Assembly (NCBI GenBank): GCA_020152595.1
Contig: JAIGNY010001494.1
Location: 337,001 to 401,000, forward strand
From: Chiridota heheva
Taxonomy: Eukaryota; Echinodermata; Holothuroidea; Apodida; Chiridotidae
Reading direction: 5' to 3'
DNA length: 64,000 bases
Below, in pieces: positions 1 through 64,000 of this stretch. The translations under genes were made by a program, and so were the position numbers. The notes under the pieces were generated by a model. It had not been told where the DNA came from. It searched no databases and was given only the letters and a program-made list of their open reading frames with translations. Positions within the stretch are counted from its first letter, which is position 1, and every line of letters starts with the position of its first letter.

Positions 1-239
1 AAAGTATGTGGAAGGAGAAGGGAGGCGGTGGGGGACAAGTTCCACTTGCTCCCCCAAATCCTGCCTACAGGAAGCTAGGAGGAACGTTTTTTGTCAAAAA
101 TGGACAAAAGTGCCCATTTTTGAAAATGAAAAGTGTCTCTTAATTAATGTCAAACAAGTGCCCTCATTTCACTTTCTTCCCCTGTGCCCAGAGCTCATTC
201 CGACACCCCTGTATATAGGGTTTGTCGGACATTCTTGCA

Positions 240-1575
240 GCAATGGATAAAGGTAGACTCGTTGCCCTTGTCCTTCTTGATTTGGCGCTGCCTTTGACAC
301 TGTGGATCATTGCCTGTTAATCAATCATCTTCAAAATATTGGTTTTAATGGACCATATTACAATGGTTCATGTCCTTTCTAACTAATAGATCACAATGTG
401 TACAAATTAATGATACAATTTCTTCACCATCTAAGCTTTCATATGGTGTGCCGCAGGGGAGTGTACTTGGTCCGATTTTGTTTTCCATTTATACTAGTTC
501 TATTGGTAAAATTATATGTAAATATGATTTTCATTACCACTTGTATGTGTATGCCGATGACACACAATTATATATTTCGTTTAATCCCAATCAAGCTGAA
601 GCAAATTTTGCACTGCATAAACTTGAATCATGTATCGTTGAAATACGCAAGTGGGTGTCCTCCAACTTTTTAAAGTCAAATGATAATAAAACTGAATTTA
701 TTGTTCTTGGTTCCAAACGTCAGCGTAACAAAATCAACCTCCCTTTTCTTCAAATTGGTAATGCTCAAGTATGTGTAGCCTTTAAAGTTCGTAACCTTGG
801 CTCCATTTTTGATGCTGATATGTCAATGGCTGACCATATCTCTGAAATTTCTAAATCTTTATTATTTCATTTACGTAGCATAGGACTAATCAGAAAATAT
901 TTAACATTGCCTGCCACTGAACAAGTAGTTCATGCTTTTGTCTCTTCCCGCCTTGATATAGGTAACTCTTTTTTATAAGGTCTCCCTGCCAATCAAATCA
1001 AACGTCTCTCCCGCTTACAAAATATTGCTGTCAGGAATGTTACCCCAAGTAAACCAAATGAACATATTACTCCCATTTTAAGGAATTTACACTGGCTACC
1101 AATTCATCATAGAATTCTTTTTAAAATACTTGTTTTTGTGTATAAGTCTACTCAAGCATTGTCTCCCACATATATTTCTGATCTTTTAATCCCATATATA
1201 AGTCTCCCCGCCAGTTCATGCATTCTAATTTCGAACTTCAATTAGCTATTCCACGTACTTTTAGAACATGGGGTAAACGTTCATTTTCTTCTGCTGCCCC
1301 TTTTTTATGGAACAGACTTCCAGACAACATCAAACTTTAATAGTCCTTCTCTCAATTCTTTTAAATCATCAATAGAGACATTCCTCATGTATTCTGATTC
1401 TCTTGATTTTAAGCTTATATTTGTTCGTGTATGTATTTGTTCATGTATGTATGTATTTTGCAGTATTCTTAACTATTATTTCTTTTTTGTTCACATTGTT
1501 TTGCATTAATTGTTTGTGTCGCTGCGCCATGAGCATCACTTTTGAAACAAGTATTCATTATTATTATTTTCGGCC
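240..1575 (+). pseudogene. Decayed CR1/L2-like LINE, reverse transcriptase to 3' end
   Basis: This is a 5'-truncated non-LTR retrotransposon. The frame at 370-978 carries the RT motif GVPQGSVLGP followed by YADD (catalytic aspartates) and the thumb-region pattern RSIGLIRKYLTLPA. Upstream, 250-370 encodes a broken version of the preceding RT block (LVLLDL...FDTVDH) that needs frame changes near 285 and 365. Downstream, after a stop at 976-978, the frame continues with LRNLHWLPIHHRI and, after further shifts, FLWNRLPDNIKL near 1305-1340; these are the usual C-terminal blocks of CR1/L2-type elements. The 3' end near 1555-1575 has a short ATT-rich tail. Stops and frameshifts mean it is inactive. 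The family is assigned from motif patterns only; the exact clade is uncertain. Confidence 0.85.
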
Positions 1576-2499
1576 CATCAGCCCATGTGCTATTAGGCCT
1601 ATATACTACTCAAAAGTACAATATCATTAAGATATCTTGATGAAAAATGGGAAAATATATGTTTGCATTTACTGCAAACTTAAGGGAATATAACAAAATT
1701 GCAAGGAGGCATCGTCAGTTCTTGCTCTGACAGTTTAATGGTATCCCAAAAGTGGAAAAGGATCTCCTAAACCAGATGTAATGTGCCAATTGTTGGGCTT
1801 GTCATCTGGAAATTAATTTTGCTGTATTTTAGCTTCTGTTAACATGTCCCAAATTATTTTAACATCAATGAAATAAATACAATTCGATTATGAAGCTTGA
1901 TGACCTCTGTCACTACACACAGTTTGATGTATATATGTGTACATTTTATACAAAGCTCCAACTGCCTTGAGGGTGGGAAGAGGGGGGGGGGGGTGCATGG
2001 GGGGTATGAGCTCATGATACTCATCTAAACATTTGGTCAAATGAGACAAATTTACCTAAAAAGTGTACTTTCCGTGCCTGCACGAATGACAGATATTCTC
2101 CAATCATTCTCTTGGGTCCTAGTAAGTACATCTAACCTAACAAATTTTTGCAGAAGTTGTTTAATGTAATATTAATAATGGCTTGTTATTATAGCCCTAT
2201 GCTTCCTTGTGCCCATTGATGACCAGAAGCTAGTTTGCCTTTGTGCATATCCATATATGAAAAAAGAGATTATCTTTGTGGCCTTATTTAAAAAAAAAAA
2301 AATAGTACAAGTTGTTGCTGGTCCATATTTTTACAAATTCCTTTGTTAACTCCCTGAAAAAGAAGCACATATCCTCCAATATAATGTCCTTAATTTTTAG
2401 CTTGACTATTTATAGAATAGTAGAGCTATTCTACTACCCCCAGCATCGGCGTTGATGTCGGTGTCGGCGTCTGTGTCCGATAAAGTTTTGGTTAAAGTC
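1576..2499. other. Non-coding stretch with dispersed repeat
   Basis: No exon is recognised. It includes a G run near 1983-1993 and an A run near 2290. A hairpin-like segment (AGAATAG and CTATTCT around 2414-2432) is followed by a stretch rich in GTCGGTGTC-type triplets (2440-2480). I infer it is the front part of a dispersed repeat that leads into the 278-bp units. Confidence 0.4.
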
Positions 2500-3350
2500 T
2501 TCATAACTTAAGTTATGAATAGTGTACATTCATGTGACTTGGCATATGGGTAGAGGACATGAGTACTGATCAAAGGAGCATGATTGGGGGCTGTGTGTGC
2601 ATACTAATTAGCTTATTTGCATATCAATGAAAATATTTGTATCTATGATATCCTTTAGATTAAAGTGGGAGTGTAGATTGTATTTGTACAAATGATCATA
2701 TATGTGAAGACCATTGTCTACACTTAATGGTGAGGTGTAATGTGCATATTAATAAGGTTATTTGCATAATAATAGACTTGCATAAAATGTTTAATCTTGG
2801 GTAATAACTTGGTACTTGTTACAGGGGTAGAGGACATGGGTACTCTTCAAATGAGCATTATTTGGGGTTGTGTGTGTATACTAATTAGCTTATTTGCATA
2901 ACAATGAAAATATTTGTATCTATGCTATCTCTGAAATTAAAGTGGGAGTGGGGATTTTGTTTGACACAAATGATCATATATGTGAAGAGCATTGTATACA
3001 CTCAATGGTGAGGTGTAGTGTGCATATTAAGTAGATTATTTGCCTAACAATAGACTTGCATACAAAATATTTAACCTGAGATAATAACTTACTATTTGCT
3101 TCAGTGGTAGAAGGCATTGGTACTGTTCAGATGAGCATGATTGGGGGATTGTGTGTGCATAATAATTAGCCTATTTGCATAGCAATGAAAATATTTGTAT
3201 ATGTGGTATCTCTTAAATTAATGTGGGTATGATGATTTTGCTTAAACAAATGATCAAGAGCATTGTTCACACATAATGTAAAGTATAGTATAGTGTGCAT
3301 TTGCTGCAATATGTTTGACCTGAGATCAAAAATATTTGGCTTATGACTTA
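2500..3350. repeat. Tandem repeat, about 278 bp, three diverged units
   Basis: Three copies of a unit containing GTAGAGGACATGAGTACT, then a segment like CTAATTAGCTTATTTGCAT, then ATGAAAATATTTGTAT. The landmark GTAGA..GCAT..GTACT falls near 2549, 2827 and 3107, giving spacings of about 278 and 280. The units differ by many substitutions, so the duplication is old. The unit is AT-rich and non-coding. Confidence 0.8.
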
Positions 3351-3579
3351 CTAACTTCACATTTCTAGTTTTGTTATGATATTGACATTCCTGGCATGAA
3401 TATCAGTCAAAGTGTTTATCTATCTTGCCATGAATAAACAAGCAAATAAAAGTTTCCTGACTTTTAAAGAATGTTAAACTAGGGCTTTGGGAAATATAAA
3501 CAATAAGCAGAATGTGGGGTAGAAGATGACATGATGATAAAGTAGCTGAAAGAATTAGGATGAGGGATTTCATGTGGGA

Positions 3580-3805
3580 CAAGGTGGAATTGTATGTAGG
3601 GCAGGGTGCGGTGGGATGTTGGTCAGGATGTCTTGGCATGTAAGACAGGGTGGATTGGCATGTAGAACAAGGTGGGTTGGCATGTGGAACAGGATGGGTT
3701 GGCATGTGGGACAGGGTTGGTTGGCATGTAGAACAGGGTGGATTGGCATGTGGAACAGGGTGGGTCGACATGTGAGACAGGGCGGAATGGCATGTGGTGG
3801 GATGT
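3580..3805. repeat. 22-bp minisatellite, about ten units
   Basis: The unit resembles GGCATGTGGAACAGGGTGGGTT. Because 22 is not a multiple of three, each frame cycles through the unit, so the open frames here on both strands are repeat translations and not genes. Confidence 0.85.
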
Positions 3806-4477
3806 CATGTGGATTTCAGTTGTGATGGCATGTGGTCATGCAAGTGGTGGAATGACATACAGTATCTGGTTTTCAGGTGTGATTGCATAGAGTATAGATG
3901 TGGGATGACATTTGAGACAGGTCGGGATGGAATGTGGGACGGACAGTCTGTAATACGCATTAGTAGCAGTGAGGGAATTTGTATCATTTCCAGTCTCTAG
4001 TTTGTCATACGTTAAGCAATATTGTTTTGCATAGTTTTACTTTAATGTTATTGTACATTTTTCATGCTGCTTGACTTTGCTTGAGATACATATTTTCTTA
4101 AATTGAAAGTTGTACATGTATTACAATCCAGGATGTATTTCTGGGAATGTGTAGGGGCCGGGGGAGGGTACAGGTTGGAAAGGGGGTTGAATGGCATTCT
4201 TTCATTGACAGGAGCAAGTCAGGGCCTCTCCTTTCTTTGTTATTCAATTGATAGAACTAAAAAAGGTGTTGTAGTTATTAAGACTGCTAGGTTTTACATT
4301 TTCTGAGTTACTTGGGCTTTTTTGGTCTTAAAATATCTGGGACAACTCAAAGATATTTTGAAGCTTGTATAGTGCAAATGAAAATGTAAGTTCATCTTTA
4401 AAAGCTCAAGTAATTTGAAAATCTACCCCTGCTACCCTATTTCTGTATATACTTCCCTAGGAAGTATTTTAAGTATT
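3806..4477. other. No recognised feature
   Basis: After a decaying edge of the 22-bp array (3806-3950, with further GGCATGTGG-like words) I see only AT-rich non-coding sequence. No splice-flanked coding segment matching the missing first exon of the OTUD6B-like gene was found. Confidence 0.4.
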
Positions 4478-4758
4478 TGAACCCATTTGACCCATTTGGT
4501 GATTGTTTTCTGAATCTTTTTAGCCTATATGACCCATTTGGTGATTAATTTCTGAATCTTTTCACCCTATTTGACCCATTTGGTGATTGTTTTATCAATA
4601 TTTTCAGTCTATTTGACCCATCTGGTGATTGTTTTCAAAATCTTTTCAGCCTATTTGACCCATTAGGTGATTGTTTTCAGAATCTTTCCACCCTATTTTG
4701 AACCATTTGGTGATTGTTTTCCTAATTTGTTCACCCTATTTGACCCATTTAGTGACCC
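4478..4758. repeat. 43-bp tandem repeat, about six units
   Basis: The repeated core is TTTGACCCATTTGGTGATTG followed by TTTTCTGAATCTTTTCACCCTA. The first and last units are truncated. The units differ by point changes. Confidence 0.85.
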
Positions 4759-4783
4759 ATAGTACCAGTACCAATACCAGTGC

Positions 4784-5311
4784 CACTAATTCACCATAGT
4801 GATGTTATACATCCATGTAAACCACCAGTGCCACTAATTCACCATAGTGATGTTATATACATCCATGGAAACCACCAGTGCCACTATTTCACCATAGTGA
4901 TGTTATACATCTATTGAAACCACTAGAGCCACTATTCACCATAGTGATGTTATACATCCATTGAAATCTAAAGTGCCACTAATTCACCATGGTGATGTTA
5001 TACATCCATGGAAACCACCAGTGCCACTATTCACCATAGTGATGTTAAACATCCATGGAAACCTTAAGTGCCACTAATTCACCATAGTGATATTATACAT
5101 CCATTGAAAAAACCAGTGCCACTAATTCACCATAGTGATGTTATACATCCATTGAAACCACCAGTGCCACTAATTCACCATAGTGATGTTATACATCCAT
5201 TGAAATCTAAAGTGCCACTATTCACCATAGTGATGTTATACATCCATTGAAAAAACCAGTGCCACTAATTCACCATAGTGATGTTATACATCCATGGAAA
5301 CCTAAAGAGAG
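4784..5311. repeat. 48-bp minisatellite, about eleven units
   Basis: Each unit contains GCCACTAATTCACCATAGTG and GATGTTATACATCCAT. Several units lack a base pair or two (TATTCACC for TAATTCACC). The array ends only about 80 bases before the first recognised exon of the OTUD6B-like gene, so it sits just upstream of that exon's branch point and pyrimidine tract. Confidence 0.9.
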
Positions 5312-5391
5312 AGTTCTGGCTGCATGTGGCAGAAACCAAAGATCGGTTGAATTACTGGATACAGTATCTTGTTTTTTCATTATTTTTGTAG

Positions 5392-5552
5392 ATAAGATTC
5401 AAAGCATCAAGAAATCTGTTCCAAAAGGAGACAAGAAAAGAAAGAAAGAATCCACAGAGGAGATTGCGCGTTTGGAGGTGGAGCTTGATCAACGACATGA
5501 GGAGGAGCTTAAACAGCTTGTGGATCCCCTGAACCATGCAGACGACAAAGAG
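5392..5552 (+). CDS. OTUD6B: OTUD6B-like exon (N-terminal charged region)
   Basis: The acceptor is TTATTTTTGTAG, ending at 5391, behind a good pyrimidine tract. The donor is GAG|GTGTGT at 5553. The exon is 161 bases and begins with the last two bases of a split codon, then reads KIQSIKKSVPKGDKKRKKE and a Glu/Lys-rich stretch ending DDKE. The pattern VPKGDKKRKK matches the conserved early block of OTUD6 proteins. The ATG-led frame that begins at 5247 in the preceding repeat reads through the acceptor and is not the true start. Confidence 0.9.
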
Positions 5553-8500
5553 GTGTGTAATGCTGTTGATTGGATTTCATGTTCAAAAAGATGATCAGGA
5601 TTAATTGTGCAACAAAACACAAAAGAAAATCAGTATGAGATCGATATTAAACAAAATTATGAAGCATGATCTATGTGTAGGTGCAAATCCTTGTCGTCAG
5701 CCACCAGGGTAGACAATCCTTCTTAGATGCATGGACCAAAATAAAAAAATTAACATCCGCCCAGGTGGACTTTTTACGCTCGTTGATGTGGCTGCAAAGT
5801 TTTATTTTATTTTTGTTTGAATTTTTTTCATATAAATACAAATAGATTGTTCAACAGTGTGTCCTCTCTGCTTTTATCATCTGCAACTTACAAATTCTGA
5901 GAAAATGAAACAGGAATATTCGTTTATTACAATTGTTTTCACTATTCAAGCTCGCTTTCTTATCCCACTTTCATCCCTTAAGGTACAGAATCTTACAAAC
6001 TGCGTGATTCATCATTAGTGTCAAACGTGTAGGCTACATAAACAGTGCAATGCAATTCATATCTCATGAGTACAAAGGTTTTTCAACTTGCGAAGAAGTT
6101 ACATAATTATTTTTAGATAAGGAAATATCCAGTATTAAGCTGGTCTCACACCGTAAAACATATTACAATGCACATGCAAATGTGCCCAAGTCCCGAGCGA
6201 GATCTGCTGACCCTTCACAAAACATTTGACCTACATATCATTACCCAACTTTTTTGTATAATGTGTCCAGGGATATGTTACTTCAAATCAAGCTAGACTT
6301 GGATGAATTTATTTAAAGATTTCAGTGGGAAATATTTTTGAAATTCCCTTTACTCAATTTCAGTCTGTAGAAATGTTTCCCCAAAAACAAAAACAATGAA
6401 AATAATTGGAAAAAACCGACAACCCAATCAATTTGCAACTGAGGCCCAATGTTAAGCTATTGCCACACTTTTTCAATAGAAAAGCAAGCCTAACGAGTAG
6501 GTAAAAGTTTCTTTAGATTCGGAACTTTAATGGGTAAAAGAATACCTTGACAACTAAAGCAAAAAATACCAAGGTCCATTTCTAAACCCAAGTGGTCATC
6601 TTAACAAAGGACCATCAATAAACATGTTCACAAGATTAGAAGTGATTATTTTAAAGACATAGCCTCTTCTTCGTCTTTCTGAGGCTTGAAATCCATCAGG
6701 AATCCAACTAATATACTTGACGGTGAAGGCATATCTGCAGATTTTGGTTCAAATTGAGTGACCACTTTGGGCGCTTTAATAATGCAGTAAATAAAGACAT
6801 TACTCTTCATTTACCTGATAAGACTATTGATATGATTCCTAAAAAAGTACATGACGAAGTCAGGAAGCAATTTGGATGTGTAAAGTATGGGATTGCTTCA
6901 GGGGTTGATAATAAGTATTCAAGCACTGTACAAATGAGTTAGCTGATATCTTTACTGTAATACAGTATAAACTGTAACAAGAGTTTCAACCAAAGTACCA
7001 ATCCATCAGTCTGGAAGCATGCCAAAACTTCACCTGTGCCCAAAATAGGTAAACCTGCTTCAGTGAATGATTATAAACCTATTGATAATTCAAGTATCTG
7101 GTTTAATTGCATGCAGAAATATTGCTTCTGTACCATATATCATGCAGTCTATAATTACTTGGGGTGATCAAAACCAATTTGTATACAACAAAGGCATTTC
7201 TTGTCTTGATGCCATACTTATTCTTGTCCATGGTATAGTTTCAGGGCTAAAGAAGAGAGATACTGTACAACCGTTTCCAAAGTCTTGTTTCTTGATTTCT
7301 CAAGCTCCTTTAAGACAGTTTTGCCAAATCGTCTAATCAGTGACTTAACCAATTGCATTGATGAAAAGTGGCTTATTTACTGGCTGGCAGACTTCCTACA
7401 AGGATGGTCTAGACAAGTAAAACTACAAAAAGGTACTCTGATAAATCAGAAATCAAAATTGGTGTTCCACAGGGAGGTCCACTTTTAGCATTATTATTTA
7501 CCATATATATACTGATGGAATTCGTTCAGACTCAAATTGTGCTGTTGTCAAATATGCTGATCATACCACCATTTCGTGCAATATCTCTAAGCAGACCCAT
7601 TGCAAAAATCAAAGTGATTATCAACATTTTGTCAATAGAGTTGTGGATACGTGCGGAGAGAAAAATCTGCTTTTTAGCCCAAGAAAAACAAAGGAAATGG
7701 TTTTTGAAAATATAAAAACATAAAACATAAAGTGTTGATTGAAACAAAGAATGAGAGAATGCTTATTTGTGGTGATTGTGTCGAACGTACGTCCTGTACA
7801 ACCTATCTGGGAGTTTGCATCGATAACAAGTTATCGTTTTTTAACCATATTTTGAAGATGGTGTTCAAAGTGTACTATATTGTCTCTACATTAACCTATA
7901 TCGTTTCTTATTTCCCTCCTAAAACATCGTTACAACATCGTTACGTGCATTGAGAGCAACGTGAATTCTGTATCTTCTTTAAACCTTTTCATTTACATTT
8001 TATTTCCGCTTTTCACCTTAAATTTTGTTTCATTCTTTTTTTTTCGGGATTTTTTTTCTGTGGATGGGCGTCTGCTTTCGGTAAGACCGTTTCTTTTGTT
8101 TTTTCCCTCCTGCTTTGTCCAGATTTTCACACCCTTATCGTTACTATACAGTGGTCCTCCTATAGTAGTTCCACGTTTTTTTTTCTCGTTGCCTCGGTTC
8201 TCTTGGCCCTTGGTTTTTTTTCAATATGATGAAACGCTTGTGCATTGACCTTGACCCTCCCTCCCCTCCCCGTGACGCACCTGCTACCTCCACTGACCAT
8301 TCTTCAGCCCCATTCCCAAAAATCTTAATCATACATGCCACCAACAAACAAGAAAGCTTTAAAAAAGTTTCCCCCTTCCTCATACACAAAGCGCTCTACG
8401 GCCTTGTCACCTCCCCAAGGTCTCTACCCTCAGGTCCGGCAATCTCCTGGTGTACTGCGCCAGGGACACTCAAGCTACCACCCTTTTCTCCACCAAAACC

Positions 8501-11500
8501 CTAACAAACACTGGTATCGACATTACAGTCACCCCCCACTGTTCCCTGAACTCCAGCAAAGGCGTCATAAGAACCAGAGACCTAGCTTACTTGACCGATG
8601 ATGACCTCGTAGAGGAACTGGCTAGCCAACATGTCACTGAAGCCCGTCGTCTCGTTCTTAAGAGAGACAGAGCTGAAACATCCCATTTTCCTTACTTTCG
8701 CCACACCAACTCTCCCATCCCACATCATTGCCGGCCACCTAAGAATCCCAGTCGCCTCATACATTCCCAACCCTCTACGTTGTCATAATTTCCAGAGGTA
8801 TGGCCATGGGAAAAATTCCTGCTGCAACCAAGCGCGCTGTGGTAACTGCGGAGCCCTAGACCATGACAACACCTCTTGCACCAACACCCCACTCTGCGCA
8901 AATTGCGACGGTAATCACCCAGCCAACCATCCCTCCTTCTCGAAAGACTGCCCCACCTGGCTTCAGGAAAAACAAATAACTAAACTTAAAACCCTTAATC
9001 CCAACATAACTTACCCAGAGGCCAGCCTGAGGAAGCGGTTCCTCGCTTCCCTCTACACCGAGCCTTCCTACTCGAGCGCAGTCTCCTCTAACACCAATAC
9101 CGCCCCCTTAACACAGCTAACACAACTAAAACTGACTCACATGCCCAAACCGACTTCACCTGGCTCTTCTTATACCTAGTCCTAAGCCCATCACTATTGC
9201 CAACAACCCAACCACACCCAATACCCAAACCACCTCCACCACCACTTTTTTTCTCAACCTCCCTTCCTTCTCTAAAGCCCCCGCCATCCCCTACACCAAC
9301 ACTTCTAATACCATCATACATCAAACTAAAACCAACCAGGCTAACAATCAACAGAGCAACCAACAAACAACCAACCAACAAACAACCAATCACCAAACAA
9401 CAAATAGCCCACCACCCAAACCCACATGTATGACACTGAAGAGAATAATTGTTCGATTACCGAACACACCAATCATACTTCTCGTCCAACTTTCAAAAAC
9501 AATTTCTCCCAAAGAAAAAGATCCAAAGAAAAAACAAGCCAACCCAAACCCAACAGATCTTCCTCCAGATAACCCCCTGCCACCTTATGGCATGCACCAC
9601 AAACAATTACAATAACACCCACAACATTATTCAATGGAACATCAGAAGCCTTAAGGCCAATTCGGAAGAAGTCAACCTACTGGCCACCACCTTCAACCCA
9701 GTCATCTTCTGACTACAAGAAACCTTAAAAACCACTGACCATTACTCTCTCAATAACTTCACTTGCTACCATAAACTTCAAGTGGACACTAACAAGGCCT
9801 GTGGGGGCGTCTCCATTCTTGTAAGACACGATATTGCACACAGCCCAGTTCATGTGAACACTGACCTTCAGGCCATCTGTATATCTATCTCCCTCCTCAA
9901 AACTATCACTCTTTGCAATATCTATCTCCCCCCCCCTCCCCCAACGCCAACATTTAACCAACCAGCCTTAACAACCTCATCTCTCAGCCTCCCACCCCCT
10001 TCATCTTTCTTGGTGACTTTAACGCCCACAATCCCCTGTGGGGCTCCAATACCATCACCCCCAGAGGCAAGCTCATTGAAAACACTCTTCGACAGCACAG
10101 CCTGTCCTTGCTCAACACTAACTCCCCAAGCTACCCTCATCCTGCTACAGGCTCCCTCACCTGTATTGACCTGTCTATCTGTTCCCCTAACCTCCTCCTT
10201 GATTTTTCCTGGAAGGTGTGGTAGTGACCATTACCCTCTTCTTTTTCACTCCAACCTTCAAACCCCCACTGACCACACCCCCAATTGGAAGCGCGAGAAA
10301 GCCAACTGGCTCCTTTTTGAAACCCTCTGCGACACACACCTCTCCCCCCCCCCTTCTCCTCGAGGATAATGATCCCATGTCAGTTTTCAGTAACATTCTT
10401 ATTAACATTGCCACCTGCTCCATTCCCCAAACCTCCAAATCCCCTAATCACCCTAAACCCCTAATCATCCCCCAAACCCCTGGTTCACTGATGACTGCAA
10501 AACCGCAATCAAGAACAGGAAAAGGGCCCTCAGGAACTTCAAAACTAATGCAACCACCCACAACCTCAACCTCTTTCGCATCAACCGAGCAAAAGCCAGG
10601 CGCACTATCAAGGACAGTAAAACCAACACTTGGAACAACTTCATCTCTTCTCTCACCACTAACACCCCTACTAAGAAGATTTGGAGAATGGTTAATAGCT
10701 TCCACGGCAGGGTGAGCAAGTCTCCCATCTCCCATCTCTCTTGAAATAATAACCTTCTCACCACAAAAAAGGACATCGTTAACCACCTTGCTGCCTATTT
10801 CAGCAACATCTCGTCCTCAACCAACTACCCCAATGCTTTCAAAGCCAAAAAAGCTTACGATGAAAGCCAGAGTATCACCTTTTCTTCCAACAACACCAAG
10901 AGCTACAACACCCCTCTCACCCTATCTGAATCAAATCAAGCCATCCATGATGCTGGCTGCACCTCTTATGGCCCAGATAACATTCTCTACCAATTCCTGA
11001 AACCCCTCTCCAACAAGGCCACCACTACCCTACTCACAATCCTCAACCACATCTGGTCCTCACATGCCTTTCCCCCTATCTGGAAGACATTTATCATCAA
11101 CCCCGTCGCCAAACCGAGAAAGGACAGTACCGACCCCTCCAGCTACCGCCCCATCGCCCTCACCTGCTGTTTCTGTAAAATTATGGAAAGGATCATTAAC
11201 CAGAGACTAAACTGGTTTCTTGAGACCAATAGAATCCTCTCACCTCACCAAAGCAGCTTCCGGAAATGTTGCAATACCCTGGACCAGTTAATTACTCTCC
11301 ACACCGCTATCCGGAAATCCTTTGCAAAAAAGGAACACCTCATTGCCATCTTTTTCGACCTCGAGAAAGCTTTTGACACTATTCAGAAATACGGCATTAT
11401 CCGCAAACTTTACTATCAGCCTCAGAGGCCACCTTCCCACCTTTATTCATAACTTCCTCTCACCCAGGCAGTTTCAAGTCCGTATTGGCCACACCATCTC

Positions 11501-14500
11501 CAACACCTATCCCCGAGAAGAGGGCGTCCCCCAAGGCAGCATCCTCTCTCCCACTCTCTTCAACCTGAGCATTAACGACATAGCGGACAACCTTGGCCCC
11601 AACATCAAACATGCCCTCTATATGGACGACTTCACCATCTTCTACTCCTCCCCAAGCTTTCCTCTTGTCGAAAATAGGCTTCAACTCAACCTCAACCGGC
11701 TGCAAGCCTGGTGCAATAACAGCGCTTTTAAATTCTCCAAAAACAAGACAGTGTGCATGCACTTCTGTCATTTAAACAATCTCCACCCCAACCCTAACCT
11801 TGTGCTTAATAGCAATTGCATCCCTAAAGTTGACCACACTAAGTTCCTGGGTTTAACTCTAGACCACAAGCTCTCCTACAAACAACACATCAGCAATATT
11901 GTCTACTGTGTCGCTCACAATTCTTACCTCAATCACATCAACACCATTCAAAATGAATCCCCCAGGCTTTGTCTGGGTGCCAACAGGACCTCCCCAATCA
12001 CCAGCCTTTATGTTGAAGCCAATGAACCCCCCTTCTTGCTAAGGTGTAGAAAGCTTAGCCTCTCCGATGCTGTTAGAACACTCACCAACACCCAGAACCC
12101 TGTTTACAACCTCATTATATACACCAATTTCTCCACCCTCTTTGATAGGACTAAAACCCTATCCCCTCCCTTCAGCTTACGCACCAAATCAGACCTTCTT
12201 CCATCTCGGCGTCAATCCCACCACTTTCAGCACTTTGTCCTGGCCCACATTTCCTCCCTGGGCCACCCCCCTACCTACTATCCACCTGGACCTCTCCACT
12301 CATCACAAAACCCAAACCCACCCTAACCTCTTCATCAACCTCCACAACCAAATCAAAGACCAACTCTCAAACTATACTTCTATCTATACTGATGGCCCCA
12401 AGGAAGGCGACAAGACAGCTGCTGCTGCCGTCATCCAAGACATCACCCTCAGTATCAGGCTTCTCGACTACTCATCCATCTTCTCGGCCAAGGCCAAGGC
12501 CATCCTCCTCGCCCTCAACTTTATTGAAAACTCTCTGCTCAGCCACTTTGCCATCTTCTCCGACTCCAAGGCTGTCCTTACTTCATTACTCAATGTTAAA
12601 TGGGATAACCCCACATCTCACCTCATCCTCCGAAAACTCCTTTTGCCCCCCACCTTCCTCCTCCATTGGAAACATATTCTTTTCTTCTGGATACCCAGCC
12701 ATGTTGGGAATGACAGGGCTGATGCAGCTGCTAAGCTTGTCCTCACCCTTTCCCCTCCCCCTTTCCCCTCCCCCTTTTCCCAAAACCCTTTCTGACATTA
12801 AACCGCCTATCACTTCTCTTGTTCGTGGCTGCTGGCAAACTTTATGGGACTCCCAAATTGATAACAAACTCCACGTCTTCCAGCCCACCATTCCAATCAA
12901 ACCCACTACTCACAACCTATCCTGTGTCGACAACGTCCACATTACTCGCCTTAGAATAGGTCACACCCACCTCACTCACTCCCACCTCCTTACTGGCTTC
13001 CCCCACCCCTCTGCAACAATTGCCATTTCACCCTCACAGTCCATCACATTCTCCTTACTTGCCCCCTGTAACTCAGTACTCGAGCTCTTCCAAAAAAAAA
13101 AACCTCCGGATAAAATTATCTCCTTCCTTCATCATGCCTTCCTCTACAACCATATTTAGTCCTCCTTCCCCACCCCCTCTCTCTCTACATTATTTTTCAA
13201 CCTATACACCTGTCTCGATCCCAGCTTTCTGGTTTTTAGTTCTCGTGTCTCTCTCAATCTCCCCCTATTTACTCTCCTTCCTACCTCTGAAATGATTTAA
13301 CCTCTCAGGCACAATTTGACTCTTACCGTTGTGGTGCCATTAAACTCTCATCAAACAAATTGAAACAAGGATTAAGATATTCACAGCCTCCATCCTGACT
13401 CATATCATTAATGCAGTCCAAGTTTGGTATCATTTGTAAAAGTAAAAGATAAAACTAAAACTAAAAGTTTCTTGAGATATTGCAATATAACAAATTATAA
13501 TCTGAGAAAGCCAGCACCATCCCAAGTTTTATAACAACAGTTTAAAAAAAATCATATAAAGCTGCAATTTTTATTAGAGCCCTTATTATAAGCCTTTTAA
13601 CTTATCATTTATCAATTTTCATATCTTTAATCGTTTTATTGTCTCATTTTCTACATTCTTTCCTTTTCTTTATTGTTCTGTATTGTATATTATTGTATTT
13701 TCCCATTATAAATTGTACATAATTTATATTGGAAATAAATCAATAGAATAAATTAGCAATTCCTAAGGTCACTCAGGTGATCGTCAAAAGTCTTAAAATA
13801 TTACTGCTGAACAAGCACACGTGGTTCTTCTCTGTGAATGTACAAAATACACAATGTGAAATTGTGTTACATTGTGCACTTGTACATTATACATACAGTG
13901 CACTTCATGTGTGCTACTATTCTGCTACATCAGCAAAAAAAATAGAAATGTAACAGATCTGCAGCTCCCAAGATAGTTGCCAGGGAAACACTTGACTACA
14001 AATCAGCCCAAGTACTTCATTCATAACTTTTCTGGCCTATAATGTTGTCTTTAGGATTTCATGTCAGGAAGCATATCCTTAGCACATTAGTTACTCAGCT
14101 TTGTGTTTGTGTTACTATGATGTTATATCCAGCATATTAGTTACTCAGCTTCGTGTTTGTGCTACTATGATCTTATATCCAGCACATTAGTTACTCAGCT
14201 TTGTGTTTGTGTTACTATGATCTTATATCCAGCACATTAGTTACTCAGCTTCGTGTTTGTGTTACTATGATCTTATATCCAGCACATTAGTTACTCAGCT
14301 TCGTGTTTTTGTTACTATGATCTTATATCCAGCACTTTAGTTACTCAGCTTTGTGTTTGTGTTACTATGATCTTATATCCAGCACATTAGTTACTCAGCT
14401 TCGTGTTTGTGTTACTATGATCTTATATTCAGCACATTAGTTACTCAGCTTTGTGTCTGTGTTACTATGATGTTATATCCAGCACATTAGTTACTCAGCT

Positions 14501-17500
14501 TTGTGTTTGTGCTACTATGATCTTATATTCAGCACATTAGTTACTCAGCTTTGTGTTTGTGTTACTATGATCTTATATCCAGCACATTAGTTACTCAGCT
14601 TTGTGTTTGTGCTACTATGATCTTATATCCAGCACATTAGTTACTCAGCTTTGTGTTTGTGCTACTATGATCTTATATCCAGCATATTAGTTACTCAGCT
14701 TCGTGTTTGTGTTACTATAATCTTATATTCAGCACATTAGTTACTCAGCTTTGTGTTTGTGCTACTATGATCTTATATCCAGCACATTAGTTACTCAGCT
14801 TTGTGTTTGTGTTACTATGATCTTATATCCAGCACATTAGTTACTCAGCTTCGTGTTTGTGTTACTATGATCTTATATTCAGCACATTAGTTACTCAGCT
14901 TTGTGTCTGTGTTACTATGATGTTATATCCAGCACATTAGTTACTCAGCTTTGTGTTTGTGCTACTATGATCTTATATTCAGCACATTAGTTACTCAGCT
15001 TTGTGTTTGTGTTACTATGATCTTATATCCAGCACATTAGTTACTCAGCTTTGTGTTTGTGCTACTATGATCTTATATCCAGCACATTAGTTACTCAGCT
15101 TTGTGTTTGTGCTACTATGATCTTATATCCAGCATATTAGTTACTCAGCTTCGTGTTTGTGTTACTATGATCTTATATCCAGCACATTAGTTACTCAGCT
15201 TTGTGTTTGTGCTACTATGATCTTATATCCAGCATATTAGTTACTCAGCTTCGTGTTTGTGTTACTATGATCTTATATCCAGCACATTAGTTACTCAGCT
15301 TTGTGTCTGTGTTACTATGATGTTATATCCAGCATATTAGTTACTCAGCCGTGTTTTGTTACTATAATCTTATATTCAGCACATTAGTTACTCAGCTTTG
15401 TGTTTGTGTTACTATGATCTTATATCCAGCACATTAGTTACTCAGCTTTGTGTTTGTGCTACTATGATCTTATATCCAGCATATTAGTTACTCAGCTTCG
15501 TGTTTGTGCTACTATGATCTTATATCCAGCATATTAGTTACTCAGCTTTGTGTTTGTGTTACTATGATCTTATATCCAGCATATTAGTTACTCAGCTTCG
15601 TGTTTGTGTTACTATGATCTTATATCCAGCACATTAGTTACTCAGCTTTGTGTTTGTGCTACTATGATCTTATATCCAGCATATTAGTTACTCAGCTTCG
15701 TGTTTGTGTTACTATGATCTTATATCCAGCACATTAGTTACTCAGCTTTGTGTCTGTGTTACTATGATGTTATATCCAGCATATTAGTTACTCAGCTTCG
15801 TGTTTTTGTTACTATAATCTTATATTCAGCACATTAGTTACTCAGCTTTGTGTTTGTGTTACTATGATCTTATATCCAGCACATTAGTTACTCAGCTTTG
15901 TGTTTGTGCTACTATGATCTTATATCCAGCATATTAGTTACTCAGCTTCGTGTTTGTGCTACTATGATCTTATATCCAGCATATTAGTTACTCAGCTTTG
16001 TGTTTGTGTTACTATGATCTTATATCCAGCATATTAGTTACTCAGCTTCGTGTTTGTGTTACTATGATCTTATATCCAGCACATTAGTTACTCAGCTTTG
16101 TGTTTGTGCTACTATGATCTTATATCCAGCACATTAGTTACTCAGCTTCGTGTTTGTGTTACTATGATCTTATATCCAGCATATTAGTTACTCAGCTTCG
16201 TGTTTGTGTTACTATGATCTTATATCCAGCACATTAGTTACTCAGCTTTGTGTTTGTGCTACTATGATCTTATATCCAGCATATTAGTTACTCAGCTTTG
16301 TGTTTGTGTTACTGTGCAACATTTTTGTGTTTCCTGAGAAAACAGGACAAGCTTTCAAGGTAAAACTTAGTGTGGGGTGCATGTGTAGTAACATTTCCCA
16401 CAAGATGGGTCATGTACCTTAAGAGTCAGAGGTCAAATAACTGATTAAAATGGAAAATCTTAGGGTCATGCACCTTATGGGTCACAGGTCAAATAACTGA
16501 TTAAAAATGGAAAATCTTATGTTGCTTCTTCTGGGAAAACCAGATGTCATATTGGTTGGTACTTGGTGGGTTGGTACTTGGTGGGTGGGTACTTGGTGGG
16601 TGGGTACTTGGTGGGTTGGTACTTGGTGGGTTGGTACTTGGTGGGTTGGTACTTGGTGGGTTGATACTCGGTGGGTTGGTACTCGGTGGGTTGGTACTCG
16701 GTGGGTTGGTACTCGGTGGGTTGGTACTCGGTGGGTTGGTACTCGGTGGGTTGGTACTCGGTGGGTTGGTACTCCGTGGGTTGGTACTCCGTGGGTTGGT
16801 ACTCCGTGGGTTGGTACTAGGTGGGTTGGTACTCGGTGGGTTGGTACTCGGTGGGTTGGTACTCGGTGGGTTGGTACTCGGTGGGTTGGTGCTCGGTGGG
16901 TTGGTGCTCGGTGGGTTGGTGCTCGGTGGGTTGGTGCTCGGTGGGTTGGTGCTCGGTGGGTTGGTACTCGGTGGTGGGTTGGTACTCGGTGGTGGGTTGA
17001 TATTCGGTGGGTTGGTACTCGGTGGGTTGGTACTCGGTGGGTTGGTACTCGGTGGGTTCGTACTCGGTGGGTTGGTACTCGGTGGGCTGGTACTTGGTGG
17101 GCTGGTACTTGGTGGGCTGGTACTTGGTGGGCTGGTCGAAGGTGAAGAATGGTTATGCCCCGCATATAAGGTCAAATGATTGATTTAAAATGATACATTT
17201 TATGTTCTGTTTCTGTTTCCTTGAAAATTTACATGGTCATGTGTCCTGAGTGTAATTGGCTTGTTACTTTGGTGGGTTGATGAAGGAAGTTGTGTCTCGC
17301 AATGGTCAGAGGTCAAGTTCTGGGAAATTTTGTGTCACAGTTCCTGGGATAGCAGTAAGTGATATTGGGTTGGTCCTTGGGTTGTTGAAAGGTAAAGGGC
17401 CTCCTGCTCAAAATATAATGTCACTCAAAGGTCAGAGGTCAAGTAATTGATTTGAAATGATACATTTCATGTCATATGTTTCCTGGAAAAACAATATGCG

Positions 17501-20500
17501 GCAGATGCGATAAGGTCAACAACTCTGTGTAGTTCCAGTAAAGTAAGCTGATGTCTCATAAATAGTACATTTTGATCCCACACTATGCATAGTTGACATG
17601 ATATTGTTACGATCCCAGGAGAAGTGTGACAGGAACCTGCACAACTCTATGCAGAATTATTCTTAATTGCACAAGCAAACAAATAAAATGAAAACACACA
17701 CATGTACAATATTTTATTCTTTGTTGAGAATTTTAAGTATAGTGAGAGTTATACTCACCCTGGCATCAGCGTCAGGTTGAAGTTTTATTCCGTAGGCTAA
17801 GTTGTAAATGCTAAGTGTTATAACACTTTGTACATGGGAAGAAGTCATAGAGACCTTGTTGTTGAATGCATTTTCGGTAGCATTCATGCATATTAATCAG
17901 TATAAGAAAGGAAATGATAACACCTCCAATAAATTCAGTTACAGTATGTATAAAGCATTGGCTGATCAGTATGAAAAAAGAAAAAAAAATCTTTCCTCCC
18001 TCATGAAATTTTTCAACCTAAACATTTTTCAGGAAACATTATTATTATATTTTTGAATGGCGTAGACGGATTTATCTTTATGCTACATTCAAACATCAGC
18101 TCTGGCAGTTGTGGACCTTTGTTGTTTGGGGGAAGCGGCATCCCTTTGTTGTTTGGGGGAAGCGGCATCCCTTTGTTGCAGTGGTTCCCTCTGCTTGGCC
18201 AGGGGAAATCACGCTTTCTCTTGAGTCTATTGTTCTATTTCTATTTCTTGCTACCATAATGTTATCGGCCAACTCCTGTCAAGTCTTCAATGCAATTTTA
18301 CTCAAAGAGTTTAAGATGCAAATTTTTGTCCCTGTTAGTGATCAAATTAACTGATCAGCTTTTATTCATAATATCGGCATATTCAGTGTCTGACAATAAA
18401 TATCAATGGATTAAACCACCTCTTCAGATAAAGATTTAACTGATTTCCATACTGACTGAATGTTTCAGAGGAAAACTTACTCGCACTTCAAAATTACTTG
18501 CACTTTGAAATTGTTCCCGGTTAGAGTCGCAGGTCAATAAATAAGCAGCCAAAATTTTAGCCTGGACAACTTTAGAATTGCTTTTTTTAGTTTCTGTCAA
18601 AACGTGAAATGCCCTCTCTTAGGTACGATTTCAACACAATTGTACATTTGTCATCAGAGATGCCTTGGATTTTGCACAATTGTTCAAATGTAAATAAATA
18701 TCATTCTAAATCATCATCTCCTGTTAGTGGGTGAAAACCATAAAGCGTGCCTTTACATGCTAGCGTTTCTTGACTGACTAAAGGGTTCTTATTGTCACTG
18801 TGAGGCTTGGAAGCAGTTGGAGAGCTTTTATTCTGTCGTCATCTTTGGTTTTTAGGATTGATAGATTATTATATGATAGAAATTATTGCCCTCTTATAAC
18901 TTCTCTACCAGCATATTTTGCAAATAAGGATGATGTTGCTCACCTTCAGATGCTGTCGTTCTTTGTACGGATATGAATTACAGAAATGAAAGTTATTTAG
19001 TGGCTATTGAATTACACTAGAAAATGAAGATTATAGTTTCTCACGCAGAGAAGAATAGCTGACTAAGCCAATGTAGAGGTTCTTACACAAAGGACAAGAC
19101 TCGTTGCTTTACTGTGATAGACTGACTGTATGCATAGTACTGTGTAATAACAATTGAATGGCCCACTGGCATAGGTCTTGTGACCTGTACGAGACAGTGA
19201 TATAATATTTTGTCCTATTGATACTAATATTTTTTTGACATCTGCTTTTTGTGAATTTTAAACCAAAATTTTCTTTCACATCTTGCTTGAAGGAATCTCA
19301 GACATCTGCTTCAGACCTAATGGAGGATTTATCTCTGAATGAAACTGGGGGAAATGAAGAGAAAGATCAGAAGATGTCAAAGGCACAAAGAAGAAGGGTA
19401 AGCAGGATGAAGTGTGTGGTATTTCAGCTTCTCATATCTAGCCAACACGAATGTGAAATGTAGTGAGCAGCCAAGTAAATGGAAGACGATAGTATTTTAC
19501 AATGGAGGTGAATTTAAGTTTAAAACCACAATTTTAACTATGAAAATCTTTCCCAACATGCAGCAAATATTTTACTGATGAGTGGACAGTTGCTCGCCCA
19601 GTTCTATTTGTTTCACTATCCCTGGTTTAGTTGCCATCTCTAGGTCTATCACCTTCAGATCTATTTCCCTCAACATTCCTTCTGCTTGTTTACTCACTCA
19701 ACTATTTATCATATATTTTACTGTGCTTTTTGCCTTTGCTGACAATTCAATCAGACCATTTTTACCTTTTTTCATATTTTTGTTTTTGTTATTGGAGTTT
19801 TTAAATATTTCAGTGCAAAGTAAAACCTGGGAGATTTTAGAACACTTAATTAACTTGATTAGATTATGTGTCAAAGAAAAGGTTTGAAACTATATTGACA
19901 CTCCTTAAAACCTGCTCAATGGTAACATTTGACCTAGGGATTGTTCATTAATTGCAAATTGTTAATGCATTTTATATCATAGGGAAATACTTTTTGCACA
20001 GAGTGTATTGGTTTACAGTACATGTTTAGTGTGTGGTTTACAGTACATGTTAGTGTGTAGTTTGCAGTACATGTTTAGTGTGTAGTTTGCAGTACATGTT
20101 AGTGTGTAGTTTACAGTACATGTTAGTGTGTGGTTTACAGTACATGTTTAGTGTGTGGTTTACAGTACATGTTAGTGTGTGGTTTATAGTACATGTTAGT
20201 GTGTAGTTTACAGTACATGTTAGTGTGTGGTTTACAGTACATGTTAGTGTATGGTTTACAGTACATGTTAGTGTGTAGTTTACAGTACATGTTAGTGTGT
20301 GGTTTACAGTACATGTTTAGTGTATTGGTTTACAGTACATGTTAGTGTGTGCTTTACAGTACATGTTTAGTGTGTGGTTTAGAGTACTTGTTAGTGTGTG
20401 GTTTACAGTACATGTTAGTGTGTGCTTTACAGTACATGTTTAGTGTGTGGTTTAGAGTACTTGTTAGTGTGTGGTTTACAGTACATGTTAGTGTGTGGTT

Positions 20501-23500
20501 TACAGTACATGTTAGTGTATTGGTTTACAGTACATGTTAGTGTGTGCTTTACAGTACATGTTTAGTGTGTGGTTTAGAGTACTTGTTAGTGTGTGGTTTA
20601 CAGTACATGTTAGTGTGTGGTTTACAGTACATGTTAGTGTGTTGTTTACAATACATGTTAGTGTGTGGTTTAGAGTACTTGTTAGTGTACTGGTTTAAAG
20701 TACATGTTAGTGTATAGTTTACAGTACATGTTAGTGTGTGGTTTACAGTACATGTTAGTGTGTGGTTTACAGTACATGTTAGTGTATTGGTTTACAGTAC
20801 ATGTTAGTGTGTAGTACATACTAGTGTATAGTTTGCAGTACATGTTAGTGTGTGGTTTGCAGTACATGTTAGTGTGTGGTTTACAGTACATGTTGGTGTA
20901 TTGGTTTACAGTACATGTTAGTGTGTAGTTTACAGTACATGTTAGTGTATTGGTTTAAAGTACATGATTAGTGTGTAGTTTGCAGTACATGTTAGTGTGT
21001 GGTTTGCAGTACATGTTAGTGTGTGGTTTACAGTACATGTTAGTGTGTGGTTTACAGTACATGTTAGTGTCTGGTTTACAGTACATGTTGGTGTCTGGTT
21101 TACAGTATATGTTAGTATATTGGTTTAAAGTACATGTTAGTGTGTAGTTTGCAGTACATGTTAGTGTATTGGTTTAAAGTACATGTTAGTGTGTAGTTTG
21201 CAGTACATGTTAGTGTGTGGTTTGCAGTACATGTTAGTGTGTGGTTTGCAGTACATGTTAGTGTGTGGTTTACAGTACATGTTAGTGTATTGGTTTAAAG
21301 TACATGTTAGTGTGTAGTTTGCAGTACATGTTAGTGTGTGGTTTGCAGTACATGTTAGTGTGTGGTTTACAGTACATGTTAGTGTATTGGTTTAAAGTAC
21401 ATGTTAATGTGTAGTTTGCAGTACATGTTAGTGTGTGGTTTGCAGTACATGTTAGTGTGTGGTTTACAGTACATGTTAGTGTATTGGTTTAAAGTACATG
21501 TTAGTGTCTGGTTTACAGTACATGTTAGTGTCTGGTTTACAGTACATGTTAGTGTGTGGTTTACAGTACATGTTAGTGTATTGGTTTACAGTACATGTTA
21601 GTGTGTAGTACATACTAGTGTATAGTTTGCAGTACATGTTAGTGTGTGGTTTGCAGTACATGTTAGTGTGTGGTTTACAGTACATGTTGGTGTATTGGTT
21701 TACAGTACATGTTAGTGTGTAGTTTACAGTACATGTTAGTGTATTGGTTTAAAGTACATGTTAGTGTGTAGTTTGCAGTACATGTTAGTGTGTGGTTTGC
21801 AGTACATGTTAGTGTGTGGTTTACAGTACATGTTAGTGTGTGGTTTACAGTACATGTTAGTGTCTGGTTTACAGTACATGTTGGTGTCTGGTTTACAGTA
21901 CATGTTAGTATATTGGTTTACAGTACATGTTAGTATATTGGTTTAAAGTACATGTTAGTGTGTAGTTTGCAGTACATGTTAGTGTGTGGTTTACAGTACA
22001 TGTTAGTGTCTGGTTTACAGTACATGTTAGTGTCTGGTTTACAGTACATGTTGGTGTATTGGTTTACAGTACATGTTAGTGTGTAGTTTACAGTACATGT
22101 TAGTGTATTGGTTTAAAGTACATGTTAGTGTGTAGTTTGCAGTACATGTTAGTGTGTGGTTTGCAGTACATGTTAGTGTGTGGTTTACAGTACATGTTAG
22201 TGTATTGGTTTAAAGTACATGTTAGTGTGTAGTTTGCAGTGCATGTTAGTGTGTGGTTTGCAGTACATGTTAGTGTGTGGTTTATAGTACATGTTGGTGT
22301 ATTGGTTTACAGTACATGTTAGTGTGTGGTTTACAGTACATGTTAGTGTATTGGTTTACAGTACATGTTAGTGTGTGGTTTACAGTACATGTTAGTGTGT
22401 GGTTTGCAGTACATGTTAGTGTGTGGTTTACAGTACATGTTAGTGTGTGGTTTACAGTACATGTTAGTGTGTGGTTTACAGTACATGTTGGTGTGTCTTG
22501 ATAATATAAACTTAATTTTGTCTGTCATTTTCATGATTTTTATGAATTTTCATTTAGCTATGAATGTTATGATAAACATCTTTGAAGATAATCACAAATG
22601 ATGAAAAAATGAAAATTGAGTGGAATGATAAGATTGCTTGATTTGTGATCAGAACAAGAAGGCTGCTCAAGAGAAGGAGAAACAGGAGAGGATCAAAGTG
22701 GAGGACGCAAAGAACGTGAACAGCGCCAGGGCCATTGAGTATCAGAAGATTAACGTCATCTTGAAGGGCAGAGCACTGGGCATCAAGGAGGTACAATATT
22801 CAATTTCATGTTCCTTTTTAATCTTAAAACAAGTTTTATACTTAGAGAAGCACAGCATTGAAAAGTGACATTATTCTTTATTGTACCATTTCAACGAACA
22901 ACATTTTCTGTGTTATTGCTTGATATCGCTTCATTGAGTACCATATATGAGACTGCCCAAAGCATGAATGGACATTTCAACACTTGTGAATTGACTGTGC
23001 TCTGAGTTATTTCTCAGTTTAAAGCTTAATGATATTCATGAGTAATAATTAAAAATCAACAGCAACCTTGATACTGACGTAGTTTTTAGGGTTTAAGCTT
23101 TTGAGTGTAAATTGAAATCTGTGTGATAGAATGGGAAAGTAGATGCAAGCATGGGGGCTCTCCATAGGGCAGGGGGCTCCACATAGGGTCAAGGGGGTGC
23201 GCTTGGCCCCAAAGATGTGCTAATCATTGGTTTTTGTTTTGAATTATATGTATATTGAATAAGTTGTTCGTGTTTTGCCCCCTCCCCCAATCATGTTTAG
23301 CCCCTTTAACTAAAATCTCTTACAGCTGCCTAAATAATTATTATTCCAATCATTTTATAAAAACTAATCACATTTTCCTCTCATTTGATGTAGATTCCAT
23401 CAGATGGACATTGTTTGTACAAAGCTGTCGCCCATCAGCTGCAGAGGAGGCAGATACCTGCGAGCACAGAGGGTCTCAGGCATCAGACGGCAAACTACAT

Positions 23501-26500
23501 GAGGGATCATGCTGAGGAGTTCAGGTACTTCCTGTCTAAGCCAGAGACAGGAGATCCTTACAATGAAGGTTAGTCTTATGGATGCATAATAAGTAACAGA
23601 GAAGGAATGCCAAAAGAGGAATTAAGGGTAATGGCTTTATGATTTAAACTGAATCTAGTTCAATTTTAAGAAGACTTCTGTGGTCTAGGGGTCATAGCAT
23701 TAGCTTGGCAGGCTAGAAGTCCCGGGTTTAATTCCCGGTGGGTCTTCATGCACCAGTTCTTCACAACTGGTTTATTAAATGACTGACATCTCTATTAGCT
23801 TAACTGTTGATATAAAATACCCAAACTTCTTCTCTTCTTGGCTAAGCTTCGCGAACGAAGATTTAGGAAGGATTTCCATGTTGACTACAGGCATGCTGAT
23901 GGCTGTCGAGACTTATCCTAGACAGGCAAACCCTACCACAGGCATGCTGATGGCTGACGAGACCTCTCCTAGACAGGCAAACCCTGCCACAGGCATGCAG
24001 AGCACAGGCAAACCCTACCACAGGCACGCTGATGGCTGATGAGACCTCTAGACAGGCAAACCCTGCCACAGGCACTGATGGCTGATGAGACCTCCCTGAC
24101 AGGCAAACAGGCATGCTGATGGCTGACGAGACCTATGCTAGACAGGCAAACCCTGCCACAGGCATGCTGATGGCTGATGAGACCTATGCTAGACAAGCAA
24201 ACCCTACCACAGGCATGCTGATGGCTGACGAGACCTCTCCTAGACAGGCAAACCCTGCCACAGGCACGCTGATGGCTGACGAGACCTATGCTAGACAGGC
24301 AAACCCTGCCACAGGCATGCTGATGGCTGACTAGACCTATGCTAGACAGGCAAACCCTGCCACAGGCATGCTGATGGCTGATGAGACCTATGCTAGACAG
24401 GCAAACCCTGCCACAGGCACGCTGATGGCTGACGAGACCTATGCTAGACAGGCAAACCCTGCCACAGGCATGCTGATGGCTGATGAGACCTATGCTAGAC
24501 AGGCAAACCCTACCACAGGCATGCTGATGGCTGACGAGACCTCTCCTAGACAGGCAAACCCTGCCACAGGCACGCTGATGGCTGACGAGACCTATGCTAG
24601 ACAGGCAAACCCTGCCACAGGCATGCTGATGGCTGATGAGACCTATGCTAGACAGGCAAACCCTACCACAGGCATGCTGATGGCTGACGAGACCTCTCCT
24701 AGACAGGCAAACCCTGCCACAGGCACGCTGATGGCTGACGAGACCTCTCCTAGACAGGCAAACCCTACCACAGGCATGCTGATGGCTGATGAGACCTATC
24801 CTAGACAGGCAAACCCTGCCACAGGCATGCTGATGGCTGATGAGACCTATGCTAGACAGGCAAACCCTACCACAGGCATGCTGATGGCTGACGAGACCTC
24901 TCCTAGACAGGCAAACCCTACCACAGGCATGCTGATGGCTGATGAGACCTCTCCTAGACAGGCAAACCCTGCCACAGGCATGCTGATGGCTGACTAGACC
25001 TATGCTAGACAGGCAAACCCTACCACAGGCACGCTGATGGCTGACGAGACCTATGCTAGACAGGCAAACCCTGCCACAGGCACGCTGATGGCTGATGAGA
25101 CCTCTCCTAGACAGGCAAACCCTGCCACAGGCATGCTGATGGCTGACTAGACCTATGCTAGACAGGCAAACCCTGCCACAGGCATGCTGATGGCTGACGA
25201 GATCTCTTCTAGACAGGCAAACCCTACCACAGGCATGCTGATGGCTGATGAGACCTCTCCTAGACAGGCAAACCCTGCCACAGGCATGCTGATGGCTGAC
25301 TAGACCTCTCCTAGACAGGCAAACCCTGCCACAGGCATGCTGATGGCTGACTAGACCTCTCCTAGACAGGCAAACCCTGCCACAGGCATGCTGATGGCTG
25401 ACTAGACCTCTCCTAGACAGGCAAACCCTGCCACAGGCATGCTGATGGCTGACTAGACCTATGCTAGACAGGCAAACCCTACCACAGGCACGCTGATGGC
25501 TGACGAGATCTCTTCTAGACCGGCAAACCCTACCACAGGCATGCTGATGGCTGATGAGACCTCTCCTAGACAGGCAAACCCTGCCACAGGCACGCTGATG
25601 GCTGACTAGACCTATGCTAGACAGGCAAACCCTGCCACAGGCATGCTGATGGCTGACGAGACCTATGCTAGACAGGCAAACCCTACCACAGGCACGCTGA
25701 TGGCTGACGAGATCTCTTCTAGACAGGCAAACCCTACCACAGGCATGCTGATGGCTGACTAGACCTATCCTAGACAGGCAAACCCTACCACAGGCATGCT
25801 GATGGCCGATGAGACCTCTCCTAGACAGGCAAACCCTGCCACAGGCATGCTGATGGCTGACTAGACCTATGCTAGACAGGCAAACCCTGCCACAGGCATG
25901 CTGATGGCTGACTAGACCTATGCTAGACAGGCAAACCCTACCACAGGCACGCTGATGGCTGACGAGACCTATGCTAGACAGGCAAACCCTACCACAGGCA
26001 TGCTGATGGCTGACGAGACCTATGCTAGACAGGCAAACCCTGCCACAGGCACGCTGATGGCTGACGAGACCTATGCTAGACAGGCAAACCCTGCCACAGG
26101 CATGCTGATGGCTGACGAGACCTCTCCTAGACAGGCAAACCCTGCCACAGGCATGCTGATGGCTGACTAGACCTATGCTAGACAGGCAAACCCTGCCACA
26201 GGCACGCTGATGGCTGACGAGACCCTGCTAGACAGGCACCCTGCCCGGGCACACATGGGCATGCTGATGGCTGCCACAGGCACGCTGAGACCTATCCTAG
26301 ACAGGCAAACCCTGCCACGGGCATGCTGATGGCTGACTAGACCTATGCTAGACAGGCAAACCCTACCACAGGCACGCTGATGGCTGACTAGACCTATGCT
26401 AGACAGGCAAACCCTGCCACAGGCACGCTGATGGCTGACGAGACCTCTCTTAGACTGGCAAACCCTGCCACAGGCATGCTGATGGCTGACGAGACCTATG

Positions 26501-29500
26501 CTAGACAGGCAAACCCTGCCACAGGCACGCTGATGGCTGACGAGACCTATGCTAGACAGGCAAACCCTGCCACAGGCACGCTGATGGCTGACGAGACCTC
26601 TCCTAGACAGGCAAACCCTGCCACGGGCACGCTGATGGCTGACGAGACCTATGCTAGACAGGCAAACCCTGCCACAGGCACGCTGATGGCTGACGAGACC
26701 TATCCTAGACAGGCAAACCCTGCCACGGGCATGCTGATGGCTGACTAGACCTATGCTAGACAGGCAAACCCTACCACAGGCACGCTGATGGCTGACTAGA
26801 CCTATGCTAGACAGGCAAACCCTGCCACAGGCACGCTGATGGCTGACGAGACCTCTCTTAGACTGGCAAACCCTGCCACAGGCATGCTGATGGCTGACGA
26901 GACCTCTCCTAGACAGGCAAACCCTGCCACAGGCACGCTGATGGCTGACGAGACCTATGCTAGACAGGCAAACCCTGCCACAGGCACGCTGATGGCTGAT
27001 GAGACCTCTCCTAGACAGGCAAACCCTACCACAGGCATGCTGATGGCTGACTAGACCTATGCTAGACAGGCAAACCCTGCCACAGGCACGCTGATGGCTG
27101 ACGAGACCTCTCCTAGACAGGCAAACCCTACCACAGGCACGCTGATGGCTGACGAGACCTCTCCTAGACAGGCAAACCCTACCACAGGCACGCTGATGGC
27201 TGACGAGACCTATCCTAGACAGGCAACCTGCCACGGGCATGCTGATGGCTGACGAGATCTCTTCTAGACAGGCAAACCCTACCACAGGCATGCTGATGGC
27301 TGACGAGACCTATGCTAGACAGGCAAACCCTGCCACAGGCACGCTGATGGCTGACGAGACCTATCCTAGACAGGCAAACCCTACCACAGGCATGCTGATG
27401 GCCGATGAGACCTCTCCTAGACAGGCAAACCCTGCCACAGGCACGCTGATGGCTGATGAGACCTATGCTAGACAGGCAAACCCTAACACAGGCATGCTGA
27501 TGGCTGACGAGACCTATCCTAGACAGGCAAACCCTGCCACAGGCACGCTGATGGCTGACGAGACCTATGCTAGACAGGCAAACCCTACAACAGGCATGCT
27601 GATGGCTGACTAGACCTATGCTAGACAGGCAAACCCTGCCACAGGCATGCTGATGGCTGACGAGACCTATCCTAGACAGGCAAACCCTGCCACGGGCATG
27701 CTGATGGCTGACGAGACCTATGCTAGACAGGCAAACCCTACCACATGCACGCTGATGGCTGACTAGACCTATGCTAGACAGGCAAACCCTACCACAGGCA
27801 TGCTGATGGCTGACGAGACCTCTCCTAGACAGGCAAACCCTACCACAGGCATGCTGATGGCTGATGAGACCTCTCCTAGACAGGGCCACAGGCACGCTGA
27901 TGGCTGACTAGACCTATGCTAGACAGGCAAACCCTGCCACAGGCATGCTGATGGCTGATGAGACCTATGCTAGACAGGCAAACCCTGCCACAGGCACGCT
28001 GATGGCTGACTAGACCTATGCTAGACAGGCAAACCCTGCCACAGGCACGCTGATGGCTGATGAGACCTATTCTGGACAGGCAAACCCTGCCACAGTGGCT
28101 GGTGGCTGACGACACCTCTCCTGGACAGCAAACCAAACCACGACAGCTGCCGGTAATGGTTGGGTTGTTGGTTGGTGCTGGTGTGTTTTTTCTACGTCTT
28201 TCCTTCTCCTGAATGCTGGATCTTCTTTTTATCTCGAAAGTGAAAGTTGATATTTTAACTAGCAGCCTGAGCCTCCCATTTGCGATGGTTGATCTTGCAC
28301 ATTATGAGGTCTACTTCCCATTTGCGATGGTTGATCTTGCACATTATGAGGTCTGCTTCCCATTTGCGATGGTTGATCTTGCACATTATGAGGTCTGCTT
28401 CCCATTTGCGATGGTTGATGTCGCACATTATGAGGTCTGCTTCCCATTTGCGATGGTTGATCTTGCACATTATGAGGTCTGCTTCCCATTTGCGATGGTT
28501 GATCTTGCACATTATGAGGTCTGCTTCCCATTTGCGATGGTTGATCTTGCACATTATAAGGTCTGCTTCCCATTTGCGATGGTTGATGTCGCACATTATG
28601 AGGTCTGCTTCCCATTTGCGATGGTTGATCTTGCACATTATAAGGTCTGCTTCCCATTTGCGATGGTTGATGTCGCACATTATGAGGTCTGCTTCCCATT
28701 TGCGATGGTTGATCTTGCACATTATAAGGTCTGCTTCCCATTTGCGATGGTTGATCTCGCACATTATGAGGTCTGCTTCCCATTTGCGATGGTTGATCTT
28801 GCACATTATGAGGTCTGCTTCCCATTGCGATGGTTGATCTGCACATTATGAGGTCTGCTTCCCATTTGCGATGGTTGATCTTGCACATTATGAGGTCTGC
28901 TTCCCATTTGCGATGGTTGATGTCGCACATTATAAGGTCTGCGTCCCATTTGCGATGGTTGATCTTGCACATTATGAGGTCTGCTTCCCATTTGCGATGG
29001 TTGATCTTGCACATTATGAGGTCTGCTTCCCATTTGCGATGGTTGATCTTGCACATTATGAGGTCTGCTTCCCATTTGCGATGGTTGATCTTGCACATTA
29101 TAAGGTCTGCTTCCCATTTGCGATGGTTGATCTTGCACATTATGAGGTCTGCTTCCCATTTGCGATGGTTGATGTCGCACATTATAAGGTCTGCTTCCCA
29201 TTTGCGATGGTTGATCTTGCACATTATGAGGTCTGCTTCCCATTTGCGATGGTTGATCTTGCACATTATAAGGTCTGCTTCCCATTTGCGATGGTTGATC
29301 TCGCATGGTTGATTATGAGGTCTGCTTCCCATTTGCGATGGTTGATCTTGGTTGATGTCTTGCACATTATGAGGTCTGCTTCCCATTTGCGATGGTTGAT
29401 CTTGCACATTATGAGGTCTGCTTCCCATTTGAGGTCTGCTTCCCATTTGCGATGGTTGATCTTGCACATTATGAGGTCTGCTTCCCATTTGCGATGGTTG

Positions 29501-32500
29501 ATGTCGCACATTATAAGGTCTGCTTCCCATTGCGATGGTTGATCTGCACATTATGAGGTCTGCTTCCCATTTGCGATGGTTGATGTCGCACATTATAAGG
29601 TCTGCGTCCCATTTGCGATGGTTGATCTTGCACATTATGAGGTCTGCTTCCCATTTGCGATGGTTGATCTTGCACATTATGAGGTCTGCTTCCCATTTGC
29701 GATGGTTGATGTCGCACATTATGAGGTCTGCTTCACATTTGCGATGGTTGATCTTGCACATTATGAGGTCTGCTTCCCATTTGCGATGGTTGATCTTGCA
29801 CATTATGAGGTCTGCTTCCCATTTGTGATGGTTGATCTTGCACATTATGAGGTCTGCTTCCCATTTGCGATGGTTGATCTTGCACATTATGAGGTCTGCT
29901 TCCCATTTGCGATGGTTGATCTTGCACATTATGAGGTCTGCTTCCCATTTGCGATGGTTGATCTTGCACATTATAAGGTCTGCTTCCCATTTGCGATGGT
30001 TGATCTCGCACATTATGAGGTCTGCTTCCCATTTGCGATGGTTGATCTTGCACATTATGAGGTCTGCTTCCCATTTGCGATGGTTGATCTTGCACATTAT
30101 GAGGTCTGCTTCCCATTTGCGATGGTTGATCTTGCACATTATGAGGTCTGCTTCCCATTTGCGATGGTTGATCTTGCACATTATGAGGTCTGCTTCCCAT
30201 TTGCGATGGTTGATCTTGCACATTATGAGGTCTGCTTCCCATTTGCGATGGTTGATCTTGCACATTATGAGGTCTGCTTCCCATTTGCGATGGTTGATCT
30301 TGCACATTATGAGGTCTGCTTCCCATTTGCGATGGTTGATCTTGCACATTATGAGGTCTGCTTCCCATTTGCGATGGTTGATCTTGCACATTATGAGGTC
30401 TGCTTCCCATTTGAGGCGATGGTTGATCTTGCACATTATGAGGTCTGCTTCCCATTTGCGATGGTTGATCTTGCACATTATGAGGTCTGCTTCCCATTTG
30501 CGATGGTTGATCTTGCACATTATAAGGTCTGCTTCCCATTTGCGATGGTTGATCTCGCACATTATGAGGTCTGCTTCCCGTTGCGATGGTTGATGTCGCA
30601 CATTATGAGGTCTGCTTCCCATTTGCGATGGTTGATCTTGCACATTATGAGGTCTGCTTCCCATTTGCGATGGTTGATCTTGCACATTATGAGGTCTGCT
30701 TCCCATTTGCGATGGTTGATGTCGCACATTATAAGGTCTGCGTCCCATTTGCGATGGTTGATCTTGCACATTATGAGGTCTGCTTCCCATTTGCGATGGT
30801 TGATCTTGCACATTATGAGGTCTGCTTCCCATTGCGATGGTTGATCTGCACATTATGAGGTCTGCTTCCCATTTTCGATGGTTGATGTCGCACATTATAA
30901 GGTCTGCGTCCCATTTGCGATGGTTGATCTTGCACATTATGAGGTCTGCTTCCCATTTGCGATGGTTGATCTTGCACATTATGAGGTCTGCTTCCCATTG
31001 CGATGGTTGATCTGCACATTATGAGGGTCTTTTGCAGCGAGTCTTTTTATCACTTCTTTGGGGCACCTCTTTCACATCTGCCAATACATGATTCACCATA
31101 CAGGATAATATCAGACAGGCGATGGTCCTTCATCTTAGTTACATGGCCTGTCCAGCCCAGCTGGATTTAGAGCAACATACAGTAGCATTGACACTGGTGA
31201 TTGCTGCAGACTCCAGTATTTAATTGTTGGTGATATAGTCACTCCATTGTATGCTGAAGATATTGCGGAGACAACGCTGTTGAGAATGTTCCAGGAGAAA
31301 AACATGACGGCAATGCAGAACCCAAGATTCTGCACACTGAGAAGAGGGTCAAAACAACTGCTCTGTAAACACTGATTTTCGTGTCCGTTTAGAGGTTGTT
31401 ATTATCCCATACATGTTTATGTAGTCTTCCGAAGGTGCTGTTTACCTTGGACAGCCTGTTGTCAACTTTCTTGTCGATCTTGGCATCAGAAGAGATCACA
31501 CGAGCAAGGTAGGTGAACTGGTGAACTGATTTCAGCTTTGTCTGCTTGATGGTGATGCATGGTTTGTGGTATTCTTCCTGGGGAGCAGGCTGGTAGAGAA
31601 CCTCAAGACTTTTTTAGGCTGACCTCAAGTCCAAAAAGCTGTGCAGCCTCAGCAAAGCAAGATGTTATACTTTGCATAGCTATCGCTGTGTGGACAATAA
31701 GGGCGGTGTCATCTGCAAACAGCAGCTCGTGTACGAGCTGTTTCGTAGTCTTGGTATGGGCCTTCAGGCACCTGAGGTGGAAGAGACTGCTGTCTGTATG
31801 GAATCAAATGTAGACACTCTCTTCGAGGTCTTCGTAGGCATGCAGAAGCATCATGCTGACGAGCATACCAACAAATGTGTCTTCCTGAAACATTAAGTGG
31901 TGATTGTTTAAGAATTTACAACTTAAAACCTAGTAATGCAGTCTGACCTGTGAGAGACATATGGCTCGTCTCCTATTTAATGATCCTATAAACAGTCTTT
32001 GACCTATTCAATGATCCTATGAACAGTCTGGTCCTATAAACAGTTTTTGTCCTATTTAATAATCCTCCAAACAGTCTTTGTCCTATCTAATGATCCTACA
32101 AACAGTCTTTGTCCTATTCAATGATCCTATGAACAGTCTGGTCCTATAAACAGTTTTTGTCCTATTTAATAATCCTACAAACAGTCTTTGTCCTATCTAA
32201 TGATCCTACAAACAGTCTTTGTCCTATTTAATGATCCTACAAACAGTCTTTGTCCTATTTAATGATCCTACAAACAGTCTTTGTCCTATTTAATGATCCT
32301 ACAAACAGTCTTTGTCCTATTTAATGATCCTACAAACAGTCTTTGTCCTATTTAATAATCCTATAAACAGTCTTTGTCCTATAAACAGTCTTTGTCCTAT
32401 TTAATGATCCTACAAACAGTCTTTGTCCTATTCAATGATCCTACAAACAGTCTGTATCCTATGTAATGATCCTATAAACAGTCTTTTTCTATGCAATCAA

Positions 32501-35500
32501 TGGATTCTTTTTCTTTGAATAATTGATTAACCAGTTAACAATTCATAATTTAAGAACTTTGTATTTTGCAACATGATAGATATTTCTAAATTATTGATTT
32601 GCACTGTCAGATTATAATATTCACTATCAACATGGTGCATTAAAAGCCTGAAATGTTCCATTTGTAAACAGTTTTGGTCTTTGGTGAAGAAAGAAAAGGT
32701 TATTAAAAAGTAACACATAAAAGTAGAACCAAATATTATGAAAAGTTTAACACTGAAAGTGAATAAGTGAATAAAGTATATAATACATGGAATTATGCAA
32801 CCTTTATGTTCCTTTGGAATCCTTTGGGTGGGGTTATGTATTAGGGCCAAGTGCTATGTAAGCTTGTAACCAGGTTGTTTCTCAGAGGGGCACTAACACT
32901 TCAAGAGAGGATACTTATATATTCTCCATTTGCTATTGATAAATATTGCCCTCTATTATTGTCTCTAAACCATGAGCTAAAAGAATATTTTTACAGACTT
33001 CTGATGCTCATATTTTTAGCTTAGAAACCAGTTTGCTGGATTTGTAATGGGAGAAGAAAAATAATGTTTGATTGTGGAGTACGCAATAAGCAACATCTTG
33101 CAAAAGGTAGACAATGTCAAAGGACTGTTTTAAAGCATTATTGTTGTTAGCTTGTTATATGTGAGTGATTGCATAGACCACACTATTTAAGGATAGCTTG
33201 AAGTTTAATCAACGGCATTCCCTGGAATATGAATATTGGTGCCTTCAATCCCTTTCTTTTCAGAGGAATATGCCAGCTACTGCAATGACATTGCAACCAC
33301 TGCAGCATGGGGAGGCCAACCTGAGGTACACTCTTGTCATGCATTCATTCCACAATTTTTTCCTTTTTATTTCAAATTGTTGTAATTATAGTAATGTTAT
33401 AAGATTTTACATAGCTTCATCAATTGAGATGCACATTACATAAACTGATGATAGAAATAGATCAGGAAAAATGACTTCTACCGTTCTGTCATGAGGTGCT
33501 ATACCCAATATTACTCATACTCTTAAATGACTTCTACCGTTTTGTCATGAGGTGCTATGCCCAATATTACTCATACTCTTAAATGACTTTTACCATTCTG
33601 TCATGAGGTGCTATACCCAATATTACTCATACTCTTAAATGACTTCTACCGTTTTGTCATGAGGTGCTATGCCCAATATTACTCATACTCTCAACAATTT
33701 CACGTTTCCTACCTAACAAGCAAATTATGACAGCCTAAATCTATAAATAGATTGGTATAGTGTGTCCAACTAGATTGGTATAGTGTGTCCAACTAGATTG
33801 GTATAGTGTGTCCAACTTGGATACAGCATGATATAAGAAACCATATTTTGAAACAGTTTGCCAGAATCTTCTTCCTTGAGGGTTGGCTAAAGTTTAATAC
33901 TCCTACTTTGCATGCAGTAAATTAATGGTGTGCCCCTCTTGTCCAATCACATCACAGAAAACAAATCTAGATATACATAAATGAAGTTTGAAACTCCTAT
34001 TCATGCAGTAATGAGTGGTTTCAGACTAATAGTCATATCAGGAATTCTTCAAAAGTTGCGTATATTACTAAGGTATCCTTCACATTGTTTTGGCTCACAA
34101 ACCTCTGGATGTGGTAGCAAATTAGTATTGCAGAACCTACACTCTTGGACAAAACTGTTGGAACAATTCAGCATTTTGAGAACTACATATGTTATAGTGT
34201 TATGTTCCTTTAAACATTATGAGAATTGTACATATTTGGTTGGGGAGGGGAGGATGAGTCAGGTAGTGTTAATTACAAAATGAGAGGGAGGTAGTGCTAA
34301 TTAAAAAAGAAAAGGGAGGGGAATGCGATTGGTAAATACATTGAAGTAGGATAGAGGAATAGGAAACATCTTGAAAACTATGACAATGTTTGAAAAATTA
34401 CAAGCTAGTAAAGTTGTAAAAAGAGGGGTGAAATGACCTACAAAAAAGTCAGGTAATGGAAAGAAATTAAGAGATTAATTGATTATGCGACTTTACTTGT
34501 CAATGTGTATAAAGATTTCACATAATTAGCAGTGCTATACTATATATTCTTCCTGCTATCTTATTTCAAGGATGAATAGCATTTTTATCAATCATATGTT
34601 GCGAGCAACGCAGTGGGGTAGCGAATAATAGGATGGATTTCAAATCATTAGAACATGGATGAAAATTCTGTCGATTACATGAGGGTCATCATTCCCTTTT
34701 ATTTATTCAATTTTTAGCTCAACGAAGTTGAGGTTATTAAATGGGAAATTTCTGTTAACTTTCCTCTCCCAATTTTGAAATGCATCTAGTCAGAGGTTTT
34801 TAACCAAAGACTTATAAAATTTGGCGGTCTTGAAGAGCATGAAAATCTTCACAAGGGGTGTTTTCATTTGTTCATTTACTGTTTGCATACCTCAAATAGA
34901 GCAATATTCATTTCCATGAAAATCTGCAGTCAAATCTGGAAAGTATGTGCTGATGTGTAAATAATTGCCTACAGCTGACTACCGTATTTTCTCTAATAAA
35001 TGCCCCTGGGGCGTTGCATTTGGAAAATGGGGGCGTTTATTCGAGGATAAAGTATGAAGAAAAAAATGTAACTTACAAAAGAACGGCAATTTCTTTTAGG
35101 CCTATGATATTAGTTTCTTTAAGCGATTTTTGTGTTTTTAGCATTATTGTGCATGGATTATTAATGGAATATACTTTTTGCATATTTTCCACTTGGTTAC
35201 GTTCGACTTACAGCCTTTTCAAGTCACATTCGGTAAGTTAAATTTACGTTGTTACATCCTGAAAGTATGAAAAATGACGGGGCTTTATTAGAGGGGGCGT
35301 TTATTAGAGAAAATACGGTATTCACACCAAGGGAAATGATAAGACACCAAGGAGGTACCACTATGTTCACACTACAGTGCACAATATTCTCTGTTGTGTG
35401 GACAGCATGGAATACTATCCCTGTTAATCACCCTCACTTGTTATCTCTGCCCAAGTGACTTGTCTTATTGTTGCAACGTAAAGTAAAATTTTAAACTTTT

Positions 35501-38500
35501 AAAAGTTTTTTTGCGAATCCGAAGTTTCTCCAATCTAAGGTATAGCAAATAAAAACAAATAAACATATTGAATTATAAAACTCTTTTGCTATTTAAATTT
35601 AAATTTCAAATTATGTACTGTAATCTTGTGAAAAGTGGGGGACAGAAGCTTCTCTCTCCTGGTAATTTGGAGGAAGGTGACCACCTTCTCTCCCCCTCCC
35701 GAAAGAAAAAAAAATGTGTGGAATTATCCTTTATTTGAGGAACATCTTATGATTGATGAAAGTAATTTTATTTATAAAGATTATTGCTGGAGGGGCCTAA
35801 AGTGTGTTTCCTCGAATTCCATTGGGAAAGGCCCCGGGAGTTCTATGGATTTTTCCCTTTCTTAAGGAACGTAAACTACTTTTAGCCAACAAAAGTAAGA
35901 AAATTGCCAGTTAAATAGTAAGACAAGTATTTTCAGTATGAAAGATTTAAATATTGAAAAAGTGTTGCGAGGGGGATGAAGTATACTTCCTGCAAATCCA
36001 GGGGGACAATCCCCCAATTCTACAGGTTTCTCCTTTTCTGGAGTGAATTTATCTTTTTAAGCTAACACATGTGTAGACAGAGTCAACTGAATGTACAAAC
36101 AGCTTTGGTTTTAACATCAGCTGCCTCCAGCTGAATTTACATATTTTATATAACTTGGTCTTTTGGATTTGTGGCATGGCTTATAAAACAGACATGTGTA
36201 AAAGCATTGCTTATTGTTTGGTTTCACATGATATGATTGGTGCATTTTCAGACAAACTAATTGAAAGAAAGGATGTTAGAGTATAATCAATGAGAAATTG
36301 GTAATATTGCAAAGAATAAATTGCTTCTTATAAAATAATATTTAAGGACGGTAGGTGAAGGTTATGCAAAACTTGACTTGAAAATGGCAACTCCCCATTT
36401 CATCTTCCTTGATATCATCTTTACTACTCTTCTGAAAATTTTTGTGATAAAGTTGAGCTTCAACATCATTGATGTTCTGGTTTATTTTGTTGAATAGTTT
36501 CATACATATGCTTAGATTAACCTTTTTTTTATGGTCATTTATTTTTCTTCATTCATTTAATTTAATCTCGAAAAGCGCACAAATTGTCAGGTATTTGCAA
36601 CGTTTAAAACACACCTAAAATAGTTTCCTTTGTCCTTTCTATTGATTTATTTATTTATTTCATTCTCTAAGTCTATTCTTATTTATCACCTAACTAATTG
36701 TCTTTGAAATTTATATCACTATTTTTTCTGTAGACTCCCAAAACACATCTGTTTTCGAGAAATAATGCGGGCTATCTGAGTGAAAAATTGACATTTTATC
36801 TCAGAATCTAGGACAAAACTGTTGGGATTTACATATCTTACAGTGTTATGCTTCTTGAATATTTTTTCCGAGAATTGTAACTCCCTACCTCCTCCCTCTT
36901 TTTCAACGTTAAATTTATTTCTGTCTTTACGTAATATCCCAAAAAAAATAAACAACGATCAACATTGAATGGGGAGGGGGGACGGTTAATATAGTGAGGT
37001 AGGGGAGGAGGTCACTGGCACCGTCAATGAAATTATAACAATGTCCTTAAAATTCTAAAATATTAATTACAAATGGAAGAATAGGGATCGAATAAGGAAT
37101 AGAAAATAGTTGCATCATTTATGAGATCACATCTAAAATGTGGAATAATTTACAATAGACAAGTTGGTTCATGAAAAGCATCACATATTCTCATTAGGTG
37201 TTTCACTAAGTTCTGTCCAAGATTGTAGCTACCTCTGATTTGCAGCCTTCCCTGTACATTTATTTTCAAGATGCTTTAACAATTTGAAAGAAATTTAGTC
37301 CATGAAACATTTCCTGACAATTATTTAATTAAGCCAGTTTTTGTAAATTTGAGTGTTTTATTTTATTTTCCTTTCAGTAAGTCATGAAGATTTGCGATGT
37401 TGTTGTTACTATGATAAGGATTTGTAATTCCTTCACAGATAAATGCCATGTCCCATGTCCTTGAAATGCCAATTGAAGTGATACAAGCAGATGGACCCAA
37501 CCTCATCACAGGCGAGGGTTTATCAGGACCATCCCTGGTGTTGTCGTAAGTACCCTCTTTTGCTATAGTGTGGCTGTCCAACTATTTATGTTTCCATTCT
37601 GTATTGTCAGGGTGACAAAAAGATACAAGGACAAACTATTTAAATAAAGGTTTATGTTAACAAAAATATCATAGCAGTAAGGAATGCCTCAAAATCATAC
37701 ACTGGCTTGTAGTCAAATTGAGAATCCAGCATAAGGTGTGTACAAGTGTGTTAATATAACCAGGCACCAAATTACTTGAAGGATCTATTAATCGATATAC
37801 CTAATAGACGGAACACCAGGTCTACTACCTCATCTAAAAAGTTATTTGTACCATTTACCAACATAACACTTTTGCTGGTCATTCTTTCGGTGTAATGGGA
37901 CCGACATGGTGGAATGACCTACCAGATAATATTAAACTTGCTCAGTCAGTCAGTCAGTAATTTTATTTAAGCGTCATTTGAAGACTTACCTTTTCAATAA
38001 ATTTGAGTGGTATCTCCTGTTTTGTTTATTTGTATGTGTTGGTCCCATTGCGCTGGGGGAGCGCCTGTTCTTATTTTGTCATTGTGTTGATGTTTTATTT
38101 GTAAAGGGCCTCTGAAGATTGCCAGATCGAAGTGTGCGCTGTATAAATTGATGGATCACTATGATTTAAAGGTTTATGGGGTGGAATACTTTGATACCAA
38201 AAAGAGTTTATCTTTCAACATTTCCAACATTACATTTGCATGTTACAGCGGACGAGCAGATTATATTTGCATGTTACAGCGGACGAGCAGATTATATTTG
38301 CATGTTACAGCAGATGAGCAGATTATATTTGCATGTTACAGCGGACGAGCAGATTATATTTGCATGTTACAGCGGACGAGCAGATTATATTTGCATGTTA
38401 CAGCGGACGAGCAGATTATGTTTGCATGTTACATGTTATAGCGGACGAGCAGATTATATTTGCATGTTATAGCGGACGAGCAGATTATGTTTGCATGTTA

Positions 38501-39054
38501 CAGCAGACGAGCAGATTATATTTGCATGTTACAGCGGACGAGCAGATTATGTTTGCATGTTACAGCGGACGAGCAGATTATATTTGCATGTTACAGCGGA
38601 CTAGCAGATTATATTTGCATGTTACAGCGGACAAGCAGATTATATTTGCATGTTACAGCGGACGAGCAGATTATATTTGCATGTTACAGCGGACGATCAG
38701 ATTATATTTGCATCTTACAGCGGACGGGCAGGTGTATTCCTCTTGCTTGAACATGCAAAAAAGATGTATAAAATGAATGACTTTTGTAAAGGAACATGAA
38801 CAACATGAAAAACCACAAGTAGTTATAACTGGAATCTTTTAAGACTAAAAGTTTTATTTCCCTCTATTGCCATCTTTTTTGACTTAATACAAAAACTGTA
38901 TTTCATTTTGTTGATTAATTTTTGTATGGTTTTTCATCTTATTGCTCATAGGTACCACAGGCATGCATATGGTTTAGGAGAGCACTACAATTCTGTTGTC
39001 CTTGCCTCTGAAGTAGAAGCTCTGGAGGATCAGGAGGAAGATGAAGCATCTTGA
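5392..39054 (+). CDS. OTUD6B: OTUD6B-like OTU-family deubiquitinase (seven exons, 5' end missing)
   Basis: This is a predicted ovarian-tumour-domain cysteine protease that removes ubiquitin from target proteins in the cytosol. Join 5392-5552, 19293-19397, 22653-22790, 23394-23568, 33264-33325, 37439-37545, 38952-39054. The joined frame is 851 bases and yields 283 residues, counting one split codon whose first base lies in the missing upstream exon. Residues 1-135 form a charged, probably coiled-coil region including MSKAQRRR, as in the N-terminal half of OTUD6 proteins. The OTU domain begins at IPSDGHCLYKA, with the catalytic Cys near residue 142 and its partner Asp near 139. It continues through TAAWGGQPE and PIEVIQAD to RHAYGLGEHYNSV, with the catalytic His near 261. 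An acidic tail of about 18 residues follows. All exon junctions are GT-AG and phase-compatible. Human OTUD6B is about 290-320 residues, so only a short N-terminal exon should be missing. The introns total about 32.8 kb and are packed with repeats. Family assignment is secure; orthology to OTUD6B rather than OTUD6A is inferred from the intron-containing structure. Confidence 0.93.
5553..6750 (+). other. Intron sequence, no further feature seen
   Basis: Start of the 13.7-kb intron. AT-rich, no tandem repeat and no credible exon seen. Confidence 0.5.
6751..7955 (+). pseudogene. Decayed non-LTR reverse transcriptase fragment
   Basis: RT-like blocks appear in order but in shifting frames. There is a segment SPVPKIGKPASVNDYKPI near 7030-7085, DQNQFVYNKGISCLDAI near 7168-7218 and LFLDFSSSFKTVLPNRLISD near 7282-7341. 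A GVPQGGPL-like block follows near 7460-7490, then KYADHTTI near 7550-7572, with the second catalytic Asp of the YADD motif replaced by His. Last comes TYLGVCIDNKLSFFNHI near 7802-7852. At least three frameshifts separate these blocks. It sits in an OTUD6B-like intron in the same orientation. Which LINE clade it belongs to is not clear; it looks unlike the element at 240-1575. Confidence 0.75.
8226..9179 (+). pseudogene. LINE ORF1: gag-like nucleic-acid-binding protein, frameshifted
   Basis: The reading moves through three frames: 8226-8440, 8450-8690 and 8631-9179. The middle part has SSKGVIRTRDLAYLTDDDL and the conserved KRDRAE. The last part carries Cys/His knuckles. CGNCGALDHDNTSC is a clean C-X2-C-X4-H-X4-C, and CANCDGNHPANHP is a third, variant knuckle. 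The first knuckle (RCHNFQRYGHGKNSC) has Phe where the second Cys is expected, so it is probably damaged. The role inferred from such proteins is binding the element RNA. There is a stop at 9177-9179, followed by a proline/threonine-rich tail in other frames. Confidence 0.8.
9595..13160 (+). pseudogene. LINE ORF2: endonuclease, reverse transcriptase and RNase H, frameshifted
   Basis: The endonuclease starts with IIQWNIRSLKAN (9626-9661). A stop interrupts the LQET block at 9711, then come GGVSILVRHDI (9806-9838), LGDFNAHNPLWGSN (near 10008-10054, another frame) and GSDHYPLLFH (near 10219-10248). The RT has SSYRPIALTCCF, LIAIFFDLEKAFDT (11338-11380), GVPQGSILSP and the catalytic YMDD box (near 11620). 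The RNase H domain has SIYTDG, FSDSKA and WIPSHVGNDRAD. The position where a catalytic Glu is expected reads SAKAKAI, so that residue is apparently Lys. A C-terminal block RLRIGHTHLTHSHLL follows. At least four frameshifts make it non-functional. Confidence 0.82.
13746..14071 (+). other. Short intron stretch, no feature seen
   Basis: AT-rich intron sequence with several overlapping short words around TTGTACATTATACAT (13853-13895). No exon and no clear repeat seen. Confidence 0.4.
14072..16313. repeat. 50-bp minisatellite, about 45 units, with higher-order structure
   Basis: The unit contains CACATTAGTTACTCAGCTT, then TGTGTTTGTGTTACTATGA and TCTTATATCCAG. Recurring variant units (TTTGTGTCTGTG paired with GATGTTATATCC) occur at 14451, 14901, 15301 and about 15748, so blocks of eight or nine units were copied together. 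Fifty is not a multiple of three and no long open frame results. Confidence 0.93.
16314..16547 (+). repeat. Short duplicated segment of about 55-60 bp
   Basis: A segment with GGTCATGTACCTTAAGAGTC, GGTCAAATAACTGATTAAAA and TGGAAAATCTTA occurs twice in a row (16405-16460 and 16465-16520). Diverged relatives with AAGGTCAAATGATTGAT and TGATACATTT occur beyond the 15-bp array near 17170 and 17430. The 15-bp array seems to have expanded inside one copy of this older repeat. Confidence 0.6.
16548..17128. repeat. 15-bp minisatellite, about 39 units
   Basis: The unit is GGTTGGTACTCGGTG with variants (CTTGG, GCTCGG, CTCCGTGG). A few units carry an extra GTG (near 16970-17000). The 15-bp period keeps all frames open, producing long artificial proteins on both strands (VPTHR or NPPST repeats). 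The top strand is G/T-rich. Confidence 0.95.
17129..19292 (+). other. Intron sequence with a small 27-bp duplication
   Basis: No exon is recognised. At 18115-18180 a 27-bp unit (CCTTTGTTGTTTGGGGGAAG followed by CGGCATC) is present twice plus a partial copy. The stretch ends with the pyrimidine-containing acceptor of the next OTUD6B-like exon. Confidence 0.5.
19293..19397 (+). CDS. OTUD6B: OTUD6B-like exon (MSKAQRRR block)
   Basis: The acceptor is TTGCTTGAAG, ending at 19292, and the donor is AGG|GTAAGC at 19398. It is 105 bases and phase 0 at both ends. It encodes ESQTSASDLMEDLSLNETGG and then an acidic/lysine stretch ending in MSKAQRRR, which matches the conserved SKAQ(K/R)RR block of OTUD6 proteins. 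The first part is poorly conserved linker. Confidence 0.9.
19398..20014 (+). other. Intron sequence, nothing recognised
   Basis: AT-rich intron sequence between the exon and the 24-bp array. The open frame at 19582-19887 encodes a hydrophobic T-rich translation with no recognisable domain and no splice context. Confidence 0.4.
20015..22497. repeat. 24/25-bp minisatellite, about 100 units
   Basis: The unit is AGTGTGTGGTTTACAGTACA followed by TGTT, with a 25-bp variant carrying TATTGG. Rare marker units recur: GTGTAGTACATACTAG lies near 20811 and again near 21605, about 794 bases apart with similar neighbours, so blocks of roughly 33 units were duplicated. The 24-bp units give artificial open frames (YMLVCGLQ repeats). 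Confidence 0.95.
22653..22790 (+). CDS. OTUD6B: OTUD6B-like exon (coiled-coil region)
   Basis: The acceptor is TTTGTGATCAG, ending at 22652, and the donor is GAG|GTACAA at 22791. It is 138 bases and phase 0 at both ends. It begins NKKAAQEKEKQERIKVEDAK and ends ILKGRALGIKE, running directly into IPSDGHC of the next exon. It corresponds to the charged helix preceding the OTU domain. Confidence 0.92.
22791..23393 (+). other. Short intron, nothing recognised
   Basis: A 603-bp intron between the coiled-coil exon and the catalytic Cys exon. It has a modest duplicated phrase (GGGGGCTCTCCATAGGGC and GGGGGCTCCACATAGGGT near 23153-23180). It is the second shortest stretch of intron type in this gene to lack any array. 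Confidence 0.45.
23394..23568 (+). CDS. OTUD6B: OTUD6B-like exon carrying the catalytic cysteine
   Basis: The acceptor is TTTGATGTAG, ending at 23393, and the donor is AAG|GTTAGT at 23569. It is 175 bases, starting in phase 0 and ending one base into a codon. It starts IPSDGHCLYKAVAHQL, which holds the Asp, Gly-His and nucleophilic Cys of the OTU fold. It continues LRHQTANYMRDHAEEFRYFL and ends PETGDPYNE. The split codon continues with GAG in the next exon. Confidence 0.95.
23671..23746 (+). ncRNA. tRNA-Ala-like sequence, probably a tRNA-derived SINE head or tRNA pseudogene
   Basis: AAGACTT (23671) can pair with GGGTCTT (23740-23746) as an acceptor stem. TTAGC-TTGGCAG-GCTAG makes a 5-bp anticodon arm with a 7-base loop reading GGC (Ala). 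CCGGG-TTTAATT-CCCGG makes a 5-bp T arm. The D arm pairs poorly, and the T loop has TTTA where TTCR is expected. That argues against a working tRNA gene and for a SINE head or pseudogene. It lies in an OTUD6B-like intron, about 130 bases from the end of the antisense RTE-like element. Confidence 0.5.
23889..28127 (-). repeat. 51-bp (17-codon) minisatellite, about 83 units, derived from a zinc-finger-like motif
   Basis: The minus-strand unit encodes CGRVCLSRIGLVSHQHA with variants (SSIG, SRRG, HQRA). The edge unit near 28095-28040 reads HCGRVCLSRIGLISHQRAC, closest to what I take as the ancestral motif. On the plus strand the same unit shows TGCTGATGGCTGACGAGACC. Some units carry plus-strand TAG stops (GACTAG), and these break only the plus-strand frames. 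Marker units with CTTAGACTGGC recur at about 26449 and 26857, 408 bases (8 units) apart. A disturbed patch occurs at 26225-26310. Confidence 0.95.
28128..28271 (-). pseudogene. Remnant linker of the RTE-like ORF between the two arrays
   Basis: On the minus strand this reads WEAQAAS, a stop, then IKRRSSIQEKERRRKNTPAP and TNNPTITG before the first zinc-finger-like unit. The basic QEKERRRKN stretch and its place between the WEA block and the CGRVC block fit the single-copy region between these motifs in related elements. It is important because it is unamplified and links the two arrays. Confidence 0.7.
28272..31026 (-). repeat. 42-bp (14-codon) minisatellite, about 65 units, derived from retrotransposon coding sequence
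   Basis: The minus-strand unit encodes LIMCKINHRKWEAD, with variants at CK/CD/CE (TTGCA versus TCGCA). The array stays open for 906 codons on the minus strand (30979-28259) despite two-base losses, because the unit has no stop in the other frames either. Deletion variants (CCCATTGCGATGG) recur near 28826, 29528, 30832 and 31002. Longer disturbances occur at 29300-29440 and near 30412. The high-coordinate edge continues directly into the RT C-terminal segment of the same element. Confidence 0.95.
31030..31890 (-). pseudogene. RTE-like reverse transcriptase fragment (palm to C-terminal region)
   Basis: The minus strand reads from LVGMLVSMMLLHAYEDLEE (near 31885-31825) through FHLRCLKAHTKTTKQLVHEL to LLFADDTALIVHTAIA (near 31730-31680), which contains the FADD catalytic box. 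It continues through EAAQLFGLEVSLKKS, TYLARVISSDAKIDKKVDNR and LGWTGHVTKMKDHRLSDI to YGES...RGAPKK. Two stops then follow, and KDSLQKTLIMC leads into the 42-bp array. There are frameshifts near 31610 and 31190. It is antisense within an OTUD6B-like intron. Confidence 0.82.
31975..32488. repeat. 31-bp minisatellite, about sixteen units
   Basis: The unit contains TTTAATGATCCTACAAACAG followed by TCTTTGTCCTA. Some units are shortened (near 32020-32060 and 32360-32390), and a compound block of a short plus a full unit recurs near 31990 and 32110. Confidence 0.9.
32489..33263 (+). other. Intron sequence, nothing recognised
   Basis: AT-rich intron with no repeat seen. It ends with the acceptor of the next exon (CCCTTTCTTTTCAG). 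Confidence 0.45.
33264..33325 (+). CDS. OTUD6B: OTUD6B-like exon (OTU domain core)
   Basis: The acceptor is TTTCTTTTCAG, ending at 33263, and the donor is GAG|GTACAC at 33326. It is 62 bases and completes the split Glu codon, then reads EYASYCNDIATTAAWGGQPE. The WGG motif is the conserved OTU-domain segment that precedes the central helix. It ends in phase 0. Confidence 0.93.
33470..33695. repeat. 56-bp tandem repeat, four units
   Basis: The unit contains AATGACTTCTACCGTTCTGT, CATGAGGTGCTATACCCAAT and ATTACTCATACTCTTA. Units alternate between GTTCTG/TATACCC and GTTTTG/TATGCCC variants, suggesting a two-unit block was duplicated. Confidence 0.9.
33757..33815. repeat. 23-bp tandem repeat, three units
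   Basis: The unit is TAGATTGGTATAGTGTGTCC followed by AAC, repeated nearly perfectly three times. Confidence 0.85.
33816..34981 (+). other. Intron sequence with one candidate element end
   Basis: Contains the segment CTTGGACAAAACTGTTGG at 34144-34161, repeated in part near 36810 and inverted near 37206 (see the separate entry). Otherwise AT-rich with nothing recognised. Confidence 0.4.
34982..35318. mobile_element. Small inverted-repeat transposon (MITE) flanked by TA
   Basis: The left end, CCGTATTTTCTCTAATAAAT, is matched in inverse by the right end, TTTATTAGAGAAAATACGG. The match runs over about 25 bases with one mismatch, and continues into GCCCC/GGGGC. The element is 337 bp and flanked on both sides by TA (34980-34981 and 35319-35320), as expected for insertion at TA by a Tc1/mariner-type transposase. 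The inside is AT-rich and has no transposase. An internal copy of the GGGGGCGTTTATT motif lies near 35030. It is in an OTUD6B-like intron. Confidence 0.88.
35321..36800 (+). other. Intron sequence, nothing firm
   Basis: AT-rich sequence. Two related phrases ending in pyrimidine-rich words (GGGGCCTAAAGTGTGTTTCC and GGGGGATGAAGTATACTTCC, near 35790 and 35970) suggest an old duplication. No exon was recognised. Confidence 0.35.
36805..37228. mobile_element. Candidate inverted-repeat element (related copy start at 34137)
   Basis: The left end has AGGACAAAACTGTTGGGA and the right end AGTTCTGTCCAAGATTGTAG. The inverse of the segment at 34137-34156 matches this right end at 18 of 20 positions. The words TACATATCTTACAGTGTTATG (36829) and TACATATGTTATAGTGTTATG (34185) show that the two left ends are related beyond the terminus. 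I did not find a right end for the first copy and saw no clear target duplication, so this is tentative. Confidence 0.4.
37439..37545 (+). CDS. OTUD6B: OTUD6B-like exon (central OTU helix and strand)
   Basis: The acceptor is TTCCTTCACAG, ending at 37438, and the donor is TC|GTAAGT at 37546. It is 107 bases and starts in phase 0: INAMSHVLEMPIEVIQADGP, then NLITGEGLSGPSLVL and the first two bases of a Ser codon. It matches the (L/I)xALSH.L..PIE(V/I)IQAD block of OTUD6 proteins. Confidence 0.94.
37740..38145 (+). pseudogene. CR1/L2-like LINE 3' fragment
   Basis: Translation in shifting frames gives APNYLKDLLIDIPNRRNTRS, LFVPFTNITL and VMGPTWWNDLPDNIKLAQS, then FKRHLKTYLFNKF. This is the usual order of C-terminal blocks in CR1/L2-like ORF2. 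The 3' end GCGCTGTATAAATTGATGG resembles the tail consensus of such elements. It is a short 5'-truncated piece lying immediately upstream of the 31-bp array in the last intron. Confidence 0.75.
38228..38732. repeat. 31-bp minisatellite, about sixteen units
   Basis: The unit contains GCGGACGAGCAGATTATATT followed by TGCATGTTACA. One unit near 38430 has an insertion of ACATGTTAT. Because 31 is not a multiple of three, all three frames cycle (HVTADEQIIFACYSGRADYI), so the open frames of about 100 codons are artefacts. Confidence 0.92.
38952..39054 (+). CDS. OTUD6B: OTUD6B-like last exon with catalytic histidine and stop
   Basis: The acceptor is TTGCTCATAG, ending at 38951. The first base completes a Ser codon, then YHRHAYGLGEHYNSVVLASE follows, with the catalytic His in GEHYNSV. 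An acidic tail (EALEDQEEDEAS) follows, with TGA at 39052-39054. The reading frame fits the phase of the preceding donor exactly. Confidence 0.95.
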
Positions 39055-39884
39055 CTGGTGTCCTAGATTGTTGTGAGACAAACTTACACTGGAACTTTGG
39101 TACCTCCACCTATGGAGCTTGATTAACGGGTCACTTCTCAGTTCACAGCAGGTGGTGTATGCCAAAGCTCAAGTGGCACCTTGAGTTGATTAGGAGTTTA
39201 TTAGATTGAGCCGTAAAGGGCCAAAAGATCAGATCTTTAGATTCATTGGTGCAAGTAGATGAGAGTCAATGACAGACTTACCAGTTCATCACAGGTTAAC
39301 TCCCATACAATGTTGGCACTCATTTACAACTGAGTAGATTGAATATTTTAATTTGGAATAAACTCTTGAACATGGAATGTTGACACCTGTGCATGGTGAA
39401 CAGCTGTAAATGGTCAATGATGGCATTTTGGAGTATCACTTTTTACCTCAAGTTATCCAAAGGTATAAATAAAACAAACTATCCATAAGGAAGGTGCGCG
39501 ATGAACAAATAGATGATGGTATCAGTGGTGCATCCAGGATTCAAGAAAGGTTGGTGGCCAGAGGAGTGCCCCATCAAGGTGCAAAGGGGTGGCTTTGGGA
39601 AATAGGGAACTTTTTGAAAAAGATAAGACCCTAGATGCTGTTGGAGGAAGGCATCTTGACTTACAAAATTTACGTTAAGGGATATATATTTATTTTTGTT
39701 AGGGAAGACGGATTGATAGCCACCCTATTACCCCCTGGATCCGCCACTGGATATCTCATGTCCAAATGTACATATTTGTTTATTTCATTAATGGTGAATG
39801 CATTCACACTCCTTTTTATGTACAATGTAAACAGTGGCAACTCACTTGTGTCTTATAGCTATGTAAATATGTTCTTCATGTAGT
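39055..39884 (+). other. Likely 3' UTR and downstream sequence of the OTUD6B-like gene
   Basis: No coding sequence is recognised. Two AATAAA polyadenylation signals occur at 39357-39362 and 39468-39473. Either could end the transcript, giving a 3' UTR of about 330 or 440 bases. Which is used cannot be told from sequence. Confidence 0.6.
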
Positions 39885-40030
39885 GGTATTCTACGTGTTC
39901 TTCATGTAGTGGTATTTCTACGTGTTCCTTATGTAGTGGTATTTTTACATGTTCTTCATGCAGTGGTATTTCTACGTGTCTTTCATGTAGTGATATCCTA
40001 CGTGTTCGTAATATAGTAGTATTCTGAACC
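39885..40030. repeat. 27/28-bp tandem repeat, about five units
   Basis: The unit resembles TTCTTCATGTAGTGGTATTTCTACGTG, diverging from left to right. Confidence 0.8.
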
Positions 40031-40373
40031 ACTTTTGTTCACTCAACAAAAACAAAAAGTGCCAAAGAAAACAATGCAGGACAAACATAGAAATGACCTG
40101 TTGCCAGAGGACACCTAAATGCTACACTAGGTAGAGGCATATACAGGACTACAGTTTTTATTATCATCAAATAAATGCTAACCTTACATCTTAGGGACTT
40201 GTATGTGTAATTGTTGAAGAAAGTGCACAAATATTAGCGGTACCAAATGCAAGTACTGTTATGTTTGTGATATTAAATCTAAGAAGGCACGGTGTAGAAT
40301 GCATTGAATATAAATGACTGAACAGATGCAGAGATATAAATAGAATAGTCTTATGCATGCATCACATATAATT

Positions 40374-40947
40374 AGATAATTCCCTTACGTCTTACAGACT
40401 TGAATAACTCTTAAACATCTTACAGACTTGAATAACTCCTTACGTCTTACAGACTAGAATAAATCCCTTACATCTTACAGACTTGAATAACTCCTTACGT
40501 CTTACAGACTTGAATAACTCCCTTACATCTTACAGACTTGAATAACTACTTTACATCTTACAAACTTGAATAACTCCTTAACGTCTCCCTTACGTCTTGC
40601 AGACTTGAATAATTCCCTTACGTCTTGCAGACTTGAAACTCCCTTACGTCTTGCAGACTTTAATAACTCCCTTACGTCTTGCAGACTTGAATAACTCCCT
40701 TACGTCTTGCAAACTTGAATAACTCCCTCATGTCTTGCAAACTTGAACAACTCCCTTATGTCTTACAGACTCGAATAACTCCCTTACGTCTTGCAGACTT
40801 GATTAACTCCCTTACGTCTTGCAGACTTGAATAACTCCCTTTTGTCTTACAGACTTGAATAACTCCCTTACGTCTTACAGACTTGAGTTACTCCCTTACG
40901 TCTTACAGACCCGAATAACTCCCTGACGTCTTGCAGACTCGAATAAT
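40374..40947. repeat. 28-bp minisatellite, about twenty units
   Basis: The unit is TTGAATAACTCCCTTACGTC followed by TTGCAGAC. Variants alternate between TTACAGAC and TTGCAGAC, and several units lack one or more bases. Confidence 0.92.
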
Positions 40948-41004
40948 TCGTGTGTACTCTTGTGCGCATGATCGAATTTGATAGAAAGCTAACCTTTGGT
41001 GTGT

Positions 41005-41040
41005 GTTAAAGGAGTATTCCCATGGGAATATTCCTTTAAC
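41005..41040. other. 36-bp near-perfect palindrome
   Basis: The arms GTTAAAGGAGTATTCCCA and TGGGAATATTCCTTTAAC pair at 17 of 18 positions with no loop beyond the centre. It sits between the 28-bp and 17-bp arrays. A related word, GGAATATTCC, is part of the centre. Confidence 0.8.
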
Positions 41041-41055
41041 ATCCAGCTGACCCTC

Positions 41056-41330
41056 CCCTCCCTTTACTTGTCCCCTCTCTGTACTGGTCCCCTCTCTGTA
41101 CTTGTCCCCTCTCTGTACTTGTCCCCTCTCTGTACTTGTCCCCTCTCTGTACTTGTCCCCTCTCTGTACTTGTCCCCTCTCTGTACTTGTTCCCTCTCTG
41201 TACTTGTCCCCTCTCTGTACTTGTCCCCTCTCTGTACTTGTCCCCTCTCTGTACTTGTTCCCTCTCTGTACTTGTCCCCTCTCTGTACTTGTCCCCTCTC
41301 TGTACTTGTCCCCTCTCTGTACTTGTTCAA
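41056..41330. repeat. 17-bp minisatellite, about sixteen units
   Basis: The unit is CTCTCTGTACTTGTCCC and is nearly perfect; only a few units have TTCCC for TCCCC. Such uniformity suggests recent expansion or homogenisation. Open frames on both strands come from the cycling of 17 bases. Confidence 0.95.
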
Positions 41331-42479
41331 CATTCAAAGCTTGGACATGCAACCCAAGCCACATTCAATTCAATTTGATAAATACATGATTCAAAATTTA
41401 GATTTACAACAAAATTATTGTCAGTGGCTTTGCTAGAAGGGTTTTGAATGGGTGTAGCTGCATTGTGAATTTGCTATCACACACACATTTGCCATAAGGT
41501 ATAATAGGATTGCAAAGTGCAGTCACAGAATCCAGGCACTTAAGTGCCCCTGGATGGATCTTGGAGCATTTCCCCCAAATCTAGCATTAACCTGGTAACC
41601 ATTAAGCTGTTACTCCGGGAAACTAAAGTGCTCTCTAGCACCCAAATTGGAGGATTGCATGCATAATATTCAGAAAGTATTTGAGGATGGATAATTCATA
41701 AGCCTTTGTTTTGCTATGCATGTAAATGTTTTAGAATAGAGATAATATCAAAGATTAACATTAATATTATTAATCACTGCATAATATAAAAAAAAATGAC
41801 TGATGTATGTAATCACATTACCTCTTTTATCATTTATGTATTATTTCTTAGACAATAATTATAAGCAATTGCATGATATGAATTTACATAAATAGAATTA
41901 GGTCAACCAATAAACAGCTGCTATTATTCTTCATGTTATATTCAGCAGCAACTTGACGGAACACTTTTCACTTCTCACATTTCTTAGTATTTTTTATATG
42001 TCTTGTATTTTCTCACTCGAAGCCATTTGACTGATTTATGTTTCCTTTCCTTTTGAGAATGGTCATTTGTGCGAAACATTCTTGCCAATGCTTCTCTCTT
42101 TGCATATTTCAGTGTGCATTGCTACCTGTTCATGTGACGTGGTTTACATTTTCCCCTCTGTGATGTTGAGTTTCTTTGTGATCTCATGCTTGATTTTGAT
42201 GTTTCATACATTTATTTGAAGTTCTGGCATAAGTTTAGAATACCCCGCCAATATACTTTTCTTTGGATGACGGAGTATGCAGTCGTCATAATATATTCAA
42301 ATCTTTCAGCAGTAAATCTAAATGCTGCCCTCTATTTGTGAGAACTATGGACTCCGTCATACATCTAAAACATGAAACATAAGTCCTATGACTGAGTTGA
42401 CAGTGTCAGAATACTTCATGCATGTGGCATTCCCAGAAAAGGTCAAATGATGATCTGATTGTAGAATCATACTTCTCCG
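41331..42479. other. Intergenic sequence, nothing recognised
   Basis: AT-rich, no repeats and no coding similarity seen. Confidence 0.45.
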
Positions 42480-43905
42480 TACTCTGACATCCAGGTGAAA
42501 ACAAAATATAGACCTTGGGCTACGATAACTTCATATATTCTGTTTGACTTCTGCGCACACTAACATCCATGTGAAAACATACTTAGGCCTACTAATGTTA
42601 GATCTACAATAAATTAAGATGTTCTGTGTTTCACCACATACTCTGACATCCAGGGGAAACATACTTAGGCCTACTAATGTTAGATCTACAATAAATTAAG
42701 ATGTTCTGTGTTTCACCACATACTCTGACATCCAGGGAAAACATACTTAGGCCTACTAATGTTAGATCTACAATAAATTAAGATGTTCTGTGCTTCATCA
42801 CATACTCTGACATCCAGGGGAAACATACTTAGGCCTACTAATGTTAGATCTACAATAAATTAAGATGTTCTGTGTTTCACCACATACTCTGACATCCAGG
42901 GGAAACATACTTAGGCCTACTAATGTTAGATCTACAATAAATTAAGATGTTCTGTGCTTCATCACATACTCTGACATCCAGGGGAAACATACTTAGGCCT
43001 ACTAATGTTAGATCTACAATAAATTAAGATGTTCTGTGTTTCACCACATACTCTGACATCCAGGGGAAACATACTTAGGCCTATATACTAATGTTAGATC
43101 TACAATGAATTAAGATGTTCTGTGCTTCATCACATACTCTGACATCCAGGGGAAAACATATTTAGGCCTACTAATGTTAGATCTACAATAAATTAAGATG
43201 TTCTGTGCTTCATCACATACTCTGACATCCAGGGGAAAACATATTTAGGCCTACTAATGTTAGATCTACAATAAATTAAGATGTTCTGTGCTTCATCACA
43301 TACTCTGACATCCAGGGGAAACATACTTAGGCCTACTAATGTTAGATCTACAATAAATTAAGATGTTCTGTGTTTCACCACATACTCTGACATCCAGGGG
43401 AAAACATACTTAGGCCTACTAATGTTAGATCTACAATGAATTAAGATGTTCTGTGCTTCATCACATACTCTGACATCCAGGGGAAACATACTTAGGCCTA
43501 CTAATGTTAGATCTACAATAAATTAAGATGTTCTGTGCTTCATCACATACTCTGACATCCAGGGGAAAACATATTTAGGCCTACTAATGTTAGATCTACA
43601 ATAAATTAAGATGTTCTGTGTTTCATCACATACTCTGACATCCAGGGGAAACATACTTAGGCCTACTAATGTTAGATCTACAATGAATTAAGATGTTCTG
43701 TGCTTCATCACATACTCTGACATCCAGGGGAAACATACTTAGGCCTACTAATGTTAGATCTACAATAAATTAAGATGTTCTGTGTTTCACCACATACTCT
43801 GACATCCAGGGGAAAACATACTTAGGCCTATTAATGTTAGATCTACAATAAATTAAGATGTTCTGTGTTTCACCACATACTCTGACATCCAGGGGAAACA
43901 TACAT
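42480..43905. repeat. 82-bp tandem repeat, about seventeen units
   Basis: The unit includes ACATACTCTGACATCCAGGG, GAAACATACTTAGGCCTACT and AATGTTAGATCTACAATAAA. Units alternate between TGTGTTTCACCA and TGTGCTTCATCA variants, and between ATACTTAGG and ATATTTAGG, giving a mixed higher-order pattern. Decayed units flank both edges. Confidence 0.93.
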
Positions 43906-43974
43906 GGACCTAGCCTAGTAGACTACAACAAACATATCTTCTGTGGTTCTCCACATACTCCAACATCAAGGGAA

Positions 43975-44190
43975 CCCAGGAGAAAATTCCAGTTGAGATT
44001 TTCCCAACTGGTACCAACTGGGAATTTTTCTGACTGGAATTTTGGAAAGTCCCAACTTGGATGAGCTGGTCTAAGTTGGGAATATGTTCAATCTCAGTTG
44101 GGACCAGTTCATCCCAGTTGGGAATTTGTTCAATCCAAGTTGAACCCAGTTGGGAATATTTAATCCAAGTTGGGAATCCCAACTAGACTT
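43975..44190. repeat. Irregular repeats of CCAACTGGGAATT in both orientations
   Basis: The words CAGTTGGGAAT and ATTCCCAACTGG (or close forms) occur about ten times, in both orientations, with spacing of about 15-30 bases. The stretch ends in a perfect short palindrome, AGTTGGGAATCCCAACT (44169-44185). Unlike the other arrays it is not head-to-tail, so it can fold into many alternative hairpins. Confidence 0.75.
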
Positions 44191-44477
44191 TTCCTCTGGA
44201 AAAAACAGTACTAAAGACTTTCAATAACTTGAGAATTTCTGTGTTTGACTGCATACTCCGACTTCCACTTCAATGCATACATGTATACTGGATATGTCTT
44301 TAATTTCTCATAGTTAGTTTGTTTGTTTACTCCTGGCAAAGGTATAAGTCATGATAAGGATAATGTATTTCATCAGAAGTAATGTATAGTGAATAGGAGA
44401 ACAAACTGTCACTGAATTGTTAAGATTTTATTTCAATCATGTGATAATTAGAGGCTGCATGTTTACTCCTGGCAAAG

Positions 44478-44970
44478 AAATTAGTAAGAATAAGGATATC
44501 TGTGGTATTTCATCAGTCACAGGAATGCCATATTTCCCTAGAAGGAATAAGGATATCTGGTATTTCATCAGTCACAGGAATGCCATATCTTCCCAGAAGG
44601 AATAAGGATATCTGGTATTTCATCAGTCACAGGAATGCCATATCCCCCAGAAGGAATAAGGATATCTGGTATTTCATCAGTCACAGGAATGCCATATCTT
44701 CCCAGAAGGAATAAGGATATCTGGTATTTCATCAGTCACAGGAATGCCATATCCCCCCAGAAGGAATAAGGATATCTGGTATTTCATCAGTCACAGGAAT
44801 GCCATATCTTCCCAGAAGGAATAAGGATATCTGGTATTTCATCAGTCACAGGAATGCCATATCTTCCCAGAAGGAATAAGGATATCTGGTATTTCATCAT
44901 CAGGAATGCCATATCCCAGAAGGAATAAGGATAAATCAGTCACAGGAATGCCATATCTCCCCAGAAGGAA
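44478..44970. repeat. 55-bp tandem repeat, about nine units
   Basis: The unit contains GGAATAAGGATATCTGGTAT, TTCATCAGTCACAGGAATGC and CATATCTTCCCAGAA. The last two units are shortened. Confidence 0.92.
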
Positions 44971-45724
44971 ATTATCGTCAACTGAACATGACAGAACAAA
45001 TTGTCACTTGTTAGTATTATCATCTTTCATCCACTCACCATGTGATTATCAGACTCATTCAGGAGTAGCTTCATTTTCAAAACAACATTTACATACATCA
45101 CATTTTGATGAATTCTTTTAGCTTTTGCACCTTTTATCCCCACATTTGCCACTACCAACCTGCTGCAGGGATGAAGTGAATTTTGGACCCTGATACTCAC
45201 TGATACTCACTTTTATAACAATTGAGTAAAGATCTGTAATCATGTTTATTAATCATTAGTTTCATCTCCTCATTCGCTTCAATCCCTATTCCTCCAGGAG
45301 AAGATAGAGGCCTTTTCTTTTGAAAGAAATTTTGTCAGAGGTCTTTGGACATAATTAAATATTTGAGCAGTTGATCATTGTCCTAAATCCCTTAAGTGAC
45401 CACATCAGTATTCATCAAACATTTCACATCTGCTCAAGCAATCCCTGGCCAAACTGCTTTTGGACACTTTGTGATTTGATCTCTTAGGTCAATGTTATTG
45501 TGAAAATTAAGATTTCAAAGCAAATTGTGGATGGGATCTTTTGAATTTTGTAAGAGTGCCCTCTGCACCCTCTACAGCAATAAGTTACTTCTGATAGGAA
45601 TAAAGCACACCCATTATGAGTGTTGCTAGACCTGAACATTACTACACTTACCAGATTTTGCTTCTTCTAACAACAACTCAAAGCTTTGCAATGTTAATTT
45701 TAAATTTTGCAAAGTTTTTAAGGG
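44971..45724. other. Intergenic sequence, nothing recognised
   Basis: AT-rich sequence without arrays or coding similarity. Confidence 0.45.
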
Positions 45725-48700
45725 GATGAGGGGGTTGGGTAAGGGATGGAGGATGGGATGATGAGTGTGGTGGTGAGGCAATGAGGGTTGTTGGGTGAGG
45801 AGATGAAGGGTGGTGAGTGAGACTGAGGGTGGTGAGAGGCGATGAGGGTGGTGGGTGAGACGATGAGGGTGGTGGGTGAGACTATAATGATGGTGGGTGA
45901 GATGATGAGGGTGGTGGGTGAGACTATGATGATGGTGGGTGAGATGATGAGGGTGGTGAGTGATGTGATGAGGGTGGAGGGTGAGGCGATGAGGGTGAAG
46001 GGTGAGGCAAAGGGTGTGGTGGATGAGGGTGGAGGGTGAGACTGATGGTGGTGGGAGAGATGATGAAGGTGGAGGGTAAGACTATGATGGTGGTGGGAGA
46101 AACGATGAGGGTGTTGAGTGAGGCGATGAGGGTGAGGCGAGGAGGGTGAGACGATGAGGTTGAGACGATGAGGGTGGTGAGTGATGTAATGAGGGTGGAA
46201 GGTGAGGGTGGAGGGTGAGGCAAAGAGTGTTGGGAGAGATGATGAAGGTGGAGGGTGAGACTATGGTGGTGGTGGGAGAGACGATGAGGGTGGTGAGTGA
46301 GGCGATGAGGGTGATGTGAGACTGAGGGTGGTGAGTGATGTGATAAGGGGTGGAGGGTGAGGCGATGAGAGGGAGGAGGGTGAGGCAAAGAGGGTGGTGG
46401 GTGAGACGATGAGGATGGGTGAGACTGAAGGTGGTGGGTGACACGATGAGGGTAGTGAGTGACGTGATGAGGGTGGTGATTGAGACTAGGTTGGAGGCTG
46501 AGACGATGGTGTGTATGAAACGAGGGTGGTGAGTGAGGCAATGAGGGATGGTGGGTGAGACAATGACGGTGGTGGGTGAGACGATGAGGGTGGATGGTGA
46601 GGCGATGAGGGTGGTGGGTGAGACGATGAGGGTGGTGGGTGAGACGAGGGTGGCAGGTGAGACTTAAAGGGTGGTGGGTGAGACGAGGGTGATGATTGAG
46701 ATGATGAGGGTGGTAGGTGAGACTGAGGATGGTGGGTAAGACTTAGGATGGTGGGTGAGATGATGAGGGTGGTGAGTGAGATGATGAGGGTGGTGGGTGA
46801 GACTATTAGGGTAGTGGGTGAGAGTGGGTGAGACGAGACTATGAGGATGGTAAATGAGGCAATAAGGGTGGTGAGTGAGGCGATGAGGGTGGTGGGTGAG
46901 ACAAGGGTGGTGAGGCGATGAGGGTGGTGAGAGAGGGGTGTTGAGTGAGGAGATGATGGTGGTTGGTGAGGGGTGGTTGGTGAGGGGTGGTTGGTGAGGG
47001 GTGGTTGGTGAGGGGTGGTGAGTGAGGGGTGGTGAGTGATGGGTGGTGAGTGAGGAGATGATGGTGGTGAGTGAGGGGTGGTGAGTGAGGAGATGATGGT
47101 ATTTGGTGAGGGGTGGTGAGTGAGGCAATGAGGGTGGTGAGTGAGGCGATGAGGGTGAAGGGTGAGACGATGAAGGTGGTGAATAAGGTAATAAGGGTGG
47201 TGAGTAAGACGATAAGGGTGGTGGGTGAGGCGATGGGGTAGTGGTTGAAATGATGAGGATGGTGAGTGAGGCAATGAGGGTGGTAAGTGAAACAATGGAG
47301 TGGTGAGTGAGACGATGAGGGTGGTGGGTGAGATGCTATGATGATAGTGGGTGAGACGATAAGGGTGGTGAGTGATGTGATGAGGGTGGTGAGTAAGGCG
47401 ATGAGGGTGGTAGGTGAGGCGATGGGGTGGAGGGGGAGGCAAAGAGTGGTGGGTGAGACAATGAGGGTGGAGGGTGAGACTGATGGTGGTGGGAGAGATG
47501 ATGAAGGTGGAGGGTGAGACTGATGGTGGTGGGAGAGACGATGAGGGTGGTGAGTGAGGCGATGAGGGTGAGGCAAGGAGGATGAGGCGAGGAGGGTGAG
47601 ACGATGAGGGTGGTGAATGATGTGATGAGGGTGGTGGGTGAGGCGATGGGGAAGTGATTGAAATGATGAGGGTGGTGAGTAAGACAATGAAGGTGGCAAG
47701 TGAGGCAATGAGGATGGTGGGTGAGGCAATGAGGGTGGTGGGTGAAACAATGAGGGTGGTGAGTGAGGCGATGAGGATGGTGGGTGAGACTGATGATGGT
47801 GGGTGAGACTGATGATGGTGGGTGAGACGATGAGGGTGGTGAGTGATGTGATGAGGGTGGTGGGAGAGATGATGAGGGTGGTGAGTGAGGCAATGAGGGT
47901 GGTAAGTGAAACAATGAGGGTGGTGATTGAGGCGATGAGGATGGTGGGTGAGACTGATGATGGTGGGTGAGACTGATGATGGTGGGTGAGACTGATGATG
48001 GTGGGTGAGACGATGAGGGTGGTGAGTGATGTGATGAGGGTGGTGGGAGAGATGATGAGGATGGTGGGTGAGGCAATGAGGGTGGTAAGTGAAACAATGG
48101 AGTGGTGAGTGAGACGATGAGGGTGGTGGGTGAGATGCTATGATGATAGTGGGTGAGATGATAAGGGTGGTGGTGATGTGATGATGAGGTGGTGAGTAAG
48201 GCGATGAGGGTGGTAGGTGATGCGATGGGGTGGAGGGGGAGGCAAAGAGTGGTGGGTGAGACGATGAGGGTGGAGGGTGAGACTGATGGTGGTGGGAGAG
48301 ATGATGAAGGTGGAGGGTGAGACTGATGGTGGTGGGGGAGACGATGAGGGTGGTGAGTGAGGCGATGAGGGTGAGGCGAGGAGGATGAGGCGAGGAGGGT
48401 GAGACGATGAGGGTGGTGAATGATGTGATGAGGGTGGTGGGTGAGGCGATGGGGAAGTGATTGAAATGCTGATGGTGGTGAGTAAGACAATGAAGGTGGC
48501 AAGTGAGGCAATGAGGATGGTGGATGAGGGTGGTGGGTGAAACAATGAGGGTGGTGAGTGAGGCGATGAGGATGGTGGGTGAGACTGATGATGGTGGGTG
48601 AGACTGATGATGGTGGGTGAGACGATGAGGGTGGTGAGTGATGTGATGAGGGTGGTGGGAGAGATGATGAGGGTGGTGAGTGAGGCTATGAGGGTGAGGC

Positions 48701-50245
48701 GAGGAGGGTGGGACGATGAGGGTGGTGAGTGATGTGATGAGGGTGAGGGTGGAGGGTGAGGCAAAGAGGGTGGAGGGTGAGACGATGAGGATGGTGGGTG
48801 AGACTATAAAGGTGGTGGGTGACACGAGGGTGGTGAGTGAGGCGATGAGGGTGATAGTTGAGACTAGGTTGGAGGCTGAGACAGTGACGGTGTGGATGAG
48901 ACGAGGGTGGTGAGTGAGGCGATGGGGGATGGTGGGTGAGACGATGAGGGTGGTGGGTGAGAGGAGGGTGGCGGGTGAAATTTGGAGGGTGGTGGGTGAG
49001 ACGATGAGTGAGATGATGAGGGTGGAGGGTGAGACTATGGGGGTGGTGGGTGAGATGATGAGGGTGGTGGATGAGAATAAGACGAGACTACGAAGATGGT
49101 AAATGAGGGTGGTGAGTGAGGCGATGAGGGTGGTGAATGAGGCGATGAGGGTGGTGAGTGAGACGAGGATGGTGAGGCGATAAGGTTGGTGAGTGAGGAG
49201 ATGAAAGTGGTCGGTGAGGGGTGGTGAGTGAGATGTGGTTAGTAAGGGGTGGTGAGTGAGGGGTGGTGAGTGAGGGGTGGTGAGTGAGGGATGGTGAGTG
49301 AGGGGTGGTGAGTGAGGGATGGTGAGTGAGGGGTAATGAGTGAGGGGTGGTGGTGAGGGGTGGTGAGTGAGGAGGCGGGTAAGGGGTGATGAGTGAGGGG
49401 CGGCGAGTGAGGGTGATGAGTGAGGAGCGGCGAGTGAGGGCGCCGAGTGAGGGGCGGCGGGTGAGGGCGGCGAGTGAGGGGCCGCGATTGAGGGGCGGTG
49501 AGTGAGGGGCGGTGAGTGAGAAGCGGCGAGTGAGGGGCGGCGAGTGAGGGGCGGCGAGTGAGGGGCGGCGAGTGAGGTGTGGTGAGTGAGGGGTGGTGAG
49601 TGAGGGGTGGTGAGTGAGGAGATGATAGTGGTTGATGAGGAGGTGGTGAGTGAGGCGATGAGGGTGGTGAGTGAGGCGATGAGGGTGGTGGGTGAGACGA
49701 TGAGGGTGGAGGTTGAGGCTGAAGGTGGAAGGTGAGACTGAAAGTGGTGAGTGAGGCGATGAGGGTGGTGAGTGAGGCGGTGAGGGTGGTGGGTGAGATG
49801 ATGAGGGTGGTGAAAGGGATGTGGTTGGTGAGGGGTGGTGAGTCAGGCGATGAGGGTGGTTGGTGAGGGGTGGTGAGTTAGGCGATGAAGGTGGTTAGTG
49901 AGGCGATGATGGTGGTGAGTGAGGCGATGAGTGGTGGGTGAGGCGATGAGAGTGGATGGTTGGTGAGGCGATGAGGGTGGAGGGTGAGGCGTTGGTGGTG
50001 GTGAGTGAGATGATGAGGGTGGAGGGTGAAGCGATGAGGGTGGTGGATGAGGCGATAAAGGTGGTGGTTGAGGGGTGGTGGATGAGGGGTAAAGGGTGAG
50101 ATAATGAGGGTGGTGAGTGAGGCAATGAGTGGTGTGTGAGACGATGAGGATGGTGAGTGAGGTAATGAGGGTGGTGGGTGAGGAGATGTGGGTCAAGTAT
50201 TGGGGAGTGGGTGAGGGCCATTAGGGTGGTGGTTGAGGGTATTGG
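45725..50245. repeat. About 21-bp G/A-rich degenerate minisatellite, 4.5 kb
   Basis: Core words are GGTGGGTGAGACGATGAGGG and GTGAGTGAGGCGATGAGGGT, in units of about 21 bases with many shorter ones. The top strand is almost free of C, apart from the GACGATG/GGCGATG words. A subregion at 46925-47110 and 49190-49330 has 14-bp units (GAGGGGTGGTGAGT), and at 49375-49570 a GGGGCGGCGAGTGA form. A long block is duplicated: the marker AGATGCTATGATGATAGTGG occurs at 47331 and 48133, 802 bases apart. Open frames of up to 779 codons on the minus strand (SPPTTLI-like) are repeat artefacts. Confidence 0.95.
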
Positions 50246-51057
50246 GTGAAAGGATTATCGGCCGGGTGATTTTCGGCTACTGTTTCTATCAATAGCAACT
50301 GTTAGTTGACCCTTACCAAGTATCTTGACTCTACCTACACTATAAATATTTTGAGGTAAGTTATTTGACATTGCATCATGTGATTGTTGCTGTTATGCCA
50401 TTAAGAATCATTGGCAATTATAAGTGTTTTACTTAAAATGGCATTAAAGAGGTGTCGATAAGTTATAATCAGTGTGCACAACATGTGACCATGCTTTCTT
50501 TGTATTCATCTTCTGTGGATGAATGCTGAAGAACAATTTACCAAGGAGTCTGTTGTTTTGCCTCTCATGTTTATTCTGATTGTTTTTCCTGATTTATTTC
50601 CTTGTTTTTCAAGTTATATCTAATCATCAAATAAGCTTTGAAGTTCTTAGTAGAATTTCTCATTTCATACCAAGTTCTGCCCCACAACTAAAGGATTTTG
50701 ACTATTTTTAGACTGGAAGTCGGTTTTTCTTGTACGTAAGAGTTGTTTCTTGTTAGTAATACTGTTTCTTGTGGAAATAGCCAGTTACATAAATTTTAAT
50801 AATGATAATACATTAATAATAAGACAATTTTGTAAATCCAGGAAAAGAAGAAAGGGGTGCTTAAGGGTAGTTCAACATGGTGGACATTTCCACCTTCCTC
50901 TTTCCAAAAGAAAAATACAAAACAACAGTTGAGTGCCAAAGTGCCATGCGGATGAAAATATTCTAGATCTTGGTTAGAATGCCATTCCTTATTTTACTGT
51001 TATATACATGAAGTAGTATTTTGTCATGATGTTCCTTTTCCTTCTCCCTATCTTTCA
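50246..51057. other. Intergenic sequence, nothing recognised
   Basis: Ordinary AT-rich sequence separating two array clusters. Confidence 0.45.
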
Positions 51058-51732
51058 AGCCCAAACCCTGCAAGCCCATTAATATCTTACGAGCACAAAC
51101 CCTGCGAGCCCATTAATATCTTACGAGCACCGACCCTGCAAGTCCATTATTATCTACGAGCACAAACCCTGCGAGCCATTATTATCTTACAAGCACAAAC
51201 CCTGCGAGCCCATTAATATCTTACGAGCACAAACCCTGCGAGCCCATTATTATCCTACGTCCTCAAACCCTGCAAGCCCATTATTATCTTACGTGCACAA
51301 ACCCTGTAAGCCCATTGTTATCTTACGTGCACAAACCCTGCGAGCTCATTATTATTTTACGAGCCCAAACCCTGCGAGCCTATTATTATCTTACAAGCCC
51401 AAACCCTGCGAGCCCATTATTATCTTACGAGCACAAACCCAGCGAGCTTATTGTTATTTTACGAGCACAAACCCTGTGAGCCCATACTTATCTTATGAGC
51501 ACAAACCCTGCAAGCCCATTATTATCTTACGAGCACAAACCCTATACCCTGCGAGCCCATTATTATCTTACGAACACAAACCCTGCGAGCCCATTATTAT
51601 CTTACGAGCACAAACCCTGTGAGCTAATTATTATCTTACGAACACAAACCCTGCGAGCCCCTATTATCTTACAAATACAAACAATGCGAGCCCATTATTA
51701 TCATACGAGCACAAACCCTTAGAGCCCATTAT
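51058..51732. repeat. 34-bp minisatellite, about twenty units
   Basis: The unit contains CACAAACCCTGCGAGCCCAT and TATTATCTTACGAG, with many single-base variants. One unit near 51537 has an extra TATACCCTG. Confidence 0.92.
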
Positions 51733-51784
51733 TGTTCAAGATTTCTTCAATGTAGGCCTTGTTAGTATTACCAAAGGAAGATAC

Positions 51785-52440
51785 AGAAATAGTGCTATCA
51801 CCATTAACACACAGAGAAATGCCATCACCATTAACACACAGAGAAATGATGTCATCACCATTAACACACACACAAATGATACCATCACCAATAACATACA
51901 TAAATGATGCCAGCACCATTAACATACAGAGAAATGATGCCAGCACCATTAACACACAGATAAATGATGCCACCACCATTAACACACAGATAAATGATGC
52001 CACCACCACTTACACACAGATAAATGATGCCATCACCATTAACACATACAGAAATAATGCCATCACCATTGACACACACAGAAATAATGCCATCACCATT
52101 AAGACACACAGAAATGATGTCATCACCATTAACACACACAGAAATGATCCCATCACCATTAGCACACACAGAAATGATGTCATCACCAGTAACACACAGA
52201 AATGATGCCATCACCATTAACACACACAGAAATGATGCAATCACCATTGACACACACAGAAATGATACCATCACCATTAACACACAGAAATGATGCCATC
52301 ACCATTAACACACACAGAAATAATACCATCACTATTAACACACACAGAAATGATGCCATCACCATTAACACACACAGAAATGATGACATCACCACTAACA
52401 CACAGAGAAATGATTCCATCACCATAAACACACAGAGAAT
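51785..52440. repeat. 30-bp minisatellite, about 22 units
   Basis: The unit is AAATGATGCCATCACCATTA followed by ACACACACAG. Some units are 28 bp (ACACACAG), which shifts the frame. Long minus-strand open frames (FLCVLMVMAS) are artefacts. Confidence 0.93.
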
Positions 52441-53737
52441 AGGCAGGTTACATTTTATGAGAAAACATTTTAATAAAAAGTTTTTCAATCATGAAACGTG
52501 GGCAAACAATATGAGGTCAATTTGCTTCTTTTTCTTCTTGGTAGAATTCAAGTAGACCGAGTTGTACCATTGATTATGGGTCTAGGATCTATCTATAACA
52601 GTGTGATGTATATTGTACTCATATTGCATGTTTAACTATATATCATCGCAAATGTGACATTTTATTTAGCTGGTGCTCACATCATGTGAATTTGGCAACC
52701 TGTAATTCACTCATCAACTCTGACATTGAATAAACTGGACATGATGGAATGGTTGTCAAGTGAAGTATTATGATGGAATGGTTTTCAAGTGAAGTGTTTT
52801 TAAGGTATCTAGTATATCATGTAAAACTTCTTAAACCTTGTTTGTAGAAGGAGGCTTAATATCTTTATTTTTTATGAAATGAAAGACATTGTGGCTATTC
52901 TAAAAAACAAACATTTCTGATGCACAGCATAAAATAAATGTACAATTTAAGAAGTGAACCTCACAAGATATCTTTACTGTCCAACTGACTAGTAAGTACT
53001 TGACTTCTGTGGCATTTTTTTGTCTTTTTTTTTTTTTGTCTTTTGTCCCCAACAACACATTGAAATTTTATGCTAGGGCCCACCAAATCTAGATTTGTGC
53101 ATGATCGTGAATGATCTGTATGCACCCGGGACTGGTCAGTACTGCCCCTGGTCACATAACATGACCCCTTCAGAGGTGGCGGAAGATGTTTGATTCTGTC
53201 GTATTTTCAAAGCAGGTAGAACCCCCCCCCCCCCATCCTTACCCCCCTTATCATTTAATAATAATTTAAAAAAACTTTCATCGGTCCGAAAATTACTGGT
53301 GACACTTCCCCCCTCCCACCTTTTTGTTGTTGTAATTTACAGCTTGGAAAATTCAAGATAATTTCGTCCACACTCGGTAAAATAGAACAATTTTATGCCA
53401 AACTCTACAACAATTGGAGAATTTATAGATCATAAGTCTCAGAATCGGAAGGCCAACATGTTTTCTTGCTGAGAGTAATGAAACTCTGTATATCAGTATA
53501 AATTATGAAATTTGACCAGGTATCCCAAATTCACCAGTCTTCAGCAAGTCAGTGGCAAGCCCCCTTTTCCCCTCCTTTCTATATATTGTTCAGTACCTAA
53601 ATTGAACGCACTCCACCAGTGAAATTTTGGGTATTTTGCTTGATGTTTGTATTACTTTTATTTAATTTTCAATCTGCCAATAAAAAGATCAATTATAATG
53701 AGGGGACTTAAAAATACACTATTAAATAACACTTTTT
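52441..53737. other. Intergenic sequence, nothing recognised
   Basis: Includes a T run near 53028-53036 and a C run near 53223-53234. A 26-base phrase around GATGGAATGGTTGTCAAGTG is duplicated at 52743 and 52773. No coding similarity seen. Confidence 0.45.
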
Positions 53738-55782
53738 GGTTCCGATGCTAATAACATAAGGAACCTATGAAGTCATGCTGACGTGTATGTGTATGTATGT
53801 GGGTGGGTGTACGTGTGTGTGTGTGTATGTGACAGCAAGCTCATAAGCACGATATCTCAAGAACAATACACCGGATTCATGTCATATGTAGTACACAGAT
53901 GGCCCATAGTCCGTATAAGTGTTCAATTGTTTTTGGTGGTGATGTCATGCATAATAATGAGTGGGCGGAGTTTAATGTGAATATCTTGAAATGCTCATAT
54001 TTTTACAACCACATGTCTGCTTTGCATCATATTTGGTACTATAGACTATACAGTTATGTTGTTAGCTAGTGTGTACATGTTCATGGTATCAACATGCTGA
54101 ATTTCATTAATATTCATAGTGGCCGGGCTTAACATGATTTTGTTGAAAAGAGTTTGTAATCACGGTATCTTAAGAATGGTAAACTCGATTCATATCATAT
54201 TTGGTACAGATCTGTAGATGTACCCTATTGCTTTGGTGGTGATGTCATGCATATTGATGAGTAGGCGGGGCGTAATGTATAAAAACAAAAACATCCATCA
54301 AGTCCATTGATTTGAGGATTGGTGGGTCTGTGATTGTTACTTCATCATCCGTTAAAAATTTAGGTATCATGTTTGAACCTTGTATGAATATGAATTCCCA
54401 CATCTCTTCAATATGTCGCACTGTAAATTTTCATTTGCGTAATAATTCTAGAATCAGACGGTACATTGATCAAAATACTTGTGCTCATGCAGTGCGATCT
54501 CTCGGCTGGATAATGGCAACTCCCTGCTTGGTGGCATATTACGTGAAAACCTTCAACGCTTGCAAAGACTTCAAAATCGTGCAGTGCGCATGATTTTTTG
54601 TGTTGATAGACGTACAAGCGCTTCCCCCTTCTTGCGTGTTCTTCATTGGTTGCCCATCCAGCAGAGAATCGATTTCAAGATCGTACTGCATGTGTACAAC
54701 TGCATTAAAAAAAAATGCGCCTTCATACCTTCAAGATTTGCTGCATATTTATGAGCCTGGACGCGTTGGTCTAAGATCCGCCAACAAGGATGTCACTCGC
54801 CTTGTGGTGCCAAGAACTAATCGTGTCAGTGGGGACGTCTGCGCCTTTTCTGTCCTGGAATCACGTTTGTGGAATAATCTACCCATTTCAATCCGTCAGG
54901 CTCAAACTGTTTATACTTTTAAGATGGCCCTTAAGACTCATCTTTTTCCTACTGATTAAGTTTTATGCTGTCTATAATATTTAATTACTTGTTTTATTTA
55001 TCTAATTTTTTAAAATTGTATTCTTTATCAATTCTTTTGGGCTTTTATATTGTCCTGCAAATGTTTTTAAACATTTTGATATTGTATATTGAGAGTTTGT
55101 CTATGTATTATCAATTTCATTGTAATGCGCTTTGATCCACGGGAGAGGCGCTATATAAATAAGTTCAATAATGATAATAATAACAATAATAATAATAATA
55201 ATAATAATGATAATGTGAAAATCTTGAAATGCTCATATTTTAACAATCACATGTCATATTTAGTATAATTTTGTTGTTAGCCAGTGTGTATGTGTTCATT
55301 GTATAAAACACTTCAATTTCATTAATATGCGTAGTAGGCGGGGCTTAATATGGTTTTGCTAAAAAGCCCTTGTAAACCTGGTGTATCTCAAACTGGATTG
55401 ACGTCATGTGCTGTACACAGATAACCCATGGTCTGTAAATGTGCCATATTGTTTTTGTTGGTGATGTCATGCTGCATATTAATGAGTAGCCGAACTAAAT
55501 GTAAACATTTTGAAATGCTTATAGCAATCACATGTCTGTTTTTTTTTTCTTTTCACATTTTGTAGAATTATGAAGTTAGCTAGTTTGTATGTGTTCATTT
55601 TATATATAAAAAGACAAAAAGCATTCAATATAATTGATATTCCTAGTGGGCGGGGCTTAATATGATTTTGCTGAAAAGAGCTTCTTAAGAACAATTCATG
55701 TTATGTCAAATCTTTCATGATATGCAATGGCATAACAGTTAATACAAAATCAATCAGCATGGAAAAAAGCATCGGAACCACA
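53738..55782. mobile_element. Candidate terminal-inverted-repeat element of about 1.1 kb split by a LINE
   Basis: GGTTCCGATGC near 53738 is matched in inverse by GCATCGGAACC near 55771. Inside each end, CATGCTGA (53774) also has an inverted partner, TCAGCATG (55754). The interior consists of about 300-bp direct repeats that contain ATGTCATGCATATTGATGAG, GGGCGGGGCTTAA-like words and ATCTTGAAATGCTCATAT. The first two units lie left of the LINE at 54283-55213 and the others right of it. No transposase was seen. The inverted ends are short, so the borders remain tentative. Confidence 0.55.
54283..55213 (+). pseudogene. CR1/L2-like LINE 3' end inserted in the repeat
   Basis: The translation in shifting frames gives VKNLGIMFEPCMNMNSHISS, then LQRLQRLQNRAVRMIF, LRVLHWLPIQQRIDFKI, GDVCAFSVLESRLWNNLP and FKMALKTHLFPTD with a stop at 54957-54959. 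The 3' end has GAGAGGCGCTATATAAATAA and a tail of AATAAT repeats. The repeat sequence TAATGT at the left border (54274-54279) recurs right after the tail (55212-55217) as part of the interrupted host repeat. That supports insertion with a short target duplication. Confidence 0.82.
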
Positions 55783-56492
55783 TAATCTTTTGGTTCTGAA
55801 ATATCTCTGTAAAGGGGAACCTTTTAAATTTACAAAACAGATGGAGGAGGGCACGTCAGTTGATGTCATGACAATGACCCGGGTCCAAGTAAGTTTTGCC
55901 CTGCATGGCCCATTTCAAGATGCCGCACTAATGAAATTTCCGTGGCTCGCACGCTCTACAAACGCCCTACTTGAGAGTTTTTTTTTTTCTTCTTTAAATT
56001 ATAAGCTGGGAAAACAAAGGTAGGCAGAGGCGAAGGCTTTTAAGTATGAAAAAGTTCAAGATAAAGATATGTTTGGCCCCCAAAATTGTCTATAGGGAAA
56101 ATTTGATATAGTGTATGCGCGCGAAGTGCGTGAAATTTCATATTTTCAGTCTTTTTGGGGTGAAATCTTTGTTACTTTATTAATGAAAAGATCAGATATA
56201 AAGTTTCTGAAGAAAAGTGTTTTCAATGTTTAAAAGGACATGTCCCTTCTCTAAAAAAATACTTGTCCTCTTTGAAAGGGCACTTCTGAGAAAAGTAGGG
56301 GGGGACGTACCCGCTGTGCTCCCCGGTTCCGCCGCCTATGGACCACTTGCAAGACTTCCATTAACGTAAGTAAAGCTTCTTGCCCTTGAGATGTGTTCGC
56401 TACATGTTATTAAATATTACAGGGGTTAAAGGGCAATTCACTTAAGCAAAATTAGTAGACCTATTGCAACCAATACACTATAGAATTTGTCA
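55783..56492. other. Intergenic sequence, nothing recognised
   Basis: No repeat array. A short open frame at 55790-56023 has no recognisable domain and no splice context. Confidence 0.4.
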
Positions 56493-58203
56493 ACGGAAGT
56501 ACAGGAGTCTCTTTGTTGTAATGTATAACAGGAGTCTCTTTGTTGTAATGTGTTACAGGTGTCTCTTTGTTGTAATGTATTACAGGAGTCTCTTTGTTGT
56601 AATGTATTACAGGAGTCTCTTTGTTGTAATGTATTACAGGAGTCTCTTTGTTGTAATGTATTACAGGAGTCTCCTTGTTGTAATGTATTACAGGAGTCTC
56701 TTTGTTGTAATGTATTACAGGAGTCTCTTTGTTGTAAAGTATTACAGGAGTCTCTTTGTTGTAATGTATTAGTCTCTTTGTTGTCTCTTTGTTGTAATGT
56801 ATTACAGGAGTCTCTTTGTTGTAATGTACAGGAGTCTCTTTGTTGTAATGTATTACAGGAGTCTCTTTGTTGTAATGTATTACAGGAGTCTCTTTGTTGT
56901 AATGTATTACAGGAGTCTCTTTGTTGTAATGTATTACAGGAGTCTCTTTGTTGTAATGTATTACAGGAGTCTCTTTGTTGTAATTACAGGAGTCTCTTTG
57001 TTGTAATGTATTACAGGAGTCTCTTTGTTGTAATGTATTACAGGAGTCTCTTTGTTGTAATGTATTACAGGAGTCTCTTTGTTGTAATGTATTACAGGAG
57101 TCTCTTTGTTGTAATGTATTACAGTCTCTTTGTTGTAAAGTCTCTTTGTTGTAATGTATTACAGGAGTCTCTTTGTTGTAATGTATTACAGGAGTCTCTT
57201 TGTTGTAATGTATTACAGGAGTCTCTTTGTTGTAATGTATTACAGTGTCTCTTTGTTGTAATGTATTGCAGGAGTCTCTTTGTTGTAATGTATTACATGA
57301 GTCTCTTTGTTGTAATGTATTACAGGAGTCTCTTTGTTGTAATGTATTACAGGAGTCTCTTTGTCGTAATGTATTACAGGAGTCTCTTTGTTGTAATGTA
57401 TTACAGGAGTCTCTTTGTTGTAATGTATTACAGGAGTCTCTTTGTTGTGATGTATTACAGTGTCTCTTTGTTGTAATGTATTACAGTGTCTCTTTGTTGT
57501 AATGTATTGCAGGAGTCTCTTTGTTGTAATGTATTACATGAGTCTCTTTGTTGTAATGTATTACAGGAGTCTCTTTGTTGTAATGTATTACAGGAGTCTC
57601 TTTGTTGTAATGTATTACAGGAGTCTCTTTGTTGTAATGTATTACAGGAGTCTCTTTGTTGTAATGTATTACAGGAGTCTCTTTGTTGTAATGTATTGCA
57701 GGAGTCTCTTTGTTGTAATGTATTACAGGAGTCTCTTTGTTGTAATGTATTACAGGAGTCTCTTTTGTTGTAATGTATTACAGGAGTCTCTTTGTTGTAA
57801 TGTATTACAGGAGTCTCTTTGTGTAATGTATTACAGGAGTCTCTTTGTTGTAATGTATTACAGGAGTCTCTTTGTTGTAATGTATTACAGGAGTCTCTTT
57901 GTTGTAATGTATAACAGGAGTCTCTTTGTTGTAATGTATTACAGGAGTCTCTTTGTTGTGATGTATTACAGTGTCTCTTTGTTGTAATGTATTACAGTGT
58001 CTTTTTGTTGTAATGTATTACAGGAATCTTTTTGTTGTAATGTATTACAGGAGTCTTTTTGGTGTAATGCATTACAGGAGTCTCTTTGTTGTAATGTATT
58101 ACAGGAGTCTCTTTGTTGTAATGTATTACGGTGTCTTTTTGTTGTAATGTGTTACAGGAGTCTTTTGTTGTAATGCATTACAGGAGTCTCTTTGTTGTAA
58201 TGT
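56493..58203. repeat. 27-bp minisatellite, about 62 units
   Basis: The unit is GAGTCTCTTTGTTGTAATGT followed by ATTACAG. Each unit ends in a pyrimidine/T-rich stretch plus TTACAG|GAG, which looks like a splice acceptor. Deletion units (ATTACAGTGTCTC) recur near 57241, 57457, 57481 and 57967. Units become more variable near 58000-58200. Open frames come from the nine-codon period. Confidence 0.94.
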
Positions 58204-58225
58204 GACTTCCCACTTCCCGCGTTAG

Positions 58226-58357
58226 TCGAAAATGTCCAATCACTTAAAGGAATTAAGACACTTGTTGAATTTCATAGGAATTACAATATAAAGTCGGATC
58301 TTAAAAACAGGGGGCATGGGCCGAATGAGGATTCAACGACTATGGCAAGGGTACAAG
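58226..58357 (+). CDS. Orphan candidate coding exon, gene unknown
   Basis: A frame with no stop runs from 58201 to 58440 and contains a segment bordered by a good acceptor (CTTCCCACTTCCCGCGTTAG, ending 58225) and a good donor (CAAG|GTAATG at 58358). The segment is 132 bases and encodes ENVQSLKGIKTLVEFHRNYN followed by IKSDLKNRGHGPNEDSTTM and ARV. The amino-acid mix looks like real protein rather than repeat translation. I do not recognise the family, and no companion exon was found. It could also be chance. Confidence 0.3.
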
Positions 58358-58882
58358 GTAATGTGGTTAGTCAGTTTGGTCCTGATATCAATAAACGTTG
58401 CTTTAGTATGTACACACTCAATGAATCGCAAATGGAAAGCTAAATGTTGTGGTGGGCTTGATGTATAACCGCTTTCTCACTGTTAAAACCGTGGAACTTA
58501 ACTAACACGTGGTTAACCCAATTACATGTGTAAGTTATCTATTTGAGTAAATCACCTACGGCACATACAAAATAATGTTTTGCCATTTTTAAAGATACCC
58601 AAAAAAGAAATAAAACTTATGTCTATTTTGAATATGCTTCAACTGACATAATCTACTAATCGTGGGTAGATTTTATAGTCAAAAGCAGAGAGAGAGAGAG
58701 GTCTTTTTTGTGTATGCACGGGCGAGTGGGTGTGGGAGCGGAGGCTTAGCATTCGGAGGGCACCTATGGTTGCTTTAATTCTAAAGAACAATAAAAGGGG
58801 GAAACAGTCATAGGCAGATGCAAAGCTAGGCCTAAAGGATTAGTTTAGTGGTCAAAACAATCCATGAAAGAGAACTTCAATA
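58358..58882. other. Sequence after the orphan exon, nothing recognised
   Basis: AT-rich sequence with an AG dinucleotide run near 58687-58700. No second exon seen. Confidence 0.4.
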
Positions 58883-59322
58883 GAGACACAATGGTGAAGA
58901 AAGCATTCAAATATCTTATTCCGTTCAGGAGATATTAAAGTTTAAGGTTCTGTCTTATCTGTGTATAAATGACTGGTGCAGTAAGTCTACTATGGAAATT
59001 TGGTGCCTTCATCCTCACATTCTTAACAATTGTTAATGTATTTTAAAGAAAATTTATGTAACTTTTTTACTATTTGAATATTTGTCCTCAAACGTTTTTC
59101 AGGTGGTAAATTACAATTACCATTTTAAGATCGGTTTGATTACTTTCCTGACATAAACCCAATGGTTTTTAATACATAAAGAATTTGAGGAATCTGAGGC
59201 TATGACATCACGACTGATCTAATTTCAGTCGTTTCTACACGTATGATATATACCAAACTTTAAACTTAAATATATTCTGAACAGAACAAGATTTTTGAAT
59301 GCTTTCTTCACAATTTTGTTTC
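58883..59322. mobile_element. 440-bp foldback element or MITE with about 65-base inverted ends
   Basis: The left end contains GTGAAGAAAGCATTCAAATA and TCTTATTCCGTTCAGGAGAT. The inverse of the right end contains GTGAAGAAAGCATTCAAAAA and TCTTGTTCTGTTCAGAATAT. The match extends over about 65 bases with scattered mismatches, starting at GAGACACAATGG / GAAACAAAATTG. There is no open frame inside. I saw no clear target duplication. It directly borders the 60-bp array, which starts about 20 bases later. Confidence 0.75.
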
Positions 59323-59343
59323 TTTTTAAAAACCTTTTTAATA

Positions 59344-62300
59344 TAAGATGGACTTGTTAGACCACTGACCTAATGAACCAGTAGATAAGAGAAAAGTACA
59401 ATATCAGATGTACTTGTTTGACCACTGATGTATTTAGCCAGTAGAAAAGAGAAACGTACAATATAAGATGGACTTGTTTGACCACTGATCTAATTAACCA
59501 GTAGATAAAAGAAAAGTACAATATAAGATGGACTTGTTTGACCACTGATCTTATTAACCAGTAGATAAAAGAAAAGTACAATATAAGATGTACTTGTTTG
59601 ACCACTGATCTAATTAACCAGTAGATAAGAGAAAAATACAATATAAGATGGACTTGTTTGACCACTGATCTAATCAACCAGTAAATAAGAGAAAAATACA
59701 ATATAAGATGGACTTGTTTGACCACTGATGTATTTAGCCAGTAGAAAAGAGAAACGTACAATATAAGATGGACTTGTTGGACCACTGATATAATTAACCA
59801 GTAGATAAGAGAAAAATACAATATAAGATGGACTTGTTTGACCACTGATGTATTTAGCCAGTAGAAAAGAGAAACGTACAATATCAGATGGACTTGTTTG
59901 ACCACTGATGTATTTAGCCAGTAGAAAAGAAAAACGTACAATATAAGATGGACTTGTTTGACCACTGATCTAATTAACCAGTAGATAAGAGAAAAGTACA
60001 ATATAAGATAGACTTGTTTGACCACTGATCTTATTAACCAGTAAATAAAAGAAAAGTACAATATAAGATGTACTTGTTTGACCACTGATCTAATTAACCA
60101 GTAGATAAGAGTAAAATACAATATAAGATGGACTTGTTTGACCACTGATATAATTAACCAGAAAGATAAGAGAAAAATACACTATAAGATAGACTTCTTT
60201 AACCACTGATCTAATTAAACAGTAGATAAAAGAAAAGTACAATATAAGATGGACTTGTTTGACAACTGATCTAATCAACCAGTAAATAAGAGAAAAGTAC
60301 AATATAAGATGGACTTGTTTGACCACTGATCTAATTAACCAGTAGAAAAAAGAAACGTACAATATAAGATGCACTTGTTTGACCACGGATCTAATTATCC
60401 AGTAAATAAGAGAAAATCACGATATAAGATAGACTTCTTTAACCACTGATCTAATTAAACAGTAGATAAAAGAAAAGTACAATATAAGATGGACTTGTTT
60501 GACAACTGATCTAATCAACCAGTAAATAAGAGAAAAGTACAATATAAGATGGACTTGTTTGACCACTAATCTAATTAACCAGTAGATAAGAGTAAAGTAC
60601 AATATAAGATGGACGTGTTTGACCACTGATCTTATTAACCGGTAGATAAGTGAAAAGTACAATACAAGATGAACTTGTTCGACCATTGATGTAATTAACC
60701 AGTAGATAAGAGGACAGTACAATATAAGATGGACTTGTTTGACCACTGATCTAATTAAACAGTAGATAAAAGAAAAATACAATATAAGATGGACTTGTTT
60801 GACCACTGATCCAATCAACCAGTAAATAAGAGAAAAGTACAATAAAAGATGGACTTGTTTGACCACTGATATAAATAACCAGTAAAAAAGAGAAAAGTAC
60901 AATATAAGATGGACTTGTTTGACCACTGATCTAATTAACCAGTAGATAAAAGAAAAGTACAATATAAGATGGACTTGTTTGACCACTGATCTTATTAACC
61001 AGTAGATAAGAGAAAAGTACAATGTAAGATGTACTTGTTTGACCACTGATCTAATTAAGCAGTAGATAAGAGAAAAATACAATATAAGATGGACTTGTTT
61101 TACTACTGATCTAATTAACCAGTAGATAAGAGAAAAGTACAATATAAGACGCACTTGTTTGATCACTGATCTAATTAACCAGTAGAAAAGAGAAACGTAC
61201 AATATAAGATGGACTTGTTTGACCACTGATCTAATTAACCAGTAGATAAAAGAAAAGTACAATATAAGATGGACTTGTTTGACCACTAATCTAATTAACC
61301 AGTAGAAAAGAGAAACGCACAATATAAGATAGACTTGTTTGACCACTGACCTAATTGACCAGTAAATAAGAGAAAAGTACAATATAAGATAGACTTGTTT
61401 AACCACTGATCTAATTAAACAGTAAATAAAAGAAAAATACAATATAAGATAGACTTGTTTAACCACTGATCTAATTAAACAGTAAATAAAAGAAAAATAC
61501 AATATAAGATGGACTTGTTTGACCACTGATCCAATCAACCAGTAAATAAGAGAAAAGTACAATAAAAGATGGACTTGTTTGACAGCTAAAATAATTAACC
61601 AGTAAAAAGAGAAAAGTACAATATTAGATGGACTTTTTTGACCACTGATCTAATTAACCAGTAAATAAAGAGAACAGTACAATATAAGATGGACTTGTTT
61701 GACCACTGATCAAATTAAACAGTAGATAAAAGAAAAGTACAATACAAGATGGACTTGTTTGACCACTGATCTAATTAACCAGTAAATAAGAGAAAAATAC
61801 AATATAAGATGGACTTGTTTGACCACTGATGTATTTAGCCAGTAGAAAAGAGAAACGTACAATATAAGATGGACTTGTTGGACCACTGATATAATTAACC
61901 AGTAGATAAGAGAAAAATACAATATAAGATGGACTTGTTTGACCACTGATGTATTTAGCCAGTAGAAAAGAGAAACGTACAATATCAGATGGACTTGTTT
62001 GACCACTGATGTATTTAGCCATTAGAAAAGAAAAACGTACAATATAAGATGGACTTGTTTGACCACTGATCTAATTAACCAGTAGATAAGAGAAAAGTAC
62101 AATATAAGATAGACTTGTTTGACCACTGATCTTATTAACCAGTAAATAAAAGAAAAGTACAATATAAGATGTACTTGTTTGACCACTGATCTAATTAACC
62201 AGTAGATAAGAGAAAAATACAATATAAGATGGACTTGTTTGACCACTGATATAATTAACCAGAAAGATAAGAGAAAAATACACTATAAGATAGACTTCTT

Positions 62301-64000
62301 TAACCACTGATCTAATTAAACAGTAGATAAAAGAAAAGTACAATATAAGATGGACTTGTTTGACAACTGATCTAATCAACCAGTAAATAAGAGAAAAGTA
62401 CAATATAAGATGGACTTGTTTGACCACTGATCTAATTAACCAGTAGAAAAAAGAAACGTACAATATAAGATGCACTTGTTTGACCACGGATCTAATTATC
62501 CAGTAAATAAGAGAAAATCACGATATAAGATAGACTTCTTTAACCACTGATCTAATTAAACAGTAGATAAAAGAAAAGTACAATATAAGATGGACTTGTT
62601 TGACAACTGATCTAATCAACCAGTAAATAAGAGAAAAGTACAATATAAGATGGACTTGTTTGACCACTAATCTAATTAACCAGTAGATAAGAGTAAAGTA
62701 CAATATAAGATGGACGTGTTTGACCACTGATCTTATTAACCGGTAGATAAGTGAAAAGTACAATACAAGATGAACTTGTTCGACCATTGATGTAATTAAC
62801 CAGTAGATAAGAGGACAGTACAATATAAGATGGACTTGTTTGACCACTGATCTAATTAAACAGTAGATAAAAGAAAAATACAATATAAGATGGACTTGTT
62901 TGACCACTGATCCAATCAACCAGTAAATAAGAGAAAAGTACAATAAAAGATGGACTTGTTTGACCACTGATATAAATAACCAGTAAAAAGAGAAAAGTAC
63001 AATATAAGATGGACTTGTTTGACCACTGATCTAATTAACCAGTAGATAAAAGAAAAGTACAATATAAGATGGACTTGTTTGACCACTGATCTTATTAACC
63101 AGTAGATAAGAGAAAAGTACAATGTAAGATGTACTTGTTTGACCACTGATCTAATTAAGCAGTAGATAAGAGAAAAATACAATATAAGATGGACTTGTTT
63201 TACTACTGATCTAATTAACCAGTAGATAAGAGAAAAGTACAATATAAGACGCACTTGTTTGATCACTGATCTAATTAACCAGTAGAAAAGAGAAACGTAC
63301 AATATAAGATGGACTTGTTTGACCACTGATCTAATTAACCAGTAGATAAAGAAAAGTACAATATAAGATGGACTTGTTTGACCACTAATCTAATTAACCA
63401 GTAGAAAAGAGAAACGCACAATATAAGATAGACTTGTTTGACCACTGACCTAATTGACCAGTAAATAAGAGAAAAGTACAATATAAGATAGACTTGTTTA
63501 ACCACTGATCTAATTAAACAGTAAATAAAAAGAAAAATACAATATAAGATAGACTTGTTTAACCACTGATCTAATTAAACAGTAAATAAAAGAAAAATAC
63601 AATATAAGATGGACTTGTTTGACCACTGATCCAATCAACCAGTAAATAAGAGAAAAGTACAATAAAAGATGGACTTGTTTGACAGCTAAAATAATTAACC
63701 AGTAAAAAAGAGAAAAGTACAATATTAGATGGACTTTTTTGACCACTGATCTAATTAACCAGTAAATAAGAGAACAGTACAATATAAGATGGACTTGTTT
63801 GACCACTGATCAAATTAAACAGTAGATAAAAGAAAAGTACAATACAAGATGGACTTGTTTGACCACTGATCTAATTAACCAGTAAATAAGAGAAAAGTAC
63901 AATGTCAGATGGACTTGTTTGACCACTGATGCATTTAACCAGTAGATAAAAGAAAAGTACAATATTAGATGGACTTGTTTGACCACTGATCTAATTAACC
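59344..64000. repeat. 60-bp minisatellite, about 78 units, running off the window end
   Basis: The unit contains TACAATATAAGATGGACTTG, TTTGACCACTGATCTAATTA and ACCAGTAGATAAGAGAAAAG. Rare marker units recur 2100-2101 bases apart: GAAAGATAAG at 60161 and 62262, GACAGCTAAAATAATTAACC at about 61581 and 63681. This shows duplication of a block of about 35 units. The 60-bp period keeps minus-strand frames open (QVHLILYFSLIYWLIRSVVK); these are not genes. Confidence 0.96.

Follow-up and report, generated by a model that had tools for sequence, protein, structure and literature searches.

Transposable elements (TEs) are a known source of micro-, mini- and satellite DNAs, including some derived from LINE ORF2 and CR1 (PMC9659126), and it has been argued that they disperse tandem repeats (PMC9659126, PMC6947457). 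A human survey covers 7276 minisatellites derived from TEs (PMC9659126, Table 1); as outlined in that source, part of a TE duplicates and then expands to a tandem array, which is also what we observe at the locus described here. In contrast to the human cases as given there, two translated C-terminal sites of one LINE-like family are amplified here, and recurrently so, with inherited births and births in place apparently distinguishable. The satellites PROsat, Pvc 20 and HinfI/SCR1, derived from LINE ORF2 or CR1, resemble our case in that a coding part of a LINE feeds a tandem repeat; the same source classes them as satellite DNAs (PMC9659126), whereas the units reported here, of 42-54 bp, are internal to the element and, in the shared cases, keep the reading frame. 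Mobile copies that disperse expandable repeats are also described for the Ogre 3'UTR/PisTR-A, the DINE central repeats and Tetris (PMC9659126, PMC6947457), but in those accounts the repeats reside in UTRs, TIRs or a non-coding centre, whereas here they consist of ORF codons of a non-LTR-like element. Word searches of the open literature, too narrow to claim that such a case is undescribed, returned no LINE ORF with recurrent double minisatellites among the titles and abstract openings listed. What would be new in comparison with known TE-born repeats is the double site in an ORF, its involvement at many loci and the two apparent modes of birth.

The window, a stretch of 64,000 nucleotides from Chiridota heheva (C1489:337001-401000), holds on its minus strand a dead, 5'-truncated LINE-like element running from ~31862, where similarity starts at the 5' side, to its tail at 23831. 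TRF, unit counts and alignment bear out the order that an earlier note had read from the letters: a reverse transcriptase (RT) remnant, 66 units of 42 bp, a single-copy linker, ~80 units of 51 bp and the tail. The putative RT remnant (31050..31862, minus strand) has a FADDTALI motif, is frame-broken with stops in all three frames, and was assigned from own-genome matches together with an RVT_1 match to one 66-aa piece (E=0.013) that lies below the Pfam cut-off. Pfam gave no RVT_1 match for a second window RT piece or for three pieces upstream in one relative, and no endonuclease match among the window and relative pieces scanned.

The remaining parts of the element follow on the same strand. 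Segment A (31013..31245), single-copy and directly before the WEA site, aligns to a single-copy relative with a score of 267 and a coverage of 0.98. The 42-bp array (28274..31026; translation KINHRKWEADLIMC) was called by TRF at 28274-31026 with 65.9 copies and 93% matches, and unit counting gave 66 units. Both of its edges were found in the translations as the earlier note had described them, with the RT frame passing via TLIMC into the first unit and the array leaving via WEAQAAS: one RT frame reaches KDSLQKTLIMC, the frame shifts at the first 42-bp units through 1-bp losses, and the exit of the last unit, which includes WEAQAAS, reads KINHRKWEAQAAS up to a stop. Segment B (28152..28260), the single-copy basic ORF linker, matches the corresponding linker in a relative (coverage 0.91) and, translated in another frame, contains FEIKRRSSIQEKERRRKNTPAPTNNPTIT. 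The 51-bp array (23887..28146; translation CGRVCLSRIGLVSHQHA) comprises 80 anchored units by unit counting and, outside these, a degenerate first unit that ends at 28146; TRF reported 78.9 copies with 91% matches at 24107-28134 and 2.2 extra copies at 23887-23998. Segment C (23831..23890), the ORF end with the 3' tail of the element, aligns to a relative's tail with a coverage of 0.80. The whole element lies antisense in an intron (23569..33263, plus strand, splice sites judged by eye) of an OTU-domain gene, recognized with Pfam OTU (E=5.5e-19) after the two flanking plus-strand exons were joined; we take this gene to be OTUD6B-like. A dead insertion of 1 kb has here become an intron block of ~8 kb.

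We searched the genome of the same species (1.1 Gb, 3744 contigs) for relatives. With the RT part as a DNA query, at least 44 matches were obtained, the window itself among them, and the best other match by score had 81% identity over 811 bp. Further copies were recovered with the single-copy 3' end as a query, and 43 copies were read in all, the window copy included; scoring covered the best candidates, and the copy counts are lower bounds. The 5' starts of similarity are scattered over ~0.9 kb of a relative and the 3' tail is common to the copies; copies that are dispersed, truncated to different extents at the 5' side and alike at the 3' end are characteristic of a LINE. Scoring of 150 out of 1449 candidates (97 matches) revealed neither an intact or recent copy nor an active element with a duplicated ORF. 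The longest open frame among the matches listed spans 322 aa, in a relative of 35% identity, and a close relative has an open frame of 281 aa, yet two stops within the match.

Single-copy relatives of the same genome contain both motifs once, in the order A-unit-B-unit-C, with the same linker and tail. Read by eye from their translations, the unamplified order is KKTLTTCKIDH, QWEAQAADRNAW, TVKSATSAFETERRSSVEEKRR, a basic proline-rich linker, TFTCSRCGRVCLSRIGLVSHQRAC and the tail; one such relative, L033, reads MDHHQWEAEAADCNA, a stop and RQTVKSATSAFETERRSSVEEKRRHTCRKNLPAPTNNPTCNRCGRVCLSRIGLVSHQHACSHRG, most copies likewise carrying a stop. The earlier note had claimed that the two units are adjacent C-terminal motifs of one ORF, and this agrees with the relatives, in which segments A, B and C match around single units; no relative with a contrary motif order and no sign of arrays predating the insertion was found. 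In a star alignment, the window copy shows the three segments in the same order, A at 31245-31013, B at 28260-28152 and C at 23890-23831. Each unit thus has a single-copy homologue in the interior of the TE, and TE sequence flanks each array, as in TE-derived minisatellites; both window arrays derive from single-copy C-terminal codons of one element.

Amplification at these two sites is not confined to the window and recurs across the genome. Ten of the 43 copies read carry arrays of at least three units at the two sites, 12 arrays altogether. At the 51-bp site, 31 copies were assessed (12 were left out for 3' ends that were lost, interrupted or degenerate), with seven arrays, two two-unit states and 22 single copies. 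The arrays have 80 anchored units in the window (C1489), 108 in C1054, 64 in C661, 40 in C2601, 12 in C83, 10 (partly of 57 bp) in C2628 and 17, in two blocks, in C2708, which was recovered by the array query only; the two-unit states are those of C3063 and of C3151, whose first unit is partly lost. At the WEA site, 24 of the 32 assessed copies are single (another 11 had the start or the site missing, were interrupted, poorly aligned or unplaced), and five carry arrays of 42, 50 or 54 bp: the window (42 bp x 66), C1907 (50 bp over ~8.6 kb, of which the two ends were read), C1054 (54 bp x 9), C3675 (54 bp x 14) and C3259 (54 bp x 10). Two-unit states were present in C3283 and C3063, and a rearranged duplicate in C803. 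A second 42-bp array was not found in the genome (of three candidates, the two besides the window were single units). C1907 additionally contains, upstream, a 23-bp array of 8 copies. Given its 50-bp and 23-bp arrays, the notion that units comprise whole codons as a rule was rejected.

We consider it reasonably probable that the 51- and 54-bp types arose from inherited seeds, with the 42- and 50-bp types born in place. Had a duplication arisen after its insertion decayed, the private mutations of that copy would have to be present in first and internal units alike. Across the seven 51-bp arrays, private substitutions numbered 25 in the first units and 8 in the internal consensuses (1 to 7 and 0 to 3 per locus, respectively), and T21 was the sole private base shared between first unit and interior, at two of the seven loci; 51-bp single copies have a mean of 2.7 private substitutions. 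For the window, the unit scored as first is really the second, the true first being more degenerate. The separation of first from internal units is thus old, though early births after insertion could mimic such age because boundary units escape homogenisation. At four of the seven loci (W, L011, L022 and L030) the last unit has T21 in common with the interior, and in L022 also A4. T21 occurs in 4/7 of the 51-bp arrays versus 2/22 of the single copies, a suggestive difference (p=0.018), and the phase is identical at all nine 51-type loci with a readable junction. Phase, unit age and T21 together make up the case for descent of the 51-bp duplication, which is probably as old as the window insertion or older.

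The 54-bp arrays and duplications likewise have one phase, in L011, L024, L031, L017 and L040, alongside the rearranged duplicate in L016. First unit and interior share none of their private bases in L011 (two and zero), L024 (zero and two) or L031 (five and one), and the two-unit loci L017 and L040 share one base each, A27 and A20. A27 was found in at least one unit at five of the six 54-type loci (L016, L017, L024, L031 and L040, in the last confined to the first unit; the array of L011 is without it) and in 0/24 single copies (Fisher p=4e-5). L029, L032, L043 and L045, outside the WEA-site count and readable at the key base, have no A27. Breakpoint homology, measured in L012, is 4 bp at the 51-bp joint and 2 bp at the 54-bp joint. 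Within the 330-bp stretch examined there, direct repeats spaced 15-100 bp apart number 54 for a length of 4 bp and 16 for greater lengths; the longest (TGCCTGT, spacing 35) is unused. Homologies of 4 and 2 bp leave the recurrence of the same 51- and 54-bp joints unexplained.

The other two arrays behave differently at the unit level. All three private changes of the 50-bp consensus of C1907 are also present in its first unit (10 units read). The first unit of the 42-bp array shares its one scorable private change, the other position being a gap, and the last unit shares both. Both arrays were probably born in place after decay of their copies, with the 42-bp array apparently of local origin and of later date than the 51-bp duplication; its dating relies on one scorable base.

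A rival reading, which we regard as rather unlikely, is that every array was born separately after insertion, the C-terminal region being a hotspot in a minisatellite-prone genome. It draws on a tree built from 35 copies (405 columns, with 19/32 inner branches unresolved), where carriers are almost fully scattered: the 8 carriers at the WEA site require 8 changes, and the 7 at the 51-bp site require 6. Carriers stand beside single-copy sisters in L023/L032, L017/L037 and L024/L035, and because of this scatter inheritance needs several losses, or else there were repeated births; shrinkage to a single unit is part of the normal behaviour of such arrays, and sisters may have lost their duplications in this way. 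The 42-bp array and the 50- and 23-bp arrays of C1907 do look locus-specific, and the genome is full of minisatellites. Counting arrays with a period of at least 10 and at least 5 copies, we found 29 in the flanks of 20 loci (156.6 kb, of which 23.5 kb is array and 133 kb non-array; 0.22 per kb non-array) and, in the part of the window not occupied by the element (34 kb), 18 (0.53 per kb); the L021 copy has a further array at its 5' edge, which overlapped the element limits and was counted in neither set. Against these rates, 2.2 (flank) or 5.2 (window) arrays are expected at the two sites, versus the 11 (without C2708) or 12 observed, with P between 3e-6 and 0.019 as a rough estimate that assumes 33 copies x 300 bp. 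Relative to the flank rate the two sites are clearly enriched, relative to the window rate modestly so. A crude comparison of the two sites with the RT body (11 versus 1 array, p=0.0096), on which we place no weight, uses assumed copy numbers. Separate births do not readily account for a phase that stays constant across the nine 51-type loci and across the five 54-type loci despite 4 and 2 bp of homology, for the restriction of A27 to duplicated sites, or for 51- and 54-bp first and internal units that share almost no private mutations.

Gene conversion or ectopic exchange carrying units from locus to locus, with no retrotransposed seeds, would likewise yield A27 and T21 shared across loci and is consistent with the scattered tree, but we give it little credence: A27 is absent from 24 single copies, and the flanks of the 11 array- or duplication-bearing copies tested (up to 600 bp per side; C1907, C2708 and C3151 apart) have no shared similarity, which makes these copies separate insertions. 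Exchange confined to array units may still have taken place. Least probable is that two unrelated minisatellites were there first and the retrotransposon inserted beside them later. Array-rich surroundings are all that speaks for this order of events, whereas both units are homologous to single-copy sequence of the element itself and the single-copy relatives contradict it; arrays older than the insertion were rejected, as the arrays stand between segments A, B and C, which keep the order of the element.

Under the preferred reading of inherited seeds with some births in place, certain mobile copies would have carried an in-frame duplication of an 18-aa C-terminal block (54 bp, IDHRQWEAQAADRNAWRQ) and certain copies one of a 17-aa cysteine/histidine block (51 bp, CGRVCLSRIGLVSHQRA). 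Such short duplications, preformed seeds of minisatellites, would have been spread by retrotransposition, and at each landing site they may then have grown, shrunk or been lost independently through slippage or unequal exchange, giving 2 to ~108 units. The 51-bp array of the window would have grown from a seed that had travelled; its 42-bp array would be a separate, later and local birth from an already decayed WEA site, the junction of which suggests an exchange between two AGACC words with a 9-bp loss. If so, minisatellite births can be dated and sorted into retrotransposon-borne seeds and in-place repeats, and the origin of minisatellites becomes testable with one element family.

It is possible, if doubtful, that the source LINEs themselves encoded tandem C-terminal modules, including the cysteine/histidine (zinc-knuckle-like) block, as a coding VNTR. 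Were this true, repeat number may have mattered for binding of the element RNA or of the target, the same trait would have turned insertions into minisatellite seeds, and one LINE family would have planted giant minisatellites across the genome. The closeness of the two window arrays is by itself unremarkable, since 4/18 of the other gaps between neighbouring window arrays are also at most 241 bp.

Minisatellites dominate the window. Besides the 42-bp and 51-bp arrays of the dead, 5'-truncated LINE-like element on the minus strand, 18 further arrays with a total length of 22 kb were found across positions 3571-64000, and among these 18 some lie in close pairs, with gaps of 21, 50, 108, and 241 bp. 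The array at positions 45760-50193 (4.4 kb) is degenerate, with units resembling GATGAGGGTGGTGGGTGAGAC, and is strongly G-skewed (GC skew of approximately +0.85). Another, at positions 59340-64000, consists of at least 77 copies of a 60-bp unit and reaches the window end.

Just 3' of the LINE-like element, a tRNA-like sequence with a shortened D-arm was observed on the plus strand (positions 23688-23746). It scores 28.9 bits versus a gathering score of 29, and ARAGORN predicted no tRNA; the sequence is possibly a tRNA pseudogene or the head of a SINE.

Among related copies of the element in the same genome, L042 contains eight 23-bp units (141-324 in reverse-complement coordinates of the fetched locus), which constitute a third array site of the family. 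Their source is the DHRLPKIV codons, which precede the WEA site, the C-terminal ORF spot amplified in several copies of the family; L042 is also the copy with the 8.6-kb array of 50-bp units. Downstream of another copy, L025, lies an array of 15-bp units (1766-9501, likewise in reverse-complement coordinates of the fetched locus) that extends to the end of the stretch examined, its 7.7 kb being the length within that stretch. Two more copies, L029 and L032, are apparently broken by foreign sequence, one between the single-copy basic linker and the 51-bp site, the other inside the WEA site.
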